A DNA stretch of 64,000 nt from Ignavibacteria bacterium (GCA_017303675.1 JAFLBX010000002.1:1021642-1085641); one strand, 5' to 3'. Shown: positions 1 through 64,000, counted from the first letter of the stretch. Program-made: numbers and translations. The notes: a model not told the origin generated them from the sequence alone.

Positions 1-1
1 T

Positions 2-67
2 AGCCTTGATATGATCAAGCGATACCTTGATGACAGGGATCTGTTTACGAAGCTTGTGGAGGTTTGA
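2..67 (+). CDS. C-terminal end of an unidentified protein (partial)
   Basis: An open frame enters from the left edge and ends at TGA 65-67, giving 21 residues that end in DLFTKLVEV. The frame has good amino-acid character (charged and hydrophobic residues alternate), and the next plus-strand gene starts well downstream, so this is probably the end of a real gene. Too little is visible to name a family. The first hairpin repeat unit begins about 45 bases after its stop codon. Confidence 0.5.
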   Translation, partial: SLDMIKRYLDDRDLFTKLVEV

Positions 68-110
68 AATTGAAACTGTAGAGACGAGCTATAACAAGGA
101 ATAAACTCGA

Positions 111-262
111 AGGAAATTTTGAGATTTGTTTAAGGTTTATAAATAATTTTATCACATTACTTTAGACGCCCCAGCGGGGCGTCTGTACAGATAAAATATA
201 TTTCAATATTATTTTGTATAGACGTGCCGCTAAGCCAAGCCGAAGGCATGGTGGCACGTCTC
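111..262. repeat. REPIN-like unit 1 (two inverted hairpins)
   Basis: This unit contains two palindromes. The first, at 164-184, has arms AGACGCCCC/GGGGCGTCT around AGC. The second, at 220-261, has arms AGACGTGCC/GGCACGTCT around a longer loop. Read outward from their inner edges, the two are in inverted orientation, each preceded by CTGTA-type bases (CTGTAC on the minus strand of the first, TTGTAT on the plus strand of the second). That is the layout of a REPIN, two REP sequences facing each other. A second copy follows about 160 bp downstream, and the RAYT gene that would mobilise such elements lies next to it. Confidence 0.8.
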
Positions 263-270
263 AAAAAGAA

Positions 271-402
271 AGGAAATTTTGAGATAAAGCTTAAAGTATA
301 TAATTAATTTTATCACATTACTTTAGACGCCCCAGCGGGGCGTCTGTACAGATGTAATATATTTCAATATAATTCTGTATAGACGTGCCGCTGGCACGTC
401 TC
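271..402. repeat. REPIN-like unit 2, tandem to unit 1
   Basis: This is a near-copy of the preceding unit, offset by about 160 bp and starting with the same AGGAAATTTTGAGAT lead-in. It contains palindromes at 325-345 (arms AGACGCCCC/GGGGCGTCT) and 381-401 (arms AGACGTGCC/GGCACGTCT with a GCT loop). Here the second hairpin is compact, whereas in unit 1 its loop is enlarged by about 21 bases. Its right edge is only 8 bases before the transposase ATG, so the hairpin occupies the place where a ribosome binding site would normally lie. Confidence 0.8.
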
Positions 403-409
403 AAACAAC

Positions 410-940
410 ATGACATTATTTAACAACAAATACAGGGTTGAAAGCACGAGATTAAAAGGGTGGGATTATACGAGTTCTGGTTTGTATTTCATTACGATCA
501 ATACTTATAAAATGAAAATATTTTTTGGCAATGTGTTAAACGGGGAAATGATATTAAACGAAGCGGGCAAAATTGTCGATGAAGAATGGAAAAAAACATG
601 TGAATTAAGAAATAATGTGATCCTTGATGAATACCAGGTAATGCCCAATCACTTTCATGGAATAATTGCACTTACAAAGAAAAGCAGTCACTCAAAACCG
701 GAGACGCCCCAGCGGGGCGTCTCTACAGAAGCTAAGATGTATGCTGATTCGGTTGGTTCCATAATTAACCAGTTTAAAGGCAAGTGCACAAAAAGGATTC
801 TCCAATTTAATGAAAATTTTAAATGGAAAAGTAGATTTCATGATAGAATAATCAGGAATGAAGAAGAATTAGAGAATGTGAGGAAATATATTTATTATAA
901 TCCTTTGCAATGGAAAAATGATGAGTATTATACTAATTAA
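410..940 (+). CDS. REP-associated tyrosine transposase (RAYT, Y1_Tnp/IS200-like)
   Basis: This is a single-domain HUH-type nuclease of 176 residues, the usual size for RAYTs. The HUH motif is in MPNHFHG (His81, His83), and the probable catalytic tyrosine is Tyr160 in VRKYIYYNPLQW. Family members nick single-stranded DNA at REP hairpins and are held responsible for spreading them. The neighbouring DNA carries two REPIN units, which fits that role. Unusually, the same 21-bp hairpin lies inside the gene at 702-722, between the HUH motif and the tyrosine, and is translated as ETPQRGVSTE (about residues 98-107). No ribosome binding site is visible, because a hairpin ends just upstream of the ATG. 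The family call is firm; activity is not shown. Confidence 0.92.
   Translation: MTLFNNKYRVESTRLKGWDYTSSGLYFITINTYKMKIFFGNVLNGEMILNEAGKIVDEEWKKTCELRNNVILDEYQVMPNHFHGIIALTKKSSHSKPETPQRGVSTEAKMYADSVGSIINQFKGKCTKRILQFNENFKWKSRFHDRIIRNEEELENVRKYIYYNPLQWKNDEYYTN
701..723. repeat. REP hairpin embedded in the RAYT coding sequence
   Basis: A perfect palindrome with arms GAGACGCCCC and GGGGCGTCTC around AGC, followed by TACAG. On the minus strand it reads CTGTAG and then the palindrome, so it includes the GTAG tetranucleotide known to precede REP hairpins cut by RAYTs. It is identical over the core 21 bp to the first hairpin of both upstream REPIN units, and it keeps the transposase frame open. Confidence 0.85.
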
Positions 941-976
941 CAATGTAAGATGTGAAAATTGATATAATTTAATTAA

Positions 977-2050
977 TTGAGTAACGACGAACAATATATA
1001 AAACGATGTTTTGAGCTGGCGCTGAAGGGTGCGGGGGCTGTTTCGCCTAATCCGATGGTGGGATGTGTTATTGTTAAGAACGGAAAAGTGGCAGCCGAAG
1101 GATACCACAAAAAATTCGGCGAAGCGCATGCTGAAAGAAACGCGGTAAACTCAGCTTTAAGAAAAGGGATAGACCTAAAAGGGGCAGAGCTGTATGTAAA
1201 CCTGGAGCCATGCGCGCATTTTGGCAAGACTCCCCCCTGCTGTGACCTAATAATTGAGCATAAGTTCAGCAAGGTTGTTATCGCAATGAAGGATCCCTAC
1301 CACGAAGTAATGGGCAGAAGCGTTAAGAAGCTTAAACGGGCAGGCATTGAGGTGATAACGGGCGTCTTGGAGCCGGAGGCAATTGAGCTTAATAAATTTT
1401 TTGTTAAATATGTGACAACCGGCCTGCCTTATGTTACTTTAAAGGCGGCGCAAACAATCGACGGAAAGATTGCGGATGAAAAGTACCGCTCGAAATGGAT
1501 ATCATCAACAGAATCCAGAAAGATAGTACACCGGCTGCGCTCAGTTTATGATGCGGTGCTGGTTGGTGCAAATACTATAAGGTATGATAACCCTAAGCTT
1601 AATGTAAGGGATGTTAACGGAAGGGACCCCTACAGGATAATTCTTGATAAAGAGCTTTCACTTGGTTTGAATTACGATGTATTCAGATATAAAGACAGCA
1701 GAACGATATTAATTTCAGCAATGGAATCTGACATTAAAAAGATAAGATCACTGCAGAAAAAAGGAGTTATGGTATTGCCTTGCAGAACCAGGGACGGGAA
1801 ATTTGACCTGAAGGATGTTTTGAAAAAGCTGGCAGCAATTAATATAGCAAGTATATTGGTTGAAGGCGGCGCGTATGTTTACAATGAGTTCTTAAAAGCG
1901 GATCTGACAGATGAGCTGCTGATATTTATTGCGCCTGATATAATGGGCAGAGGTATTACAGCATTTGAAAATAAGCAGGCATTCAGGGAATATAAAAATA
2001 TAAGTTATTATTCATCAGGCAGGGATATTTTGGTGAATTTGAAAAAGTGA
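977..2050 (+). CDS. ribD: Bifunctional riboflavin deaminase/reductase RibD
   Basis: RibD carries out the second and third steps of riboflavin synthesis: deamination of the pyrimidine from GTP cyclohydrolase II, then NADPH-dependent reduction of the ribose side chain. The N-terminal deaminase shows the zinc site His51-Ala-Glu53, with Cys79 and Cys88 in EPCAHFGKTPPC. The reductase domain begins near residue 140 (TLKAAQTIDGKIA). The length of 357 aa is normal. The start is TTG at 977: a stop codon lies in frame at 974-976, and the protein aligns from its first residues with family members. ribE follows after about 150 bp. Cytoplasmic. Confidence 0.96.
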   Translation: MSNDEQYIKRCFELALKGAGAVSPNPMVGCVIVKNGKVAAEGYHKKFGEAHAERNAVNSALRKGIDLKGAELYVNLEPCAHFGKTPPCCDLIIEHKFSKVVIAMKDPYHEVMGRSVKKLKRAGIEVITGVLEPEAIELNKFFVKYVTTGLPYVTLKAAQTIDGKIADEKYRSKWISSTESRKIVHRLRSVYDAVLVGANTIRYDNPKLNVRDVNGRDPYRIILDKELSLGLNYDVFRYKDSRTILISAMESDIKKIRSLQKKGVMVLPCRTRDGKFDLKDVLKKLAAINIASILVEGGAYVYNEFLKADLTDELLIFIAPDIMGRGITAFENKQAFREYKNISYYSSGRDILVNLKK

Positions 2051-2123
2051 TGAGGGTTAAGAGGTTGCAGGTTGCAGGTTTCAAGTTGCAGGTAATAGTT
2101 TATCAGAGATAGTAATAATTTAA

Positions 2124-2151
2124 GTCAGTCTTCGACTCCGCTCAGACTGAC
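2124..2151. repeat. Hairpin with conserved loop TTCGACTCCGCTCA
   Basis: A perfect 7-bp stem (GTCAGTC/GACTGAC) encloses a 14-base loop. The same loop occurs at 45475-45488 on a different stem (GCCC/GGGC). The element lies between ribD and ribE, after a short GTTGCAG triplication at about 2063-2093, and could attenuate read-through between the two genes. Confidence 0.6.
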
Positions 2152-2200
2152 AACACTGAAAGAAATTTCAACATAACAATGCGGAGACTGGATAAAATTT

Positions 2201-2851
2201 ATGTTCACAGGAATAGTAGAAGAAAAAGGTAAAGTCGTTAAGAAGACAAAAATTAACGAGGGATTTAAATTCAGGGTCAGATCCAAGCTGGTGGGAAAGA
2301 AGCTGGCAAAATCTGACAGCGTCAGTATCAACGGAGTGTGCCATACAGTGACAACCAGAAGCAAAACCGAGTTTGATTTTGTAAGCATGCATGAAACACT
2401 GAAGAAAACAAATATTGGCGAGCTCAACACGGGTGACGAAGTGAACCTTGAAGGCTCTCTTACCATGAATAAAAAGCTTGGCGGACATTTTGTTGCGGGT
2501 CACGTTGATGACACCGGGATCATTACAGAAGTTAAGCAGATAAAGGCGGTAAAGAAGGAAGATTCAGATAACTGGGAATACAGGATAAAAATACATAAGC
2601 GCCATGCGAAGTATGTGATATATGTGGGTTCGATTGCGGTTGACGGAGTGAGTCTTACAGTTGCCGAAGTTACCAAGCCTAAAGGCAATTATTTCGATAT
2701 AAAGGTGGCTATTATTCCATACACCTACAATAATACATCTTTTGGTAAATATAAGGCTGGTGACAGGGTTAATCTGGAGTTTGATTTTTTAGGAAAGTAT
2801 GTACTGAATCTGCTGGAGCAGAATCCGAAGATAAAGAAGCTGGTGAAGTAG
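2201..2851 (+). CDS. ribE: Riboflavin synthase (alpha chain type)
   Basis: Riboflavin synthase dismutates two molecules of 6,7-dimethyl-8-ribityllumazine to riboflavin. The protein starts with the signature MFTGIVEEKGKV and has the expected two lumazine-binding barrel repeats, the second beginning near LGGHFVAGHVDDTG (about residue 92). Its 216 residues match the family. The ATG at 2201 is fixed by the invariant N-terminal motif. It lies downstream of ribD in the same direction, a partial riboflavin cluster; lumazine synthase and the GTP cyclohydrolase gene are not in the window. The C-terminus is lysine-rich. Cytoplasmic homotrimer by family knowledge. Confidence 0.96.
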   Translation: MFTGIVEEKGKVVKKTKINEGFKFRVRSKLVGKKLAKSDSVSINGVCHTVTTRSKTEFDFVSMHETLKKTNIGELNTGDEVNLEGSLTMNKKLGGHFVAGHVDDTGIITEVKQIKAVKKEDSDNWEYRIKIHKRHAKYVIYVGSIAVDGVSLTVAEVTKPKGNYFDIKVAIIPYTYNNTSFGKYKAGDRVNLEFDFLGKYVLNLLEQNPKIKKLVK

Positions 2852-2874
2852 GACATTAAGACCTCACCCCCCTG

Positions 2875-2897
2875 CCCCTCTCCTAACAGGAGAGGGG
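2875..2897. repeat. GC-rich hairpin of the CCCCTCTCCT type
   Basis: A 10-bp perfect stem CCCCTCTCCT/AGGAGAGGGG with loop AAC, 24 bases after the ribE stop codon. It may terminate transcription, although no strong T-run follows. A related degenerate copy (CCCCTCTCCC...AGGGA) occurs near 20831-20860, so it is probably a dispersed intergenic element. Confidence 0.55.
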
Positions 2898-2957
2898 AGA
2901 AATCAATCAGGATTTATATATTTTCATGCGAAGGACGCAAAGAAAGCATTTAGAAGC

Positions 2958-2976
2958 AACCCCCATTGTTGATTTC
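2958..2976 (+). repeat. Left 19-bp direct repeat flanking the DUF1801-like gene
   Basis: The 19-mer AACCCCCATTGTTGATTTC is identical to 3577-3595. The two copies bracket the small gene at 3128-3577, and the right copy overlaps that gene's stop codon. Confidence 0.7.
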
Positions 2977-3032
2977 AGTTGTTCTAAAAATTAAAGAACA
3001 ATTTACGTACAACATTGGAGCAGAATTTTCCT

Positions 3033-3055
3033 CCCCCCTTTGCAAAAGGGGGGGG
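3033..3055. repeat. C-tract/G-tract inverted repeat
   Basis: A run of six C and three T is mirrored by A and G runs around TGCA. It lies in the 276-bp gap between ribE and the DUF1801-like gene, which otherwise holds only the CCCCTCTCCT hairpin and one arm of a direct repeat. Confidence 0.5.
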
Positions 3056-3127
3056 ATAAGATTTTGGGGGTAAAGATTAGTAAGGATTAATTGTGTTATT
3101 CAAGAATTTACCGGTAATATTTTACAA

Positions 3128-3577
3128 TTGTCTAAATCTAAAAGACCAATACATCCGGATTTTCAAGCATTACTGGATTTAAAAGTTCCTGAAGTTATCG
3201 ATCTGTTTTGTGATGCAAGAGATTTTATTCTGGAACTATGCCCCCAAAGCAATGAATTGCTTTACCATACTCATGCGTTAACAGCAGTGTTTTCAGTTAC
3301 TGATAAGCTTGCAGATGCTTTTTGCATGCTGCCTATCTACACTAATCATTTGAATCTTGGTTTCAATAAAGGCACTTTATTAAAAGATCCAAACAAATTG
3401 CTTACCGGTACAGGGAATTTAATAAGACATATTAATATAAAAACACCTTCTGACTACAGGAATACGAAAGTGAAATCGTTGATTAAAGAAGCAATTAATT
3501 TTGCTTTAAAAGATATGGATAAACCGGCTAAGATCGCAGGTAAGACTATTTCTAAAATTAAGAAAAATGACAAGTGA
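3128..3577 (+). CDS. DUF1801/YdhG-like domain protein
   Basis: This small cytoplasmic protein of 149 aa has no signal peptide and a lysine-rich tail. The central stretch YTNHLNLGFNKGTLL followed by LTGTGNLIRHI is characteristic of the DUF1801 (YdhG-like) fold, whose function is not settled. The start is TTG at 3128, giving MSKSKRPIHPDFQALL, and no in-frame ATG upstream improves the alignment. The gene is isolated between intergenic repeats and is bracketed by identical 19-bp direct repeats (2958-2976 and 3577-3595), so it may have arrived as a small insertion. The family call is from motif recognition only. Confidence 0.75.
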   Translation: MSKSKRPIHPDFQALLDLKVPEVIDLFCDARDFILELCPQSNELLYHTHALTAVFSVTDKLADAFCMLPIYTNHLNLGFNKGTLLKDPNKLLTGTGNLIRHINIKTPSDYRNTKVKSLIKEAINFALKDMDKPAKIAGKTISKIKKNDK

Positions 3578-3595
3578 ACCCCCATTGTTGATTTC
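3577..3595 (+). repeat. Right 19-bp direct repeat flanking the DUF1801-like gene
   Basis: Identical to 2958-2976; it begins on the last base of the stop codon. The rest of the gap to 3913 is AT-rich and holds one short hairpin at 3856-3871. Confidence 0.7.
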
Positions 3596-3855
3596 TGTTT
3601 GTTGTTTAATGATAATATTCGATATTTACTGATGTGGGTTTGAATTTGTAAATCAACTGTAATAACTTAAATGCCTGCCTGTTATTTATTTAACTATATT
3701 AACTTGAACTTAACATTTCTTTAACTGATTTTTTGATTTTTAAACTTAAATTGCATAAAATCCTTAACAGAACAAAAGCAAACTAATAAATTAAGAATTG
3801 CTTTTTTTGCGTGATTTGCCTATTTTGCAACAGTAAATTTTGGGTTATTTACTGC

Positions 3856-3871
3856 CCCGCTCTATAGCGGG
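3856..3871. repeat. Short hairpin CCCGC/GCGGG
   Basis: A 5-bp GC stem around TCTATA, about 40 bases before the ATG at 3914. It belongs to the class of small hairpins seen in most gaps of this window. No T-run follows, so it is not a convincing terminator. Confidence 0.4.
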
Positions 3872-3913
3872 TTCACACATCGGTTCATCTAAAAAAGGTA
3901 TAACAATTATTGA

Positions 3914-6013
3914 ATGAGAATTTTTACAGGTTCTTTTCTTAGCCGTATTATCAAATATTCCATTTCTACCCTGCTAGCATGCATAATATTGTATGACGGA
4001 TTTGCCATAGCCGACGATGATATAAATCATTACACAAATGTCGGCAATATCGGTTTAACCATAACGAATTTCGGAACAATAGGCCACGGTTTTACATTAT
4101 GGCCGGGGCAGCCTTCATGCGAATATCCCAAAGGCTCTCAGATAGAACACTTATTTGACGGCGGTTTATGGATAGGCGGCAAAAAGAACGGGGTCATCCG
4201 AGTAACAACAGGAGCAATTGATGCATCAGCTGCCAACCGCGGCGAGGGTTTTGAATATACTAATGCTTCAGGACAGATAATTACACAACGATCTTCACTA
4301 TTAACCTCACCGTTTTATTCACCCCTTGCAGTATCACACCAGGATTTCATCTGCGAATATACCGATACTGCAACGACCATTGGCGGACAGGTTATAGTAA
4401 ATCATAACCCGCTCGGCTTAAAAGTAATTCAATCATCTTACTGCTGGAACTATCCATATGCTGATTTCTTCGTAATAATGAGATACCGCATAGTAAATAT
4501 TGGCTACCGCGGCGATACATCGCCGATAGACAGCGTATTTACAGGAATGTGGACTGACCTTGTTGTAAGAAACACACAGATAACCAGGCCCGGCGGTTCA
4601 TCATTCTATACAAAAGGCGGTAACGGATGGGATTCACTTTATAACATGGGTTATGAATTTGACGCAACGGGCGATGTTGGATATACGAACAGTTATATCG
4701 GAGTAAAGATACTCGGTTCTACTCCCTACGGCAGAACAATGGCTGATACTTTACCCACGGGCAGAAATTTTGTTTCATGGCAGTTCCGCAATACAGTTGA
4801 TCCGACATACTTCGCACCTTTAACTGATGCGGACGGTTCAAATCTTGGCAGGTACAGTAAAATGAACGGCTACTTCACCAATGGCGTGAAGATGAACGCA
4901 ACGATAAACAGCCAGATAAAACAGCCTTCAAACAGGTCTGTAATGGTATCAAACGGTCCATACACCACACTGAATTATTTAGATACACTGGAAGTTGTTT
5001 ACGGAATTATCTGTGCTAAAAAAACGGGCAATGACCCGCAGAGCTGGGACTCCACTTACCAGCGCGCAGAGCTTCGCAGTCATGCTGACTGGTGCCAGAA
5101 GGCATACAACGGCGAAGATAAAAACGGCAACGGCAGGCTTGACCCGGGTGAAGATATCAACGGAAACAATTTCCTTGACAGGTATTTACTGCCATCACCT
5201 CCAAACAACCCGATAACTAAAATTATCAACCAGGAGAACAAAGTAACGGTCTACTGGGCTGCCAATGCTGAAAGAAGCATTGACCCTATTTCACTTGGAC
5301 AGGATTTTGAAGGCTACAGAATATACAGAACAAATGCAGGAGCTGATATTGACCCGACAAAACCGCTGCTTTCATCATTTATATTAAACGGAGATTTTGA
5401 CAGTATAAATAATATCGGCAACAATACAGGGTTCAACTACATAAAGCTTCAGCAGCCAGTGACTTTCCCGAATGATACCAACCAGTACTGGTACAAGTTT
5501 GAATACAATAACCAGCTGAGAGGCTGGCAGTATGTATATGCATTAACGGCATATGATAAAGGTGATACGGCTAACGATCTTGAATCGCTGGAATCAAGCC
5601 TGCTTTCAAACTCGTTCAGGCTTATTCCGGGAACAGGTTCAATCGATGATGAGTCAACCCCGATAGGCGTTTACCCGAATCCGTATTACGTAAACGCAGC
5701 ATGGGACGGGCTTCAGGAAAGGGAGCGTAAAATTTATTTTTACAACCTGCCTGAGCAGTCAGAAATAACAATTTATACAATTGCCGGCGATGTAGTTGAC
5801 CGTTTTACACATGATGCTGCTTCATATAACGGCGGTGATATTCAGTGGTTCAAAACATTTGCCGATGGCACGCAGATACTTGCCGGTGGTGAGCATGCGT
5901 GGGATCTTATAAGTAAAGATGACCAGGCTATAGCAACGGGTCTGTATATATTTACGGTAAAGAACCAGAAGACGGGATTTATTAAAAAAGGTAAGTTTTT
6001 GGTGATAAAGTAA
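3914..6013 (+). CDS. Secreted T9SS cargo protein with EF-hand-like calcium loop
   Basis: This is an exported protein of 699 aa. A hydrophobic N-terminal segment (about residues 12-32) acts as signal peptide. The body is beta-rich, with many Gly, Asn and aromatic residues. Near residue 402, DKNGNGRLDPGEDINGN resembles an EF-hand or dockerin calcium loop. The last 115 residues, starting at GVYPNPYYVNAAW and ending FLVIK, form a divergent T9SS sorting domain: YPNPYY replaces the usual NYPNPFNP. Family knowledge predicts transport through the T9SS outer-membrane channel and surface display. It heads a run of envelope genes. No enzymatic motif was recognised, so function is unknown. Confidence 0.85.
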   Translation: MRIFTGSFLSRIIKYSISTLLACIILYDGFAIADDDINHYTNVGNIGLTITNFGTIGHGFTLWPGQPSCEYPKGSQIEHLFDGGLWIGGKKNGVIRVTTGAIDASAANRGEGFEYTNASGQIITQRSSLLTSPFYSPLAVSHQDFICEYTDTATTIGGQVIVNHNPLGLKVIQSSYCWNYPYADFFVIMRYRIVNIGYRGDTSPIDSVFTGMWTDLVVRNTQITRPGGSSFYTKGGNGWDSLYNMGYEFDATGDVGYTNSYIGVKILGSTPYGRTMADTLPTGRNFVSWQFRNTVDPTYFAPLTDADGSNLGRYSKMNGYFTNGVKMNATINSQIKQPSNRSVMVSNGPYTTLNYLDTLEVVYGIICAKKTGNDPQSWDSTYQRAELRSHADWCQKAYNGEDKNGNGRLDPGEDINGNNFLDRYLLPSPPNNPITKIINQENKVTVYWAANAERSIDPISLGQDFEGYRIYRTNAGADIDPTKPLLSSFILNGDFDSINNIGNNTGFNYIKLQQPVTFPNDTNQYWYKFEYNNQLRGWQYVYALTAYDKGDTANDLESLESSLLSNSFRLIPGTGSIDDESTPIGVYPNPYYVNAAWDGLQERERKIYFYNLPEQSEITIYTIAGDVVDRFTHDAASYNGGDIQWFKTFADGTQILAGGEHAWDLISKDDQAIATGLYIFTVKNQKTGFIKKGKFLVIK

Positions 6014-6032
6014 TTTAAGGAAATCAGATAAA

Positions 6033-6108
6033 TGTCATTCTGAGTGAGGACAACAAACGAATAATCCGGAATTTTACTCTGGATCCTTCACTTCGTTCAG
6101 GATGACAA
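6033..6108. repeat. Intergenic inverted repeat (TGTCATTCTGAG...TTCAGGATGACA)
   Basis: Imperfect inverted arms lie 20-95 bases after a stop codon, and a related piece (CCTTCGCTCGTTTCACTCGCTCAGGAT) follows at about 6170-6196. It belongs with the CTTCG...CTCAG elements seen at 2124 and 45471. Confidence 0.5.
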
Positions 6109-6220
6109 AATTTATAGAAGAAATAAAATTAAAGTAAAAGGATCAGATTTTGATTTAATTGATGAGATCCTTCGCTCGTTTCACTCGCTCAGGATTAAAA
6201 ATAAATTAATACATACTAAC

Positions 6221-8479
6221 ATGAAGAAAATAATACCATTTTTAGCTGCTTTTTTATTTGTTGCGGCTATTGGATTTTACATCGCTTACGATACAACAAT
6301 AATGGTTGTACAAACAGTGCCGAATGATTCACTGGCAATTGGCCATGACCGTTCAACAAAGATCAATGATACCGTTACAGTAATAGGTAAAGTAGTTGCA
6401 CCGGCAGTTGTAAATGCTTCAGGCAACGATTTCAGAATATTGATGCGCGGTTCAAGCTCACGTACTATATATATACAGGATACATCAAACGGCAACTTCA
6501 GCGGTATAATTGTCAGACAGGCTGATACAGTTTCCAATACGCTTATCAATAACCTGGATTCAGGTATGAAGGTTATGGTTAAAGGTATTGTTCAGGAATT
6601 CCCTGACATTATTTCATCAGGCGCAACACAGTTAAAGCTTGATACACTTACTGAAATCCAGATACTTCCTACAATAAAAAGAAGACCGGCTCCGATAACA
6701 GTAAATGTTTCTGATTTTGATTCACTCGGAAATGTAAAGTTCCTTAAAGGCGAAAAGTATGAAGGAATGTATGTACAGATAAATAACGTAACTGTTGGAC
6801 CGCAGAGCGGTTCCGGTGTAAGGAATATCAGAAGGCTTATAGATGCGCAGGGTAACTTCATTTATTTAAGAGATTTTTCGAATTTCTTCTCAACCAGTCC
6901 GACCCCTTCATGGGGATGGACAGCATGGGCTCCGCCGTCTATCGGTGCAACAGTTACATCAATAAGAGGTGTGATAGTAAACAGCGCTTATGCAGATGCA
7001 AACGGCGGATTATATGGATACGTAATTGTTCCTATTTACCCGAACGATCTTTCACTTGGCAACACTCCCCCGTTCATCAGCAGTGTATCAAGGAGTCCGG
7101 GTGTGCCAAAACCTGCAAACACGGTTCAGGTTAACGCAGTAGTATCCGATACACTTGATAATCCCATTTCAGTTGATAGCTGCCAGCTTTATTACAGAAT
7201 AAACAAGGGTGTTTACAACAGGCTTAATATGAGCCCGACAGGAAACATATATTCAGCAACAATGCCTGCGCAGCCGCTTGGCACACTTGTTGAATATTTT
7301 ATTAAAGCTAAAGATAACCAGGGAGCATCCAGATTAAGTCCCTCTGATACAGGTAAATCAACTTACTTTTATTATGTAAGGAATAACGATACAATGTCTA
7401 TTAAAGACATTCAGTATACACCAAACAACGGCGGCTTTTCAGGTTATAACGGTTACGATGTAACAACAGAAGGTATTGTAACCGCTGACACTTCGGATAT
7501 TCCCGCATTTTCATTCACAAGTGAAGGCGGAACTCAGACCTCGCCGCGCAGGGTAATCATACAGGATGGAAATATCGCAGGCGGATGGAGCGGTATCTGG
7601 ATTGACGGAAACGCTACAGACGCGCTTGTTAAAGGACAGAGAGTAAGAGTAAGAGGCACAGTCAACGAAACTAACGGAATGACAAGGCTTATAATTGCAA
7701 CTCCGGGCGATATCCAGGTGCTTGCAAGCGGCCAGCCGCTTCCGAATTTTGAAGTAATGTCACCGGCAATAGTAGCTGATAATAAGCTTGATGGTGATAC
7801 TACAGCGGAGAAATGGGAAAGTGTACTGATCAGATTTTCAAATCAGTGCGTAGTTTCATGTATCAATGCGCCTTCAGCATCTGGCTGCACCAGTGAATTC
7901 CCGCTGCCTGATACTTCATTCCGCAGGAATTTCGGAGAGATACTTGTTGTATATCCGGGTGAAAATGTTGAAGCAAGAATTGAGCTGCAGGACGGAAACC
8001 ATGATAAAGTGAATGGCTGGGATAAGACCAAGGCAAATTATTACAATCCTTCCCTGCCTGGAAGTTTATTGTGGAAGTGGGACGGGATCTCATCACTGCA
8101 GGGTGTGCTTTATTATGCATTCGGTAAATATAAAATGGTACCGAGAACAAATGCTGATTTCGGTACAGTTATTGGCGTTGAACCGATAGGTGAAATTGCA
8201 ACACAGTTCTGGCTTAAGCAGAACTATCCTAATCCGTTCAATCCCGTAACAAACATAGTTTACAATCTGCCTGTTGAATCAGAAGTAACGCTTAAGGTTT
8301 ACAATCTTATCGGACAGGAAGTTAGAACACTAGTTAACGGTGAGCAGAGCAAAGGCAGATATGAGATAATGTTTGACGGTATGGGACTTGCATCAGGAAT
8401 GTATATTTATGTAATTGATGCAACATCATCAAACGGCAACAAGTTCAGAGAAATTAAAAAGATGGTATTGGTGAAGTAA
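6221..8479 (+). CDS. Secreted T9SS cargo with OB-fold (BOF-like) domains
   Basis: This 752-residue protein has an N-terminal signal segment (MKKIIPFLAAFLFVAAIGF). Two regions look like extracellular OB-fold domains of the kind attached to secreted nucleases: about residues 47-150 (VTVIGKVV...IYIQDTS) and about 410-500 (VTTEGIVTAD...IIQDGN...VRVRGTV). An Ig-like domain of about 100 residues starts at NTPPFISSV (residue 281). The last 88 residues carry LKQNYPNPFNP and end in KKMVLVK, a canonical T9SS type A sorting domain. No catalytic residues were identified. Its domains are shared with the PLD-fold protein at 15372, so the two may act on the same substrate. Confidence 0.85.
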   Translation: MKKIIPFLAAFLFVAAIGFYIAYDTTIMVVQTVPNDSLAIGHDRSTKINDTVTVIGKVVAPAVVNASGNDFRILMRGSSSRTIYIQDTSNGNFSGIIVRQADTVSNTLINNLDSGMKVMVKGIVQEFPDIISSGATQLKLDTLTEIQILPTIKRRPAPITVNVSDFDSLGNVKFLKGEKYEGMYVQINNVTVGPQSGSGVRNIRRLIDAQGNFIYLRDFSNFFSTSPTPSWGWTAWAPPSIGATVTSIRGVIVNSAYADANGGLYGYVIVPIYPNDLSLGNTPPFISSVSRSPGVPKPANTVQVNAVVSDTLDNPISVDSCQLYYRINKGVYNRLNMSPTGNIYSATMPAQPLGTLVEYFIKAKDNQGASRLSPSDTGKSTYFYYVRNNDTMSIKDIQYTPNNGGFSGYNGYDVTTEGIVTADTSDIPAFSFTSEGGTQTSPRRVIIQDGNIAGGWSGIWIDGNATDALVKGQRVRVRGTVNETNGMTRLIIATPGDIQVLASGQPLPNFEVMSPAIVADNKLDGDTTAEKWESVLIRFSNQCVVSCINAPSASGCTSEFPLPDTSFRRNFGEILVVYPGENVEARIELQDGNHDKVNGWDKTKANYYNPSLPGSLLWKWDGISSLQGVLYYAFGKYKMVPRTNADFGTVIGVEPIGEIATQFWLKQNYPNPFNPVTNIVYNLPVESEVTLKVYNLIGQEVRTLVNGEQSKGRYEIMFDGMGLASGMYIYVIDATSSNGNKFREIKKMVLVK

Positions 8480-8500
8480 CCTGAAATTATAGAATTATGT

Positions 8501-8524
8501 AATTCCCCTCTTGTGAGGGGAATT
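8501..8524. repeat. Perfect 10-bp hairpin just before a start codon
   Basis: Arms AATTCCCCTC/GAGGGGAATT with a TTGT tetraloop, ending 7 bases before the ATG at 8532. In RNA it would cover the ribosome entry region of the lipoprotein gene, so it could reduce translation. No T-run follows it, which argues against a simple terminator. Confidence 0.6.
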
Positions 8525-8531
8525 AAAAGAA

Positions 8532-9908
8532 ATGATATTAAAACAAGTTAAATATTACATACTGATATTGATCAGTGCGGTTACATTGTACAACTGCACG
8601 GATGTGCCGGAAGGAATGCTGACTAATTCAGCGCCGGAGACATATTTATCGTTGTTTCCGGATAGCATTATAAGTCCGCATATAACCAGGTTAAAAATAA
8701 CCTGGTGGGGCGATGACCCTGACGGCCTTGTTAAAGGCTACCGCTTCAGCTTTGACAGCACTAACTGGACATACAAGGAAGGCAATGACAGTACATTCCA
8801 GCTTGTTATTGTTGGCAATGACAGCACATTCCGTTTCTGGGTAGCAGCGGTGGATGATAAAGGGAATATAGATCCAACACCTGCAAGCAACCTGTTCCCG
8901 GTTTACAATTCACCGCCATCAGTATCATTTAACGGCGGCACAAGCATACCTGATACATCGTTCCCGGTTGCAACTTTTGCATGGACGGGAACTGATCCTG
9001 ACGGTGACGGCTCGATAAGCAAATATTATTACGCCTTAAATGATACATCAACATGGAATGAGCTTTCAGCAACAACATCAACTATAACTTTAAGGCAGAC
9101 AAACGGAATTGTTCCCGGGCAGAACAACAAGCTTTACATGAAGGTGAAAGATATTGCGGGAGTTTATTCACCTGTTGTTACAATGCCAGACTCCGGCAGG
9201 ACTTGGTTTGTAAGGCCTGTAACAGGTAAGATTCTTCTTATAGATGACTACCCTGCATCGCTGAGCGATAACTCAGCAGCGGCACAGTTCTACAGAGGCG
9301 CACTGGATACACTGCCCTTTTTATTCAGTGAGCTTGATATTAAAGTAAATAACGGTAGCAATATCCCTAAGATCAAAAATCCAATGTTCATAGAAACGCT
9401 GAAATTGTTTGAATGCGTTATATGGTATGGATTCAGAGGTAACAATAACAACGAAAATCCGAACTACCAACTTGCCACAGAAACACTGCCCTTTTATCTT
9501 GCAGCAGGCGGCAAGGTTTTCTTCTCGGGCGGTTTCGGTAATACTATAGACCAGGGTTTCAACCCTGTTGAATTCGCCCCGGTTGACAGCGTTACATTCT
9601 ACCAGGCAACAACTGTATTTACCACAACTCCTGTAATTGTTTATGACCAGAATTACCCGGAGCTTACGGTAAGCTCAACAATAGACAGGATAAGAGGTCT
9701 TGTTTACAAGCCTTCGGCACGGGTAGTATATAAAATGCCGTACAACCCGACCTATGATACAACAAAGATAACAATAAGCATTAAAGATGCGGCTGTTAAT
9801 CCAAAGGTATTTCTGATGACAGTTCCGCTAAACAAAATGAACGGCAGCAGCAATGCTGCGATCTTCTTAAGAAGGATACTTGGTACGGATTTCAATATCC
9901 ATAATTGA
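8532..9908 (+). CDS. Putative lipoprotein with Ig-like DPDG repeats
   Basis: A 458-aa protein whose N-terminus has a hydrophobic stretch ending VTLYNC, a loose lipobox with Cys22, so it is probably lipidated and held in the envelope. Two Ig/FN3-like domains carry the calcium-type motif DPDG (WWGDDPDGLVKGYRF and WTGTDPDGDGSISKYYY). A C-terminal half of about 230 residues (KILLIDDYPASLSDN onward) has no recognised family. The TonB-dependent receptor gene starts 1 base after this stop codon, so the two are co-expressed and probably work together, as SusD-like lipoproteins do with SusC-like receptors. However, no SusD motif is seen here. Confidence 0.8.
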   Translation: MILKQVKYYILILISAVTLYNCTDVPEGMLTNSAPETYLSLFPDSIISPHITRLKITWWGDDPDGLVKGYRFSFDSTNWTYKEGNDSTFQLVIVGNDSTFRFWVAAVDDKGNIDPTPASNLFPVYNSPPSVSFNGGTSIPDTSFPVATFAWTGTDPDGDGSISKYYYALNDTSTWNELSATTSTITLRQTNGIVPGQNNKLYMKVKDIAGVYSPVVTMPDSGRTWFVRPVTGKILLIDDYPASLSDNSAAAQFYRGALDTLPFLFSELDIKVNNGSNIPKIKNPMFIETLKLFECVIWYGFRGNNNNENPNYQLATETLPFYLAAGGKVFFSGGFGNTIDQGFNPVEFAPVDSVTFYQATTVFTTTPVIVYDQNYPELTVSSTIDRIRGLVYKPSARVVYKMPYNPTYDTTKITISIKDAAVNPKVFLMTVPLNKMNGSSNAAIFLRRILGTDFNIHN

Positions 9909-9909
9909 T

Positions 9910-12750
9910 ATGAAAAGATATCTACAGAAAATATTATTGGTTCTATTTTTTATTACCACAGGTTTATACAGCCAGCAGGGTATGATAACAGGCGTTGTGG
10001 TTGATTCCGCAAAGAACCCTGTACCTGATGTTAATGTAAAGATAAAGGGAAGCTATATAGGCACTGCAACGGATATAGACGGCAAGTATGTGCTTATAAA
10101 CGTGCCTGAAGGCGAATATACTGTATCGGTTTCATCAATTGGATATAAAACCGTAGAGTACACCGATATTAAAGTTAAAAACGGTGAAGAAACTGTACTT
10201 AATATTAACCTGAACACCACCTCATTCACAGTTGGTGAAGAGATACTAGTTGTCGGCGAGCGCCCACTGCTTGATATAGAGCAGACGGAAAGCAAGCATA
10301 TCATGAATGCCAAGGATATTGAAGGCAAGATAGTTGAAAATGTTGTGGATGTGGTAACACTTCAGCCCGGAGTTATCAAGCAGGATGACGCGCTGTTTAT
10401 CCGCGGCGGCAGAAGCGATGATAATTCATTTTTACTCGATGGTGTATCTGTACAGGATCCACTTGCCGGCACGGGTTTCGGCCTTCAGCTCTCAGCGCAG
10501 TCACTCGAAGAGGTTGAAGTTATAACCGGCGGCTATAACGCTGAATACGGACAGGCAACATCAGGCGTTGTGAATGTAAAGACCAAAGACGGCAACTACG
10601 AAAAATATTCAGTTAACCTTTCATACAAACGTGATAACTTGGTATTCAATAAAGATTCCAAGTCGTCATTCAACACAGATGTTTTTGAAGCAAATATAGG
10701 CGGTCCAGAACCGCTGACGAAATTTCTGCTCGGCAAGCTGCTTGGAATAAAGCTTCCGGGACAGATAACATTTTTCGGTAACTTCCTTATGAACATTTCA
10801 GACGGGTTCACATCCGTTGCGGGTTTAACTGATGCTGACTTCCCGGGATACAAAGCGAAGCAGCTTTACTCATCAATTTTCAAAGGAACCAAGTTTGCAC
10901 CAAGGCAGAACAATAACTGGTACTGGCTAGCAAAGGCAACCTGGAAGCTGAAGGAAAATATGAAGCTGGCATATTCATTCAACCAGTCGGTAGCTATCAA
11001 CCAGAATTCACAAAGCCTGCAGACAAATCTTGAATATGTTGAGCCTGATCCGGGATACCAATACAACTTCCAGGAAATTTTAGATAATGCCAATACATAC
11101 ACCCACCTGAATATCTTCAACAGCATATCATGGGAGCATGCTATAGGCACCAAGACATTTTACGAGCTTAAGCTCACAAAGTATTTCACACAGCTAAGAG
11201 TTGATGCAAACGGCCTTAACTGGGATGAATACACAGAGCCGCAGGATATCATTAAGCCGCCGTTTGTATATTACCAGACAGGTGATACAAACAATCCATA
11301 CGGCATAATACCCGGCGACGGATTTTTTGATGTGGGCAATTCATACACATGGCATGACCATTTTGTAAATGAATACAGGATGAAGTTCGACTTAAGCCAC
11401 ACATTCAACGTAAAGAACCGATTCAAAGCGGGCTTTGAAGCGGCTTACCAAGAAATGCAGCTAATTGATGTATATAAGCCATGGATAGGTACTTTCGGGC
11501 TTAACAATGATGCCTATAAAGTGTACCCAATGTTCGGCGCATTATATGCCCAGGAAAAAATTACATTCAAGGGAATGATACTTAACTTCGGGTTAAGGTT
11601 TGATTACTGGTTCCCTGGCAAGCTTGTTGATGATGCCATAAGCAACCCGAACGCTGTTACAATACCTGATGAAGTTAAAAAGCAGTACATGGAAGATACA
11701 TATAACCTTGGCGGCAGGAGGTGGAAAGGCAGACTATCTCCCCGTATAGGTATATCGCATCCAATCACAGATAACCAGACCTTATTTTTCAGCTACGGGC
11801 ATTTTTCAAAACGCCCGAAGCCGCAGTTTGTTTACGCGAAGATAGCCAATGTAAGCTCAAAGTCTTCATTCCAGAAGTTCGGTAACCCGAACCTGAATCC
11901 TGAAACCACGGTTTCATATGAGCTTGGACTTCGCAACCAGTTCACAAACGATGATGTATTCACTATTACTGCATACTATAAAGATATTTACGATTATGTT
12001 GCAACAGTTTCAGCGAAGATAAATGACCCGAGGTTTGCCGGACAAAGCTTTATAACCTACGTGAACCAGGATTATACCAAATCAAGGGGCATTGAGCTTG
12101 ATTACAAAAAACGAATCGGCAAGTGGTTCAACGGCAACATAAACATGACATACTCAATAGCCACAGGAAAAAGTTCCTCACCTGACCAGGGATATCTTGT
12201 TGCAACAGGCGGAGCCTTTGAAACCATTGGTGAAAATTACCTGAGCTGGGATAGGCCAATACAGATATCAGCTAACACAAGCTTTTACTTCGGCAAGGGA
12301 ACAGGAATTTTCGGTTTCGGCAAGAATACTATTGATGATATATCATTCAAGTTCAGGGCATTTTTCCAGTCAGGCAAAAGATACACTCCCCAGCTTTTGG
12401 TTGGATATTTAAGTGACGGCAGGCCTGAATATGAATCTGATATCAACAACCCGCTCAGCAAGCTTGCAGCAAACTGGTTCTGGCTTGATATGAGTGTAGA
12501 TAAATATTTCCGCTTCAAGAATATGAAGCTGACTTTGACATTTGAAGTAACGAACATACTGAACATAAAGAACGCGGCTATAATAAACCCGGTAACAGGC
12601 AGAGCATATGAGTACGGCGATCCGACTCCAAACGGCTGGAATGACCCGCTGTATCCTGATCTGCAGGGTCCGCTTTCACCATATCCGTATAACCCGGCAA
12701 GGTTCCTTTCACCCCGGCAGCTGAGGTTTGGTATTTCGTTCCAGTATTAG
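9910..12750 (+). CDS. TonB-dependent outer-membrane receptor
   Basis: This protein has 946 residues. A signal peptide ending at about residue 22 is followed by a carboxypeptidase-regulatory-like Ig domain (ITGVVVDSAKNPVPDVNV, about residues 25-105), a plug domain (ALFIRGGRSDDNSFLLDGV, about 155-230) and a large beta-barrel ending LRFGISFQY, with the terminal aromatic residue typical of barrels. Such receptors import bound ligands using TonB energy. The ATG at 9910 is preferred over an in-frame upstream ATG at 9880 because MKRYLQKILL begins a proper signal peptide and follows the previous stop by 1 base. The substrate is unknown; neighbours suggest a protein-export or nucleic-acid-degradation context. 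Confidence 0.93.
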   Translation: MKRYLQKILLVLFFITTGLYSQQGMITGVVVDSAKNPVPDVNVKIKGSYIGTATDIDGKYVLINVPEGEYTVSVSSIGYKTVEYTDIKVKNGEETVLNINLNTTSFTVGEEILVVGERPLLDIEQTESKHIMNAKDIEGKIVENVVDVVTLQPGVIKQDDALFIRGGRSDDNSFLLDGVSVQDPLAGTGFGLQLSAQSLEEVEVITGGYNAEYGQATSGVVNVKTKDGNYEKYSVNLSYKRDNLVFNKDSKSSFNTDVFEANIGGPEPLTKFLLGKLLGIKLPGQITFFGNFLMNISDGFTSVAGLTDADFPGYKAKQLYSSIFKGTKFAPRQNNNWYWLAKATWKLKENMKLAYSFNQSVAINQNSQSLQTNLEYVEPDPGYQYNFQEILDNANTYTHLNIFNSISWEHAIGTKTFYELKLTKYFTQLRVDANGLNWDEYTEPQDIIKPPFVYYQTGDTNNPYGIIPGDGFFDVGNSYTWHDHFVNEYRMKFDLSHTFNVKNRFKAGFEAAYQEMQLIDVYKPWIGTFGLNNDAYKVYPMFGALYAQEKITFKGMILNFGLRFDYWFPGKLVDDAISNPNAVTIPDEVKKQYMEDTYNLGGRRWKGRLSPRIGISHPITDNQTLFFSYGHFSKRPKPQFVYAKIANVSSKSSFQKFGNPNLNPETTVSYELGLRNQFTNDDVFTITAYYKDIYDYVATVSAKINDPRFAGQSFITYVNQDYTKSRGIELDYKKRIGKWFNGNINMTYSIATGKSSSPDQGYLVATGGAFETIGENYLSWDRPIQISANTSFYFGKGTGIFGFGKNTIDDISFKFRAFFQSGKRYTPQLLVGYLSDGRPEYESDINNPLSKLAANWFWLDMSVDKYFRFKNMKLTLTFEVTNILNIKNAAIINPVTGRAYEYGDPTPNGWNDPLYPDLQGPLSPYPYNPARFLSPRQLRFGISFQY

Positions 12751-12830
12751 GTGAGTAGTTTAGTTGGCGAGTGGTTTAGTTGGTGAGTAGTTAAGTTGTG
12801 AAATAGTGAAATAGTGAAATAGTGAAATGG
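12751..12830 (+). repeat. Compound tandem repeat after the TonB receptor gene
   Basis: Starting on the base after the stop codon there are three 16-bp units (GTGAGTAGTTTAGTTG and variants at 12751, 12767 and 12783), then four 8-bp units (TGAAATAG, last one TGAAATGG) from 12799 to 12830. It probably arose by replication slippage. The rest of the gap holds small hairpins, one at 12932-12951 (CCACGA/TCGTGG). Confidence 0.85.
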
Positions 12831-12931
12831 TGGAGTTGTTGGTAGTTAAGTAATGAAGGTAACAATTTGGGGAATATCCTGTAACAAAAATAATGCTAAA
12901 GGCTTAAGCCGTTTAAAGATTTAAAAATAAA

Positions 12932-12951
12932 CCACGATGTGAAGCTCGTGG
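12932..12951. repeat. Hairpin CCACGA/TCGTGG
   Basis: A 6-bp stem with an 8-base loop TGTGAAGC, about 55 bases before the TTG start of the PorV-like gene. It resembles the hairpins at 14096 and 14201, which also carry CCACG or CGACC stems. Confidence 0.5.
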
Positions 12952-13006
12952 CAATTAAGATAAAAAGAAGAGATTTCCGCTTTTGAGGGAATAAGATAAT
13001 ATAGGT

Positions 13007-13999
13007 TTGAAAAAATATATATACATATTACTGTTTTTATTTTTAGCTGACGCAGTTTCATACTCGCAGCTTATACCGCAGCTTGGCAATCAAAGAGCCG
13101 GCACATCATCGCTGCAGTTTTTGAAGATAGGCGTTGGCGGCAGGGCTACAGGTATGGGCGAAACATTCGTCGCTGTATCAAATGATATCACAGCGCTTTA
13201 CTGGAATCCCGCAGGATTAATGCAGTTCGAAGAGAACGGCGTTCACTTCAGCCACAATGAGTGGCTAGTTGACCTGAACCATGAATTTTTCGGTGGTGTT
13301 TACCGCTTTGGCGGCAATAACGCTTTAGGTTTAAGCGTAATTGCACTTCATACGCCGGCAATGCAGAAGACTACTGAATTTCAGCCCGGCGGAACAGGCG
13401 AATATTTCAAGTATGGCGATCTTGGCATTGGCTTAACATTCGCAAGAAAGCTTACACAACAATTTTCATTCGGCCTGACCGTAAGATACGTTGAAGAAAC
13501 ACTGGCGGAGCTTAAGATGCGCGGATTTATGTTCGATCTTGGGACATATTACTGGACAGGGCTTTCGAACACCCGCTTTGCAGTTACGATCTCCAATTTC
13601 GGTCCGCAGGTTAAACCAAGCGGTTCAGTTACAACATCAACGGGCGGTACAGTATCAGAATTCCAGGCTTTCCCTCCCCCGACAATGTTCAGAATTGGCT
13701 TTGCATATGACCCGATAGATAACAAGATGAATAAGCTTACAACATCTATTCAGCTTAATCATCCCAATGATAACGCAGAGAACCTGAATATCGGGGCTGA
13801 ATATTCATATAAGAATTTCCTGTTCCTAAGGGCAGGGTACAAGTTTAACGTTGAATCAGAAAATTATTCAGGCGGTATAGGGCTAAGAGCGCCGATATCC
13901 ATCACAACAGCTTCGCTGGATTATTCCATAGCTAACTTCAAGGATCTTGGCTTTACTCACAGGCTAAGTATAAATTTGCTGCTGAATAAGAAGAAGTGA
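13007..13999 (+). CDS. PorV/PorQ family outer-membrane protein
   Basis: The protein has 330 aa and a signal peptide (about residues 1-20). It begins its mature part with RAGTSSLQFLKIGVGGRATGMGETFVAVSND and YWNPAGL, which is the signature of the PorV/PorQ group of FadL-like barrels. In T9SS, PorV is the shuttle that receives cargo at the translocon and delivers it to the PorU sortase; PorQ-like and other paralogues are also common. This is one of possibly several in the genome. It starts at TTG 13007 and lies between the TonB receptor and an NHL-type lipoprotein, in a run of cargo genes, so a role in exporting neighbouring cargo is an attractive inference. Confidence 0.88.
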   Translation: MKKYIYILLFLFLADAVSYSQLIPQLGNQRAGTSSLQFLKIGVGGRATGMGETFVAVSNDITALYWNPAGLMQFEENGVHFSHNEWLVDLNHEFFGGVYRFGGNNALGLSVIALHTPAMQKTTEFQPGGTGEYFKYGDLGIGLTFARKLTQQFSFGLTVRYVEETLAELKMRGFMFDLGTYYWTGLSNTRFAVTISNFGPQVKPSGSVTTSTGGTVSEFQAFPPPTMFRIGFAYDPIDNKMNKLTTSIQLNHPNDNAENLNIGAEYSYKNFLFLRAGYKFNVESENYSGGIGLRAPISITTASLDYSIANFKDLGFTHRLSINLLLNKKK

Positions 14000-14010
14000 T
14001 GAAGTGAAAT

Positions 14011-14066
14011 GTGAAACATCAAATGTGAAACGTCAAAAGTGAAACGTCAAATGTAAAACGTGAAAG
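14011..14066 (+). repeat. 14-bp tandem repeat after the PorV-like gene
   Basis: Four units of GTGAAACGTCAAAT-type sequence begin at 14011, 14025, 14039 and 14053, 11 bases after the stop codon. They differ by one or two bases in the first three units and more in the last. Confidence 0.85.
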
Positions 14067-14095
14067 GTTAAACTTGATTTTTTGCTTTTGAGTAA

Positions 14096-14214
14096 CCACG
14101 GTCTTTAGACCGTGGGAAAGGATTCACAAAGGATTTGGGGCTTTAGCCCCAAATAGAAAAAAATTAAGGCTAAAGCCAAAAATAAATTTAATTTTATCCA
14201 CGACCGGAAGGTCG
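14096..14214. repeat. Cluster of four small hairpins with similar loops
   Basis: Four hairpins: 14096-14115 has an 8-bp stem CCACGGTC/GACCGTGG with loop TTTA; 14135-14152 a 7-bp stem TTGGGGC/GCCCCAA with loop TTTA; 14168-14177 GGC/GCC with TAAA; 14201-14214 CGACC/GGTCG with GGAA. Stems differ while the loops stay nearly constant. They fill the leader of the lipoprotein gene at 14234. Confidence 0.7.
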
Positions 14215-14233
14215 AGGCAACACAAAAAAAGAT

Positions 14234-15352
14234 TTGAACAAGATCAAAAATAATATTGCGAAACTGATAATAATAAGCACAGTATTTTTGTGTGTTATAT
14301 ACTTAAATGCATGCGCTGATGCTGATGATGTTAACCTGGCTGATTACCCGATAAATGTTGACCCGGGCACAATTGGCGATACAACGTATATTCCAATTAC
14401 ACCTGTTATAACCGGATTCAACGAACCGGTAGATATACATTTCGGGTATGACCAGCAGATATATGTTGCTGATAAAAATAATGACAGGATCGTTCAGCTG
14501 AATCTGGCAGGCGGTATTGTAAGCACTTCAGGGTTTATATTAAGACCCAAAAAGATAACGCAGGACAGAAACTTTGACCTGCTGGTTATCGCATCGGTAA
14601 TTGATACAATCCCCCCTAACGTACTCGATACAGTTGATGTGGTTTACCGTTTTAAGCTTCAGCCCAACGGCGGAACGCTGACAGGTGTAGTACCTACAAT
14701 TGCATTCCGTTCTAACCAGCCGACACCTATACCGGGAGACCACGGGAATTTTACGGGAATTGCAACATTCCAGGATAACTACTATCTCGTAACCAGATCG
14801 GGCAATAACAATTCAAGTCCAATAGATCCCGATAATGCCATATTCAGGATAAACCGGTTTGATAACACGCAGCCTGTGCCTGAAAGGCTTTCAGGATTTG
14901 AAGTTGAAGGCCAGGGACTGCTTTCGCTGCAGAACATTTCCGGCATTGCAACTTTCACATACAGCAACACAGATCTTATTTACATACAAAAATCATCTAA
15001 TGCAGCATTTAAGATACAGTGGTGTGTGTATAATGATATTGATGAAATTTACACGGCAAAATTCGAGCCTTCAAGCGGTGTTGACCTGCTGAGGAATGGT
15101 TTGCTAAGTGAGCCTGCGGATATAACACTTGACCAGTTCAATAATATTTATGTAATTGATTCATTCAAAGATTCGCTTTATAAATTCAATTCCCTGGGCA
15201 AATTAAGATCTGAATCATTCGGCGGTGAAGGTATTTCACCATCACAGTTCTCGAATCCGCTTGGTGTTGCATTCTTCGATAAAACGCTCTTCATCTGCGA
15301 TACCGGCAATAACCGCATTTTACGATTCATACTTTCTACTGATAATAATTAA
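14234..15352 (+). CDS. Lipoprotein with NHL-type beta-propeller repeats
   Basis: A 372-aa protein with an N-terminal hydrophobic segment ending in YLNAC, a good lipobox (Cys27), so it is predicted to be lipid-anchored in the envelope. The repeated pattern 'GFNEPVDIHFGYDQQIYVADKNN', broken here for length as EPVDIHF / IYVADKNNDRIVQ, then EPADITLDQ / IYVIDSFKDSLYKF and NPLGVAF / LFICDTGNNRILRF, is that of NHL-like propeller blades. These usually bind proteins or ligands rather than catalyse. It starts at TTG 14234 (MNKIKNN). The PLD-fold cargo gene follows after only 19 bases and is probably co-transcribed. Confidence 0.85.
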   Translation: MNKIKNNIAKLIIISTVFLCVIYLNACADADDVNLADYPINVDPGTIGDTTYIPITPVITGFNEPVDIHFGYDQQIYVADKNNDRIVQLNLAGGIVSTSGFILRPKKITQDRNFDLLVIASVIDTIPPNVLDTVDVVYRFKLQPNGGTLTGVVPTIAFRSNQPTPIPGDHGNFTGIATFQDNYYLVTRSGNNNSSPIDPDNAIFRINRFDNTQPVPERLSGFEVEGQGLLSLQNISGIATFTYSNTDLIYIQKSSNAAFKIQWCVYNDIDEIYTAKFEPSSGVDLLRNGLLSEPADITLDQFNNIYVIDSFKDSLYKFNSLGKLRSESFGGEGISPSQFSNPLGVAFFDKTLFICDTGNNRILRFILSTDNN

Positions 15353-15371
15353 AATCTAAATAAGCTTCGCT

Positions 15372-17726
15372 ATGAAAAAAATAATTTTATTTTTAATGGT
15401 GTGCGTATCTGTGTATGCACAGGTAATACCAATTGATTCAATACGCAGGCAGGATGCAAACGGCGTACCCCTGCTGCTTGGGCAGACTGTAACTGTGCGC
15501 GGAGTTGTGACCATGTCACAGGAGCTTGGCACTCCCCTGGTTTACCTGCAGGATCCCACAGGCGGCACAATAGGCTATGACGGAACATTCTGGAGCAACA
15601 CAAATGCAGGAGACAGCGTTCAGGTAACAGGTGTTGTTACACAATTTAACGGATTAACGGAATTTACCCCGGTTAACAGTTCGACTGTACTTGCATCAAA
15701 CATTCCGTACACACCAAGAATTGTAACATGCAGCAACGTTAGGCTGAACGGCGAAACATACGAAGCGCAGCTTGTAAGAATTAACGGTGTTACTGCAGTG
15801 CATAATACATCAGGGGCAAATGTTACTTCATGGACAACATCAGGCTCAGGAACAAACTACAGAATACTTGTGGGCAATGATTCAGTTGAAATAAGGATAT
15901 ACTCCTCAACCAATATTGCGAACTCCCCTATCCCGCCTTTCCCGTTTGATGTGGTTGCGCTGGTAAGTCAGTTTGATTCATCACCGCCGTATACATCAGG
16001 CTACCAGATATTGCCCAGGTCATTAAATGATTTTATAGTAAGCGGCGGCTCGGGACCACTGCTAAGCTCGATAACGTATTCAAACATACAGCCAACAAGC
16101 GTTACAATTAACTGGCAGACCTCAACAGCATCAAATTCCAAAGTACGCTGGCAGAGGGCTGATTCAAATTACCAGGTTATTAGCTATACTGATTCCGCCA
16201 GTGACGGCGCGAATGTTACAACACATTCTGTAACACTGAACGGTCTTCAGCCGGGCAGAATTTATTATTACAATGTAAGCTCAACAGATGGCAGCGGCAC
16301 GGGGACCAGTCCACAGCAGTATTTCTGCACAGGGTCGAACTCAACCGGCACAATGAACGTTTATTTCAACCGTTCAGTTGATACATTGCTCAGCACAGGC
16401 GAAAACGCACAGGGCAATGTAAATTTCCAGACAAAGCTGCTGCAGCGCATAAATGCGGCGCAGTATTCACTTGATATAGCGATATACAGCTTTAATGACC
16501 TGACACAGATACGTGATGCTATAATAAACGCAAAGATACGCGGCGTAAAAATAAGGCTTGTATATGATTACCGCGAGAACGGTTCAAATCAGCAATTAGT
16601 ACAGGACCTGCTTGCAGCGGGAATATTAATGAGCAAAAGACCGAATGCTGATTATATGCATAACAAGTTCTTTATATTTGATAACAGGGATTTCACATCA
16701 GCTACTGATGACTGGCTTTGGACAGGCTCAACAAACATAACACAGGCACAGCTTTTTGATGATGCCAACAATGTGATAGAGATTCAGGACCAGACACTTG
16801 CAACTATTTACACACGTGAGTTTGAAGAAATGTGGGGGAGCGCAAATGAAGTGCCTATTCCCTCCCGTGCTAAGTTCGGTCCGCAGAAATCAGACAACAC
16901 ACCCCACCTGCTGAACATTGCAGGCAAAAGGGTTGAAGTTTATTTTGCGCCAAGCGATAACCCTTCGACAAGGATCGAAGATGTGATAAACCTGCAGACG
17001 GATAACAGCATTTTATTCAGCGTACTATCATTCACAAGGTGCAATATTATGAACAGGATGAAGGTAAAATATGACGCAGGCAAAAATGTGCGCGGAGTTT
17101 TCGATGACTCCGAAGGCAACAGTACATCAAGCGTGTATAAAACCATGAAGGGTTTAACAGGCGGCGGATGCAGCAACCCGTTATGGGCTCCACCGGCAGA
17201 TGTATGGCTTGATAGCCGCGCAGGACAGCTTCATCACAAATACATTTTAATTGATTCATATACACCTTCCAGCAGCCCGGTAACAGTAACAGGCTCATAC
17301 AATTTTTCAAATAACGCAACATTTGATAATGATGAGAATTTCCTGGTTATATATGATGCGAGGGTTGCAAACCTGTATTTGCAGGAATTCAGCATGCGTT
17401 ACCGTGATGGCGGCGGAACGAACCCGATAGGCATAACACAGATCTCAAGCGAAATCCCGTCGGAGTTCAGGCTTTTCCAGAATTACCCGAACCCGTTCAA
17501 TCCAAGCTCAACCATAAAATACCAGGTGGCAAATTCAGGCTTGATTAAGCTTACTGTGTATGACGCGCTTGGAAGAGAAGTAAAAAGCCTTGTTAACAAG
17601 CTTCAGCCTGAAGGAACCTATTCGGTTGAATTTGAAGGAACTGATATGACCTCTGGAATATACTTCTATACACTGGAAGCTGACGGTGTGAGGGTTGATT
17701 CCAAGAAGATGGTTTTAGTGAAGTAA
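15372..17726 (+). CDS. Secreted phospholipase-D-fold enzyme (probable nuclease) with OB, FN3 and T9SS domains
   Basis: This 784-aa protein has a signal peptide (to about residue 16), OB-fold domains (about 30-210; VTVRGVVTMS, VYLQDPTGG, DSVQVTGVV), an FN3 domain (about 228-320), and a PLD-fold catalytic region with both HxKxxxxD motifs: His430/Lys432/Asp437 in MHNKFFIFD and His621/Lys623/Asp628 in LHHKYILID. A T9SS sorting domain follows (FQNYPNPFNP, end KKMVLVK). The paired HKD motifs indicate a phosphodiesterase. The attached OB domains are typical of extracellular nucleases, so DNA or RNA is the likely substrate, although a lipid substrate cannot be excluded. All catalytic residues are present. 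A strong terminator follows. Confidence 0.9.
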   Translation: MKKIILFLMVCVSVYAQVIPIDSIRRQDANGVPLLLGQTVTVRGVVTMSQELGTPLVYLQDPTGGTIGYDGTFWSNTNAGDSVQVTGVVTQFNGLTEFTPVNSSTVLASNIPYTPRIVTCSNVRLNGETYEAQLVRINGVTAVHNTSGANVTSWTTSGSGTNYRILVGNDSVEIRIYSSTNIANSPIPPFPFDVVALVSQFDSSPPYTSGYQILPRSLNDFIVSGGSGPLLSSITYSNIQPTSVTINWQTSTASNSKVRWQRADSNYQVISYTDSASDGANVTTHSVTLNGLQPGRIYYYNVSSTDGSGTGTSPQQYFCTGSNSTGTMNVYFNRSVDTLLSTGENAQGNVNFQTKLLQRINAAQYSLDIAIYSFNDLTQIRDAIINAKIRGVKIRLVYDYRENGSNQQLVQDLLAAGILMSKRPNADYMHNKFFIFDNRDFTSATDDWLWTGSTNITQAQLFDDANNVIEIQDQTLATIYTREFEEMWGSANEVPIPSRAKFGPQKSDNTPHLLNIAGKRVEVYFAPSDNPSTRIEDVINLQTDNSILFSVLSFTRCNIMNRMKVKYDAGKNVRGVFDDSEGNSTSSVYKTMKGLTGGGCSNPLWAPPADVWLDSRAGQLHHKYILIDSYTPSSSPVTVTGSYNFSNNATFDNDENFLVIYDARVANLYLQEFSMRYRDGGGTNPIGITQISSEIPSEFRLFQNYPNPFNPSSTIKYQVANSGLIKLTVYDALGREVKSLVNKLQPEGTYSVEFEGTDMTSGIYFYTLEADGVRVDSKKMVLVK

Positions 17727-17755
17727 AAAGTGAAAAGTGAAAAGGCAAAAATAAA

Positions 17756-17784
17756 AAAAAGCAGGCTCAATGTCTGCTTTTTTA
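17756..17784 (+). terminator. Intrinsic terminator after the PLD-fold gene
   Basis: The stem AAAAAGCAG/CTGCTTTTT (17756-17764 and 17774-17782) is followed by T residues, about 30 bases after the stop codon. It ends the plus-strand envelope gene run. Confidence 0.8.
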
Positions 17785-17930
17785 ATGTGATTGATGCTAA
17801 TTCATGAGATTGCTTCGTCGCTTCGCTCCCCGCAAATTTTTTCTATTCATAAATCACATTTCAAATCTATGAATTGTTGCCAGATATATACTTGTCATCA
17901 CAAATATAAATATAACAACATCACAATAAT

Positions 17931-17963
17931 ATTCATCCGATGACTTGAAGTCATAGGATGAAT
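17931..17963. repeat. Long hairpin ATTCATCC-G-ATGACT/AGTCAT-A-GGATGAAT
   Basis: Two nearly perfect arms of 15 bases with one mismatch surround TGA. It lies midway in the gap 17727-18067, upstream of the toxin-antitoxin pair. The remainder of that gap is AT-rich with no recognisable gene. Confidence 0.65.
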
Positions 17964-18067
17964 TAATTGCGACGCTGTTTCAGTGCTGTATTTTATCAGA
18001 TAACAAAATGTTATTGTAAATTTATTTTACCCTTTCAGGTTATCACTAAATTATATAATTTGTATTT

Positions 18068-18292
18068 ATGAAGAAAAGATCAAACAGAAAAAGTGAAATT
18101 TCAATTTTAAAAGAGGCTGCAAAACTTGCGACACAAGACGCAAAAAGAGAGAATAAAGCATTAGGGTTAGAAGTTATTGTTGTCAGAGATTCCGGATTAT
18201 ATTTAACTGCTCCCGGTAAAAAAATGAAGCTGGTAAAAAAAGGAAACTTTTCACCCGTTAAAGTAAAACGCCGCCCATTAAAACTTGGCTGA
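18068..18292 (+). CDS. Putative antitoxin of a zeta-type toxin-antitoxin pair
   Basis: This is a 74-residue, strongly basic protein (many Lys and Arg, for example KKRSNRKSE and VKVKRRPLK) with a central GLEVIVVRDSGLYLTAPGKK segment that looks like a small beta-sheet fold. No known antitoxin family was recognised. The antitoxin role is inferred from position: it is immediately upstream of, and overlaps by 8 bp, a gene for a zeta-like kinase, the usual order of antitoxin before toxin. Its positive charge is unlike the acidic epsilon or PezA antitoxins. Alternatives are an RNA- or DNA-binding protein unrelated to toxicity. Confidence 0.6.
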   Translation: MKKRSNRKSEISILKEAAKLATQDAKRENKALGLEVIVVRDSGLYLTAPGKKMKLVKKGNFSPVKVKRRPLKLG

Positions 18293-19034
18293 GAGAACAC
18301 TTCAAAAACGTATTCGAATTTTTGCAGGACCGAATGGGTCAGGCAAGAGTACTTTATACCACAAAATTAAGGAAGAGTTCAATCTTAGGTTTGGATATTA
18401 TCTAAATGCAGATGAGCTCCATGAGCAGCTGATTAAAAACGGTTTCATAGATCTGGAAAAATTTGAATTGAAAACTGATCTAGGTTCCATTAAGTCTTAT
18501 TTCTTCAAATCAGGGTGGGATAAGTACGTTAAAGAACGGGATTACACCGGTAAAATGAAGATAAGCGGAAATATCATTTCAATACAAAAATCAAAAATAC
18601 AGTCATACGATTCTGCAATACTTGCAGATTACATTCGATATAAATTTATTGAAGCAGGGCTTACATTTACATTCGAAACCGTCATGTCTCATCCTTCCAA
18701 AATTGAATTTATATCCAAAGCAGCAGGAAGCGGTTATAAAATTTATTTATATTTTATTTCGACAGATGATTTTTCAATTAACCAAAACCGGGTTAAGCTA
18801 AGAGTTAAAAAAGGCGGACACAATGTTTCTGCAGCAAAGGTAAGATCAAGATACTATAACACAATGCTTCAATTAAAAGCAGCATCTTTATTATGTTACA
18901 GAACCTATGTTTTTGATAATTCAACTGACCTGGAACTTATACTCTCAATAAACCCAAAGAAAGAAATTACGTTCCAGAAAAATGTAATTCCTGCATGGGT
19001 AAATGAATACCTGATCAATAAAAAAGCTCAATAA
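18285..19034 (+). CDS. Zeta toxin-like P-loop kinase
   Basis: A 249-aa protein with an N-terminal Walker A GPNGSGKST (residues 15-23) in the context FAGPNGSGKST, and a later FTFETVMSHPSKIEFI motif, the pattern of zeta-toxin/AAA proteins. Zeta toxins phosphorylate UDP-N-acetylglucosamine and block cell-wall synthesis; family relatives also phosphorylate other targets. The conserved C-terminal half includes RVKLRVKKGGHNVS. The start is TTG at 18285, inside the end of the preceding small gene, so translation is coupled. Predicted cytoplasmic. The UDP-GlcNAc substrate is inferred from the family only; a chromosomal P-loop ATPase with another role is possible. Confidence 0.82.
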   Translation: MAERTLQKRIRIFAGPNGSGKSTLYHKIKEEFNLRFGYYLNADELHEQLIKNGFIDLEKFELKTDLGSIKSYFFKSGWDKYVKERDYTGKMKISGNIISIQKSKIQSYDSAILADYIRYKFIEAGLTFTFETVMSHPSKIEFISKAAGSGYKIYLYFISTDDFSINQNRVKLRVKKGGHNVSAAKVRSRYYNTMLQLKAASLLCYRTYVFDNSTDLELILSINPKKEITFQKNVIPAWVNEYLINKKAQ

Positions 19035-19146
19035 TTATCTACCGTTAATTTTAAAGAAGTGTTATCAGGTATATACCTGACAACACATTAATGTGTTATA
19101 CAACAGACCTAATAATCATACAATAAGTTAAAAATAAACTAAAAAA

Positions 19147-19174
19147 AAGACGCCCCAGGGGGGCGTCTTTACAG
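19147..19174. repeat. REP-like hairpin between convergent genes
   Basis: Arms AAGACGCCCC/GGGGCGTCTT around AGG, followed by TACAG, are closely related to the REP hairpins at 164, 325 and 702. It sits between the convergent toxin and 5'-nucleotidase genes, with A- and T-rich flanks, so it could serve as a bidirectional terminator. Confidence 0.75.
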
Positions 19175-19200
19175 AAAATTATTAATATTTTTTTGACTTT

Positions 19201-20745
19201 TTACTGCTTTGATACATCAACTACTCTTTTTTCAACAACGCTGTTTATTACCTTCATTTCCTTAACAACTTCAATAATAAGGTCGCGGTCATTCCACCCG
19301 GTATCTTTTGGAGTGATTGTTTCTGGAATTTCACCGAAGAATTTTTTGAACTGACTCAGAACGTAATTATTCGTAGCAATAGTGTACATCTGGTCATCGG
19401 CAACTTCAGACCTGCCTATATTCATGCTTACAATAAAATCATCAGAACCTTCATTGGCTTTTTTGGAATCATAGCTGTATGTTAAGCCTGAATTATGAAG
19501 CAGCTCAGCACCTTCACCTTTACTTATCTTTTCAAGTCTTATTTTTATATTATTCTTCATCATCTGCTTCAGGGTTTTGCCGGAAACAGTAATGGTTTGT
19601 ATCTCATTTCCAAAGGGGTTGATCTCCCATATATCGCCGACAAGGATATCCCCTTTGAGCAGGCTTTTACGAAGTCCCCCGCCATTGACGAACCCTATAT
19701 CAGCCCCGGTCTTCATTCTGAAGGCATCGGCTTCGAACTGGCCAAGATTGCTTTCATCGCTGTAGGAGGCGCGCCAGTCAGTTTCAAGGGTACCTATCTT
19801 AACACTAAGCTGGGGAAGATACTCCTCTATCATATTATCAACTTTCGCAGCAGCGTCTTTATCGTAAATTGCGGAATCAAGAACGGTTTCTATCAGCATA
19901 CCGTAAGCATCGGTTACTGTATCTTTTTCAGTATCTATTTTCAGGTCAAGCTTGCCCAGGTTTCTGCCGTAGGAGCCTGCCTGTACAATTACAACGCCGT
20001 TTTTACGGACCGGCTTGAATAATGTGGAATGTGAGTGTCCCCCGACAATAATATCGATATCAGAGTAAAATTTTTCAGCAATCAGTTTATCTTCATCAAG
20101 TCCGGAGTGTGAAAGCAGCACTACAACATCTGCCCCGCGCGATTTTACTTCATTGATGTTAACGGTTAACACTGAATCAACATTCAGCATTACTAGATCA
20201 GTTACATTGGCGGGAAGCGATGTTTCGAACAGATCGGGTAATGTTAATCCGATGATACCGAACTTAACACCGTTAATTTCTTTTATTACATATGGTTTAC
20301 CCATAAGCTTATTCTGAGACTGCAAATAAACGTTACTGCTTAAATAATCAAACTTAGCGAGCGCAAGCGCGGAATCAAGCGAATACTGGCTGTAGTCAAA
20401 TTCATGATTGCCAAGCACGAATGCATCAATGTTGTATGAATTCAGAATTTCAATCTGCGACCTTCCGCGGGTAAAGTTCGAGATAGGCGTTCCCTGGAAA
20501 TCATCGCCTGCGTTCAGCACAAGTGAATTAGGAGTGCGGTATTTTTTCAGGTATCCTGTCATGCTGCCAACTCCCCCTACCCAGTAATAAACCGGCTCGC
20601 CGGTTACTGTATCTTTTTTTGATACTTTATAGGGCTGGTTGCGCGCATGGAAGTCATTCCAGTGTAAAATGGTGACTTCTTTTAGCTCCTGTGCAAAGGA
20701 ATTGAAAGCAAATATTGCTGAGAGTACAATTAATAATATTTTCAT
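19201..20745 (-). CDS. Secreted 5'-nucleotidase (UshA-type metallophosphatase)
   Basis: This 514-aa protein has a signal peptide ending at FAQ (residue 19). The metallophosphatase domain has all metal-binding motifs: DFH (Asp31, His33), GDDFQG (about 80-84), GNHEFD (112-117), LSHSG (about 211) and GGHSH (235-239). The C-terminal domain, with GGGLRKSL and a Phe/Asn-rich binding region, is the 5'-nucleotidase substrate domain. It removes phosphate from nucleotides outside the cytoplasm, yielding nucleosides and phosphate. It is transcribed towards the toxin gene and diverges from the nucleoside importer operon, which fits a scavenging partnership. No lipid attachment is seen. Confidence 0.94.
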   Translation of the reverse strand: MKILLIVLSAIFAFNSFAQELKEVTILHWNDFHARNQPYKVSKKDTVTGEPVYYWVGGVGSMTGYLKKYRTPNSLVLNAGDDFQGTPISNFTRGRSQIEILNSYNIDAFVLGNHEFDYSQYSLDSALALAKFDYLSSNVYLQSQNKLMGKPYVIKEINGVKFGIIGLTLPDLFETSLPANVTDLVMLNVDSVLTVNINEVKSRGADVVVLLSHSGLDEDKLIAEKFYSDIDIIVGGHSHSTLFKPVRKNGVVIVQAGSYGRNLGKLDLKIDTEKDTVTDAYGMLIETVLDSAIYDKDAAAKVDNMIEEYLPQLSVKIGTLETDWRASYSDESNLGQFEADAFRMKTGADIGFVNGGGLRKSLLKGDILVGDIWEINPFGNEIQTITVSGKTLKQMMKNNIKIRLEKISKGEGAELLHNSGLTYSYDSKKANEGSDDFIVSMNIGRSEVADDQMYTIATNNYVLSQFKKFFGEIPETITPKDTGWNDRDLIIEVVKEMKVINSVVEKRVVDVSKQ

Positions 20746-20894
20746 AGATTATTTTAGATTTGAAGTACAAATATAATGATTTTAGGTTAAAGGTTTGTTA
20801 ATGATTTTATTTCAAGGTGCCTCACCACTTCCCCTCTCCCATAGGGATAGGGAAAGAGATAAGTTGATGTAATAATTCTTTTCAATTATTATGT

Positions 20895-20927
20895 AATTGC
20901 ACCTGTTATAAAAATGCTGTAATTTTG
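20895..20927 (+). promoter_or_regulatory. Bacteroidota-type promoter of the nucleoside importer operon
   Basis: AATTG (20895-20899) is separated by 20 bases from TAATTTTG (20920-20927), an exact match to the TTG / TAnnTTTG form, 66 bases before the lipoprotein ATG. A small hairpin (CCCTTC/GAAGGG, 20959-20972) lies in the leader. Confidence 0.6.
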
Positions 20928-20993
20928 ATAAAAATTAGAGATTTATGACTACTTCCTGCCCTTCCCGAAGGGAGCGGAATAAAGAAAATTAAA

Positions 20994-22013
20994 ATGAAAA
21001 CAACAATAAATTATATATTATCATTCATATTAGCATTAACGATAACATCCTGCGGTAAAAAGGAAAACACTGAAAATAATACAGGGAAGCTTAAAGTTGG
21101 ACTGGTATTTGATGTTGGCGGAAGAGGAGATAAATCGTTTAACGATGCAGCTTACCGCGGCTTAGAAAAGGCGAAGCAGGAGCTTGGGATAGAGTTTGAG
21201 TATATTGAGCCGGGTCCGGGCGCTGACAGAGAAGCCGCTTTGAGGCAATTTTCAAGCAGGAAGGATATTGCGGTAATTTTCGGTATCGGATTTATTTTCA
21301 CAGATGAAATCACAAAGATAGCACAGGAATTCCCCGATAAAAAATACGCATGTGTTGATTATACCGTTGATCCGTCTAAGACAATTCCCCCAAACCTTGT
21401 TGCACTTGAATTCAGGGAAGAAGAAGGTTCATTTTTGGTTGGAGCTATTGCGGGGTTGATGACAAAATCGAATAAAGTAGGTTTTGTTGGCGGTATGGAA
21501 TCACCTTTGATAAAAAAATTCCAGGTATCATACGAAGCCGGGGTTAAGCATGTAAATCCGAACGGCACAATACTTATAGGTTATGCTGGAGTGACGGGTG
21601 ACGCGTTCAAGAATCCGGGCAAAGGAAAGGAAATAGCGCTCGGGCAGTATAATGATGGTGTTGATATCATTTACCACGCCTCCGGCGTGACCGGGCTGGG
21701 AGTTTTTGAAGCAGCTCGTGAAATGAAAAAGTTCGCAATCGGGGTTGATTCAGACCAGAACGATGAAGCACCCGGCTACATAATTACAAGTATGGTTAAG
21801 GTTGTGGATGTATCTGTATATGAAGTGATAAAAGAAGTTAAAGAGGGCAAATTTAAAGGCGGAAGAGTTGAAACTTTCGGCTTGAAGACCAAAGGTGTTG
21901 ATTATGCATACACGGATAAAAACAAGCACCTGATACCTGAAGAAGTAAGAACTAAGGTAGAAGCTATAAGGCAGGAAATTATTGACGGAAAAATTACGAT
22001 TCCCACTAAATAA
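20994..22013 (+). CDS. BMP-family (PnrA-like) nucleoside-binding lipoprotein
   Basis: A 339-aa protein with signal sequence and lipobox ITSC (Cys20). The mature part starts KVGLVFDVGGRGDKSFNDAAY, the hallmark of the BMP/Med family; GADREAALRQF, and later GVTGLGVFEAA and AIGVDSDQN, complete the ligand-binding fold. Members bind purine nucleosides such as guanosine or inosine and pass them to an ABC importer. The three downstream genes encode the ATPase and two permeases, so the role is nucleoside uptake. The ligand is inferred from the family. Confidence 0.94.
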   Translation: MKTTINYILSFILALTITSCGKKENTENNTGKLKVGLVFDVGGRGDKSFNDAAYRGLEKAKQELGIEFEYIEPGPGADREAALRQFSSRKDIAVIFGIGFIFTDEITKIAQEFPDKKYACVDYTVDPSKTIPPNLVALEFREEEGSFLVGAIAGLMTKSNKVGFVGGMESPLIKKFQVSYEAGVKHVNPNGTILIGYAGVTGDAFKNPGKGKEIALGQYNDGVDIIYHASGVTGLGVFEAAREMKKFAIGVDSDQNDEAPGYIITSMVKVVDVSVYEVIKEVKEGKFKGGRVETFGLKTKGVDYAYTDKNKHLIPEEVRTKVEAIRQEIIDGKITIPTK

Positions 22014-22132
22014 AATGTCAAATTTCAAAATCCAAATCTCAATGGTATGCTTTTAAAAAATAATTTGGCATTTGATCTTTGGCGTTTGACATTAAAAAAC
22101 CTTTATTAATTTAAAGCCATAATATAAAAGAC

Positions 22133-23644
22133 ATGACTGTTCATCCTGCTGTTGAAATGAAGGGTATCACCAAAACATTTGGTGAATTAAGAGCAAATGA
22201 TTCAGTTGATCTTATAGTTAAAAAAGGAGAGATCCACGCTGTTGTTGGCGAGAACGGTGCGGGTAAATCTACTTTAATGAACATACTTTACGGTATGTAC
22301 CACCCTGATGAAGGAACAATAAAAATCAACGGAAATGTTGCAGCTGTTCCCTCTCCGCAGGAGGCAATAAAGCTTGGGATAGGAATGGTCCACCAGCATT
22401 TTATGCTGGTAAATACGCTTACAGTACTTGAAAATATTATTTTAGGCGATGAAGTTACCGGTGCGCTGAATATTTTAGATATAAAACGGTGCAGGCAGAA
22501 AGTAAAATATATTCTGAATAGCTTTGATATAAAAATTGATACTGATGAGCTGACCGGAAACCTGACGGTTGGTATGCAGCAAAAGGTGGAGATATTAAAG
22601 CTGTTATACAGGAATGCTGATATACTTATACTGGATGAACCGACAGCAGTACTTACACCACAGGAAACTGACGAGCTATTCAGAACACTTAAGGAGCTGA
22701 AGAACGAAGGTAAAACTATAATCCTTATAACCCATAAGCTGAACGAAGTACTTGAAGTGAGCGACAGCATTACAGTGCTGAGGCACGGCAGGGTTACCGG
22801 TAATGTAATTACCGGCAGCACGAATAAAGATGAGCTGGCGGCTATGATAATCGGCGCGAACTTCGAGGGGATAAAGAATAAAGAGAATGCGCCTGAGGAA
22901 AAAATTATTTTCGAAGTAAATGGGCTTACAGTATATGGTGATAAAGGAATTGCTGCTGTAAAAGAAATTTCTTTTACAGTAAGAAAAGGCGAAATACTGG
23001 GCATTGCAGGCGTTGAAGGAAACGGCCAGCATGAGCTGACTGAAGCTGTTTGCGGGTTGAGGGAATATTCTGGAGTGATAAATTTAAACGGCAAGCCGCT
23101 AAAAAATGAGGACCCGGTTGCGCATATTCCCGCAAACCGCCATAAACACGGGATAGTTATGGAGTATGACCTAACTGAAAATATGCTGCTTGGCCGTGAA
23201 AGTGAAGAGGAGTTTTCTGCGGGAATAATGCTTAAGAAAAAGAATCTTAAAAAATTTACAAATAAGCTTATCAGCAGGTATGATATAAGGCCTGGTGATC
23301 CCAATTTGCTTATTGCGGGACTTTCCGGGGGGAACCAGCAAAAATTAGTTGCTGCACGAGAAATGACAAAAAATACAGGGTTAATTGTGGCAAGCCATCC
23401 ATCAAGGGGTCTTGATATCAAAGCTGCAGATTTTGTGCATTCAGTTTTGCTGGAAGAAAGCAAAAAAGGTAAGGCTGTATTACTTGTATCAAGCGATCTG
23501 AATGAATTATTGAAACTAAGCGACAGAATAGCAGTGATATTTAACGGGAAATTCACCGCAATACTTGAAGCCAAAAAAACCAATGAACGTGAAATAGGCG
23601 CTTATATGCTCGGGTTAAACGGAAGCGAAGGAATAACTAAATAA
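22133..23644 (+). CDS. Nucleoside ABC importer ATPase (two fused nucleotide-binding domains)
   Basis: This 503-aa protein has two ABC domains. The first has a complete Walker A, GENGAGKST (residues 39-47), a signature-like LTVGMQQK and Walker B ILILDEPT. The second has the degenerate GVEGNGQHE in place of Walker A and LSGGNQQKLVAARE as signature, as in the RbsA/NupO group. One domain is therefore probably catalytically weak, which is normal for this family. Cytoplasmic face of the inner membrane. It follows the BMP lipoprotein after 119 bases, with a T- and A-rich spacer containing an imperfect CAAATxTCAAA repeat. ATG at 22133. Confidence 0.95.
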   Translation: MTVHPAVEMKGITKTFGELRANDSVDLIVKKGEIHAVVGENGAGKSTLMNILYGMYHPDEGTIKINGNVAAVPSPQEAIKLGIGMVHQHFMLVNTLTVLENIILGDEVTGALNILDIKRCRQKVKYILNSFDIKIDTDELTGNLTVGMQQKVEILKLLYRNADILILDEPTAVLTPQETDELFRTLKELKNEGKTIILITHKLNEVLEVSDSITVLRHGRVTGNVITGSTNKDELAAMIIGANFEGIKNKENAPEEKIIFEVNGLTVYGDKGIAAVKEISFTVRKGEILGIAGVEGNGQHELTEAVCGLREYSGVINLNGKPLKNEDPVAHIPANRHKHGIVMEYDLTENMLLGRESEEEFSAGIMLKKKNLKKFTNKLISRYDIRPGDPNLLIAGLSGGNQQKLVAAREMTKNTGLIVASHPSRGLDIKAADFVHSVLLEESKKGKAVLLVSSDLNELLKLSDRIAVIFNGKFTAILEAKKTNEREIGAYMLGLNGSEGITK

Positions 23645-23645
23645 A

Positions 23646-24683
23646 TTGGGAAGATATTTAAAATACACAGCAGGTCCGGTAATATCAGTGATATTATCAT
23701 TGATAATAGGCAGTATATTTATTTTGCTTATTGGGGAAAATCCAATTGAAGTGTATACAAAAATGTTCGCTGATACACTGGGTAACTCATACGGTATCGG
23801 GCAGGTGCTGTTTAAAGCAACACCGCTTATATTAACCGGGTTATCTGTAGCTTTCGCATTCAGGGCAGGTTTATTCAACATAGGCGCTGAAGGGCAAATG
23901 ACAGTAGGCGCGTTCGCATCTGCGTGGGCCGGATTTACATTTGTATCACTGCCCTGGGTATTGCTGATACCAGTATGCATAGCCAGCGGATTTCTGGCAG
24001 GGGCATTATGGGCGGCAATTGCCGGTTACCTGAAGGCAAGGTTCGGCTCACATGAAGTTATAAATACAATTATGCTAAATTTTATAGCCCTTGCAATGGT
24101 AAGTTACCTTGTGAACAATATTTATGTTGTGCCCGCAACGATACATACGCCTGAAATTTCACCCAATGCAGTATTACTTAGATTTGACGCTGTAACAGGT
24201 ATGTTCAAAGGCTCACCTTTTAATCTCAGCTTTTTAATTGCCATCGCTGCCTGCATTATTATATTTTATATAAATAAAGAAACAAGGTTCGGTTACAGGG
24301 TGAATACTGCCGGGTTCAATATAAACGCAGCTGAATATGCGAAAATGAATGTAAAACGAATTACGATTTCAGCAATGGTTATTGCAGGCGGACTTGCAGG
24401 ACTTGCAGGCATGAACTTTGTGAACGGGTACAAACATTACTTCGAGCTTGGGTTTTCTGAAAATGCGGGTTATGTTGGAATAGCTGTTGCGCTGATATCA
24501 CGGAATAACCCGTTCGCAATCATAGCAGTTGCGGTATTTTTCGGGATACTGGAATACGGTGAGCTTACGGTGAACACACTTGTTCCGAAGGAAATAGTGA
24601 CAATATTACAGGGAATAATTATTTTACTTATCATAACCGTAACTAAGTTTTTCGATCATAAATTCAGGTTAAAGAAGGCTTAA
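23646..24683 (+). CDS. Nucleoside ABC importer permease 1
   Basis: A 345-aa integral inner-membrane protein with about eight to ten hydrophobic segments and the permease motifs FRAGLFNIGAEGQM and GGLAGLAGMN, which place it in the branched-chain/nucleoside (BPD_transp_2) group (YufP/NupP type). TTG start at 23646, 1 base after the ATPase stop codon, so translation is coupled. Together with the second permease it forms the membrane channel for nucleosides delivered by the BMP lipoprotein. Confidence 0.93.
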   Translation: MGRYLKYTAGPVISVILSLIIGSIFILLIGENPIEVYTKMFADTLGNSYGIGQVLFKATPLILTGLSVAFAFRAGLFNIGAEGQMTVGAFASAWAGFTFVSLPWVLLIPVCIASGFLAGALWAAIAGYLKARFGSHEVINTIMLNFIALAMVSYLVNNIYVVPATIHTPEISPNAVLLRFDAVTGMFKGSPFNLSFLIAIAACIIIFYINKETRFGYRVNTAGFNINAAEYAKMNVKRITISAMVIAGGLAGLAGMNFVNGYKHYFELGFSENAGYVGIAVALISRNNPFAIIAVAVFFGILEYGELTVNTLVPKEIVTILQGIIILLIITVTKFFDHKFRLKKA

Positions 24684-24704
24684 GATCCGGGAAGGTATAA
24701 AAAA

Positions 24705-25580
24705 CTGGAAGAATTACTTACATTAACATTTGTACTTCAAACGCTCAGGATAACTATCCCCTACCTGCTGCCCTCTCTTGGAGCGGTTTATTCTGAAAAA
24801 GGCGGTGTTGTAAATATAGCACTAGAGGGAATATTATTAAGCGGAGCATTCGCAGCAGCGGCAGGCACTTTTTATACGGGGAATATATTGATCGGGGTGG
24901 TATGCGGAATTATTGCAGGAATGCTGATAGCTTTGATACACAGCATAGTTACAATAACAATCAAGGCTAACCAGATAGTATCAGGCATAGCTCTGAACAT
25001 ATTCGCCTTCGGCTTAACGAAATTTTTCTGCAAGATATTGTTCGGAAGCTCAAGCAATTCCGAACGTATACCGGGGCTGGAAACATTAGGGCTTCCTTTT
25101 AACCCGTTTTTGCTGTTATGCGTAATAATTCTTGGGATAACTTACTTTGTCATATATAAAACCCGGTTCGGATTAAGACTTAGGGCAGTTGGCGAAAATC
25201 CAAAAGCAGCAGATTCACTTGGAATAAATGTAGCTAATGTGCGTTATTTAGGTGTGCTCATAAGCGGAGCTTTGGGCGGTTTAGGCGGCGCATGGCTGGC
25301 AATAGACCAGCACAGCTTTACCGACGGAATGTCAGCCGGGCGCGGATACATTGCTCTTGCAGCAATGATCATCGGCAAATGGAATCCCCTGGGCGCAGCG
25401 GCAGCATGTTTGCTTTTCGGGCTGGCTGAAAGCTTTACACTTCAGTTCCAGGATTCAGGTATTCCCACACAATTCATTCAAATGCTGCCTTATGTACTTA
25501 CTATTATAGTGCTTGCCGGATTTATCGGTAAAGCCACTCCCCCTGCAGCAGACGGGATTCCGTTTGAGAAAAAAGACTAA
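24705..25580 (+). CDS. Nucleoside ABC importer permease 2, apparent CTG start
   Basis: The second membrane permease (YufQ/NupQ type) has about 291 residues if started at CTG 24705. The first ATG, GTG or TTG in this frame is TTG 24888, but that would discard the conserved N-terminal segment (IPYLLPSLGAVYSEKG and VVNIALEGILLSGAF), which is intact in frame upstream. The frame is open back to TAA 24681-24683, the preceding gene's own stop codon. A purine-rich GGAAGG lies at 24690-24695, nine bases before the CTG. So the true start is probably CTG. Other motifs: PKAADSLGINV and SGALGGLGGAWL. Inner membrane; completes the importer. Confidence 0.85.
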   Translation: MEELLTLTFVLQTLRITIPYLLPSLGAVYSEKGGVVNIALEGILLSGAFAAAAGTFYTGNILIGVVCGIIAGMLIALIHSIVTITIKANQIVSGIALNIFAFGLTKFFCKILFGSSSNSERIPGLETLGLPFNPFLLLCVIILGITYFVIYKTRFGLRLRAVGENPKAADSLGINVANVRYLGVLISGALGGLGGAWLAIDQHSFTDGMSAGRGYIALAAMIIGKWNPLGAAAACLLFGLAESFTLQFQDSGIPTQFIQMLPYVLTIIVLAGFIGKATPPAADGIPFEKKD

Positions 25581-25581
25581 T

Positions 25582-26892
25582 CTATTTCACAAGCATAGCC
25601 TTGCCGAACTGGTTTCCGGCATCAGTCCTTAATGAATAAAAATATACCCCGCTTGGGTAGTTATCGGCATTCCATATCACTGAATGTTCACCAGCATCAG
25701 CGTAACCGTGAACAAGCGTTTCAACGAACTCCCCGGCCGCATTGTAGATTTCAAGTATTACCGTCATCCTGTTCACAAGCTTATAGGTTATCTTAGTTGA
25801 AGCATTGAACGGATTCGGGAAATTTGGTTCAAGTGTATTTCTGAAAGGTGAGGTGGTTTGCGTATACCCTGAGATCCCGACCATATCATTTGTATATTTC
25901 AGCACTTCATTACCGCTTGCATAGCCCAGAGTATCATTGAGTATAAATATTCCGTGTATAGATGAACCTACAGGAATACTTGTCCAGTTCAAACCCCCGT
26001 TGGTAGTTTGCCAGAGTCCGGTGAGATAGTGGTTTGCTATCCAGCCTTTGTTTGCATTTGCAAAACCAACCGGATCCATATTTACACCGCTGATGTTTGA
26101 TACAGTCAGACGCTCCCAGTTAACACCGCCGTTAGTGGTTTTGATTATATTGCCTGAACCTGAAATGAACTTTTCAATAGTAGCATAACCAGTTTGCGAG
26201 TTAACAAAAGTAATGTTCCATGCATGTTCATTCTGTATAAATGAACGGTATCTTTTTACCCATGTATTTCCGCCATCTGAAGTATAGCAGACAACCGCAC
26301 CTTCAGTAAGGATGTTGCTTCTACCGGCAACAAAGCCGGCATCTTTGGTAAGGAAATATACACCTATCTGGTAATTGGTATATGCCCCCATATCGATATT
26401 TTCATATGTTAAGCCGGCATTTGTTGACTTGATAAGATTTGAGGGTCCGTTAAGCCTGCCAGAACCGTAGAAAACGGAATCGCCAACAACTGCAATATCA
26501 CAGATACCGATTGGCGGAGGCACTATTGTTGTATCAACCCTGTACCAGTTTACTCCCCCGTTCGTGGTTCTTAACAGTAAACCGGAAGTAGATCCTGCCC
26601 AGCCCAGCTGCTGATTGTTAAATGCGACACTGCGGAAACCGAATGAAACAGAATCTGAAGCTGTCAGCCGGTACTGTTCATTAAATGAAGATCCGCCGTT
26701 AGTAGTTTTAAGTATTCTTTTTTCTCCGCCGTTTTCAACAACCCAGCCGGTGTTAACATTAATGAACCAAAGGTCTTCATACCTGCCTGCAGATGGAACT
26801 AGAGATGGAAGCACCTGCCAGGTCTGGGAATAAAGATTTACAGCAAGCAGGAGTAAAGAAATAAATGTGATTTTAAAATTAGAAGTATTCAT
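25582..26892 (-). CDS. T9SS cargo with YCF48/BNR-like beta-propeller repeats
   Basis: A 436-aa protein with signal peptide (to about SQT, residue 24), then several propeller blades of the form GWAGSTSGLLLRTTNGGVNW and GYATIEKFISGSGN, with Asp/Asn-Gly-Gly-x-x-Trp corners typical of YCF48/BNR repeats. The last 90 residues hold LEPNFPNPFNASTKI and end GKAMLVK, a T9SS sorting domain in which NYPNPFNP is changed to NFPNPFNA. Its stop codon lies 1 base from the end of the convergent permease gene, so there is no room for a conventional terminator. Function of the propeller is unknown; surface binding is likely. Confidence 0.85.
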   Translation of the reverse strand: MNTSNFKITFISLLLLAVNLYSQTWQVLPSLVPSAGRYEDLWFINVNTGWVVENGGEKRILKTTNGGSSFNEQYRLTASDSVSFGFRSVAFNNQQLGWAGSTSGLLLRTTNGGVNWYRVDTTIVPPPIGICDIAVVGDSVFYGSGRLNGPSNLIKSTNAGLTYENIDMGAYTNYQIGVYFLTKDAGFVAGRSNILTEGAVVCYTSDGGNTWVKRYRSFIQNEHAWNITFVNSQTGYATIEKFISGSGNIIKTTNGGVNWERLTVSNISGVNMDPVGFANANKGWIANHYLTGLWQTTNGGLNWTSIPVGSSIHGIFILNDTLGYASGNEVLKYTNDMVGISGYTQTTSPFRNTLEPNFPNPFNASTKITYKLVNRMTVILEIYNAAGEFVETLVHGYADAGEHSVIWNADNYPSGVYFYSLRTDAGNQFGKAMLVK

Positions 26893-26900
26893 AGCAATAT

Positions 26901-29213
26901 TTATTTAATTAAGATCATTTTTCCTGATAAAATATTGGTTTTATTTTTTAATACATAAATATAGATTCCGCTGGAATAAGATGATGCATTCCATTTATAA
27001 CGGTAAGTTCCGGGACCCATATTTTCATTCACCGGCTTTAAAACCAACCTCCCGAGCAGGTCGTAAATTTCCAGGGAAACATCAGAATACTCCGGTATAT
27101 CAAATTCAATTACAGTTGAAGGATTGAACGGGTTGGGATAATTCTGCTTTAACGAAAAGCCGGAAGGTACATTTAGTGAAACCTGAGAGATACCGATAAC
27201 CTTGACGCTGTATTTCCCGATATAACTAACAGCATTGCCGCCGCCTGAAGTAAAAGAACCGCCTGCAATAAGATCAGAATTATATGTATTCAATGTATAT
27301 ACTGCGCTGTTCATATTGCCTGTCGGGCTCCAGCCTGTACCGTTCCACCTGGCAATATTTCTGATCGATGCATTATTTATAGAAGTGAAAAAGCCCCCGA
27401 TGTAAAGTGAATTATTGTAAATATGAATAGTATTCACCACAGGTGAGCTGCCTCCGAAAGTATGATTGTTAAATGAGCTCCAAACTGTGCCGTTCCATTT
27501 AGATATCCTGTCTGAAACTGTGCCGCCGGCAGAAGAAAAAGTACCGCCGGCAATAAGCTCTCCGTTGTATACAGCCAATGAAAATACCGCGCTGTTCATG
27601 CCGCTGCCGAGAGTTGACCAAACCGAGCCGTTCCATTTTGCTATCCTTAATGCTGTATTGCCGCCTGCTGTTGAAAACGTACCGCCGGCGATAAGCTCAT
27701 TATTGAATACAGCCATTGAAGTCACAACATTGTTTACCCCGGCGCCAAGCGGAGCCCATGAAGAGCCGTTCCATTTGGCAATGCGGTTTGCACCGCTGCC
27801 TCCGGCAGTTGTAAAAGCTCCCCCTGCATAAAGCTCTCCGTTATAAACTATCAAAGAGTTTATAAAATTATTCATACCGCTGCCCAAAGGTACCCATGCA
27901 GAGCCGTTCCATTTGGCTATATGGTTTGCAGGTACACCGCCTGCTGATGTAAAATTACCGGCTGCAATAAGCTCTGAATTAAAAACAGTGAGAGCGTAAA
28001 TATCGTCATTCATTCCAGAACCCAATGGCTGCCATGAAGAACCGTTATATATAGCAATATGTTTTGCTGAATCTATTCCGGCAGCAGTAAAACTGCCTGC
28101 AGCCACCAATGAACCGTTATATAATATAGAAGCAAGTACAGAATTATCAAAACCATTTTCTATCTGAGACCAAACCCTGGAGCTTGTATCACTAACGGCG
28201 ATATATTTTATCTGCTCATTACCGGAAACATTAAAATCACCTGCACAATAAAAATTAGTTCCTATCTTTAAAAAAGCAAGCACTGGATTATTGAATCCCT
28301 GTCCTGATGGATACCAGGTATTTCCATCCCACCATGCAATTTTGCTTAAGGCAGAAGAGCCGGAATTAGAAAAACTTCCGCCGGCATATAGCAAGCCGTT
28401 GTTAAAATAAAGTGAATTGACTATGCCATCCAGACCGCTGCCAAGGGGCTGCCAGGCAGAGCCGTTCCATTTTGCTATTCTGTTTAAAGAAATGCTTCCT
28501 GATTGGGTAAAATTGCCGCCTGCATAAAGCTCAATACCGTTAGAAGCCAGCGAATACAGCTGGTTGTTGAATCCATCGCCTAATGGCTGCCATGCAGAAC
28601 CGTTCCACAGAGCTATACGATTAACAGTCACTGCGCCAGATGCAGTGAAAAATCCCCCTGCTATGAGCTGGTTATTATGAATAGTTAAAGCACGGGCAAA
28701 TGAATTAAATCCGGAGCCCATCGGCTGCCATGTTGATCCATTCCACCTGGCAATATTATTGCAGTTATTGCCTCCTGCTGTTGTAAATGAGCCTGCAGCA
28801 ATAAGCTCATTATTAAATACAACTAATGCATAAACCGGTCCGCCAGTACCTGAACTGAGGGCAGACCATGAACTGCCGTTCCATTTGGCAATATTGGATA
28901 CTGTAACCGAGCCGCCGGCTAATGTGAAAGTACCTGCAGCAATAAGCTCATTATTAAAAACAACGAGTGATGAAACTTCGCCGTTCAGACCGCCGCCAAC
29001 ATCGCTCCATAAAATTCCGTTCCACACAGCAAGCCTGCTTGCGGGTACATTACCCGCATTTATAAAAGTACCCCCGGCAAAAAGGATACCCTGGTAGCTG
29101 CATAAAGCTTTCACAGATGAGCTTGTTCCGCCGCCCAGATCAAGCCAGCCGGAACCATCGGATAAAACCGGGTTTGAAACAGCCAATAACAACAGCAATA
29201 TTATTTTTTTCAT
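26901..29213 (-). CDS. T9SS cargo built of about 14 propeller-like repeats
   Basis: This protein has 770 aa with the start at 29213 (MKKIILLLLLAVS), which begins a clean signal peptide; an in-frame ATG 16 codons upstream is less likely. The body is a run of about 14 copies of a 40-50-residue unit of the type NELIAGGTFTTAGG-x-ANRIAKWNGSSW-x-LGSGMN, a Gly-Asn-rich beta repeat. The T9SS sorting domain follows (LKQNYPNPFNPST, ending GKMILIK). Eight bases separate it from the previous minus-strand gene's start codon, so the two are probably co-transcribed. Repeats are similar at DNA level, which favours unequal recombination. Function is unknown. Confidence 0.85.
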   Translation of the reverse strand: MKKIILLLLLAVSNPVLSDGSGWLDLGGGTSSSVKALCSYQGILFAGGTFINAGNVPASRLAVWNGILWSDVGGGLNGEVSSLVVFNNELIAAGTFTLAGGSVTVSNIAKWNGSSWSALSSGTGGPVYALVVFNNELIAAGSFTTAGGNNCNNIARWNGSTWQPMGSGFNSFARALTIHNNQLIAGGFFTASGAVTVNRIALWNGSAWQPLGDGFNNQLYSLASNGIELYAGGNFTQSGSISLNRIAKWNGSAWQPLGSGLDGIVNSLYFNNGLLYAGGSFSNSGSSALSKIAWWDGNTWYPSGQGFNNPVLAFLKIGTNFYCAGDFNVSGNEQIKYIAVSDTSSRVWSQIENGFDNSVLASILYNGSLVAAGSFTAAGIDSAKHIAIYNGSSWQPLGSGMNDDIYALTVFNSELIAAGNFTSAGGVPANHIAKWNGSAWVPLGSGMNNFINSLIVYNGELYAGGAFTTAGGSGANRIAKWNGSSWAPLGAGVNNVVTSMAVFNNELIAGGTFSTAGGNTALRIAKWNGSVWSTLGSGMNSAVFSLAVYNGELIAGGTFSSAGGTVSDRISKWNGTVWSSFNNHTFGGSSPVVNTIHIYNNSLYIGGFFTSINNASIRNIARWNGTGWSPTGNMNSAVYTLNTYNSDLIAGGSFTSGGGNAVSYIGKYSVKVIGISQVSLNVPSGFSLKQNYPNPFNPSTVIEFDIPEYSDVSLEIYDLLGRLVLKPVNENMGPGTYRYKWNASSYSSGIYIYVLKNKTNILSGKMILIK

Positions 29214-29377
29214 ATCTAAGATAATTTGTTTTAATTTAAGGTATTTATAATGGTTTTTCAACTATAAAATCGGAAATTATTAATTCAGAAAAATCAACAG
29301 TTTTTTAAAATACTCCGAATCCTTTTAAGAAACCTAATATCATTTCTAAATAGCTAAAACATCGTTAATTTTAAATA

Positions 29378-30640
29378 TTGGCTATAAATATAAAGAAATA
29401 TAGAGGTTTAATTTCCGGCAGCAAATATATTTTTCTGCTGAATGTTACTGATAAGGTTTTTTCATTTGTGATCATGCTGCTGCTTGCGAGGAATTTTCCG
29501 GCGGAAGTTTACGGGCAGATAGTTACACTGATAGCATTAAGTATGGTATTTATATCTATTTTCGATCTTGGGCTCCCGATATTCATACAGCGTGAAATAG
29601 CTGAATCACCCTTAAACGTCTCTGCTGTATTCAGCAGGGTTTTCACCCTGGGTAGTATATTAATTCTGATATACTATTCAGCAAGCCTGCTAACACTGAA
29701 GATCATCTACCCAGATATTCCTTACACATTATTTTCAGTAATTTCTGTTATGATGTATATTTCATTCCTTGTGACAATATCGAATAAAGCTTTAGCCGGT
29801 TTAAATGAATACAGGTCGCAATTCACTGCTTTTATTTTACCAAGAGCAGCAGTATTAATAATTTTTTTTGCGGGAATTTACTATTTTGAGCTAAGCGCTT
29901 CACTGTTGTTTACAATTATGCTTGGGGGTATAATTGTAAACCTGCTGCTTGCAGTTTTTTATCTTTACAGGAATAATGTAAGAATATCACTTTCATATTT
30001 TCAGTTAAATTCAGTTTTAAAAATAATTGCCGTTTCTCTTCCGCTTGGCTTAGCAGTTGTTTTCAATTTCCTTTATGATAAAATCGACCTGCTGCTGATC
30101 TCCGGGATAACAGATTATGATTCAGCGGCAGTTTACAGCATTGCTTATGGTTTATTTAAATCATCATCAATTGCTTTTTCATTTCTGCTAGTAAGCGGCT
30201 TTACCAAAATTGCAGAAATGAAAAGGGATCCGGGGCCGGTCAGAGCATTCTTTAAGGAGCATGCGAAGCTTATAGCCGTTATTTGCATAATATGTTCTGT
30301 TATACTTTTTATATTCCCCGAATATATTATCGGGCTGCTTTACAGCGGCAGGTTTACAGATTCAGCATCAGTATTAAGGATACTTTCTATTGCACTGATA
30401 GCAATGGGATTAAACAACCTGACAGGTGTTATTTTAAACGGCATGGGATATTTTAAAGCTGTAATGTATATTACTTTATACGCTTTAATAATGAATGCAT
30501 CGCTTAATATACTTTTTATTCCTGTTTACGGGATTAAAGCTGCGGCAGTAATATCAATCATTACGGAATATTTTATACTTGTTACGGAATGGGTTTTCCT
30601 GGTAAAAATTTTAAAAGCGCTTGAAGCAAAAAAGGCATGA
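29378..30640 (+). CDS. Polysaccharide flippase (Wzx/MATE-like)
   Basis: A 420-aa membrane protein with about 12 hydrophobic segments and the N-terminal pattern of the polysaccharide-export family (FLLNVTDKVFSFVIMLLLARN, then FGLP/DLGLPIFIQREIAE). It would flip lipid-linked oligosaccharides across the inner membrane. TTG start at 29378 (MAINIKKYRG). It is the first gene of a ten-gene chain of glycan and surface-protein genes on the plus strand, and is divergent from the cargo gene ending at 29213. Confidence 0.9.
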   Translation: MAINIKKYRGLISGSKYIFLLNVTDKVFSFVIMLLLARNFPAEVYGQIVTLIALSMVFISIFDLGLPIFIQREIAESPLNVSAVFSRVFTLGSILILIYYSASLLTLKIIYPDIPYTLFSVISVMMYISFLVTISNKALAGLNEYRSQFTAFILPRAAVLIIFFAGIYYFELSASLLFTIMLGGIIVNLLLAVFYLYRNNVRISLSYFQLNSVLKIIAVSLPLGLAVVFNFLYDKIDLLLISGITDYDSAAVYSIAYGLFKSSSIAFSFLLVSGFTKIAEMKRDPGPVRAFFKEHAKLIAVICIICSVILFIFPEYIIGLLYSGRFTDSASVLRILSIALIAMGLNNLTGVILNGMGYFKAVMYITLYALIMNASLNILFIPVYGIKAAAVISIITEYFILVTEWVFLVKILKALEAKKA

Positions 30641-30655
30641 GAACTTAAGCAATAA

Positions 30656-31321
30656 ATGGGCACATCAAACTGGCAGAATATATCATATAATATTGAGCTG
30701 ATAAGAAAGCTTGACCCGCAATCAATACTGGATGTGGGTGCCGGATTCGGCAGGTGGGGAATTTTATTCAGGGAATTTCTTGAGATCTGGGACGGAGCCA
30801 GGTATGGCGGCAATTGGCAGCGAAAAATAGATGCAGTTGAAATTTACCCCGGCTATATCAAAGATTACCACCACTACTTTTATAATAATATTTTTATTGA
30901 AGATGCAGCATCATTCATTGAATCAACCAGGAACAGGTATGACCTGATAAACTTTGGCGATGTTATAGAGCATTTGGATAAGCCTGCCGGCATAAAGATG
31001 CTTGAAGACGCTCTGACAAAGAGCCGGTATGTGCTGGTAAATGTTCCGATCGGAAAATTCTGGCCGCAGGAAGGCACACCTGATAATCCGTTTGAAGCTC
31101 ACCGCAGTATATGGTACAACAACGATTTTACAAAATATAAATACTATAAAATTAAAACATTTTATGACGCGGAATCAAGGGAATTCAGTGTTGTGCTGAT
31201 CTCAAACAGCAGGATAAAGTATACGAATAAATACGGCCGGTTCTTCAGAATTAAAAATTTCCTGAAACACAGGCTTGGCTTAAAGGGTCTGATAGAACGG
31301 TATGAGAAGAAAAGAAGATAA
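30656..31321 (+). CDS. SAM-dependent methyltransferase
   Basis: A 221-aa class I methyltransferase with motif I ILDVGAGFGRWG (about residues 24-35) and DLINFGDVIEHLDKP as the later conserved motif. It lies 15 bases after the flippase gene and overlaps the next gene by 20 bases, so it belongs to the glycan operon. It probably methylates a sugar or lipid carrier or a glycan end; the acceptor is unknown. Confidence 0.87.
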   Translation: MGTSNWQNISYNIELIRKLDPQSILDVGAGFGRWGILFREFLEIWDGARYGGNWQRKIDAVEIYPGYIKDYHHYFYNNIFIEDAASFIESTRNRYDLINFGDVIEHLDKPAGIKMLEDALTKSRYVLVNVPIGKFWPQEGTPDNPFEAHRSIWYNNDFTKYKYYKIKTFYDAESREFSVVLISNSRIKYTNKYGRFFRIKNFLKHRLGLKGLIERYEKKRR

Positions 31322-32417
31322 TGTGAAAATACTCTTTGCTGGCAGGTATTCAGAAGAGAAAATACTTTCTGGTCCTGAACGGACCTCAAAAGATATATTT
31401 GATGAATATGCATCAAATCATAGTGCAGTTTTTTTACAATATTTTTTTGACGGCAGGAAATTTTCATTGTTTAAAAAACTGTTCGGAAAACAGACCACTG
31501 AATATGGCAGAGGTAAAGTATTTACACTCGGGATTTTCAGAATAATTCCTTTTTTGGTATCATACAGGCCTGAAATTATACATTTATTAAATTATGAACG
31601 ATTTGCCGTTATTTTGTATTTATACAGGCTGGTATTTAAAACAACCGTAATATACAGCTCACACGGAATAATAAAATTTGAAAACACTGTAATAAAAAAG
31701 CTACGCGGAAGAAAAATATACAAGGATAATTTTTGCGAAAGGATTTTTATCAGGTACTCAGATAAAATAATATTTCCTTCGGAGGAAGCAAAAAATACTG
31801 CTGGTAAATATTATAAATTACCTGAGGATAAAACGGTTATCATTCCCAACATTGCCGGTGGATTGTTTTACGATATAGCTAAAATTAATTCCGAATCGCA
31901 GCCAATAAAGGCAGTTATACATTACAAGAACAGCCTGAACAAAAGCGGGTATGAGATGCTGCTGGGCACTATAAATCTGCTTAAAAGCAATATAGATATA
32001 TATTTATTGACAAATGAGTTAACAGGTTTTCAGAGAGGAATATTTCCCAAATTATATGTGCATGTAATGATGCCGCAGGATAAGCTGGCTGAATTTTATG
32101 CAGATAAAAATGTATTTTTATCTTTAAACAGCTATGAAACATTTTCAATTTCAACTGCAGAAGCAATGGCTTCAGGGTTAATCCCGATAATAACAAATGA
32201 AACAGGGATATCAGCATATATTAACAACGGCGTAAACGGCTTTAAGATAGCTTACGGTGATACTTCAATGCTTGGAGAAATATTAGACAGGATTTCTTCG
32301 ATGAATTCAGATGAAATAATATCGTTAACCCAAAAAGCAAAAGAAACAGCAGAAGCATTCAGGATAGATAAAATATTCAGCAGGTATTTAAAGCTATACA
32401 GGGAGTGTGTTAAATGA
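31302..32417 (+). CDS. Glycosyltransferase, GT4-like
   Basis: A 371-aa protein with the two-domain layout of GT-B enzymes. The C-terminal half contains FLSLNSYETFSISTAEAMASGLIPIITNETGISAYINNG, which matches the nucleotide-sugar site of GT4 enzymes (Glu in SxETF, conserved EAMASG). The listed ATG overlaps the previous gene by 20 bases; GTG at 31323 (VKILFAGRYSE) is an alternative that would give almost no overlap and is at least as likely. Donor and acceptor are unknown. Confidence 0.85.
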   Translation: MRRKEDNVKILFAGRYSEEKILSGPERTSKDIFDEYASNHSAVFLQYFFDGRKFSLFKKLFGKQTTEYGRGKVFTLGIFRIIPFLVSYRPEIIHLLNYERFAVILYLYRLVFKTTVIYSSHGIIKFENTVIKKLRGRKIYKDNFCERIFIRYSDKIIFPSEEAKNTAGKYYKLPEDKTVIIPNIAGGLFYDIAKINSESQPIKAVIHYKNSLNKSGYEMLLGTINLLKSNIDIYLLTNELTGFQRGIFPKLYVHVMMPQDKLAEFYADKNVFLSLNSYETFSISTAEAMASGLIPIITNETGISAYINNGVNGFKIAYGDTSMLGEILDRISSMNSDEIISLTQKAKETAEAFRIDKIFSRYLKLYRECVK

Positions 32418-33484
32418 ATATCCTGCTCTTAGCCAATGAGCTTAGGTATACATGCGGTGTAACAAACCATTTACTGCATTTATCACGCGGATTAACAGGC
32501 ACACGTAAAGTTAATTTATGGATCATCTGCGGCGGCGGCAATGGTGTAAACAGGTTCAGCGATATAAACGTAAATATAATTACAGATGAAAGATTCCTGC
32601 ATTTAACCAGGACATTTTCAGGGTTCATTTCATCTATAAACTTCCTGGTAAAATTTATCAGGCAGAATAAAATAGATGTAATCCATTCGCACTATCATTA
32701 CGGCGCAGCCATTGCCAAAAGGGCCTCCAGGCTGACGGGAATAACCACGATACAGACAAACCACGGCCTGCTTGCAGATACCGGCAGGCTTAAACATTTT
32801 AATGCGGATAGATACATTGCTATAAACGGACATATTAATGACCATCTGTTAAAAAATAAAATTGCAGCAGAAAGAAATATCACTTTTATCCGCTGCGGAA
32901 TACCATCTCCAGATAAGCTGCAGGTAAAAAATGAAGGAGATATTATCAGAGTACTTGCGGCTTCAAGGTTTACTTACGGCAAAGGACTTGATATATTTAT
33001 CAAGGCCGTCAGCCTGCTGCCGGAAGAAATACATAAAAATGCAGAATTTATAATTGCGGGCGAAGGCGAGCTTGAAGAAAAATTAAAAAAATTAAATGAA
33101 GCAGCAGGCGGAAGGATAAAGTTTCCGGGCAAAGTAACAGATATGTACAGTTACCTAAAAAATATTCATGTCCTGGTAAATCCAACCTGTTCTGAGGCCG
33201 AAGGTTTCCCGGCAATAATTACTGAAGCCGGAGCATCAAACACGCTGGTTATCAGCTCTGATTTTAACGGGCATGATGATGTATTGCAAAATGGAGTAAA
33301 CAGCCTGATCTACAAAAGCGATAGTCCCGAAGAATTATCAGAACTGCTGAAGAAGGTAATTACCGGCTATAAAGATTACCAGCCTGCAGCAGGTAATCTG
33401 TACAATAAAATTAAAACAGAGTTTTCAATAGATGAAATGATATCAAAGCATATATTACTTTATACTGAATGTTTAAAGAAATAA
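32414..33484 (+). CDS. Glycosyltransferase, GT4 family
   Basis: A 356-aa GT-B protein. The N-terminal acceptor half has HSHYHYGAAIAKRASRL; the C-terminal half has VLAASRFTYGKGLDIFIKAVSLL, FIIAGEGELE and SEAEGFPAIITEAGAS, the canonical GT4 donor site. It shares an ATGA overlap with the preceding gene, a sign of translational coupling. Cytoplasmic or membrane-associated enzyme adding one sugar of the glycan. Confidence 0.9.
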   Translation: MNILLLANELRYTCGVTNHLLHLSRGLTGTRKVNLWIICGGGNGVNRFSDINVNIITDERFLHLTRTFSGFISSINFLVKFIRQNKIDVIHSHYHYGAAIAKRASRLTGITTIQTNHGLLADTGRLKHFNADRYIAINGHINDHLLKNKIAAERNITFIRCGIPSPDKLQVKNEGDIIRVLAASRFTYGKGLDIFIKAVSLLPEEIHKNAEFIIAGEGELEEKLKKLNEAAGGRIKFPGKVTDMYSYLKNIHVLVNPTCSEAEGFPAIITEAGASNTLVISSDFNGHDDVLQNGVNSLIYKSDSPEELSELLKKVITGYKDYQPAAGNLYNKIKTEFSIDEMISKHILLYTECLKK

Positions 33485-34419
33485 GGGAAATATCGGTGCT
33501 TATGCCTGCTTATAATTGCGGCAAGTATATAAGGCAGTCAATAAACAGTATCCTCAGGCAGTCATTCAAAAATTTTGAATTCATAATTATAGATGACGGC
33601 TCGACTGATAATACTGAAGAAATTGTATCTAGAATAAGCGATAGCAGAATAGTCTACAAAAAAACAGAGCATAAGGGCACTTCAGCAGCTATGAATTACG
33701 GCATAAGCTTATGCAGGAATGAATGGATAGCAAGAATTGATGCTGATGACCTTAATACTGCTGTAAGGCTTGAAAAAGAAATAGCATTCTTAAACGAAAA
33801 CCCGGAAACCGATATACTTTCATCATGGTCAGTTTATTTTAAAGATCCAGCAAAGATACTTTTTCTGCTGAAAGAGCCAGTTGATCATAATGATATACAT
33901 ACATATCTGAATCTTCATAACCCGGTAAACCAATCAGCAATGATTTTTAAAAAAAGTATCTTTGCAGAACACAGGTTCGATGAAACGCTTGACTGCAACG
34001 AAGATTACGAACTGATGTACAGGCTGAGGGATAAGGTGCGTTTCGCGCTGGTTCCGGAATTCCTTGTTTACACAAGGCTGCGGAGTGATTCCCGCACATT
34101 AACAGGAAACCGTGAAAACATTCTGAACAGGATGCATACGGATGCATTCCGTAAAATGGTGGATTCAAAATCAAAGGGAGACCATTTTTACTGGGCTTCG
34201 GTGGCTGCATGGCTTAATTATTTTTACGGGTCAAGATATGAAGCCCGGGGATATTTTAAAAACTCGTTTTCGCTTAAGAATACGGCAGCATATCTTACTA
34301 CATTTTTACCTGATAAATATTTCTTTAAGTTTATAAATTCACATTTAAAGTACAGGATAAAAGGCATTTTTACCATCAAGTCAGAATATCAAAAAGAGCT
34401 GAATTCATTACTTAAATAA
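33469..34419 (+). CDS. Glycosyltransferase, GT2 family
   Basis: A 316-aa GT-A enzyme with the GT2 signature VLMPAYNCGKYIRQSINSIL near the start, IIDDGSTDNTEE for UDP-sugar binding, and the DxD motif as RIDADDLNT (about residue 90). It overlaps the preceding gene by 16 bases. It probably adds a hexose or amino sugar to the lipid-linked intermediate; the specific sugar cannot be read from sequence. Confidence 0.92.
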   Translation: MFKEIREISVLMPAYNCGKYIRQSINSILRQSFKNFEFIIIDDGSTDNTEEIVSRISDSRIVYKKTEHKGTSAAMNYGISLCRNEWIARIDADDLNTAVRLEKEIAFLNENPETDILSSWSVYFKDPAKILFLLKEPVDHNDIHTYLNLHNPVNQSAMIFKKSIFAEHRFDETLDCNEDYELMYRLRDKVRFALVPEFLVYTRLRSDSRTLTGNRENILNRMHTDAFRKMVDSKSKGDHFYWASVAAWLNYFYGSRYEARGYFKNSFSLKNTAAYLTTFLPDKYFFKFINSHLKYRIKGIFTIKSEYQKELNSLLK

Positions 34420-34420
34420 C

Positions 34421-36061
34421 TTGAAAGAATCCGGAAAATTCATTTTTTATTCATTAGGCTTATACGCTGTTTATACAGCAATGCTTTATGTATTCGGATT
34501 TTTCAGCATCGGGCTCTTATCAGATGATTACATGAACATCTACGATGCCATTAATTCAACTTTTTACCAGAAGCTGACAGGTACCCTCCCCTTCACCAAC
34601 GCGTTTCACATCAGGCCGTTTTATTATTTATCACTTGAAAAAAGCGTAAGCTTAAGCACACTTTTCGGTTTTGCGCCTGATAATTTTATATGGTTCAGGA
34701 TACAGAACCTGCTACTGCTGCTTTTCATAGCATTTACCGCAGGCTTAACATTATTTTACCTTACAAAAAGAGCATCAGTTTCGCTGGTATGTTCAGCTGC
34801 AATACTCTTATATCCAAATAACATAAACAATATTTGCTGGATGGCTGCAAGAGTTGATCTTATCTGCTGTTTCTTTTATGTAATTTCAATTTTGCTTTTT
34901 TTGCTTTACAGTGATTCAGGCAAACGTTCATTTTTTATACTTTCTGTAATTACATTTATACTTGCACTGTTAACCAAGGAGCTTGCCATTACCCTGCCAT
35001 TAGTCCTGCTGTTAACTGAGTATTTCAGGAAAGGAATTACAGGGCTTAAAAAAACAATGCCATTGGTTATAACATCATTTGGTCTACTTGTTGTTTATTT
35101 TATTTTCAGGATCGCTGTACTGGGCAATAATGTAACTGAAATAGCAACTTTATACCAGTCTTTCCCTTTGAGCAATGCACCGGGAGTTTACGCCCGCGCA
35201 TTAATTGCGCTTTCTATTCCGCTTGATTTTATCACAATAAACTTCCAGCTTAGAAATGATAATAAGCTAATAATCCTGTACCTGCTTATACTTTACGGTT
35301 CAGGATTTTATTTGATATGGAAATCAGTAAGAACTGATATATATAGAATAGTTGGACAGCTTACTGCTTTCTTTTTCGTACTTATAACTCCCTATGCAAT
35401 TGTTGGCTATATAAGGCCGCAGATGATATTGCTGCCATTCGTAATACTAACTGTCTTCGTGCTTTATATATACAGCGAACAGAAAAGATTAAGCATAAAG
35501 CTGAACCGCAATATATTGAGGCTCTCTTTTTCAGCAGCAGTAATATTCTGGTGTATATGGTCAGCCGGTACTGTTAGTGACTGGGTAACATCATATGAAA
35601 AAGCAAAAATAAATGTGGGAAAGCTCATAACTACTCCAATAGAGCCGGGGAAGAAGATAGTATTGATAGGTAACCCGGGAAGATTCAAACAGACATTTAT
35701 GTTCGATAAGATGACAGGCGCATACGGATTCTGGAAGGAAAAGAAATTTGTTATAAAAGATACAATAAATGATGTGATACAGACAGCGGCATTCCAGGAA
35801 AGCTCCATAGGCGCTAAACTGGAATGCAGGGAAATTTCACCCGCTGAATTCGAAATAAAAGCAATTGCCCCGAAACAGTTCTTTTACATTGAAGGCTATA
35901 ACAGCGAAAGGATACGTACAGGCTTTAAGAACAGCGATATATCCGTTGAATTCACGGAATTCAATACTGTTGATAAGCCAATAAAGCTAACTCTTAAAAT
36001 CCTTTCGGATAAGATATCTTGTTACCTGGGAGAAGAGCTTGGTTTCAGAAAGATATATTGA
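34421..36061 (+). CDS. GT-C-like membrane glycosyltransferase
   Basis: A 546-aa polytopic membrane protein with about ten hydrophobic segments, the acidic pair SDDY in the first extracytoplasmic loop and TKELAITLPLVLLLTEYFRK, features of GT-C (PMT/ArnT-like) transferases that use lipid-phosphate sugars. The C-terminal 120 residues are hydrophilic. TTG start at 34421, 1 base after the GT2 gene stop codon. A role in adding a sugar to the glycan or to a protein outside the inner membrane is inferred from fold and operon. It could also be an O-antigen ligase or polymerase-like protein. Confidence 0.72.
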   Translation: MKESGKFIFYSLGLYAVYTAMLYVFGFFSIGLLSDDYMNIYDAINSTFYQKLTGTLPFTNAFHIRPFYYLSLEKSVSLSTLFGFAPDNFIWFRIQNLLLLLFIAFTAGLTLFYLTKRASVSLVCSAAILLYPNNINNICWMAARVDLICCFFYVISILLFLLYSDSGKRSFFILSVITFILALLTKELAITLPLVLLLTEYFRKGITGLKKTMPLVITSFGLLVVYFIFRIAVLGNNVTEIATLYQSFPLSNAPGVYARALIALSIPLDFITINFQLRNDNKLIILYLLILYGSGFYLIWKSVRTDIYRIVGQLTAFFFVLITPYAIVGYIRPQMILLPFVILTVFVLYIYSEQKRLSIKLNRNILRLSFSAAVIFWCIWSAGTVSDWVTSYEKAKINVGKLITTPIEPGKKIVLIGNPGRFKQTFMFDKMTGAYGFWKEKKFVIKDTINDVIQTAAFQESSIGAKLECREISPAEFEIKAIAPKQFFYIEGYNSERIRTGFKNSDISVEFTEFNTVDKPIKLTLKILSDKISCYLGEELGFRKIY

Positions 36062-36066
36062 TAAAA

Positions 36067-37143
36067 ATGAAGTTCAACATACTGCATATTACTCCTGATT
36101 TCAACTACGCCTGCGGCAGGTCTTATTACGTTTACCTGCTTGCCAAATACCTTGGCAAAAAGCACAAAGTAACGGTAATTACAAATGGCGGTGACTCGCT
36201 TGAAAGGCTTGAAGAAAAAGGCATCACCTATAAAATTCTAAAAGGGCTTAAGTCAAAAAATCCGTTAACAATTGCAGGCAATATTTCTGCAATAAAGGAT
36301 ATCATTGCAGAAAATGATATTGATATAGTCCACACACATCACAGGCTTGCAGAAGTGCTGGCGCTGCAGGCATTAAAGAGAATTAAAAAGAAAAAAACCG
36401 CATCTGTATTTACTTCATTAAGCATTGTTAAGCGGAAATATAATATTGAATACCGCTCAGATAAAATTATTGCTGTAAGTAATTCCGTTAAGGACATGCT
36501 GCTTGATAAGTTCAGCATTGACCGGGATAAAATAAGCGTTATAAATAATTTTACAGATACCGATGAGATACATGAGCTTGAGATTATTTCACCAAGAATG
36601 CGCGACCACGGGAAATTTTTTATAATTCTTGCTATCGGCAGATTTCATAATGACAAGGATTTTGAAACACTGCTCAAAGCGCTGAACATTCTGAAAAAGG
36701 AGCGCATAGGCCTAATACTTGTTGGCGAAGGTAATAATGATATTGACTACAGAAGGTATATTGCGAAGAATAATCTTAATGTTGAAATTATAGTCCCCCA
36801 GAAAAACCTGCTGCAGTATTTCTTAGTAGCAGATCTTTGCGTACTGCCTTCAACCCGTGACCCATTCCCGAATTTTATGCTTCAGGCGGGTATGCACAGG
36901 GTACCTTTTATCGGCGCGAATGTTGATGGCATTGGTGAGTTGATAAAAGACAGGGTAAACGGCCTCCTTTTTAAAGCAGGCGATGAAAAAGAGCTGGCAG
37001 AAAAGATACTTCTTTTCAGGGGTAATAAAAAGCTTGCTGAAAACTGCGCAGTAAACCTGCATGAAGATGTTCTTAACAATTATACACAGGAATTCATTGT
37101 ACCTCGTATTGATCATCTCTACAGGTCGTTAATAAAGCGTTAA
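36067..37143 (+). CDS. Glycosyltransferase, GT4 family
   Basis: A 358-aa GT-B protein starting at ATG 36067 (MKFNILHITPDFNYACG), five bases after the GT-C gene stop codon. An in-frame ATG at 36019 would overlap the preceding gene and does not improve the fit. Conserved donor-side motifs: FFIILAIGRFHNDKDFETLLKAL (first residues only quoted here), ILVGEGN and STRDPFPNFMLQAGMHRVP. It belongs to the same polycistronic chain. Donor unknown. Confidence 0.88.
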   Translation: MKFNILHITPDFNYACGRSYYVYLLAKYLGKKHKVTVITNGGDSLERLEEKGITYKILKGLKSKNPLTIAGNISAIKDIIAENDIDIVHTHHRLAEVLALQALKRIKKKKTASVFTSLSIVKRKYNIEYRSDKIIAVSNSVKDMLLDKFSIDRDKISVINNFTDTDEIHELEIISPRMRDHGKFFIILAIGRFHNDKDFETLLKALNILKKERIGLILVGEGNNDIDYRRYIAKNNLNVEIIVPQKNLLQYFLVADLCVLPSTRDPFPNFMLQAGMHRVPFIGANVDGIGELIKDRVNGLLFKAGDEKELAEKILLFRGNKKLAENCAVNLHEDVLNNYTQEFIVPRIDHLYRSLIKR

Positions 37144-37146
37144 ACA

Positions 37147-37884
37147 ATGATGAATGAACCTGTTGAAATAAACGGTATCAAAATAAATATAACTGACTAC
37201 CGTGGGTTAAATTCACTCATCAGCAAAGCAATAAGCACAGGTGAAAGCTTAAAAATCGGTTACGCCAACGCTAATACAATAAATTTATCTTTCAGAAACC
37301 ACAGGCTAAAGGAATATCTCGGCTCATTTGATCTCATTCACCCTGACGGTGCAGGTATTAAAGCAGCAATAAACTTTGTGTATCCGGGTGCTTATAAGAT
37401 AACAAGATTTACCGGCTCAGACTTTTACCCTGTATTTATTAATAACTCCATAAAAAATAATTATAAGCTGTTTTTTTTCGGACACACTGACGATGTGCTT
37501 TCAAAAATACCCTTAACCCACAAAGAACTGAAAATATGCGGTATGCAGGAGGGCTATGACTATGATAATAATAAGCTTATTACAGATATTAATGCATCAA
37601 AGCCTGATATATTGATTATCGGGCTCGGCACCCCGCTACAGGAAAAATGGGTTTTCGAAAACAGCAGAAAGATCAATGTAAAAGTAATAATGTGTACAGG
37701 TGAAGGTATCAGGGTATTTGCCGGAATAAAACAAAGGGGTCCCGTTTTATTAAGAAAACTTGGGCTTGAATGGCTTTACAGATTCAGCACTTCGCCATTA
37801 AAGTACTTTAACAGGTATATCATAGGAAACCCTTTATTTTTATATAGAATTATTATATTAAAAATGCGTAAATTGAGGGCATGA
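37147..37884 (+). CDS. WecG/TagA/CpsF-family glycosyltransferase
   Basis: A 245-aa GT26 enzyme identified by NANTINLS, FDLIHPDGAGI, GLGTPLQEKWV and LGLEWLYRFS. Members transfer N-acetylmannosamine or its uronic acid to a lipid-linked GlcNAc, often as the second sugar of an envelope glycan. Three bases after the preceding gene and overlapping the C25 peptidase gene by ATGA. It is the last sugar-transfer gene of the chain. Membrane-associated on the cytoplasmic side; the exact sugar is unknown. Confidence 0.93.
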   Translation: MMNEPVEINGIKINITDYRGLNSLISKAISTGESLKIGYANANTINLSFRNHRLKEYLGSFDLIHPDGAGIKAAINFVYPGAYKITRFTGSDFYPVFINNSIKNNYKLFFFGHTDDVLSKIPLTHKELKICGMQEGYDYDNNKLITDINASKPDILIIGLGTPLQEKWVFENSRKINVKVIMCTGEGIRVFAGIKQRGPVLLRKLGLEWLYRFSTSPLKYFNRYIIGNPLFLYRIIILKMRKLRA

Positions 37885-40800
37885 ATGCCCTGAAATTTAG
37901 CGTACTTGCAGCATTATTTCTGTTGTTCAGCTCAGAGGCTATTAGCCAGAATTATGACTGGATAACTCCAAATAAAACATATCTGAAGATGTATGTTGCT
38001 TCAGACGGTATTTACCGCGTAACCCGCAATGAATTTACGCAGGCAGGCATTAACACTTCTATTATTGACCCCAGAACAGTAAAGCTGTACTATAAAGGCT
38101 CCGAAATACCTGTTTATTTTGAAGGTGAGCAGGATGGCTCTTTTGATGCCAATGATTACATAGATTTTTACGGAAGAAAAAACAGCGGCGGTTTAACAAC
38201 TACTTACCTTGCCAGCTTCGGACCAACAACATTTGATTACCAAACTGATGAGTATTATGATCTTTATTCAGATACAAGCGTTTACTGGATAGGCTGGGAC
38301 GGCACACTCGGTTCAAGATATACACTTTCAGCTTATACAGTAACAAATGAATACCCGCAGAACTTTTCATTTGAAAAGATACATTTTGAAGTTGATTCTG
38401 TTTACAGCCTTGGTTTGACTGTTAACGCCAACTCGGATTTCAGGTTCTTTAACACAGAAAAAATTTCAGGAGAAGGCTGGTACTGGAAGAACCTTACGGC
38501 GCAGAACGGGTTTACAATCACAAGGAATTTTTCACTGCCGCTATTGAACTCACTGCCGGCGGGCTGTACGTTCAGGGTATTTGCGTTTCCAAATTCACGC
38601 GATACATCATTTAACGAGCATAAGCTTGTATTAACGCTGAATTCCACCCCGATCACCACGCTTGCGCGCAATGACTACACAAGGTTCGATACAACCATTG
38701 GCTTCCAAAGCACCTTGTTTAACAGCTCGCAGAATACAGTCACAGTTACTTACACACCTACTTTCACAATGCCTGAAGTAACCCCAAGCCTGTATTTTGA
38801 TCTTATCGAGCTAACTTATCCGAAGCAGTTCAGGTTTCAGAACGGTCATTGCAGGATAACACTTAATTCCACCGATACATCAAGCGCGCTTTTCAGGGTA
38901 CTTGGCTTTAATTCATCTTCACCATTTTCAATATATGATCTTAAAAACAATATAAAGATAACCAATATCAGTTCAGATTCAGACACATTATTTTTTACCG
39001 GTAAGCAGAACGGTGACTTTGAAATATATAATCAATCAATAACAACAAGACCCTTCAGGTCACAGCAGCGGCAGGTTCAGAACCTGGTATCACCTTCCAA
39101 CGCTGCAGATTATCTAGTAATCTATAACAGGCTGTTTGAATCACAGGCAGAGCAGCTCCGCTCACACAGACAGGTAAGGGATAACTTCCGTTCATTCAAA
39201 GCCCCGGTAGATGATATCATAGATATTTTCAATTACGGGATGGAAAGTCCGGCAGCTATACGCAGATTTATCAAGCACGTATATGATACCTGGCAGGCGC
39301 CAAAAGTAAGTTATGTAATGCTGCTTGGCAGGGGTTCACTTGACCCAAAGAATAACAGGCTTTCCCCAAATTACTTCAGGAATTTTATTCCCGTTTACGG
39401 CAACCCTCCGAGTGACGGGTATTTTGTAAATTTCAATCTGAACGGCTTTACATATTTCCACGAAGCGGCAATTGGCAGGCTGCCTGTTTACACTCCACAG
39501 GAAGCGCAGGATGCTGTGAATAAGATAATAGCATATGATAATGAACCGCCGCAGAGATGGTGGAAAAATTTCAATATGATAACCGGGGGTCCGAACCGCA
39601 TTGAGCAGATACAGTACCAGACACAATCAAATGAGTTTGTAAATAATTTTATATTACCCAACCCCGTTGCGGGTATTACGGAAAAAATTTACAGGAATGA
39701 TTCCGCAGGGTATATTACATTTAATTATGCTGATTCCATAAAAAACGCAATAAACCGCGGCGGGCTGTTCGTGAATTTTATCGGTCACGCAGCCAGCCAG
39801 GATTGGGAGCTAGGGCTTGAAGATCCTTTCACTTTAAATAACGGGAACAGGCTGCCGTTTGTACTGAGCATGACATGCTTTACAGGTAAAAACGCAGAAG
39901 CGAATTTGCGCGGGTTCGGTGAAAAATTCCTTTATGCGCCTAACCGCGGCGCTCTTGGATTTCTGGGTTCAACGGGCTGGTCATTTTCAGGCGCCGGCAA
40001 TGAAATCAATAAGTTCATATTTACAGGATTTGCACAGGATACATTAAGAAGACTTGGCACGCTTTTAAAATATGCCAATAACAGGATGGTTCAGGATTCA
40101 GGCAACTTCCAGGTGCGCAATATGATAAACAGCTATAACCTGCTGGGCGACCCTGCTTCGAAGCTGTTATTGCCTGAGGGTCCGGAATTTGTTATCGGGC
40201 AGACTGATTACAGGATCAGTAATCAATACCCGCTAGTGGGTGAGGTTGTTACATGGAAAATTTTTCCAAAAAACTATGGACTCTTCGCTATTAACTGCCC
40301 TGTGAAATTTGAAATACTTAAGAACGGGAATGCATTCAGAACTAAAGATACAATTATAAATTCATTCAAAATTTTCGATACACTCTCTTACGTATTCAGC
40401 ATTGATACGATCGGTAATTACTCACTGCGGGCAACACTTGACCCGAACAACCTGTATCCTGACGAGGACCCATCAAACAATGTGCTGGTGATCCCGCTTC
40501 CGCTTAGGAATATTTCATACACACCGCTTAAGCCAATAAATAATTCAGTGATATTCCAGGATTCAGTTGAGTTTGTAGGATTAAATCCGCAGGTTGATCT
40601 AAGAACAAACAGCGTAAAAGTAATTCTACAGGTTGATACAACGGCAGCATTCGGGAATCCTTTGCTGAATTATGCTAATACCAATATCAGCGGTGTTGCC
40701 AATAAAGTTAAATACAGAATACCAATAGCTGATTCAAATATTGTGTATTACTGGAGAACTAATGCTGTAATAAACGGTGATTCAGCCGGCTGGTCTGAGA

Positions 40801-42755
40801 CCAATAAGTTTGTTTATAATCCAGCAATAAGCCTTGCCGGAAGTAAAATGATAAACAGTGATTCAATTGTAACACTTTACCCAAGATTGTTTGGGCAGTT
40901 CCCGGCAAATTCATATAACGGCTTATATTATACAGGTTCCGGGTTCAAGCTGAACAATTCACAGGGACAGCTTCAGGTTAAATCTCACGGTAACAACGGC
41001 AATGAAGCTTCATACTTCAGCATGCCGGGATACCAGCTTTTCATAGACGGAGGAAGTAATCCCGGACTTAATATTATTAAAGCAAGAAGGCTGACAGGAA
41101 AATTAATTGAGTTCCGTAATTTTTATATGAATTCGGCTACGTCTTCTGATTCAGTTCTGAATTTCTTAAACACATTTGATACCACGCATTATTTATTGGT
41201 TGCGGTTTCATCTTATTCTCCCAATTCCGATAGTTTACGTCTTAACTGCAGGCTTAAATTCAAACAATTCGGCAGCACAATGGTTGATTCAGTTACAACA
41301 TTTGCGGCGTTTTATACATGGGCGTTTATAGGGGTTCTCAACTCTCCCCCTATAGCCGGCGCTGAGGGATTTGCGAGACCGCATCCTTCATGTCCGAACA
41401 ATTACTGCCCTTCTTTTGCCAATTTAAGCTCTACTTTTTTAAACACATTGGGCACTATTGATTTCGCGATGGGTCCGGCCCACCGCTGGAAATATTTTTC
41501 ATGGAACAGGACACTTCCTGCCGGGTCATTTGTGAATTTTGATGTAACAGGAATAAATGCAGCGGGTACGCAGGTTCCGCTATTTACCAACCTGAACACA
41601 AGCACATTCACGCCCATAGATACGGTTAACAGCTTTATTTATCCTGAGCTAAGGCTTAAAGCCAATATAGAAATTGATACATTAAGCGGAATAGAGTCAC
41701 CGGAGTTCAGGTCTTTATACTTTAAGTATACACCGCCTGCAGAAATTATACCGGATAATTATTCTTTTATACGAAGCGACTCAATTGTTGATGAAGGCGC
41801 GCAGGTAAATATCAGTGTTAATAACTATAATATTGGCTTTGTGCCGGCAGGCACGGTTGTGTATAAATGGACAGCCAATGCTTATAACGGGCTTATTAAC
41901 TTAAGGACAGATACAGTATTCACCCCCCTTATGCCGGACAGTGTTTACCTTTCACAGGTAACATTTAATACACAGGGATTAAAAAATCCGCAATCAACAA
42001 TTGATACACTGGATATCAACTTCGAAGTATCTATGCTGAACGATCAGAACGATTATTACCCGTTCAATAATTTCGCATTCACAGAAATTGTTATAATGGG
42101 AGATTCAACCGGTCCGGCAATTGATGTGACATATAACGGCAACAAGATCCTTGACGGGGATCTTATCCCCGCAAAACCTGAAATACTTTTCAGGTTTTAC
42201 GATGAGAGCAAGCTTGAATACTCAATCACTGATACAGCCGGCATATTTATCAGGCTTGACGGCAGAAGGATAAATTATTTTACTTCCGGCGTGCAGAACC
42301 CGGAAATTACTTTCACCGCTGTTAATGACGGCAGCCTGAAGACAAGCGTACTTTATAAGCCTGAGCTACCAGCAGGCACTCACCTGCTGCAGTATTACGG
42401 CGCAGATAAAGACGGGAATAAAGATACTCTCATAAACAATGTTTACATAAGCTATGATTTCGCGGTCAGGAACCTGTTCAACTATCCGAACCCGATGCAG
42501 GGTGATACTTATTTTACTTTTGACCTGTTTGCGGCAGAAGCTCCCCAGAAATGCCTGATAAAGATATACACAGTAGCCGGCAGGCTGGTAAGGGATGTTG
42601 AGGGCCAGGCCAGGGTAGGATTTAACCATATATACTGGGACGGCAAAGATGGCGATGGAGAAACAATGGCAAACGGAATTTACCTGTATAAACTTATACT
42701 GGAAGGCAGCGGCAAAACCGAAACATCGATCCAGAAATTAGCTATATTAAAATAA
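37881..42755 (+). CDS. C25 (gingipain/PorU-like) cysteine peptidase with T9SS domain
   Basis: This 1624-aa protein has a signal peptide (to about residue 22). A large N-terminal beta region is followed by a C25 peptidase domain at about residues 390-770, with catalytic His636 in FIGHAA and Cys666 in MTCFTG, and then Ig-like domains. The C-terminal T9SS-type domain (NYPNPMQGDT, ending KLAILK) starts near residue 1530. PorU is the C25-family sortase of T9SS, which removes sorting domains and links cargo to A-LPS. This protein may be that sortase or a secreted gingipain-like protease. ATGA overlap with the glycosyltransferase gene supports a link to glycan attachment. Both catalytic residues are present. 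Confidence 0.88.
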   Translation: MNALKFSVLAALFLLFSSEAISQNYDWITPNKTYLKMYVASDGIYRVTRNEFTQAGINTSIIDPRTVKLYYKGSEIPVYFEGEQDGSFDANDYIDFYGRKNSGGLTTTYLASFGPTTFDYQTDEYYDLYSDTSVYWIGWDGTLGSRYTLSAYTVTNEYPQNFSFEKIHFEVDSVYSLGLTVNANSDFRFFNTEKISGEGWYWKNLTAQNGFTITRNFSLPLLNSLPAGCTFRVFAFPNSRDTSFNEHKLVLTLNSTPITTLARNDYTRFDTTIGFQSTLFNSSQNTVTVTYTPTFTMPEVTPSLYFDLIELTYPKQFRFQNGHCRITLNSTDTSSALFRVLGFNSSSPFSIYDLKNNIKITNISSDSDTLFFTGKQNGDFEIYNQSITTRPFRSQQRQVQNLVSPSNAADYLVIYNRLFESQAEQLRSHRQVRDNFRSFKAPVDDIIDIFNYGMESPAAIRRFIKHVYDTWQAPKVSYVMLLGRGSLDPKNNRLSPNYFRNFIPVYGNPPSDGYFVNFNLNGFTYFHEAAIGRLPVYTPQEAQDAVNKIIAYDNEPPQRWWKNFNMITGGPNRIEQIQYQTQSNEFVNNFILPNPVAGITEKIYRNDSAGYITFNYADSIKNAINRGGLFVNFIGHAASQDWELGLEDPFTLNNGNRLPFVLSMTCFTGKNAEANLRGFGEKFLYAPNRGALGFLGSTGWSFSGAGNEINKFIFTGFAQDTLRRLGTLLKYANNRMVQDSGNFQVRNMINSYNLLGDPASKLLLPEGPEFVIGQTDYRISNQYPLVGEVVTWKIFPKNYGLFAINCPVKFEILKNGNAFRTKDTIINSFKIFDTLSYVFSIDTIGNYSLRATLDPNNLYPDEDPSNNVLVIPLPLRNISYTPLKPINNSVIFQDSVEFVGLNPQVDLRTNSVKVILQVDTTAAFGNPLLNYANTNISGVANKVKYRIPIADSNIVYYWRTNAVINGDSAGWSETNKFVYNPAISLAGSKMINSDSIVTLYPRLFGQFPANSYNGLYYTGSGFKLNNSQGQLQVKSHGNNGNEASYFSMPGYQLFIDGGSNPGLNIIKARRLTGKLIEFRNFYMNSATSSDSVLNFLNTFDTTHYLLVAVSSYSPNSDSLRLNCRLKFKQFGSTMVDSVTTFAAFYTWAFIGVLNSPPIAGAEGFARPHPSCPNNYCPSFANLSSTFLNTLGTIDFAMGPAHRWKYFSWNRTLPAGSFVNFDVTGINAAGTQVPLFTNLNTSTFTPIDTVNSFIYPELRLKANIEIDTLSGIESPEFRSLYFKYTPPAEIIPDNYSFIRSDSIVDEGAQVNISVNNYNIGFVPAGTVVYKWTANAYNGLINLRTDTVFTPLMPDSVYLSQVTFNTQGLKNPQSTIDTLDINFEVSMLNDQNDYYPFNNFAFTEIVIMGDSTGPAIDVTYNGNKILDGDLIPAKPEILFRFYDESKLEYSITDTAGIFIRLDGRRINYFTSGVQNPEITFTAVNDGSLKTSVLYKPELPAGTHLLQYYGADKDGNKDTLINNVYISYDFAVRNLFNYPNPMQGDTYFTFDLFAAEAPQKCLIKIYTVAGRLVRDVEGQARVGFNHIYWDGKDGDGETMANGIYLYKLILEGSGKTETSIQKLAILK

Positions 42756-45443
42756 TTGAAAAATTTATTTATAATATTCCAGCTTTTGCTGGTAACAGCA
42801 TGCGCCCAGGCGCAGTGGTTCACACAATCAAGCGGTACCTCGCAGCCGTTCACAAATATTTTCTTTGTTGATGCAAATACGGGAACGGCTATCGGGCTTT
42901 CAGGTACAATACGCAGAACAACTAACGGCGGAGTGAACTGGATAACGCAGACAGTGCCTGCTGATAATCTTTACGGTATATATTTCCTTAACAGCAGCAC
43001 CGGTTATATAAGCGGTGACGCGGTTTTTTACAAAACAACTAATGGCGGCAATACCTGGGTTGACCCCGGGGGTCCGGTCAGGCTGCACCGCGGGATTTTT
43101 TTTACGGATGCAAATACAGGCTACACCTGTTCAGGCGTTGGCGCGCTGGATAAAACCACAAACGGCGGCGCAGCGTGGACTGTATTAAGCTCAGGCACAA
43201 CGCAAAATCTGAATAACATTAAATTCGCGGATGCATCAACCGGATATGTTTCAGGTTATAACGGTACGATGCTTAAAACTACAGATGGCGGCTCGAGCTG
43301 GTTATTGCTTTCAACAGGAATAACAGACCACCTGTTTGCGCTGGCAGTTATAAATGCTGATGTTGTATATGCCGGGGGCGAAAGCGGAAAGCTTATAAAA
43401 ACAACGAACGGAGGCACGACTTGGAGCAATTTAACAAGCGGAATTACAGGCAGAATAACCAATTTCAGCTTTCTGAATGCGAATACCGGCACAGGAAGCG
43501 CAAACGGTAATTTTATTATTCGCACAACTAACGGCGGCAGCACATGGGTTTCACAGGTAAGCCCGCTTTCGGGGCAGGACTGGAACGGAGTATCATTCGC
43601 TAATATCAATACAGGTTTTATTGCAGGCTCCGCGGGTAATATCATAAAAACATCAAACGGCGGATTTGAGATACCGACAATGCCGGTATTAACCGCGCCG
43701 GTTAACGGCGCTGTGAATGTAAGCGTTACTGCCCTGCTTGACTGGGATTCCATAACAACAGCCAAAACTTACCAGGTACAGATAGATGAAGACTCATCGT
43801 ACTCATCTCCGATACTTGATTCTGCATTGATCGATAACAGCAATATGAGCGTACCGCCTAACAGGCTGCTGAACAATACACGCTATTACTGGCGTGTAAG
43901 GGGTGAAAGCGCAGGAGGAATCGGACCGTGGTCTTACAGCTTTAATTTCAGAACAATTGTAGCAATACCAAATGCCCCTGGATTGTTATTACCGGTTGAC
44001 GGAGCTTCGAATGTATCACTGACGCCGCTGTTTGACTGGGACAGCACTTCACCTGCAGCTTCATATACATTACAGGCTTCGCTGGATACATCGTTCTCAA
44101 ACCCGGCAGTATTTATTTCAGGCATAACGCAATCATTTTTAAATTTAGTAAGCCCGCAGCTACAGAATAACTTCAGGTATTACTGGCGTGTAAATGCCAC
44201 AAATATTGCCGGCACTGGTGAATGGTCTGAAGTGCATGATTTTACGACAGTGCTTGGAATGCCTGCTGCACCGGGATTACTTCTGCCGGTAAATTTTGCA
44301 ACAGGCGTAAACCTCACTCCCCTGCTGGACTGGGTTGAGGATATTTCAGCAACTTCTTACCAGGTGCAGGTTTCACAGGATTCAACCTTTGCAGGAGTAT
44401 TGTGGGATACCAGCGGATTTAATATTTCACAGGTAACAGTAAGAAGCGGCTTGCTTACAAATGTACAGACATATTTCTGGCGGGTTAGAACAACCAATCC
44501 GATCGGAACGGGTCCATGGGCACAGCCCTTCAGATTTACAACATTACTTATACCTCCTGTGGCGCCTCAGCTTGTTGACCCGCCCGACGGTGCAATAGAA
44601 ATTTCTACGACACCGACATTGAACTGGGACAGCGTACAGTATGCTGCATCATTCAGGATCCAGCTTTCTACCGATTCAACTTTTGCAACTACACTGATTA
44701 ATTCTTCGGGACTTGTATTTTCTCAATACAATGTACCGGGCGGAATACTGAATAATAATACACGGTATTTCTGGCGTGTAAATGCATCTAATAATGCAGG
44801 TACGGGTCCGTATTCCCAGGTATTTGATTTCACAACAGTAATTTCACCGCCGGTAGCAGCGCCTACGCTGCTTGCGCCGCCAAATGGCGCGGTTAACCAG
44901 CCACTGAATTTAACGCTTGACTGGAACGATGTATTCGGTACAACCGGGTACAAAGTACTGCTTTCAACAGATTCGCTTTTTAATACTACACTGCTTGATA
45001 CAACTATAACTGCATCACAGATGGTTGTTCGCTCAGGATTGCTTTCGGGCAGCTCAGTATATCACTGGCGTGTGAGAGGTTTTAATGTCGGCGGTTTCGG
45101 TCCGTGGAGCGTTACATGGAAGTTTACAACACAAATAATAGGTATTGAACCTATCAGCGGGATTGTGCCGTCAGCATTCAGGCTGTATGATAACTACCCG
45201 AATCCGTTTAACCCGGTAACAACAATTAATTTTGATATTCCCACAAGCACGGAAAATGCGAACACTAAGCTTATAATTTACGATTTGACAGGCAGGGTTA
45301 TATCAGAGCTGATAGATGAAGAGCTAAGACCCGGAAAATACAGTGTGAAATGGGATGCTTCAGCTTACGCAAGCGGAGTTTATTTATTCCGTTTGGAATC
45401 AGGCAGATTCAGTGATATTAAAAAAATGGTTGTAGTGAAGTAA
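42756..45443 (+). CDS. T9SS cargo with YCF48 propeller and five FN3-like repeats
   Basis: An 895-aa protein whose TTG start at 42756 directly follows the preceding stop codon. A signal peptide (about residues 1-19) is followed by YCF48-like blades (TTNGGVNW, TTNGGNTW, TTDGGSSW) to about residue 305, then five fibronectin-like repeats of about 100 residues, each beginning with AP-x-LLxPxxGA-type sequence followed by (L/F)DWDS. A T9SS sorting domain closes it (DNYPNPFNPVT, ending KKMVVVK). The N-terminal VTAC could be read as a lipobox, but AQA-QW is a good signal-peptidase I site. It is likely a long surface adhesin or binding protein co-expressed with the C25 enzyme. Confidence 0.87.
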   Translation: MKNLFIIFQLLLVTACAQAQWFTQSSGTSQPFTNIFFVDANTGTAIGLSGTIRRTTNGGVNWITQTVPADNLYGIYFLNSSTGYISGDAVFYKTTNGGNTWVDPGGPVRLHRGIFFTDANTGYTCSGVGALDKTTNGGAAWTVLSSGTTQNLNNIKFADASTGYVSGYNGTMLKTTDGGSSWLLLSTGITDHLFALAVINADVVYAGGESGKLIKTTNGGTTWSNLTSGITGRITNFSFLNANTGTGSANGNFIIRTTNGGSTWVSQVSPLSGQDWNGVSFANINTGFIAGSAGNIIKTSNGGFEIPTMPVLTAPVNGAVNVSVTALLDWDSITTAKTYQVQIDEDSSYSSPILDSALIDNSNMSVPPNRLLNNTRYYWRVRGESAGGIGPWSYSFNFRTIVAIPNAPGLLLPVDGASNVSLTPLFDWDSTSPAASYTLQASLDTSFSNPAVFISGITQSFLNLVSPQLQNNFRYYWRVNATNIAGTGEWSEVHDFTTVLGMPAAPGLLLPVNFATGVNLTPLLDWVEDISATSYQVQVSQDSTFAGVLWDTSGFNISQVTVRSGLLTNVQTYFWRVRTTNPIGTGPWAQPFRFTTLLIPPVAPQLVDPPDGAIEISTTPTLNWDSVQYAASFRIQLSTDSTFATTLINSSGLVFSQYNVPGGILNNNTRYFWRVNASNNAGTGPYSQVFDFTTVISPPVAAPTLLAPPNGAVNQPLNLTLDWNDVFGTTGYKVLLSTDSLFNTTLLDTTITASQMVVRSGLLSGSSVYHWRVRGFNVGGFGPWSVTWKFTTQIIGIEPISGIVPSAFRLYDNYPNPFNPVTTINFDIPTSTENANTKLIIYDLTGRVISELIDEELRPGKYSVKWDASAYASGVYLFRLESGRFSDIKKMVVVK

Positions 45444-45470
45444 CAGAAAATGTAAACATCAATTAGTTCA

Positions 45471-45565
45471 GCCCTTCGACTCCGCTCAGGGCGACATGAT
45501 TTCCGCTCAGGGCGACATTATTCCCGCACAGGGAGTCATGATTTCAACTCAGGGAAACAATAATC
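45471..45565 (+). repeat. 21-bp tandem repeat grown from a CTTCG...CTCAG hairpin
   Basis: Four consecutive 21-bp units start at 45482, 45503, 45524 and 45545. The first two are nearly identical (CCGCTCAGGGCGACATGATTT and one with TTATTC at the end); the last two are progressively changed. The first overlaps a hairpin with stem GCCC/GGGC and loop TTCGACTCCGCTCA (45471-45492), the same loop as at 2131. It begins 28 bases after the stop codon of the cargo gene. Confidence 0.8.
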
Positions 45566-45607
45566 AATGTAAATTCTTTAATACGAAGAGGAAAATAAAT
45601 TTCAATA

Positions 45608-46264
45608 TTGTTCAAAAGAATACTTGATAATACTGACCCGGGTTCGAAGGCCAATAAATTCAGGCTGCAAAGATTCAAATATTTTGAAGAGCATCTAAAA
45701 GAGCTACCCCGGCCGGTAAAGATACTTGATGTAGGCGGAACTGAAAATTTCTGGGTGCAGATGGGGAAAGCGGGAAATAAAGATTACAACATAACCCTTT
45801 TAAATCTGGATATTACCAAAAACTTCGAAAAGGATAATTTCACTTATACTCGCGGCGATGCCGCTGACCTTTCGCAATTCAGTGATAATGAATTTGACGT
45901 GGTTTTTTCAAATTCTGTTATTGAACACATCCCCCTGGATAAAAACCGGCAAAAAATGGCTGATGAAATTATACGAACAGGTAAAAATTATTTTGTACAA
46001 ACCCCGAATTATTACTTTCCGTTTGAACCGCATTTTTTATTCCCTTTTTACCAGTTTTTGCCAAAATTTTTGAAAATTTTTCTATTGAAGAATTTCAATA
46101 TGGGCTGGTATAAAAAATGCAGTACTAAAAGCGAAGCTGAAGAAATCCTCAATTATAACAAGCTGCTTACGGAAAATGAGCTTCGGGGTTATTTTAGAAA
46201 TTGCAGAATTATAAAGGAAAAATATATGGGGATGACAAAATCATTAATTGCTGTAAATAACTGA
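45608..46264 (+). CDS. SAM-dependent methyltransferase
   Basis: A 218-aa class I methyltransferase with motif I ILDVGGTENFWVQMG (about residues 37-51) and DVVFSNSVIEHIPLDK as the conserved later motif. TTG start at 45608. The C-terminal part contains FPFEPHFLFPFYQFLP, a pattern common in methyltransferases associated with surface glycans. It stands alone between two transcription units, after the tandem repeat, so it may belong to the glycan region functionally. Substrate unknown. The 233-bp gap downstream holds the promoter for the next cargo gene. Confidence 0.82.
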   Translation: MFKRILDNTDPGSKANKFRLQRFKYFEEHLKELPRPVKILDVGGTENFWVQMGKAGNKDYNITLLNLDITKNFEKDNFTYTRGDAADLSQFSDNEFDVVFSNSVIEHIPLDKNRQKMADEIIRTGKNYFVQTPNYYFPFEPHFLFPFYQFLPKFLKIFLLKNFNMGWYKKCSTKSEAEEILNYNKLLTENELRGYFRNCRIIKEKYMGMTKSLIAVNN

Positions 46265-46386
46265 CTTAAGGCTAACCTTACTATTTAGACTAAAGTTTTC
46301 AGTTACCTGATACCCATACAAAATATCACCCGTTAAAGAATGATGAAATCAGTTTGGAGAGTAATTATAAAACTCCTTTTGCCTCT

Positions 46387-46420
46387 GATTGAAAAAGTTG
46401 TCAACGGCAAGCTATTTTTG
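46387..46420 (+). promoter_or_regulatory. Bacteroidota-type promoter for the 875-aa cargo gene
   Basis: GATTG (46387-46391), 21 bases, then TATTTTTG (46413-46420), an exact TAnnTTTG match, 77 bases before the ATG at 46498. Confidence 0.5.
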
Positions 46421-46497
46421 TATGTCATTAAAATTTAGTAGGGAAAAAATAGCAGAAAGATTATTCTTATAAATCTATCTATTAATCAACTTACTAA

Positions 46498-49125
46498 ATG
46501 ATCAAAAAAAACGTATTAGCATTAATCACACTTCTTACACTTTCATTCATCCAAACATTAACTTATTCACAATCTAATCCAACAGCGCAGGAATTGCCTT
46601 ATTACAGCAATTTTTCATCGCTAAGCCATAATTCCACAACATATCCGGCAGGATGGCAGGGCTGGAAAATTTCAAGCCTTTCAGACGGTAATTTTAACAC
46701 TTCCGCTCCTTCCTCGAGCTCATCATTAACTTCCAGGGGATATGCATCAAGCACTACAAAAGGGATCTACAATTACAGCAGCAAGTTGGGATTCTTAAAT
46801 GCTTCTGACGGCGAATATTCACTTGTACTTTCAGTTAAAACCACAGGCAATTCAAACGTTGTAGTTGAATATGCTGTTATGACACTCAGGAATCCATATA
46901 ACGGTTCAACAAACACAAGAATAAACGGTGTTGAACTTCAGTACAGAATAGGCACAAGCGGAAAGTTCAAATCCATTAACTCCAGGGTTTATATAAATAA
47001 TACAACCAATCAAACCGGTACAACAACTACCGAACAGAACAGAAAAGTTTTTTCAGTGTTCTTACCTGCAGAATGCAGTAACCAGCCTGTTGTACAGATC
47101 AGGTGGGTCTCAAGGGAGATCAGCGGAATTGGAAGCTTCCCATCATTCGCAATTGACGATGTGGAAGTTTCAGAAAAAGGCAAATCATCATACTATTATT
47201 ACAAAGGCACCGGAAATTTTGCATCTATAACAAGCTGGACATCAAATCCGGATGGTACGGGTAAAAATCCTTCAGATTTCACAACAGATTACCAGTATTT
47301 TATGATAACAAAGCCTTCATCAATCAATTTCAGTGAGTTATGGGCTGTCACAGGAACAAACTCAAAGGTTGTGATCGGCACTGAATCTTCAAACGTAAGC
47401 CTTAAAACTATAAACAGCGCCCAGCTTAACGCAATTGTGGATATTTTTCCGGGCTCTAAGCTTAACTTAAGCCAGTCAACATCCAATTTCCCTGATTTCG
47501 GAACGCTCTACCCTTCTTCTTATTTAGAATATAATTTTACATCCTCTATGAGCAACCTGCCTGCAGAGGTAACATATGAGAACCTTCTGCTTAATTCAGC
47601 AGGAGGACATACATATCTTTTCGATATCAGCTCACCGGATATACTTATAAAAAATAACTTTGAGATCATAAATACCAAGTTAAACGTAAACGGTTCTGAA
47701 AAATTCAGGTTCCAGTTAGGCGGAAATTTAACATTCAGCTCCGCTGCATCACTTACAAGCGGTTTTTCAAATCTGGCTGAATTAGTATTCAACGGCAATA
47801 ACCAGCAGGTAATCAGAATGAACGGCATTGACCTGCAGATCAACAGCATGAAGGTTACAAATCCTGCAGGAATTTCGCTATCTGAAACCGGAGGAAGCTC
47901 AGATATTCTGCTTTCAAACGGTTCAGGGAATGTATTAACAATGGATGGCGGAAATATTTCTCTTGGAACAAACACTATTACGCTTGGTTCCAACTCAACA
48001 GAACCGGGGAGTTTATCATATTCATCCGGATTCTTCACCGGCAGCGGTTCATTCAGCAGGTGGTTCGGTAAAAGCAGCCTTCCAACGACCTTCACTTACG
48101 CTTTTCCAATGGGTTCAGGCACTAAGGACCGCGGGATTTCAATAGCTTTTTCAAACAACTCAATAACTTCAGGGGGAAAGTTAACCGTATCACATAATGA
48201 TATTCCCGGTTCAACATCAATTACACCGTTTACTGACGGCACACTTACGATAAATAAAAAAAGCAACATGTACTGGAGCGTTACACAATCAAATAACTGG
48301 AATTTAGGATCAAGGACAGTATCTATGAAAATAGAAGCCGATGGCCTTGAGGGTGTAATTGATCTCAGCGGACTAACTATAGTAAAAAATAATGCTAAGG
48401 CAGGCGGTACATTTATCAGCGCAACAGGCTCAACTGATAAGCCTGAAGTTAACAGAACAGGCTTAAGCATAACAGACCTGGGAGGAACAGGCGGAACAGG
48501 CAATACATTTTCAATCGGTGCATCAAACGGCAACCCGTTACCTGTTACAATGGAATCTTTTACAGCTTCTGCTTTTAAAAGAGATGCCGTTTTAAGCTGG
48601 GTAACTTCGATAGAAATTAACAATAAAGGTTTTGAAGTAGAGCGCAGCAAAAAAGAGGAAAGCACCGGTTCATATTCACAATGGGAAAAAATTGGATTTG
48701 TAAATGGCAGCGGAAACACTAATACTCAGACTTCATATACATTCACTGACAGGAAACTAATTGACGGCGTTTACAAATACAGGATCAAACAAATTGACCT
48801 GAACGGGAACTATGAATATTTTATGCCTCAAAACAGCGCTGAGCTGGTAATTGGCAAACCGGTAAATTTTGAGATTTCGCAGAATTACCCGAATCCATCA
48901 AACCCTGTTTCAAAAATTGATTTCCAGGTCCCCTATGATACCCGCGTTTCACTGAAGGTGTATGACCTCACGGGTAAGGAAGTTTCAGTTTTAGCAGACG
49001 GAAATTTAACAGCAGGCTATCATACAGTAGAATTCAACGGCTCAAATCTGGCCTCAGGAATTTATATATACAAATTGACTGCGGATAATTTTACTGCAGT
49101 AAAAAAATTAGTATTAGTGAAGTAA
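46498..49125 (+). CDS. T9SS cargo, beta-rich surface protein
   Basis: An 875-aa protein with signal peptide (to about SQS, residue 26), an N-terminal beta domain (PYYSNFSS...AGWQGWKIS) like those found in many cargo proteins, and a long Ser/Asn/Gly-rich beta region. A LPVTMESFTAS...LSWVTSIEINNKGFEVER module (about residues 681-720) follows, shared with the next gene, then a T9SS domain with NYPNPSNPVS (Phe replaced by Ser), ending KKLVLVK. No catalytic motif is seen. It has its own promoter and is followed by a terminator. The role is inferred to be surface structure or adhesion. Confidence 0.83.
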   Translation: MIKKNVLALITLLTLSFIQTLTYSQSNPTAQELPYYSNFSSLSHNSTTYPAGWQGWKISSLSDGNFNTSAPSSSSSLTSRGYASSTTKGIYNYSSKLGFLNASDGEYSLVLSVKTTGNSNVVVEYAVMTLRNPYNGSTNTRINGVELQYRIGTSGKFKSINSRVYINNTTNQTGTTTTEQNRKVFSVFLPAECSNQPVVQIRWVSREISGIGSFPSFAIDDVEVSEKGKSSYYYYKGTGNFASITSWTSNPDGTGKNPSDFTTDYQYFMITKPSSINFSELWAVTGTNSKVVIGTESSNVSLKTINSAQLNAIVDIFPGSKLNLSQSTSNFPDFGTLYPSSYLEYNFTSSMSNLPAEVTYENLLLNSAGGHTYLFDISSPDILIKNNFEIINTKLNVNGSEKFRFQLGGNLTFSSAASLTSGFSNLAELVFNGNNQQVIRMNGIDLQINSMKVTNPAGISLSETGGSSDILLSNGSGNVLTMDGGNISLGTNTITLGSNSTEPGSLSYSSGFFTGSGSFSRWFGKSSLPTTFTYAFPMGSGTKDRGISIAFSNNSITSGGKLTVSHNDIPGSTSITPFTDGTLTINKKSNMYWSVTQSNNWNLGSRTVSMKIEADGLEGVIDLSGLTIVKNNAKAGGTFISATGSTDKPEVNRTGLSITDLGGTGGTGNTFSIGASNGNPLPVTMESFTASAFKRDAVLSWVTSIEINNKGFEVERSKKEESTGSYSQWEKIGFVNGSGNTNTQTSYTFTDRKLIDGVYKYRIKQIDLNGNYEYFMPQNSAELVIGKPVNFEISQNYPNPSNPVSKIDFQVPYDTRVSLKVYDLTGKEVSVLADGNLTAGYHTVEFNGSNLASGIYIYKLTADNFTAVKKLVLVK

Positions 49126-49153
49126 AATTTAAGAAACAAACAGAATTTTATAT

Positions 49154-49196
49154 AAGGCTTAAAAGTAATTAACAAATTATTTTTAAGCCTTTTTTA
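49154..49196 (+). terminator. Intrinsic terminator after the 875-aa cargo gene
   Basis: Stem AAGGCTTAAAA/TTTTAAGCCTT with a 16-base loop, then TTTTT. The remainder of the 488-bp gap (to 49613) is AT-rich; no gene, hairpin or clear promoter was identified there. Confidence 0.8.
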
Positions 49197-49613
49197 TATT
49201 AGCCTGACCAGATTTTATAAAATTATCCTATCATAGTATTTTTCAACTAAAACTGTCTTTAAAACAGTACGTTGCAAAAATTATACCGTGAAAACGTAAT
49301 ATGCGACAAATCCATATACCAAATATTCCTACAACTCCTTGCAAAACAATCTTAACATAAGATGAATAAAATATATTAGTTGCAAATGATATTTCAAGCG
49401 ATATATAAAGTCAATGCAAAAGTAATAACTTTTAGATGGTATTTTTCAAAATTCTGTCAAAAACCCTTGAAAATATTGAGTTTGTTTTGTAAATAGCGAA
49501 CGGGGTAACAGCAAATTAACTAAAATTTCATTCATATTTAAGTTTTGGCAGAATAAAGCTAAGGCTTTGTTTTGCCGTATAATAACGATTTTAAAATTTA
49601 ATTTACTATCTAT

Positions 49614-52600
49614 ATGAAAAAGCTATTCTCTCTGTTGGCAGTTATCGCTTTAACTGCTATTTTTACTCAAACTTCTTTTTCACAGCTTAGCGGAACTTAC
49701 ACTATTCCCGGAAGCTATGCAACAATTTCTGCAGCTGTAACTGCACTGAATACTCAAGGAGTATCAGGACCTGTTGTATTTAATGTTGCTGCCGGGCATA
49801 CTGAAACCTCAGCAAACATTACATTTACAAATACAACTCCAAATTCAACTAACACTGTAACATTCCAGAAATCAGGAGCCGGAGCTAATCCGTTAATTAC
49901 GGCAGCTGCAGGGACTTCAACTACACTTGATGGAATAGTAAAGTTTGGCGGAACTGATTATGTAACTTTTGACGGTATTGATGTTACAGACCCGACAACA
50001 AATATTACAACTACGACTAAAATGGAGTGGGGCTATGCTATTCTTAAAGCATCAGCAACAGATGCTTCACAGAATATTATAATAAGAAACTGTGTAATCA
50101 ATATTAATACTCATACAACAATATACACAAACACAAAAGGTATTTACACAGGCAACCATCTGACAACTTCTACTACATCATTGACAATTACAGCAGCTTC
50201 AGGTACAATCTCAAACTGTCAATTTTACAGCAATACAATTAATACAGCATATGTGGGTATTGAATTAAACGGATATAATGCAGCTTCACCATATACTCTT
50301 TATGACCAAAATAATGATATAGGAGTAGCAGGAGCAAATACAATTAATAGTTTTGGAGGCAGTTCATCTACAGGTTATGGTGTTTACGCTATTTACCAGA
50401 ATGATCTGGAAGTAGAAAACAACACAATTATTGGAGGTTCACACGGAACATTTCTGCATACATCAACATTATATGGAATATTTTTATCAACGGGTGTTAA
50501 CTCAAATGCAGATATTCATAATAATACTGTAACACTAACCAGCAATTCAACAACAAGTTCAACCTACGGGATAAACAATGCAATGGGCGGGACCGGAACG
50601 ACAAATACGATAAACATAACCAATAATACTGTTCAGAATTGTGTTTGGAATACTGTTACAACCGGATCAATTTATTTCATTTACCAGTCTTCATCAGCAT
50701 ATAATGTCAATATAACCGGCAACGCAGTTGATAACTTCACTGCGGGAAACGGAACGACAACATCCACCGGCGGAATCTACGGTATATATACATTTGGCGG
50801 CAATTCAAATGCCGGAAGCCAGTGGCTACTAGGGAACAATACAGTAACGAATTTAAGCAGGTCACAATCTGTTGCAGGTACTGGTATTATGTACTGTATA
50901 TATAATTCATCTTCCGGCAGAACATTTAAAGTATATAACAATACAATAAATAATAACACAAATAACTCAACTTCGAGTGTGCTAGCCGGATTGTATTTAA
51001 CAGCTACATCTGCAGACAGCGTGGCAATATACAGCAACACTATACACACGTTAACAAAAGGCACAGGAACAACTTCAGGTGCTTTATATGGTATATACGC
51101 GAGCCAAAGTTCACCTGTAGCAAACACATATAACAATACAGTTTATGGTTTAAGCACTACTCCTACTACATCAACAAATGCAACATATGGCTATTACAAT
51201 AACGGATCAGGTACAACAACTGAAAATCTGGTAAATAATTCATTTTACAATTTCTCGAGCAATGGAACTGGTTTAGTAATGGGTGCATTATGCCAGACAG
51301 GCGGCAGCCCCTCGAAAAATATTTCCAATAATTTAATATATAATATTACTGCCGGTACCGGTGCTGCAGGCGGTCAGGCAGCGGGTTTACAGGTCGGTTA
51401 CGTGGGTACTGCAAGTATATTTAATAATAAGATATATAACCTCATAAGTTACAATGCAACAGGTTTATCTCCGGCAACATTCGGTATGGCAACTGTAACA
51501 TCAGGAACAACATTTAACATATATAACAATTATATTCATGAATTAAAAGCGCCAAATGCTTCGGTAGCACTTCCCGGTACATCAATAATTGGATATATGC
51601 ACAATTTCGGTGCTGCAAATTTCTTTTATAATACAATATATCTGGATGCAACAGGAACAGGGGCTGTTTTCAGTTCCGCCGCAGTATATTCAAACACAAC
51701 ATATAATCTTGATATGAGAAATAACATTCTCATAAATAAATCAACGCCAAACGGCACAGGAATATCTGTTGTTCATCACAGAAGTTCCACAACACTTACC
51801 AGTTACCAGACAACATCAGACAGGAATAATTTGTACGCTGGTACACCCGGGGCAAACAATCTGATATACTACGATGGTACAAACAGCGACCAGACACTTT
51901 CAGCATACAAAACAAGAGTTTCACCTAAAGACGCAAATTCGGTTACAGAGAACACAACATTTGTAAATACAAGCTCATCACCGTATGACCTGCATATTGC
52001 TGCATGTACTTCTACTCAGGTAGAAAGCAACGGCGCAATTGTTTCATCACCAATTTCTATTACAACAGATTTTGACGGTAATGCCAGGTATAATAATGCA
52101 GGTTATCCGCAGTGTTCAACATTCACAGCAACTGCACCGGATATGGGAGCTGATGAATTTGGAGGTGTTGGTGTTGACGCGGTAGGACCGACAATAAGCT
52201 ATACTGCGTTAGGCAACGGCACAGCAGGTTCAAACAGGAGTTTCCCGAATATTACGATCACAGATGCCAGCGGTATAAATAATTCAGCAGGTACAAAGCC
52301 AAGATGTTATTACAAAAAGTCAACAGATGCAAACGCATATAATGGCAATACATTTTTTGATGACGGGTGGAAATGGGTAGAAGCCAATGGATCTTCGTCA
52401 CCATATGACTTTACTATAGATTACACTATATTAAACGGCGGTTCAGTTACTTCAGGTGATGTGATCCAATATTTTGTAACAGCACAGGATCTTGCTTCAA
52501 CGCCGAATATCGGGATAAATTCAGGAACTTATGCAGGTTCGCCAACATCAGTTGCAGATTACGCTAATATGTTCCCCTTAGGCGGCACAATAAACCAGTA

Positions 52601-55600
52601 TTTAATTTCATCAACTTATTCAGGTGTTTATACAGTAGGTACGAATTTTGGCGATAACTTCACAACATTAACCGGCGCAGGCGGTTTGTTTGCGGCTTTA
52701 AACGCCGGTGTTATGACAGGTAATATTACCGCAGTTATAACAACAAGCTTAACTGAAGACGGAACAAATGACCTGAACTCACTGAGTTATGATGTTTCAG
52801 GCGCAAATTATACATTAAGGATAGTTCCTCAGGATGCTACCGAAAAATTAATTTCAGGCTCAGTAGCTAACGCACTTATCAGGTTTGACGGCAATGATTA
52901 TGTAACAATAGACGGAAACAACGGATTAGACGCAGCAGGTACGAAATATTTAAGATTCAGAAATACGAACGGTACTAACCCGACATTTTCTTTCTTTAAT
53001 GATTCCCGAAGAAATACAATTACAAACTGTTATATAGAAAGCAATAACGCGAACGTTTCGACTGCACCGGGTACCATACTTTTCGGTACAACTACGCTTT
53101 CAGACGGAAATGACAGCAATACGATCAGCGACTGTGATATCAGGGATAACAGTGACGCATCCGGTACACCTGCAATAGCAATATTTTCATCAGGTTCAAC
53201 CAGTACTGTGGCTCAAGGAAACAGTGATAATATAATTACAGGATGTAACATCTTCGATTTCTTTTTAAATGGCGGTACTGCAGTTGCAGCTGTTTATATG
53301 AACACTGGTACAACTGCATGGACTATTACCAATAATAATATATATCAAACTACAACCAGGACAACTACTGTTTCATCAGGTATGAATATTATTATTATGA
53401 CAAATTCACTTGGAGACGGCTTCAATATCTCAGGTAATAATATCGGAGGCTCAGCTCCAAACTGCGGCGGCTCACCTTGGACAATGAATACGGTTACTGC
53501 AAGTGTGACTAACTTTATTTACGGTATAAGATTTACTGCAGGCGCAGTAACAAACGCCAATACAATTTCAAACAATACAATTGCAAATTACAGCTTAACA
53601 CTTGATAATCCTGTAACAGCGGGTACTTTATACTTTGACGCTATGATACTTGCTGCAGGTTACCATAATATTACAGGCAATACAATTGGTTCACAGTCAG
53701 CAAACGGCAACATAACGATGACTGTAAACACAGGTACTGTAGGCACGGCATTTTTCGGAATTGATATGAGGGGCGCACTTGGATCGATAACTAACAATAA
53801 TGTTGGCGGATTCACAATGGCAGGTACTAATACAGGTGCTTGTATAATGGTGGGCATTAATGAAGGCTCAACAGCAACTACTGCTATAAATGTAACTAAC
53901 AATACTGTAGGCGGTTCAGTGGCAAACAGCATGTATGATTCCAGAGGCGGAACAGCATTTGCACAGATGACAGGCATCAGGTCATCACAGGCAGGCGTTG
54001 GTTTGCTTCCAAATTATTCAAATAATATTGTAAGGAACTTCACTGATATTGGACCTGGTACAGGTACGACTTCAACGACTACCGGATTTATGACAGGTAT
54101 TTCACACTCCGGTACAGCAAGCGCACAGATAACAGGCAACCAGATATATAACATGAACAGTGCAACACAGCTTTCTGCAACTATTCCGGGAACAACACTT
54201 TCTATGTGCGGAATTTCACTAACATCAACAGGCTTAGGAGCTAATATCAATTATAATATTATTTACAATATAAACGGAACAACTACAGGAACCGGTAATA
54301 CCGGTGTATACGGAACATTGGTGACAAGCAGCTCTTCTACTGTAAGTGTTTTAGGCAACTCAATTCGCGGCTTAACTAATCAAAGCACGGGTACAGCCCC
54401 GCATGTTATAGGTATTAACCAGTATTGGGGAGCTGCCGGCTGCACAATAGCCAATAACATGGTTACATTAACCAACGGTGAAACTACTGCTGATAACAAT
54501 GTTGGCAAGAAATACATTAACACTTACGATATTAAACAACAGGAAATAAATAAAAACACCAACCCTGTTCAGCAAAATCCTGTTATAAAGCCTAATGTAA
54601 TAGAAAAGAAAAAACAGACAGGTGAAGGCTCAGGCAACAGCGGAAATGATAAGGATGGAAATAATGACAACAAAACAGGTTTAGTTAGTGTGAACGAAGA
54701 AGTAATCAATGAAAATCCATATAAAGAATATATAGGCTCAAATTCCGATTTCACAAACGGGCTGGTTATTTACGGAATCTTGAACGATGCAACAGGAATA
54801 CAAAACATGTATTATAATTCTGTTTACGTCGGCGGATCTGCATCAACAGGTACAAATAATTCCTATGCTTTACGTAAGGCATCACCTACTCATAATATGA
54901 TAAACAACCTGTTTGTGAATGCAAGAACAAACAGCGGTTCAGCTACCGGGAAACATTACGTTGTTTATTCAACAAGCACAACAGCCGGCTCACTGAATGC
55001 CAACTACAATGTATATATAGGATCTAACGCTGCCACGATCGGCTTGTGGAACACAACAGACCAGACATTTGCTCAGTGGAAAACATCACTTGCAAGAGAC
55101 CAGCAGTCATGGAGCACAGTCACATCAGATATTAATCCCGCAAACCTTTTACAGGATATAACTACAGGTAATTTGAATATTAATACGGCGAATACCGAAG
55201 CATGGATTGTATCAGGCAAAGGAATAGCAATAGCAGGGCAATCATCTGATTTTAGCGGGAACAGCAGGTTTGTTTCTGTTGGAAGCGGTACAACAGATAT
55301 TGGAGCGGATGAATTCGGGGCTCTTGGAATGACACCGCCTTCTGCAACTGTTGATAATCCTCCCGGAGACGGAGTAATTTCAACATACACATTATGGGGC
55401 AGACCAGTTACAAGAATTGCCTGGGGTACCGGCGGCACTGAATACCCATCACTTGATGTTAAGTATTTTTCCGGCGTGAATCCTCCAAATGTACTGGGCG
55501 GAAATTATTCCAATTCATATACAACAGTAAATGCTACGGGTAATTTAACCGGCGCTACATATGATATTACATATTATTTTGGCGATAATGAAACTTATAC

Positions 55601-56384
55601 AATAGGAACTCCGGGAGCAAGCACAATCCTTGCAAAATATGGCAGCGGAGGGACATGGGAAGTATTTCATTTAACACAGCCTTCTAATAATTCAACTTTA
55701 ACATACAATACATCAACCCAGACTTTTAATGTAGTTGTAAACGGATTGTTTGATTTTTCATCTTTTGCTTTAACAGATGACGGTTCAGCATTACCTGTGA
55801 CTATGGAATCATTTGATATCTCTGTTAACAGCAGGGATGCACACCTGAGCTGGGTAACATTAAGTGAGATCAACAATAAAGGCTTTGCTGTTGAGCGCAG
55901 GCTGAAAACAGAAGGCGGATACACTCACTGGAAAGAGCTTGGATTCGTCAACGGTAACGGAACAACTACAGAGCGTCATCAATATACATTTAAAGATTCA
56001 AAACTAGTTACGGGTGCATACCAATACAGGCTAAAACAGGTTGATTTCAGCAATAATGTTGAATATTACCAGCCGACAAATAACAGCGATGTTATAATCG
56101 GCAAACCCGGAGTATTCGATATCAGCCAGAACTACCCGAATCCTTCAAACCCGAAATCAAAAATAGATTTCGCAATGCCGTTTGACGGTAAGGTAAGCAT
56201 AAAAGTATATGATATACTCGGTAAAGAAGTAGCAACACTGGTAAATGAATTTAAATCAGCTGATTTCTATACCGTTGAATTTGACGGCTCAAATATCGCC
56301 AGCGGAACATATTTCTACAGAATTGTTGCTGAAGGCGATAACCAGAAATTCACAAAGACACTGAAGATGATTTTAGTCAAGTAA
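49614..56384 (+). CDS. Giant T9SS cargo with two beta-helix regions
   Basis: A 2256-aa protein with signal peptide (to about SFS, residue 23). Two long right-handed beta-helix-like regions, rich in N-N-T and S-G repeats (about residues 25-850 and 1010-1910), each end in GADEFG (MGADEFGGVG and IGADEFGALG). Inside the second there is a very different insert of about 80 residues from about residue 1630: charged, Lys/Asn/Gln-rich (KKYINTYDIKQQE, EKKKQTGEGSG, DKDGNNDNK). The C-terminus carries the LPVTMESF module shared with the preceding gene and a T9SS domain with NYPNPSNPKS, ending LKMILVK. It is likely a long surface fibre or polysaccharide-binding protein; beta-helix proteins also include lyases, but no catalytic residues were identified. 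Confidence 0.85.
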   Translation: MKKLFSLLAVIALTAIFTQTSFSQLSGTYTIPGSYATISAAVTALNTQGVSGPVVFNVAAGHTETSANITFTNTTPNSTNTVTFQKSGAGANPLITAAAGTSTTLDGIVKFGGTDYVTFDGIDVTDPTTNITTTTKMEWGYAILKASATDASQNIIIRNCVININTHTTIYTNTKGIYTGNHLTTSTTSLTITAASGTISNCQFYSNTINTAYVGIELNGYNAASPYTLYDQNNDIGVAGANTINSFGGSSSTGYGVYAIYQNDLEVENNTIIGGSHGTFLHTSTLYGIFLSTGVNSNADIHNNTVTLTSNSTTSSTYGINNAMGGTGTTNTINITNNTVQNCVWNTVTTGSIYFIYQSSSAYNVNITGNAVDNFTAGNGTTTSTGGIYGIYTFGGNSNAGSQWLLGNNTVTNLSRSQSVAGTGIMYCIYNSSSGRTFKVYNNTINNNTNNSTSSVLAGLYLTATSADSVAIYSNTIHTLTKGTGTTSGALYGIYASQSSPVANTYNNTVYGLSTTPTTSTNATYGYYNNGSGTTTENLVNNSFYNFSSNGTGLVMGALCQTGGSPSKNISNNLIYNITAGTGAAGGQAAGLQVGYVGTASIFNNKIYNLISYNATGLSPATFGMATVTSGTTFNIYNNYIHELKAPNASVALPGTSIIGYMHNFGAANFFYNTIYLDATGTGAVFSSAAVYSNTTYNLDMRNNILINKSTPNGTGISVVHHRSSTTLTSYQTTSDRNNLYAGTPGANNLIYYDGTNSDQTLSAYKTRVSPKDANSVTENTTFVNTSSSPYDLHIAACTSTQVESNGAIVSSPISITTDFDGNARYNNAGYPQCSTFTATAPDMGADEFGGVGVDAVGPTISYTALGNGTAGSNRSFPNITITDASGINNSAGTKPRCYYKKSTDANAYNGNTFFDDGWKWVEANGSSSPYDFTIDYTILNGGSVTSGDVIQYFVTAQDLASTPNIGINSGTYAGSPTSVADYANMFPLGGTINQYLISSTYSGVYTVGTNFGDNFTTLTGAGGLFAALNAGVMTGNITAVITTSLTEDGTNDLNSLSYDVSGANYTLRIVPQDATEKLISGSVANALIRFDGNDYVTIDGNNGLDAAGTKYLRFRNTNGTNPTFSFFNDSRRNTITNCYIESNNANVSTAPGTILFGTTTLSDGNDSNTISDCDIRDNSDASGTPAIAIFSSGSTSTVAQGNSDNIITGCNIFDFFLNGGTAVAAVYMNTGTTAWTITNNNIYQTTTRTTTVSSGMNIIIMTNSLGDGFNISGNNIGGSAPNCGGSPWTMNTVTASVTNFIYGIRFTAGAVTNANTISNNTIANYSLTLDNPVTAGTLYFDAMILAAGYHNITGNTIGSQSANGNITMTVNTGTVGTAFFGIDMRGALGSITNNNVGGFTMAGTNTGACIMVGINEGSTATTAINVTNNTVGGSVANSMYDSRGGTAFAQMTGIRSSQAGVGLLPNYSNNIVRNFTDIGPGTGTTSTTTGFMTGISHSGTASAQITGNQIYNMNSATQLSATIPGTTLSMCGISLTSTGLGANINYNIIYNINGTTTGTGNTGVYGTLVTSSSSTVSVLGNSIRGLTNQSTGTAPHVIGINQYWGAAGCTIANNMVTLTNGETTADNNVGKKYINTYDIKQQEINKNTNPVQQNPVIKPNVIEKKKQTGEGSGNSGNDKDGNNDNKTGLVSVNEEVINENPYKEYIGSNSDFTNGLVIYGILNDATGIQNMYYNSVYVGGSASTGTNNSYALRKASPTHNMINNLFVNARTNSGSATGKHYVVYSTSTTAGSLNANYNVYIGSNAATIGLWNTTDQTFAQWKTSLARDQQSWSTVTSDINPANLLQDITTGNLNINTANTEAWIVSGKGIAIAGQSSDFSGNSRFVSVGSGTTDIGADEFGALGMTPPSATVDNPPGDGVISTYTLWGRPVTRIAWGTGGTEYPSLDVKYFSGVNPPNVLGGNYSNSYTTVNATGNLTGATYDITYYFGDNETYTIGTPGASTILAKYGSGGTWEVFHLTQPSNNSTLTYNTSTQTFNVVVNGLFDFSSFALTDDGSALPVTMESFDISVNSRDAHLSWVTLSEINNKGFAVERRLKTEGGYTHWKELGFVNGNGTTTERHQYTFKDSKLVTGAYQYRLKQVDFSNNVEYYQPTNNSDVIIGKPGVFDISQNYPNPSNPKSKIDFAMPFDGKVSIKVYDILGKEVATLVNEFKSADFYTVEFDGSNIASGTYFYRIVAEGDNQKFTKTLKMILVK

Positions 56385-56411
56385 TTGTTTTTGTGATATA
56401 GAGAAATAGCG

Positions 56412-56443
56412 AAAGCCCGGGCTTAAAAACCCGGGCTTTTTTT
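56412..56443 (+). terminator. Intrinsic terminator after the giant cargo gene
   Basis: Perfect 10-bp stem AAAGCCCGGG/CCCGGGCTTT with loop CTTAAAAA, followed by seven T. It is 28 bases after the stop codon. The rest of the 346-bp gap is AT-rich and contains the promoter and ribosome binding site of the next gene. Confidence 0.92.
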
Positions 56444-56604
56444 ATGATATACCAGTATTATTTTCATGCATGATTACTTAAGCAACAAGTGAATAAAAAT
56501 ACCCTCGTAAAAAAATACTACTGTTATTTCAAAATAATTATTGAAATTAAATACTAATTTGAAGATCATTCCAATTTTTTTGCGTGCCTATCACTAGAAC
56601 AAGG

Positions 56605-56637
56605 TATTGCAACAACTTATGGCTTCTTGTATAATTG
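56605..56637 (+). promoter_or_regulatory. Bacteroidota-type promoter for YCF48 paralogue 1
   Basis: TATTG (56605-56609), 20 bases, TATAATTG (56630-56637), a one-mismatch match to TAnnTTTG. A leader element AACACTTA (56663-56670) is shared with paralogues 3 and 4. A purine-rich ribosome binding site AAAGAAAGG is at 56714-56722. Confidence 0.5.
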
Positions 56638-56730
56638 TAAAGCAGTTAATAAATACAAAATAAACACTTATAATAAGAATTCCCAATAAAAGCAGAATCA
56701 ATATTTACTCTTAAAAGAAAGGTTTACAGG

Positions 56731-57993
56731 ATGAGAACTCTTAACTTAATATTTAAAACAACCATGTTTTTTTTAGCATTTGTAACAACACAGTTACTTA
56801 TTGCACAAAACACATTTAGATGTCTGGAATTCAGTACCCCAGAAATCGGAATAACAGTGGGTGATAACGGTATGATGATGAAGACCGAAGATGGTGGACA
56901 GACATGGTTTGAGATTCAATCAAACACAGTGCAAAATCTTTGGAAAACAAGCGCTGTTGATGGAGATACCATAGTTGTAGTCGGCAACGGCGGTACTATT
57001 TTAAAAAGTTCCGATGCGGGAACTACATGGCAACCCATGCAGAGTGGCACAACTACTGATCTTTTCGGTGTTTACGCAAGGGAAGACGGTACAGGTTTTG
57101 CCGTTGGCAGAAACGGCTCTATTTTCAAATCAACAGACCACGGTTCCAACTGGGAAGTTGTTATACAGAATCACGGTAATGACCTTAGGGCTATTTCAAT
57201 GTATGCTGATAATGGGGTGATTGTTGGTGATAAAAATCACATATTTTTCACAACAGATGCGGGCGCAACATGGAATGCACCAAATACTGTTTTACCGTTT
57301 GAATTAAGTTTCAGGTTTGTAAGAGTTATTGACCACACCACTGTTTTTGCAACTTCTACAGTAGGAGATATTATTAAAAGTATAGACGGCGGTAACTCAT
57401 GGAACATTGTATATTCCAATTCAGCACATGACGCTTTATATCGAGTTAATTTTGTACGCGGGAATATAGTTTGCGTTGGTGATAATGGCAAAATAATCAT
57501 TTCACAAGATATGGGTGAGACTTGGCTAGAAATCAACTCTGGCATTAGCACAGATCTTTATTGTCTGAATTTTGCAGATGATTTAACAGGTTACGCTGCC
57601 GGAGAAAACGGTGTAATGCTTAAAACAGTTGATGGGGGTTTTAGCTGGGAAGTTATAAACTACACACTTCACAAATTAGATGAGCCTAAAACCAGCCACT
57701 ATGAAAATATGGTAACGAATAATTTTAAACTTGAACAAAACTATCCTAATCCATTTAACCCTGAAACAAAGATTAACTTTTACTTACCTGTAAATGGGAA
57801 TACAAGTTTAAAAGTCTATGATATTTCAGGAAGAGAAATTACAACAATAATAAATGGTTTCAGGTTAGCAGGTAATTATTCTGTTACTTTTAACGCAAAT
57901 AAACTTGCCGCAGGAATCTACTTATACTCATTATACGTTAGGTCAGAATATGGAAACTACAGTAAAACAAATAAAATGATATTAGTAAAATGA
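56731..57993 (+). CDS. T9SS cargo, YCF48-type paralogue 1
   Basis: A 420-aa protein with signal peptide (to about IAQ, residue 25), about seven propeller blades (TEDGGQTW, SSDAGTTW, STDHGSNW, TTDAGATW, SIDGGNSW, SQDMGETW, TVDGGFSW) and a T9SS domain (EQNYPNPFNPET, end NKMILVK). Three more of the same type follow, one after a short insertion of a different cargo gene, so this is a tandem family. YCF48-like propellers in other organisms assist photosystem II or bind proteins; in this setting they are probably surface binding modules. ATG at 56731 with a clear ribosome binding site. Confidence 0.85.
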   Translation: MRTLNLIFKTTMFFLAFVTTQLLIAQNTFRCLEFSTPEIGITVGDNGMMMKTEDGGQTWFEIQSNTVQNLWKTSAVDGDTIVVVGNGGTILKSSDAGTTWQPMQSGTTTDLFGVYAREDGTGFAVGRNGSIFKSTDHGSNWEVVIQNHGNDLRAISMYADNGVIVGDKNHIFFTTDAGATWNAPNTVLPFELSFRFVRVIDHTTVFATSTVGDIIKSIDGGNSWNIVYSNSAHDALYRVNFVRGNIVCVGDNGKIIISQDMGETWLEINSGISTDLYCLNFADDLTGYAAGENGVMLKTVDGGFSWEVINYTLHKLDEPKTSHYENMVTNNFKLEQNYPNPFNPETKINFYLPVNGNTSLKVYDISGREITTIINGFRLAGNYSVTFNANKLAAGIYLYSLYVRSEYGNYSKTNKMILVK

Positions 57994-58025
57994 GTTTATA
58001 ACAAAATTTCATTCATAAACCTTCT

Positions 58026-58052
58026 AAGGCAGTTCAGTTGAACTGCCTTTTA
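58026..58052 (+). terminator. Intrinsic terminator after paralogue 1
   Basis: Stem AAGGCAGTTCA/TGAACTGCCTT around GT, then TTT. 33 bases after the stop codon. Confidence 0.85.
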
Positions 58053-58063
58053 ATTAAATAACA

Positions 58064-58104
58064 GATTTCGTTATTGCGTAGACACCTCCTTTAAGTTAAC
58101 TTTG
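58064..58104 (+). promoter_or_regulatory. Promoter for YCF48 paralogue 2, with shared GATTTCGTTATTG box
   Basis: The 13-mer GATTTCGTTATTG (58064-58076) ends in the TATTG of the -33 region; TAACTTTG (58097-58104) follows after 20 bases and matches TAnnTTTG exactly. The same 13-mer occupies the same position before paralogue 3 (61311-61323). A ribosome binding site AAAGGA lies at 58191-58196, seven bases before the ATG. Confidence 0.65.
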
Positions 58105-58203
58105 TATATAAGGTTTACCCTATGTAAAAAATTCTAGAACAAGATAAGCAGCAGAACAAGGACTCTTTAAATTTTAAAAATCCCAATACGAAAGGATCAA
58201 AAA

Positions 58204-59445
58204 ATGTTGACCACTTACTTCAAATTCACATTACTTTTAGTTTTAGTAACATTTACATTATTTGCTCAAAATCCGGTTTTAAATGAACATGCTGTAAAAT
58301 TTGAAAATTCTACTACAATTTCTCTAGTAGGAGAAAACGGATTGATCATGAGGTCCACAGATAATGGAGTTTCATGGACAGAGCAATCAACAAATATTTC
58401 ATCAGTACTGTTTGGTGCATCGATCAGTAATGGCGTTTCTTTGGCTTCCGGTGAAAACGGTATAATTATGAGATCAGTAGATAATGGAACCACATGGGAA
58501 CCAATATTACCCGGAACTATTGAAAACCTGAATGATATTGAAATTCAAAATACAAACGCAGTAGTATGCGGCAATAACGGAGTTATTTATTATTCCGTAG
58601 ATGCAGGCGAAACATGGACAGTAGCTGTATCCAATACAACCCAGGATCTTTATGATGTTACATTTATTAATTCTACTGTTGGGTTTGTAACAGGAGATTA
58701 CGGAACATTATTAAAAACTGAAGATGGCGGACAGCATTGGACAACTTTAAATCTTGGTTTTACATTTAACAAGTTTAATTCTGTTGAAGCAATTGATGCA
58801 GATAATTTAATAGTTGTTGGCGACCAGGGTTCAATATTCTTAAGTAATGACGGCGGAATCAGCTGGTTTGGACCAAGTATGCTAATGTATGACGTTGATT
58901 TTAACGATGTAGTGTTTTTTAATTCAACTAACGGAATAATTGTTGGTGATAACAGCCTTATTTTACAGACTACTGACGGCGGTTATTCATGGAATGAAGC
59001 TTCCAAAGGTTTTTCTGGTGATAACTATGATCTGAACTCAGTCTCGTTTTATGATGCAAACAATGGTATCACAGTTGGCGGAGACGGGATTGAAGCATAT
59101 ACTACTAACGGCGGAGCCACATGGGATGACATTTCCCCTTCATTTAATATTGTATTCGGCAGCAAATCACAAAACCTCATTTTAAAACAGAATTATCCGA
59201 ATCCGTTCAATCCATCAACTAATATCAGTTATGAGCTGCCTTATGACGCTAATGTAACCCTGAAAGTATATGATGCTGCAGGACGCGAAGTCGCAAATCT
59301 GGTTTCATCATATCAGACCACGGGGAATCATACAGTTAGATTTGACGCATCAGGACTTTCAAGCGGAGTGTATTTCTATAAATTATTTGTACTAAAAGGA
59401 ACAAGCAGCATCACAAAAGTAAATAAAATGATCCTTACGAAATAG
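58204..59445 (+). CDS. T9SS cargo, YCF48-type paralogue 2
   Basis: A 413-aa protein with signal peptide (to about FAQ, residue 22) and propeller blades of the form STDNGVSW, SVDNGTTW, SVDAGETW, TEDGGQHW, SNDGGISW, TTDGGYSW, TTNGGATW. T9SS domain with KQNYPNPFNPST, ending NKMILTK. The N-terminal part of the mature chain (LNEHAVKFEN) resembles paralogues 3 and 4 (LNENSIKFEN, LNQFSIKFET), so these three form a closer group. Exported and displayed on the cell surface by family inference. Confidence 0.85.
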   Translation: MLTTYFKFTLLLVLVTFTLFAQNPVLNEHAVKFENSTTISLVGENGLIMRSTDNGVSWTEQSTNISSVLFGASISNGVSLASGENGIIMRSVDNGTTWEPILPGTIENLNDIEIQNTNAVVCGNNGVIYYSVDAGETWTVAVSNTTQDLYDVTFINSTVGFVTGDYGTLLKTEDGGQHWTTLNLGFTFNKFNSVEAIDADNLIVVGDQGSIFLSNDGGISWFGPSMLMYDVDFNDVVFFNSTNGIIVGDNSLILQTTDGGYSWNEASKGFSGDNYDLNSVSFYDANNGITVGGDGIEAYTTNGGATWDDISPSFNIVFGSKSQNLILKQNYPNPFNPSTNISYELPYDANVTLKVYDAAGREVANLVSSYQTTGNHTVRFDASGLSSGVYFYKLFVLKGTSSITKVNKMILTK

Positions 59446-59503
59446 AGGAATTTTTACCCTTTCAACAAAATTATTCTTGTTCCTCCTTCGTATTGTTACT
59501 GCT

Positions 59504-59530
59504 AACGCCGCTTAAAAAAGCGGCGTTTTA
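59504..59530 (+). terminator. Intrinsic terminator after paralogue 2
   Basis: Stem AACGCCGCTT/AAGCGGCGTT with loop AAAA, then T residues. The rest of the 334-bp gap holds only the promoter of the next gene. Confidence 0.9.
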
Positions 59531-59682
59531 ATTTTACTGCCGTAATTCAGTAATCCACCCCTTAAAAACCTCAATTACGTTCATATTTCGCATAATAAAA
59601 TACTAACTAATTACCCGAGAGAGTAGTAGTATTTTTAGGGATACACTAGGGCTATAAGTGACATAAAAATACACTTTTGGGC

Positions 59683-59716
59683 AATTGTTTCGTATGTACT
59701 TTGAATGCTATATTTG
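59683..59716 (+). promoter_or_regulatory. Bacteroidota-type promoter for the 485-aa cargo gene
   Basis: AATTG (59683-59687), 21 bases, TATATTTG (59709-59716), an exact TAnnTTTG match, 63 bases before the ATG at 59780. Confidence 0.6.
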
Positions 59717-59779
59717 TACATAATTAGCAAGGGAATATGCAGAAAAGATTAAAAAACCATTAATAACTAATCTTTTCAA

Positions 59780-61237
59780 ATGACAAAAACAACCAAACTC
59801 TTTTCTTTCACACTTCTTTTTTTAATTTTATCAAATTTTTCATTTTCACAGACCGTTTATACATGGAACGGTTCCGTTAATTCCAATTTTTCAACAGCAG
59901 GAAACTGGACTCCATTTCGCCAGATCGGGCTTGTAACCGATATTCTTGTATTTGAAAATTCAGGAACACTTAACGTAACCAACGTTTACCAGGTAACAAT
60001 AGGCCAGCTGATTGTAAAGAACAACACCAATCTGGTTCTTTCTCCGGCAACTGGAAATGCAAAATTAGTTACAATTAAAGGAGCTGAAGGCGAAGATCTG
60101 GTTGTAGAATCAGGTTCCAGCTTAAAAATTTCAGGTAATGACCCTGCACTTAACGTTTATTTAGGTACCGGTGCAACAGGCTCAATAAGCGGAAATTTGA
60201 GCTTTGAAGGTTCAATAGCACATTACATAAATGCTGCTGATGCAATGGCATTAAAATTCAAACAGGGCTCAAATTTCACACAGCGCTGCCCCGGAAGTAT
60301 TTTTAATACAATAGGCGTAAATAACGCTGTGGTTTTTGAAAGCGGCTCAACATTCAAGATAGATAATTCAAACGCAGTAAATCCTTTCGGCGTAAACGCT
60401 CCGAACTCAAAAGTAACATTTGAAGAATCAAGCAACCTGGTTATTAACAATATAGGTTCATTACCGCTTGCAGGCAGAAACATTGCTGATCTTACAATTG
60501 AAGCCGGTACAACTGTTAATTTAACTGAATCCTTTAGCTCAGATATTAACATCAACAATATCACTGTTAAAAACAACGCAAATTTAACGATTAAAAATAC
60601 AAACCCGTCTTATACTCCTTCATTCAGGATACACGGAAATATTAATGCTGAAGGCACATTAAAGTTTTCAGAGTTTACAGACAGCAAGTTCAGAATAGTA
60701 TTCTGCGGCACAGGCATACAGAACATTTCAGGAAACGGAGCAATTATAATTCCTTCAAATCTTGAAAAATTTGAATTAAACAACACAATTTCTTTACAGA
60801 GAAATCTTGCTGTAAACTGCCCGGTTAAAATGAACAGGTTTGAGATCATTAAAAACGGTTTTGAGTTCACTTATAATCCTGAATTCGGCAATCCTTTCAA
60901 TGGCTCAAAATCTGATCCTGTAAATACAGGTATTAATGGCAGAAATACAGTTAACACAAATTCAAACATTCCTTCAGAATTTTCAATTTCCCAGAATTAT
61001 CCTAATCCGTTCAATCCTTCAACAAAGATCGATTTCAGCCTGCCGGTTGATTCAAAAGTAAGCATAAAAGTATACGATATCACAGGCAGAGAAGCTGCTG
61101 TTATTGCAAATAGTGAATTCCAGGCTGGATTTCACACAGTAAACTTCAATGCTGAAGGACTTTCAAGCAGCGTATATTTTTATACAATAAATACCGGAAG
61201 CTTTACAAAAACAGTTAAAATGATACTTGCGAAATAA
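59780..61237 (+). CDS. T9SS cargo with beta-helix-like body
   Basis: A 485-aa protein with signal peptide (to about FSQ, residue 24), an N-terminal WNGSVNSNFSTAGNW motif typical of secreted beta-solenoid proteins, then a regular pattern of short beta strands (IGQLIVKNNTNLVL, LTIEAGTTVNL, ITVKNNANLTI). The T9SS domain has SQNYPNPFNPST and ends VKMILAK. It interrupts the YCF48 paralogue series, lying between paralogues 2 and 3, and has its own promoter and terminator. Function unknown; a structural or adhesive role is likely. Confidence 0.83.
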   Translation: MTKTTKLFSFTLLFLILSNFSFSQTVYTWNGSVNSNFSTAGNWTPFRQIGLVTDILVFENSGTLNVTNVYQVTIGQLIVKNNTNLVLSPATGNAKLVTIKGAEGEDLVVESGSSLKISGNDPALNVYLGTGATGSISGNLSFEGSIAHYINAADAMALKFKQGSNFTQRCPGSIFNTIGVNNAVVFESGSTFKIDNSNAVNPFGVNAPNSKVTFEESSNLVINNIGSLPLAGRNIADLTIEAGTTVNLTESFSSDININNITVKNNANLTIKNTNPSYTPSFRIHGNINAEGTLKFSEFTDSKFRIVFCGTGIQNISGNGAIIIPSNLEKFELNNTISLQRNLAVNCPVKMNRFEIIKNGFEFTYNPEFGNPFNGSKSDPVNTGINGRNTVNTNSNIPSEFSISQNYPNPFNPSTKIDFSLPVDSKVSIKVYDITGREAAVIANSEFQAGFHTVNFNAEGLSSSVYFYTINTGSFTKTVKMILAK

Positions 61238-61260
61238 CTTAATCTAGTTAACTATTGTTT

Positions 61261-61286
61261 AAAGCCGCTAAATGCGGCTTTTTTTA
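61261..61286 (+). terminator. Intrinsic terminator after the 485-aa cargo gene
   Basis: Stem AAAGCCGC/GCGGCTTT, loop TAAAT, followed by a run of T. 23 bases after the stop codon. Confidence 0.9.
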
Positions 61287-61310
61287 TTTGCCGTAAATTC
61301 ATAATTAACG

Positions 61311-61351
61311 GATTTCGTTATTGTGCTGTTAAGTTTATAATCTTAAGTTTG
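61311..61351 (+). promoter_or_regulatory. Promoter for YCF48 paralogue 3, with shared GATTTCGTTATTG box
   Basis: The 13-mer at 61311-61323 is identical to 58064-58076; TAAGTTTG (61344-61351) follows TATTG after 20 bases. TGAACACTTACA (61366-61377) in the leader recurs at 62889-62900. Ribosome binding site AAAGAGG at 61467-61473. Confidence 0.65.
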
Positions 61352-61480
61352 TTAAGTATTAAAAATGAACACTTACATTGATAATAACAACAAATATTTA
61401 TAATTTTTAGAATATCTGAAAAAGCGGTAGTCTAATACATTAAAACATTTATACAAACCCATTATGAAAGAGGTAACATT

Positions 61481-62767
61481 ATGAAACTCACTAAAACCTT
61501 TATTATTTTTTCAGCAGTATTTTTTATTTTAGCAGCAGTTAAGATCTATTCACAGACTGCGCTTAATGAAAACAGCATTAAGTTCGAAAATCCGACAACA
61601 GCAACGCTTGTTGGCCAGGATGGCTTGATATTAAGCACAACTGATGCAGGCTTAACCTGGAGTACACAGTCTTCAGGAATTACAAATGTGTTATACAGCA
61701 ATGATATGTTCACATTTGTTGATCCGTTAGGCGGAGAGCAGATATACCAGTTCGCAGCAGGCGAAAACGGTATTATTCTTGCAACTTTCGATAAAGGCAC
61801 AACATGGCAGACTGTTACAAGCGGCACAACTGAGCATCTTTACTGTATAGTTACACGTTCGCAATATGAAATGTACGCATGCGGCGCTAACGGTACAATG
61901 CTTGTATCCTATGATATGGGGACAATATGGTTACCGCTTTCTGTAAATACTACAGAGACATTAAAGAAAATGGCACTTGCAGGCAACGATGCGAATATTG
62001 AAGATGTAAAAGCATTAGCAGTAGGAACAGCAGGCACAGTACTTTATACCAAAGATTTTGGTGTAACCTGGCAAGCAGGTGTATCCGGAATTACAACTGA
62101 CCTTAATGCAGTAACGTTTGCAGGCGGGCAGACAGTATTTGCAGCAGGCAACACAGGTGTGATATTAAAATCAATTGATGGCGGTATGACATGGACAGCT
62201 GTAACAACAGGAACAACTCTTAACCTGTTTGATATAAAATACCTGACAGATGAAACCAAACGTGATATTATAGCCACAGGCGAAGACGGAACAATTTTAA
62301 TTTCAACAGATCTTGGAGATACATGGACCTCTGTAACATCACCAACAGCAAACGACCTGTTCTCAGTGAACTTCGGCAGCAGCACATTCGGAATTTCTAC
62401 CGGGTCAGAAGGAACAGAGATATATACAACAGACGGCGGATTAACGTGGACCAATGGAGTTGAGCTGAATCCCGTAAATACCGGCAAAAAAGAGACCATA
62501 AAGCTCAGCCAGAACTACCCTAACCCGTTCAATCCTTCAACAGTAATAAGCTATTCTGTAAACGATAATTCAAACGTAAATATCAAGATATACGATATGA
62601 CAGGCAGAGAAGTAAGAACACTTGTAAATTCATTCCATAATGCCGGAACTTATTCTGTGAACTTTAACGCATCAAACCTTTCAAGCGGAATATATTTTTA
62701 TGTATTAAGAGTTAACACAGGTGCAAATGAGATCACCAAAACAATGAAGATGATCTTAACAAAATAA
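61481..62767 (+). CDS. T9SS cargo, YCF48-type paralogue 3
   Basis: A 428-aa protein with signal peptide (to about YSQ, residue 25), propeller blades (TTDAGLTW, TFDKGTTW, SYDMGTIW, TKDFGVTW, SIDGGMTW, STDLGDTW, TTDGGLTW) and a T9SS domain (SQNYPNPFNPST, end MKMILTK). It is very similar, in blade order and in its leader sequence, to the gene that follows, so these two arose by a recent duplication. Extra segments between blades (DPLGGEQIYQF, NDANIEDVKAL) are also present in paralogue 4. Confidence 0.87.
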   Translation: MKLTKTFIIFSAVFFILAAVKIYSQTALNENSIKFENPTTATLVGQDGLILSTTDAGLTWSTQSSGITNVLYSNDMFTFVDPLGGEQIYQFAAGENGIILATFDKGTTWQTVTSGTTEHLYCIVTRSQYEMYACGANGTMLVSYDMGTIWLPLSVNTTETLKKMALAGNDANIEDVKALAVGTAGTVLYTKDFGVTWQAGVSGITTDLNAVTFAGGQTVFAAGNTGVILKSIDGGMTWTAVTTGTTLNLFDIKYLTDETKRDIIATGEDGTILISTDLGDTWTSVTSPTANDLFSVNFGSSTFGISTGSEGTEIYTTDGGLTWTNGVELNPVNTGKKETIKLSQNYPNPFNPSTVISYSVNDNSNVNIKIYDMTGREVRTLVNSFHNAGTYSVNFNASNLSSGIYFYVLRVNTGANEITKTMKMILTK

Positions 62768-62787
62768 AATAAAATTAAATAACTTAA

Positions 62788-62819
62788 AAATGCCGCTTTT
62801 TAACAGCGGCATTTTTTTT
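62788..62819 (+). terminator. Intrinsic terminator after paralogue 3
   Basis: Stem AAATGCCGCT/AGCGGCATTT, loop TTTTAAC, then a long run of T. Confidence 0.92.
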
Positions 62820-62845
62820 ATATGATACAATATAGCTGAATCAGC

Positions 62846-62878
62846 TATTGAGTTTATAATAACTTACAATTATGTTGC
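62846..62878 (+). promoter_or_regulatory. Weak Bacteroidota-type promoter for YCF48 paralogue 4
   Basis: TATTG (62846-62850), 20 bases, TATGTTGC (62871-62878), six of eight matches to TAnnTTTG when the fixed positions are counted loosely. Spacing equals that of paralogues 1-3. Leader element TGAACACTTACA at 62889-62900. Ribosome binding site AAAGAGAG at 62987-62994. Confidence 0.4.
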
Positions 62879-63001
62879 ATCAGAATGCTGAACACTTACA
62901 AATTAAATCATCAATAAAGATATTTAAATATTACAAGGTATTAACCTGTAATTTCAGCAAAATTAAACAACTTTAAACCCTATATGAAAGAGAGATCCAA
63001 T

Positions 63002-64000
63002 ATGAGACTCAACAAAACAATCGCAGCTTTATTTATTATGTTATTTATTTTAACCGCTGTCAGGTTATTCTCTCAGACTCCGCTGAACCAGTTCAGCATT
63101 AAGTTTGAAACCTCTGTTGCAGCAACAATGGTGGGCCAGGATGGCCTTGTTATGCGCACTGAAGATGGCGGCTTGAACTGGTCTGTTCTGGATGCTGGTA
63201 TAACAAATGTGCTTTTCAGCAATGAATCATTTGTTTACACTGATCCCACAGGCGGAATTCAAACCGTGCATTTTGCATGCGGAGAGAACGGTGTAATTAT
63301 TAAATCACTAAACAGCGGAGCAAACTGGAGCTTACTGACAACAGGCACAACCGAAAATCTGAATTACATTTATGCACGTAAATCTGATGAGATATATGTT
63401 TGCGGAAACAATGGTACATTATTATTTTCACAGGACCTTGGTGAAACATGGACAAGTATTGAAGTTAATACTGATAAAAACCTGAAAATGATGGCAATGG
63501 CACCGGATGTACCGGAAATAAACAAAAGGATGCCTGTTATTGTTGGAGACAGCGGAACTGTCCTTGTAAACAGTGATCTAGCAGGAAACTGGACCCCGGT
63601 TGTTTGCGGGACAACTACCAACCTGAATGCTGTTGCTTTTGCAGATGAACAGGTTGTAATTGCAGCCGGCAATAACGGTGAAATAATAAAATCCATAGAT
63701 GGCGGTTTAACATGGATAGCTGTAAATTCAGGCACAAATGTTAATATATTTTCTATAAAATATATAAGGAACGAGAATAAACAGGACCTGATCGCATCAG
63801 CAGAGAACGGTATAATGCTTATAAGCAATGATTTAGGTGATAACTGGACCGTTGTTCAAACCCCGACTACAAACGATCTGTATTCAGTAAGCTTTGGCAG
63901 CAGTGATTTTGGTATCACAACCGGTGAAGCCGGAACCGAGCTTTACACTACAGATGGCGGGTTAACATGGTCAGAAAATCCCGCAGGTGACAGATTCAAA
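63002..64000 (+). CDS. T9SS cargo, YCF48-type paralogue 4 (runs off the window)
   Basis: ATG at 63002 opens a frame of 333 codons that is still open at the right edge. Signal peptide (MRLNKTIAALFIMLF onward, to about FSQ, residue 25), then blades TEDGGLNW, SLNSGANW, SQDLGETW, SIDGGLTW, SNDLGDNW, TTDGGLTW. The shared inserts and order match paralogue 3 closely. The sorting domain lies beyond the window and is predicted from its relatives. Confidence 0.85.
   Translation, partial: MRLNKTIAALFIMLFILTAVRLFSQTPLNQFSIKFETSVAATMVGQDGLVMRTEDGGLNWSVLDAGITNVLFSNESFVYTDPTGGIQTVHFACGENGVIIKSLNSGANWSLLTTGTTENLNYIYARKSDEIYVCGNNGTLLFSQDLGETWTSIEVNTDKNLKMMAMAPDVPEINKRMPVIVGDSGTVLVNSDLAGNWTPVVCGTTTNLNAVAFADEQVVIAAGNNGEIIKSIDGGLTWIAVNSGTNVNIFSIKYIRNENKQDLIASAENGIMLISNDLGDNWTVVQTPTTNDLYSVSFGSSDFGITTGEAGTELYTTDGGLTWSENPAGDRFK

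Follow-up and report, generated by a model that had tools for sequence, protein, structure and literature searches.

The window, a stretch of 64,000 nucleotides from an Ignavibacteria bacterium (GCA_017303675.1, JAFLBX010000002.1:1021642-1085641), carries an unbroken series of genes from 29378 to 42756 that leads from a flippase through glycosyltransferases and a WecG-type transferase to a C25 peptidase gene and a T9SS cargo gene (Table 1). The nine junctions, each between -20 and +15 bases, agree in their open reading frames, phases and overlaps with the description given in the initial annotation, including the ATGA by which the WecG/TagA-type gene overlaps the C25 gene, and the His636/Cys666 pair that it had reported as intact is present. 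Translation of the cargo gene starts at a TTG immediately 3′ of the C25 stop codon. WecG is encoded by a single copy in the 3.65 Mb genome, and the 546-aa polytopic protein had no family match in Pfam/NCBIfam profile searches.

The operon contains neither an initiating transferase nor a recognisable ligase; elsewhere the genome has PF04932 candidates and one WbaP-like gene. Supply of WecG by a WecA/TagO enzyme was considered and rejected, the sole PF00953 gene being an open frame of 369 aa that is probably MraY by its length. The Wbp/Vim genes (seryl-sugar linker, SAGA locus) are absent from the window operon; a WbpB homologue lies elsewhere in the window genome, and none was present among the genomes listed for family f2. 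Synthesis of a linking sugar of the Porphyromonas gingivalis type by the locus was rejected on these grounds.

Three further loci of the window were recorded: a T9SS cargo of 2256 aa with parallel-beta-helix-like repeats and a Lys/Asn-rich low-complexity insert (49614-56384), a BMP-type nucleoside ABC importer (lipoprotein, ATPase and two permeases; 20994-25580) near the glycan/T9SS region, and a lone 249-aa P-loop protein (GPNGSGKST) resembling zeta-toxin-type kinases (18285-19034).

Table 1. Genes, domains and junctions of the glycan-PorU2 operon (window coordinates)
Feature	Position	Strand	Evidence or spacing
Wzx-type flippase, 420 aa, opens the glycan run	29378..30640	+	Pfam Polysacc_synt 6e-12; position kept in relatives
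Methyltransferase, 221 aa	30656..31321	+	Pfam Methyltransf_23
GT4 glycosyltransferase a	31302..32417	+	Pfam Glycos_transf_1
GT4 glycosyltransferase b	32414..33484	+	Pfam Glycos_transf_1 7e-27
GT2 glycosyltransferase	33469..34419	+	Pfam Glycos_transf_2 1e-32
Polytopic membrane protein, 546 aa, GT-C-like or polymerase candidate	34421..36061	+	Many hydrophobic segments; position kept in order
GT4 glycosyltransferase c	36067..37143	+	Pfam Glyco_transf_4 1e-23; longer ORF begins with TTG at 36019
WecG/TagA/CpsF-family glycosyltransferase	37147..37884	+	PF03808 9e-40; 136.6 bits vs cut-off 27.4
PorU2, 1624 aa: signal peptide, C25, ILEI/FAM3 domain, PorU-type CTD	37881..42755	+	NF052324 383 bits; PorU model 352 bits; tree; folds
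Peptidase C25 catalytic domain, residues 411-762	39111..40166	+	PF01364 2e-69; conservation
His636 codon (within C25 domain)	39786-39788	+	
Cys666 codon (within C25 domain)	39876-39878	+	
ILEI/FAM3/POMGnT1-stem domain, residues 1062-1152, candidate glycan-binding module	41064..41336	+	PF15711; AlphaFold model
PorU-type CTD, W-to-G spacing 5 residues longer	42468..42752	+	100.4 bits with PorU1-CTD HMM vs 41.4 with type A HMM
T9SS cargo: YCF48-like/BNR repeats, FN3-like repeats, type A CTD (Por_Secre_tail)	42756..45443	+	Pfam/NCBIfam matches
Junction 1	30640/30656		+15
Junction 2	31321/31302		-20
Junction 3	32417/32414		-4
Junction 4	33484/33469		-16
Junction 5	34419/34421		+1
Junction 6	36061/36067		+5, from the ATG at 36067, not the upstream TTG
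Junction 7	37143/37147		+3
Junction 8	37884/37881		-4, ATGA
Junction 9	42755/42756		0

Assignment of the C25 protein to PorU2

Three C25 genes are encoded by the genome. The first (L005; porU-porV locus at C1:1274527-1277877), followed by porV and then by a gene for an M6-like protein, is the canonical PorU, scoring 917 bits with the PorU model NF033707 against a cut-off of 420, and a canonical PorU above this cut-off was found in all 44 genomes of the order that were searched. The second (L006) is a gingipain-like C25 protein of 1005 aa, and the third is the window protein, whose operon holds no porV gene. Because a separate canonical PorU is present in the genome, the proposal that the window gene is itself the porU had to be given up. 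The window protein reached 352 bits with NF033707, under that 420-bit curated cut-off, and its best NCBIfam model was NF052324 ('putative T9SS sortase PorU2') at 383 bits, under a curated cut-off of 450 bits that was passed by none of the 119 genomes of the class set. An SprA-family frame of 2207 aa is encoded in the same genome, in addition to PorV and PorU.

To place the protein among its relatives, a maximum likelihood tree of 83 C25 domains was used, which is unrooted, takes its gingipain-like proteins from this order and leaves out the P. gingivalis references. Four groups, each with full support, were recovered: PorU2 of the order, the PorV2-linked PorU2, PorU, and the gingipain-like proteins. 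A split supported at 100/98 separated both groups of PorU2 from PorU and the gingipain-like proteins in this unrooted tree. The window protein fell on the same side as the high-scoring NF052324 members and apart from PorU, again with no root implied. By its sequence it is thus assigned to PorU2, a clade apart from PorU and from the gingipain-like proteins. C25 phylogeny had been named in the initial annotation as a check on its sortase reading, and in the tree the protein stood apart from the secreted, gingipain-like proteases that these genomes encode; a gingipain-type protease was rejected on this separation and on a C-terminal domain (CTD) that is not type A.

The catalytic dyad and the CTD were compared more widely. 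His636 aligned with His in 197 and Cys666 with Cys in all 198 of the distinct C25 domains collected. By the criterion of PMC11285876, the CTD of the window protein belongs to the PorU/PorZ type with the extra hairpin; this hairpin is common to the PorU and PorZ CTDs of P. gingivalis, both of which stay uncleaved (PMC11285876). The spacing from W to G is 13 in the window PorU2, as in PorU, and 8 in nearly all measurable cargo CTDs. PorU-like CTDs were found in 149 of 159 PorU2 (some counted twice) and in none of the 54 cargo controls.

Linkage of PorU2 to WecG and glycan genes

The surroundings of PorU2 were surveyed in 119 genomes, comprising the window genome and relatives from its class, with PorU2 counted at 300 bits or more. 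PorU2 was found in 63 genomes, 60 of which also encode WecG, compared with 9 of the 56 without PorU2 (Fisher p 3e-20, a value that ignores shared ancestry); outside the window's order the figures were 21/23 and 7/52. In 54 of these 63 genomes WecG was no more than 12 kb from PorU2, and in 49 it lay within 1.5 kb upstream, whereas a WecG gene within 12 kb of the canonical PorU was found in 0 of 42. At least seven families (f1, f2, f4, f10, f12, f13 and f17) show the link, as does f21. Records assigned to Melioribacter and Ignavibacterium are among those that encode PorU2. In 78 loci read, some of them counted twice, WecG directly adjoins PorU2, on the same strand in 73 and with a 4-base overlap in 23. 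The median number of glycan-gene matches within 5 kb upstream was 3 at PorU2 loci versus 0 at canonical PorU loci, a count that leans toward PorU2 because the HMMs were built from PorU2 neighbourhoods. The full order of flippase, WecG and PorU2 is kept in the window's family; more widely in the order it is retained with some insertions and losses, so that the gene order on which the initial annotation had staked its proposal proved strongly conserved in relatives. Coupling of PorU2 to glycan genes is not a matter of local chance, because WecG is single-copy in this genome, adjoins PorU2 class-wide and shares with it a recurring 4-base overlap.

These data bear on the simplest alternative, that PorU2 is nothing more than a secreted protease or an adhesin cargo, with a gene that stands by chance at the end of an O-antigen or exopolysaccharide cluster. 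Such a reading could appeal to the membership of gingipains in the C25 family and to the gingipain-like C25 gene elsewhere in this genome; however, the tree splits PorU2 from the gingipain-like proteins, the CTD is PorU-type and the linkage recurs from family to family while the PorU control is empty, and we regard it as highly improbable.

The coupling has its bounds. Some members of the class (f3) have PorU2 with no WecG nearby, and the grouping of the WecG genes was not clean, so the notion that those beside PorU2 form a single co-inherited clade was rejected. In several other families of Bacteroidota PorU2 is paired with PorV2 and has no glycan genes nearby; PorU2 directly follows PorV2 (NF052325) at six such loci (L106, L113, L116, L117, L118 and L121), and this pair is otherwise undescribed within the open-access literature searched. 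PorU2 therefore needs no linked glycan locus, and the link is a trait of the lineage and not a defining one. A linked PorV2 was sought for the window and rejected: every genome has a PorV2-like gene, but below the cut-off, and it does not adjoin the window PorU2. The canonical PorU of this genome is itself flanked, as read from the sequence, by a GT9-like gene upstream and a GT2-like gene beyond porV and the M6-like gene; single glycosyltransferase neighbours are therefore not distinctive, and the multi-gene cluster is.

Downstream of PorU2 the picture is less uniform. The initial annotation had joined glycan genes, C25 enzyme and cargo in one chain, which describes the window well, but this cargo gene follows PorU2 only in the window's own family, and the idea that the cargo belongs to the conserved unit was accordingly rejected. 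In Ignavibacteriaceae and Melioribacteraceae the region shortly after PorU2 encodes a small protein with a type A CTD, and in the same two families a conserved protein of about 450 aa with no Pfam match lies just 3′ of PorU2 (L199:15459-16805 and equivalents). These neighbours, together with the fixed cargo of the window's family, could be taken to mean that PorU2 acts on the glycan side, processing or displaying one or a few proteins for polysaccharide export, length control or surface assembly. We consider this rather improbable: the downstream neighbours vary by family while PorU2 and WecG are constant, and many type A cargos are encoded per genome. At one Melioribacteraceae locus (L207:14662-16144) a WbpB-like dehydrogenase and a WbpD-like hexapeptide acetyltransferase directly follow PorU2; enzymes of the WbpB/WbpD type make diacetamido uronic sugars.

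PorU2 also occurs as tandem copies preceded by four consecutive GT2 genes (L174, L178, L179 and L185); in some genomes the contig that bears them also has a PorU2 locus of the WecG type. The contigs behind L178/L190 and L176/L179 each carry one PorU2 after a WecG cluster and a tandem pair after a GT2 run, and different PorU2 copies thus stand behind different glycan clusters in at least two genomes. Distinct clusters for each copy are the strongest hint of a pairing between sortase and glycan as opposed to one shared glycan. In one tandem copy (L189, a 1644-aa stop-to-stop frame) the catalytic His is replaced by Lys, and this copy is possibly an inactive paralogue.

Predicted fold and the ILEI/FAM3 domain

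An AlphaFold model of PorU2 residues 1030-1300, with a mean pLDDT of 89, gave as its best match the stem domain of POMGnT1 (E 1.4e-7, TM 0.74 by target; best PDB matches 5ggj, 5ggn and 5ggl), the fold of which spans residues from about 1030 to 1180. The stem domain of POMGnT1 binds GlcNAc (PMC9802357), and the ILEI domain of PorU2, having this sugar-binding, lectin-like fold, is a candidate glycan-binding module. It was found in 18 of 20 PorU2 from the order, the class and a neighbouring family and in 3 of 8 PorU2 from others; it was found in none of the 8 PorU examined. PorU2 may bind glycan, as a domain of predicted sugar-binding fold would allow. In the window copy the fold is retained, but the sequence deviates from the FRDSWAxIGxKG motif conserved in relatives of the class, which makes glycan binding in this genome less certain.

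The model of residues 24-900 had P. gingivalis PorU as its best structural match (E 1.3e-34, 1003 columns), and gingipain structures matched its catalytic part only. This anatomy is shared by another possible enzyme, a C25 peptidase retained at the surface that binds the glycan of its locus through ILEI and trims CTDs or matures surface proteins with no attachment. A lectin domain joined to a peptidase would explain the linkage to glycan genes as well, and PorU itself both cleaves and transpeptidates, two activities that sequence cannot separate. Two considerations make a peptidase of this kind unlikely in our judgement, though it is the likeliest of the alternatives: over its full length the protein is matched best by the PorU sortase, whereas the gingipains match in the catalytic part only, and the canonical PorU already provides cleavage in every genome of the order searched, so that a second copy linked to glycan genes would be explained most naturally by the choice of acceptor.

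Proposed role of PorU2 and its bearing on T9SS anchoring

We propose that PorU2 is a second T9SS sortase that is encoded with the glycan made by its own locus and joins cargo to that glycan, a reading to which we give a probability of roughly 0.55. The upstream GT4, GT2, membrane and WecG-type enzymes would build a lipid-linked oligosaccharide that is flipped by Wzx, with the starting and ligating steps performed by enzymes encoded elsewhere. PorU2 would leave the cell through the T9SS, keep its uncleaved PorU-type CTD and hold the glycan through its own POMGnT1-stem-like domain, in the role of PorZ; Cys666 and His636 would then cleave the CTD from part of the T9SS cargo, and the new C-terminus would be joined to the locus glycan. 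This transpeptidation, that is, the transfer of protein onto the locus glycan, is proposed by analogy with PorU, and we infer that a subset of the cargo would be served in this way. PorU2 would work beside the canonical PorU and use a different acceptor glycan. As WecG is the most constant neighbour of PorU2, it is our guess that WecG adds the linking sugar. Of the three results by which the initial annotation would have its dedicated sortase-glycan pair refuted, one was obtained, a separate canonical PorU, and two were not, since the C25 domain does not group with the gingipain-like proteases and the gene order is kept. The pair is thus supported for a second, PorU2-type sortase, and paralogues with different clusters in one genome strengthen it.

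The closest known counterpart is the attachment complex of P. gingivalis (PMC8545088, PMC13086638), in which cargo is cleaved of its CTD by PorU and attached by the same enzyme, at the C-terminus so formed, to A-LPS that PorZ delivers (PMC8545088), with a serine-bearing sugar as the link (PMC13086638). PorU2 resembles it in its C25 Cys/His pair, in a CTD of the uncleaved type with the extra hairpin, in its occurrence in a T9SS genome and in the full-length structural match. It differs in sitting in a glycan operon, in sharing its genome with a canonical porU, in adding the lectin-like ILEI domain where P. gingivalis relies on a separate PorZ, and, for the window protein, in having no Propeptide_C25 match. 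None of the A-LPS-specific genes listed in PMC13086638 and PMC8545088 is named as WecG-type, and the seryl-sugar (Wbp/Vim) genes are absent from the window operon.

Two other comparisons are instructive. The 'putative' PorU2/PorV2 families NF052324 and NF052325 share the side of the C25 tree with the window protein and include its best, sub-threshold NCBIfam model, but their high-scoring members adjoin PorV2 and lack glycan genes, whereas the form found in class Ignavibacteria has glycan genes and usually ILEI. The PEP-CTERM/EpsH system (PMC1569441) likewise couples a putative transpeptidase for C-terminally tagged proteins to exopolysaccharide genes; EpsH, however, is an unrelated membrane enzyme acting on an unrelated sorting signal, and the enzyme here is a T9SS C25 protein. 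The POMGnT1 stem and FAM3 (ILEI) proteins are alike in fold, but they are eukaryotic glycan-binding or signalling domains, while the PorU2 version is a predicted one. No account of 'PorU2' was found in the open-access literature, to which the search was confined, and titles and abstracts there yielded no description of C25/PorU with a glycosyltransferase cluster.

Anchoring of T9SS cargo to glycan is known in detail for a few oral pathogens only, in which the genes for sortase and anchor are scattered. In the present case the linkage of a sortase-like enzyme to glycan genes is a physical one that extends across a class of environmental bacteria, and the enzyme carries a candidate glycan-binding domain, which turns the questions of which glycan a sortase uses and how it is recognised into directly testable ones. 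Tentatively, and with rather less confidence than would make it our expectation, we can imagine a general T9SS design in which a housekeeping PorU is joined by one or more PorU2, each with its own glycan cluster and a built-in lectin domain replacing PorZ, so that different sets of cargo would be directed to different glycans. PorU2, so far a database name only within the literature searched, is likely a second surface-attachment system.
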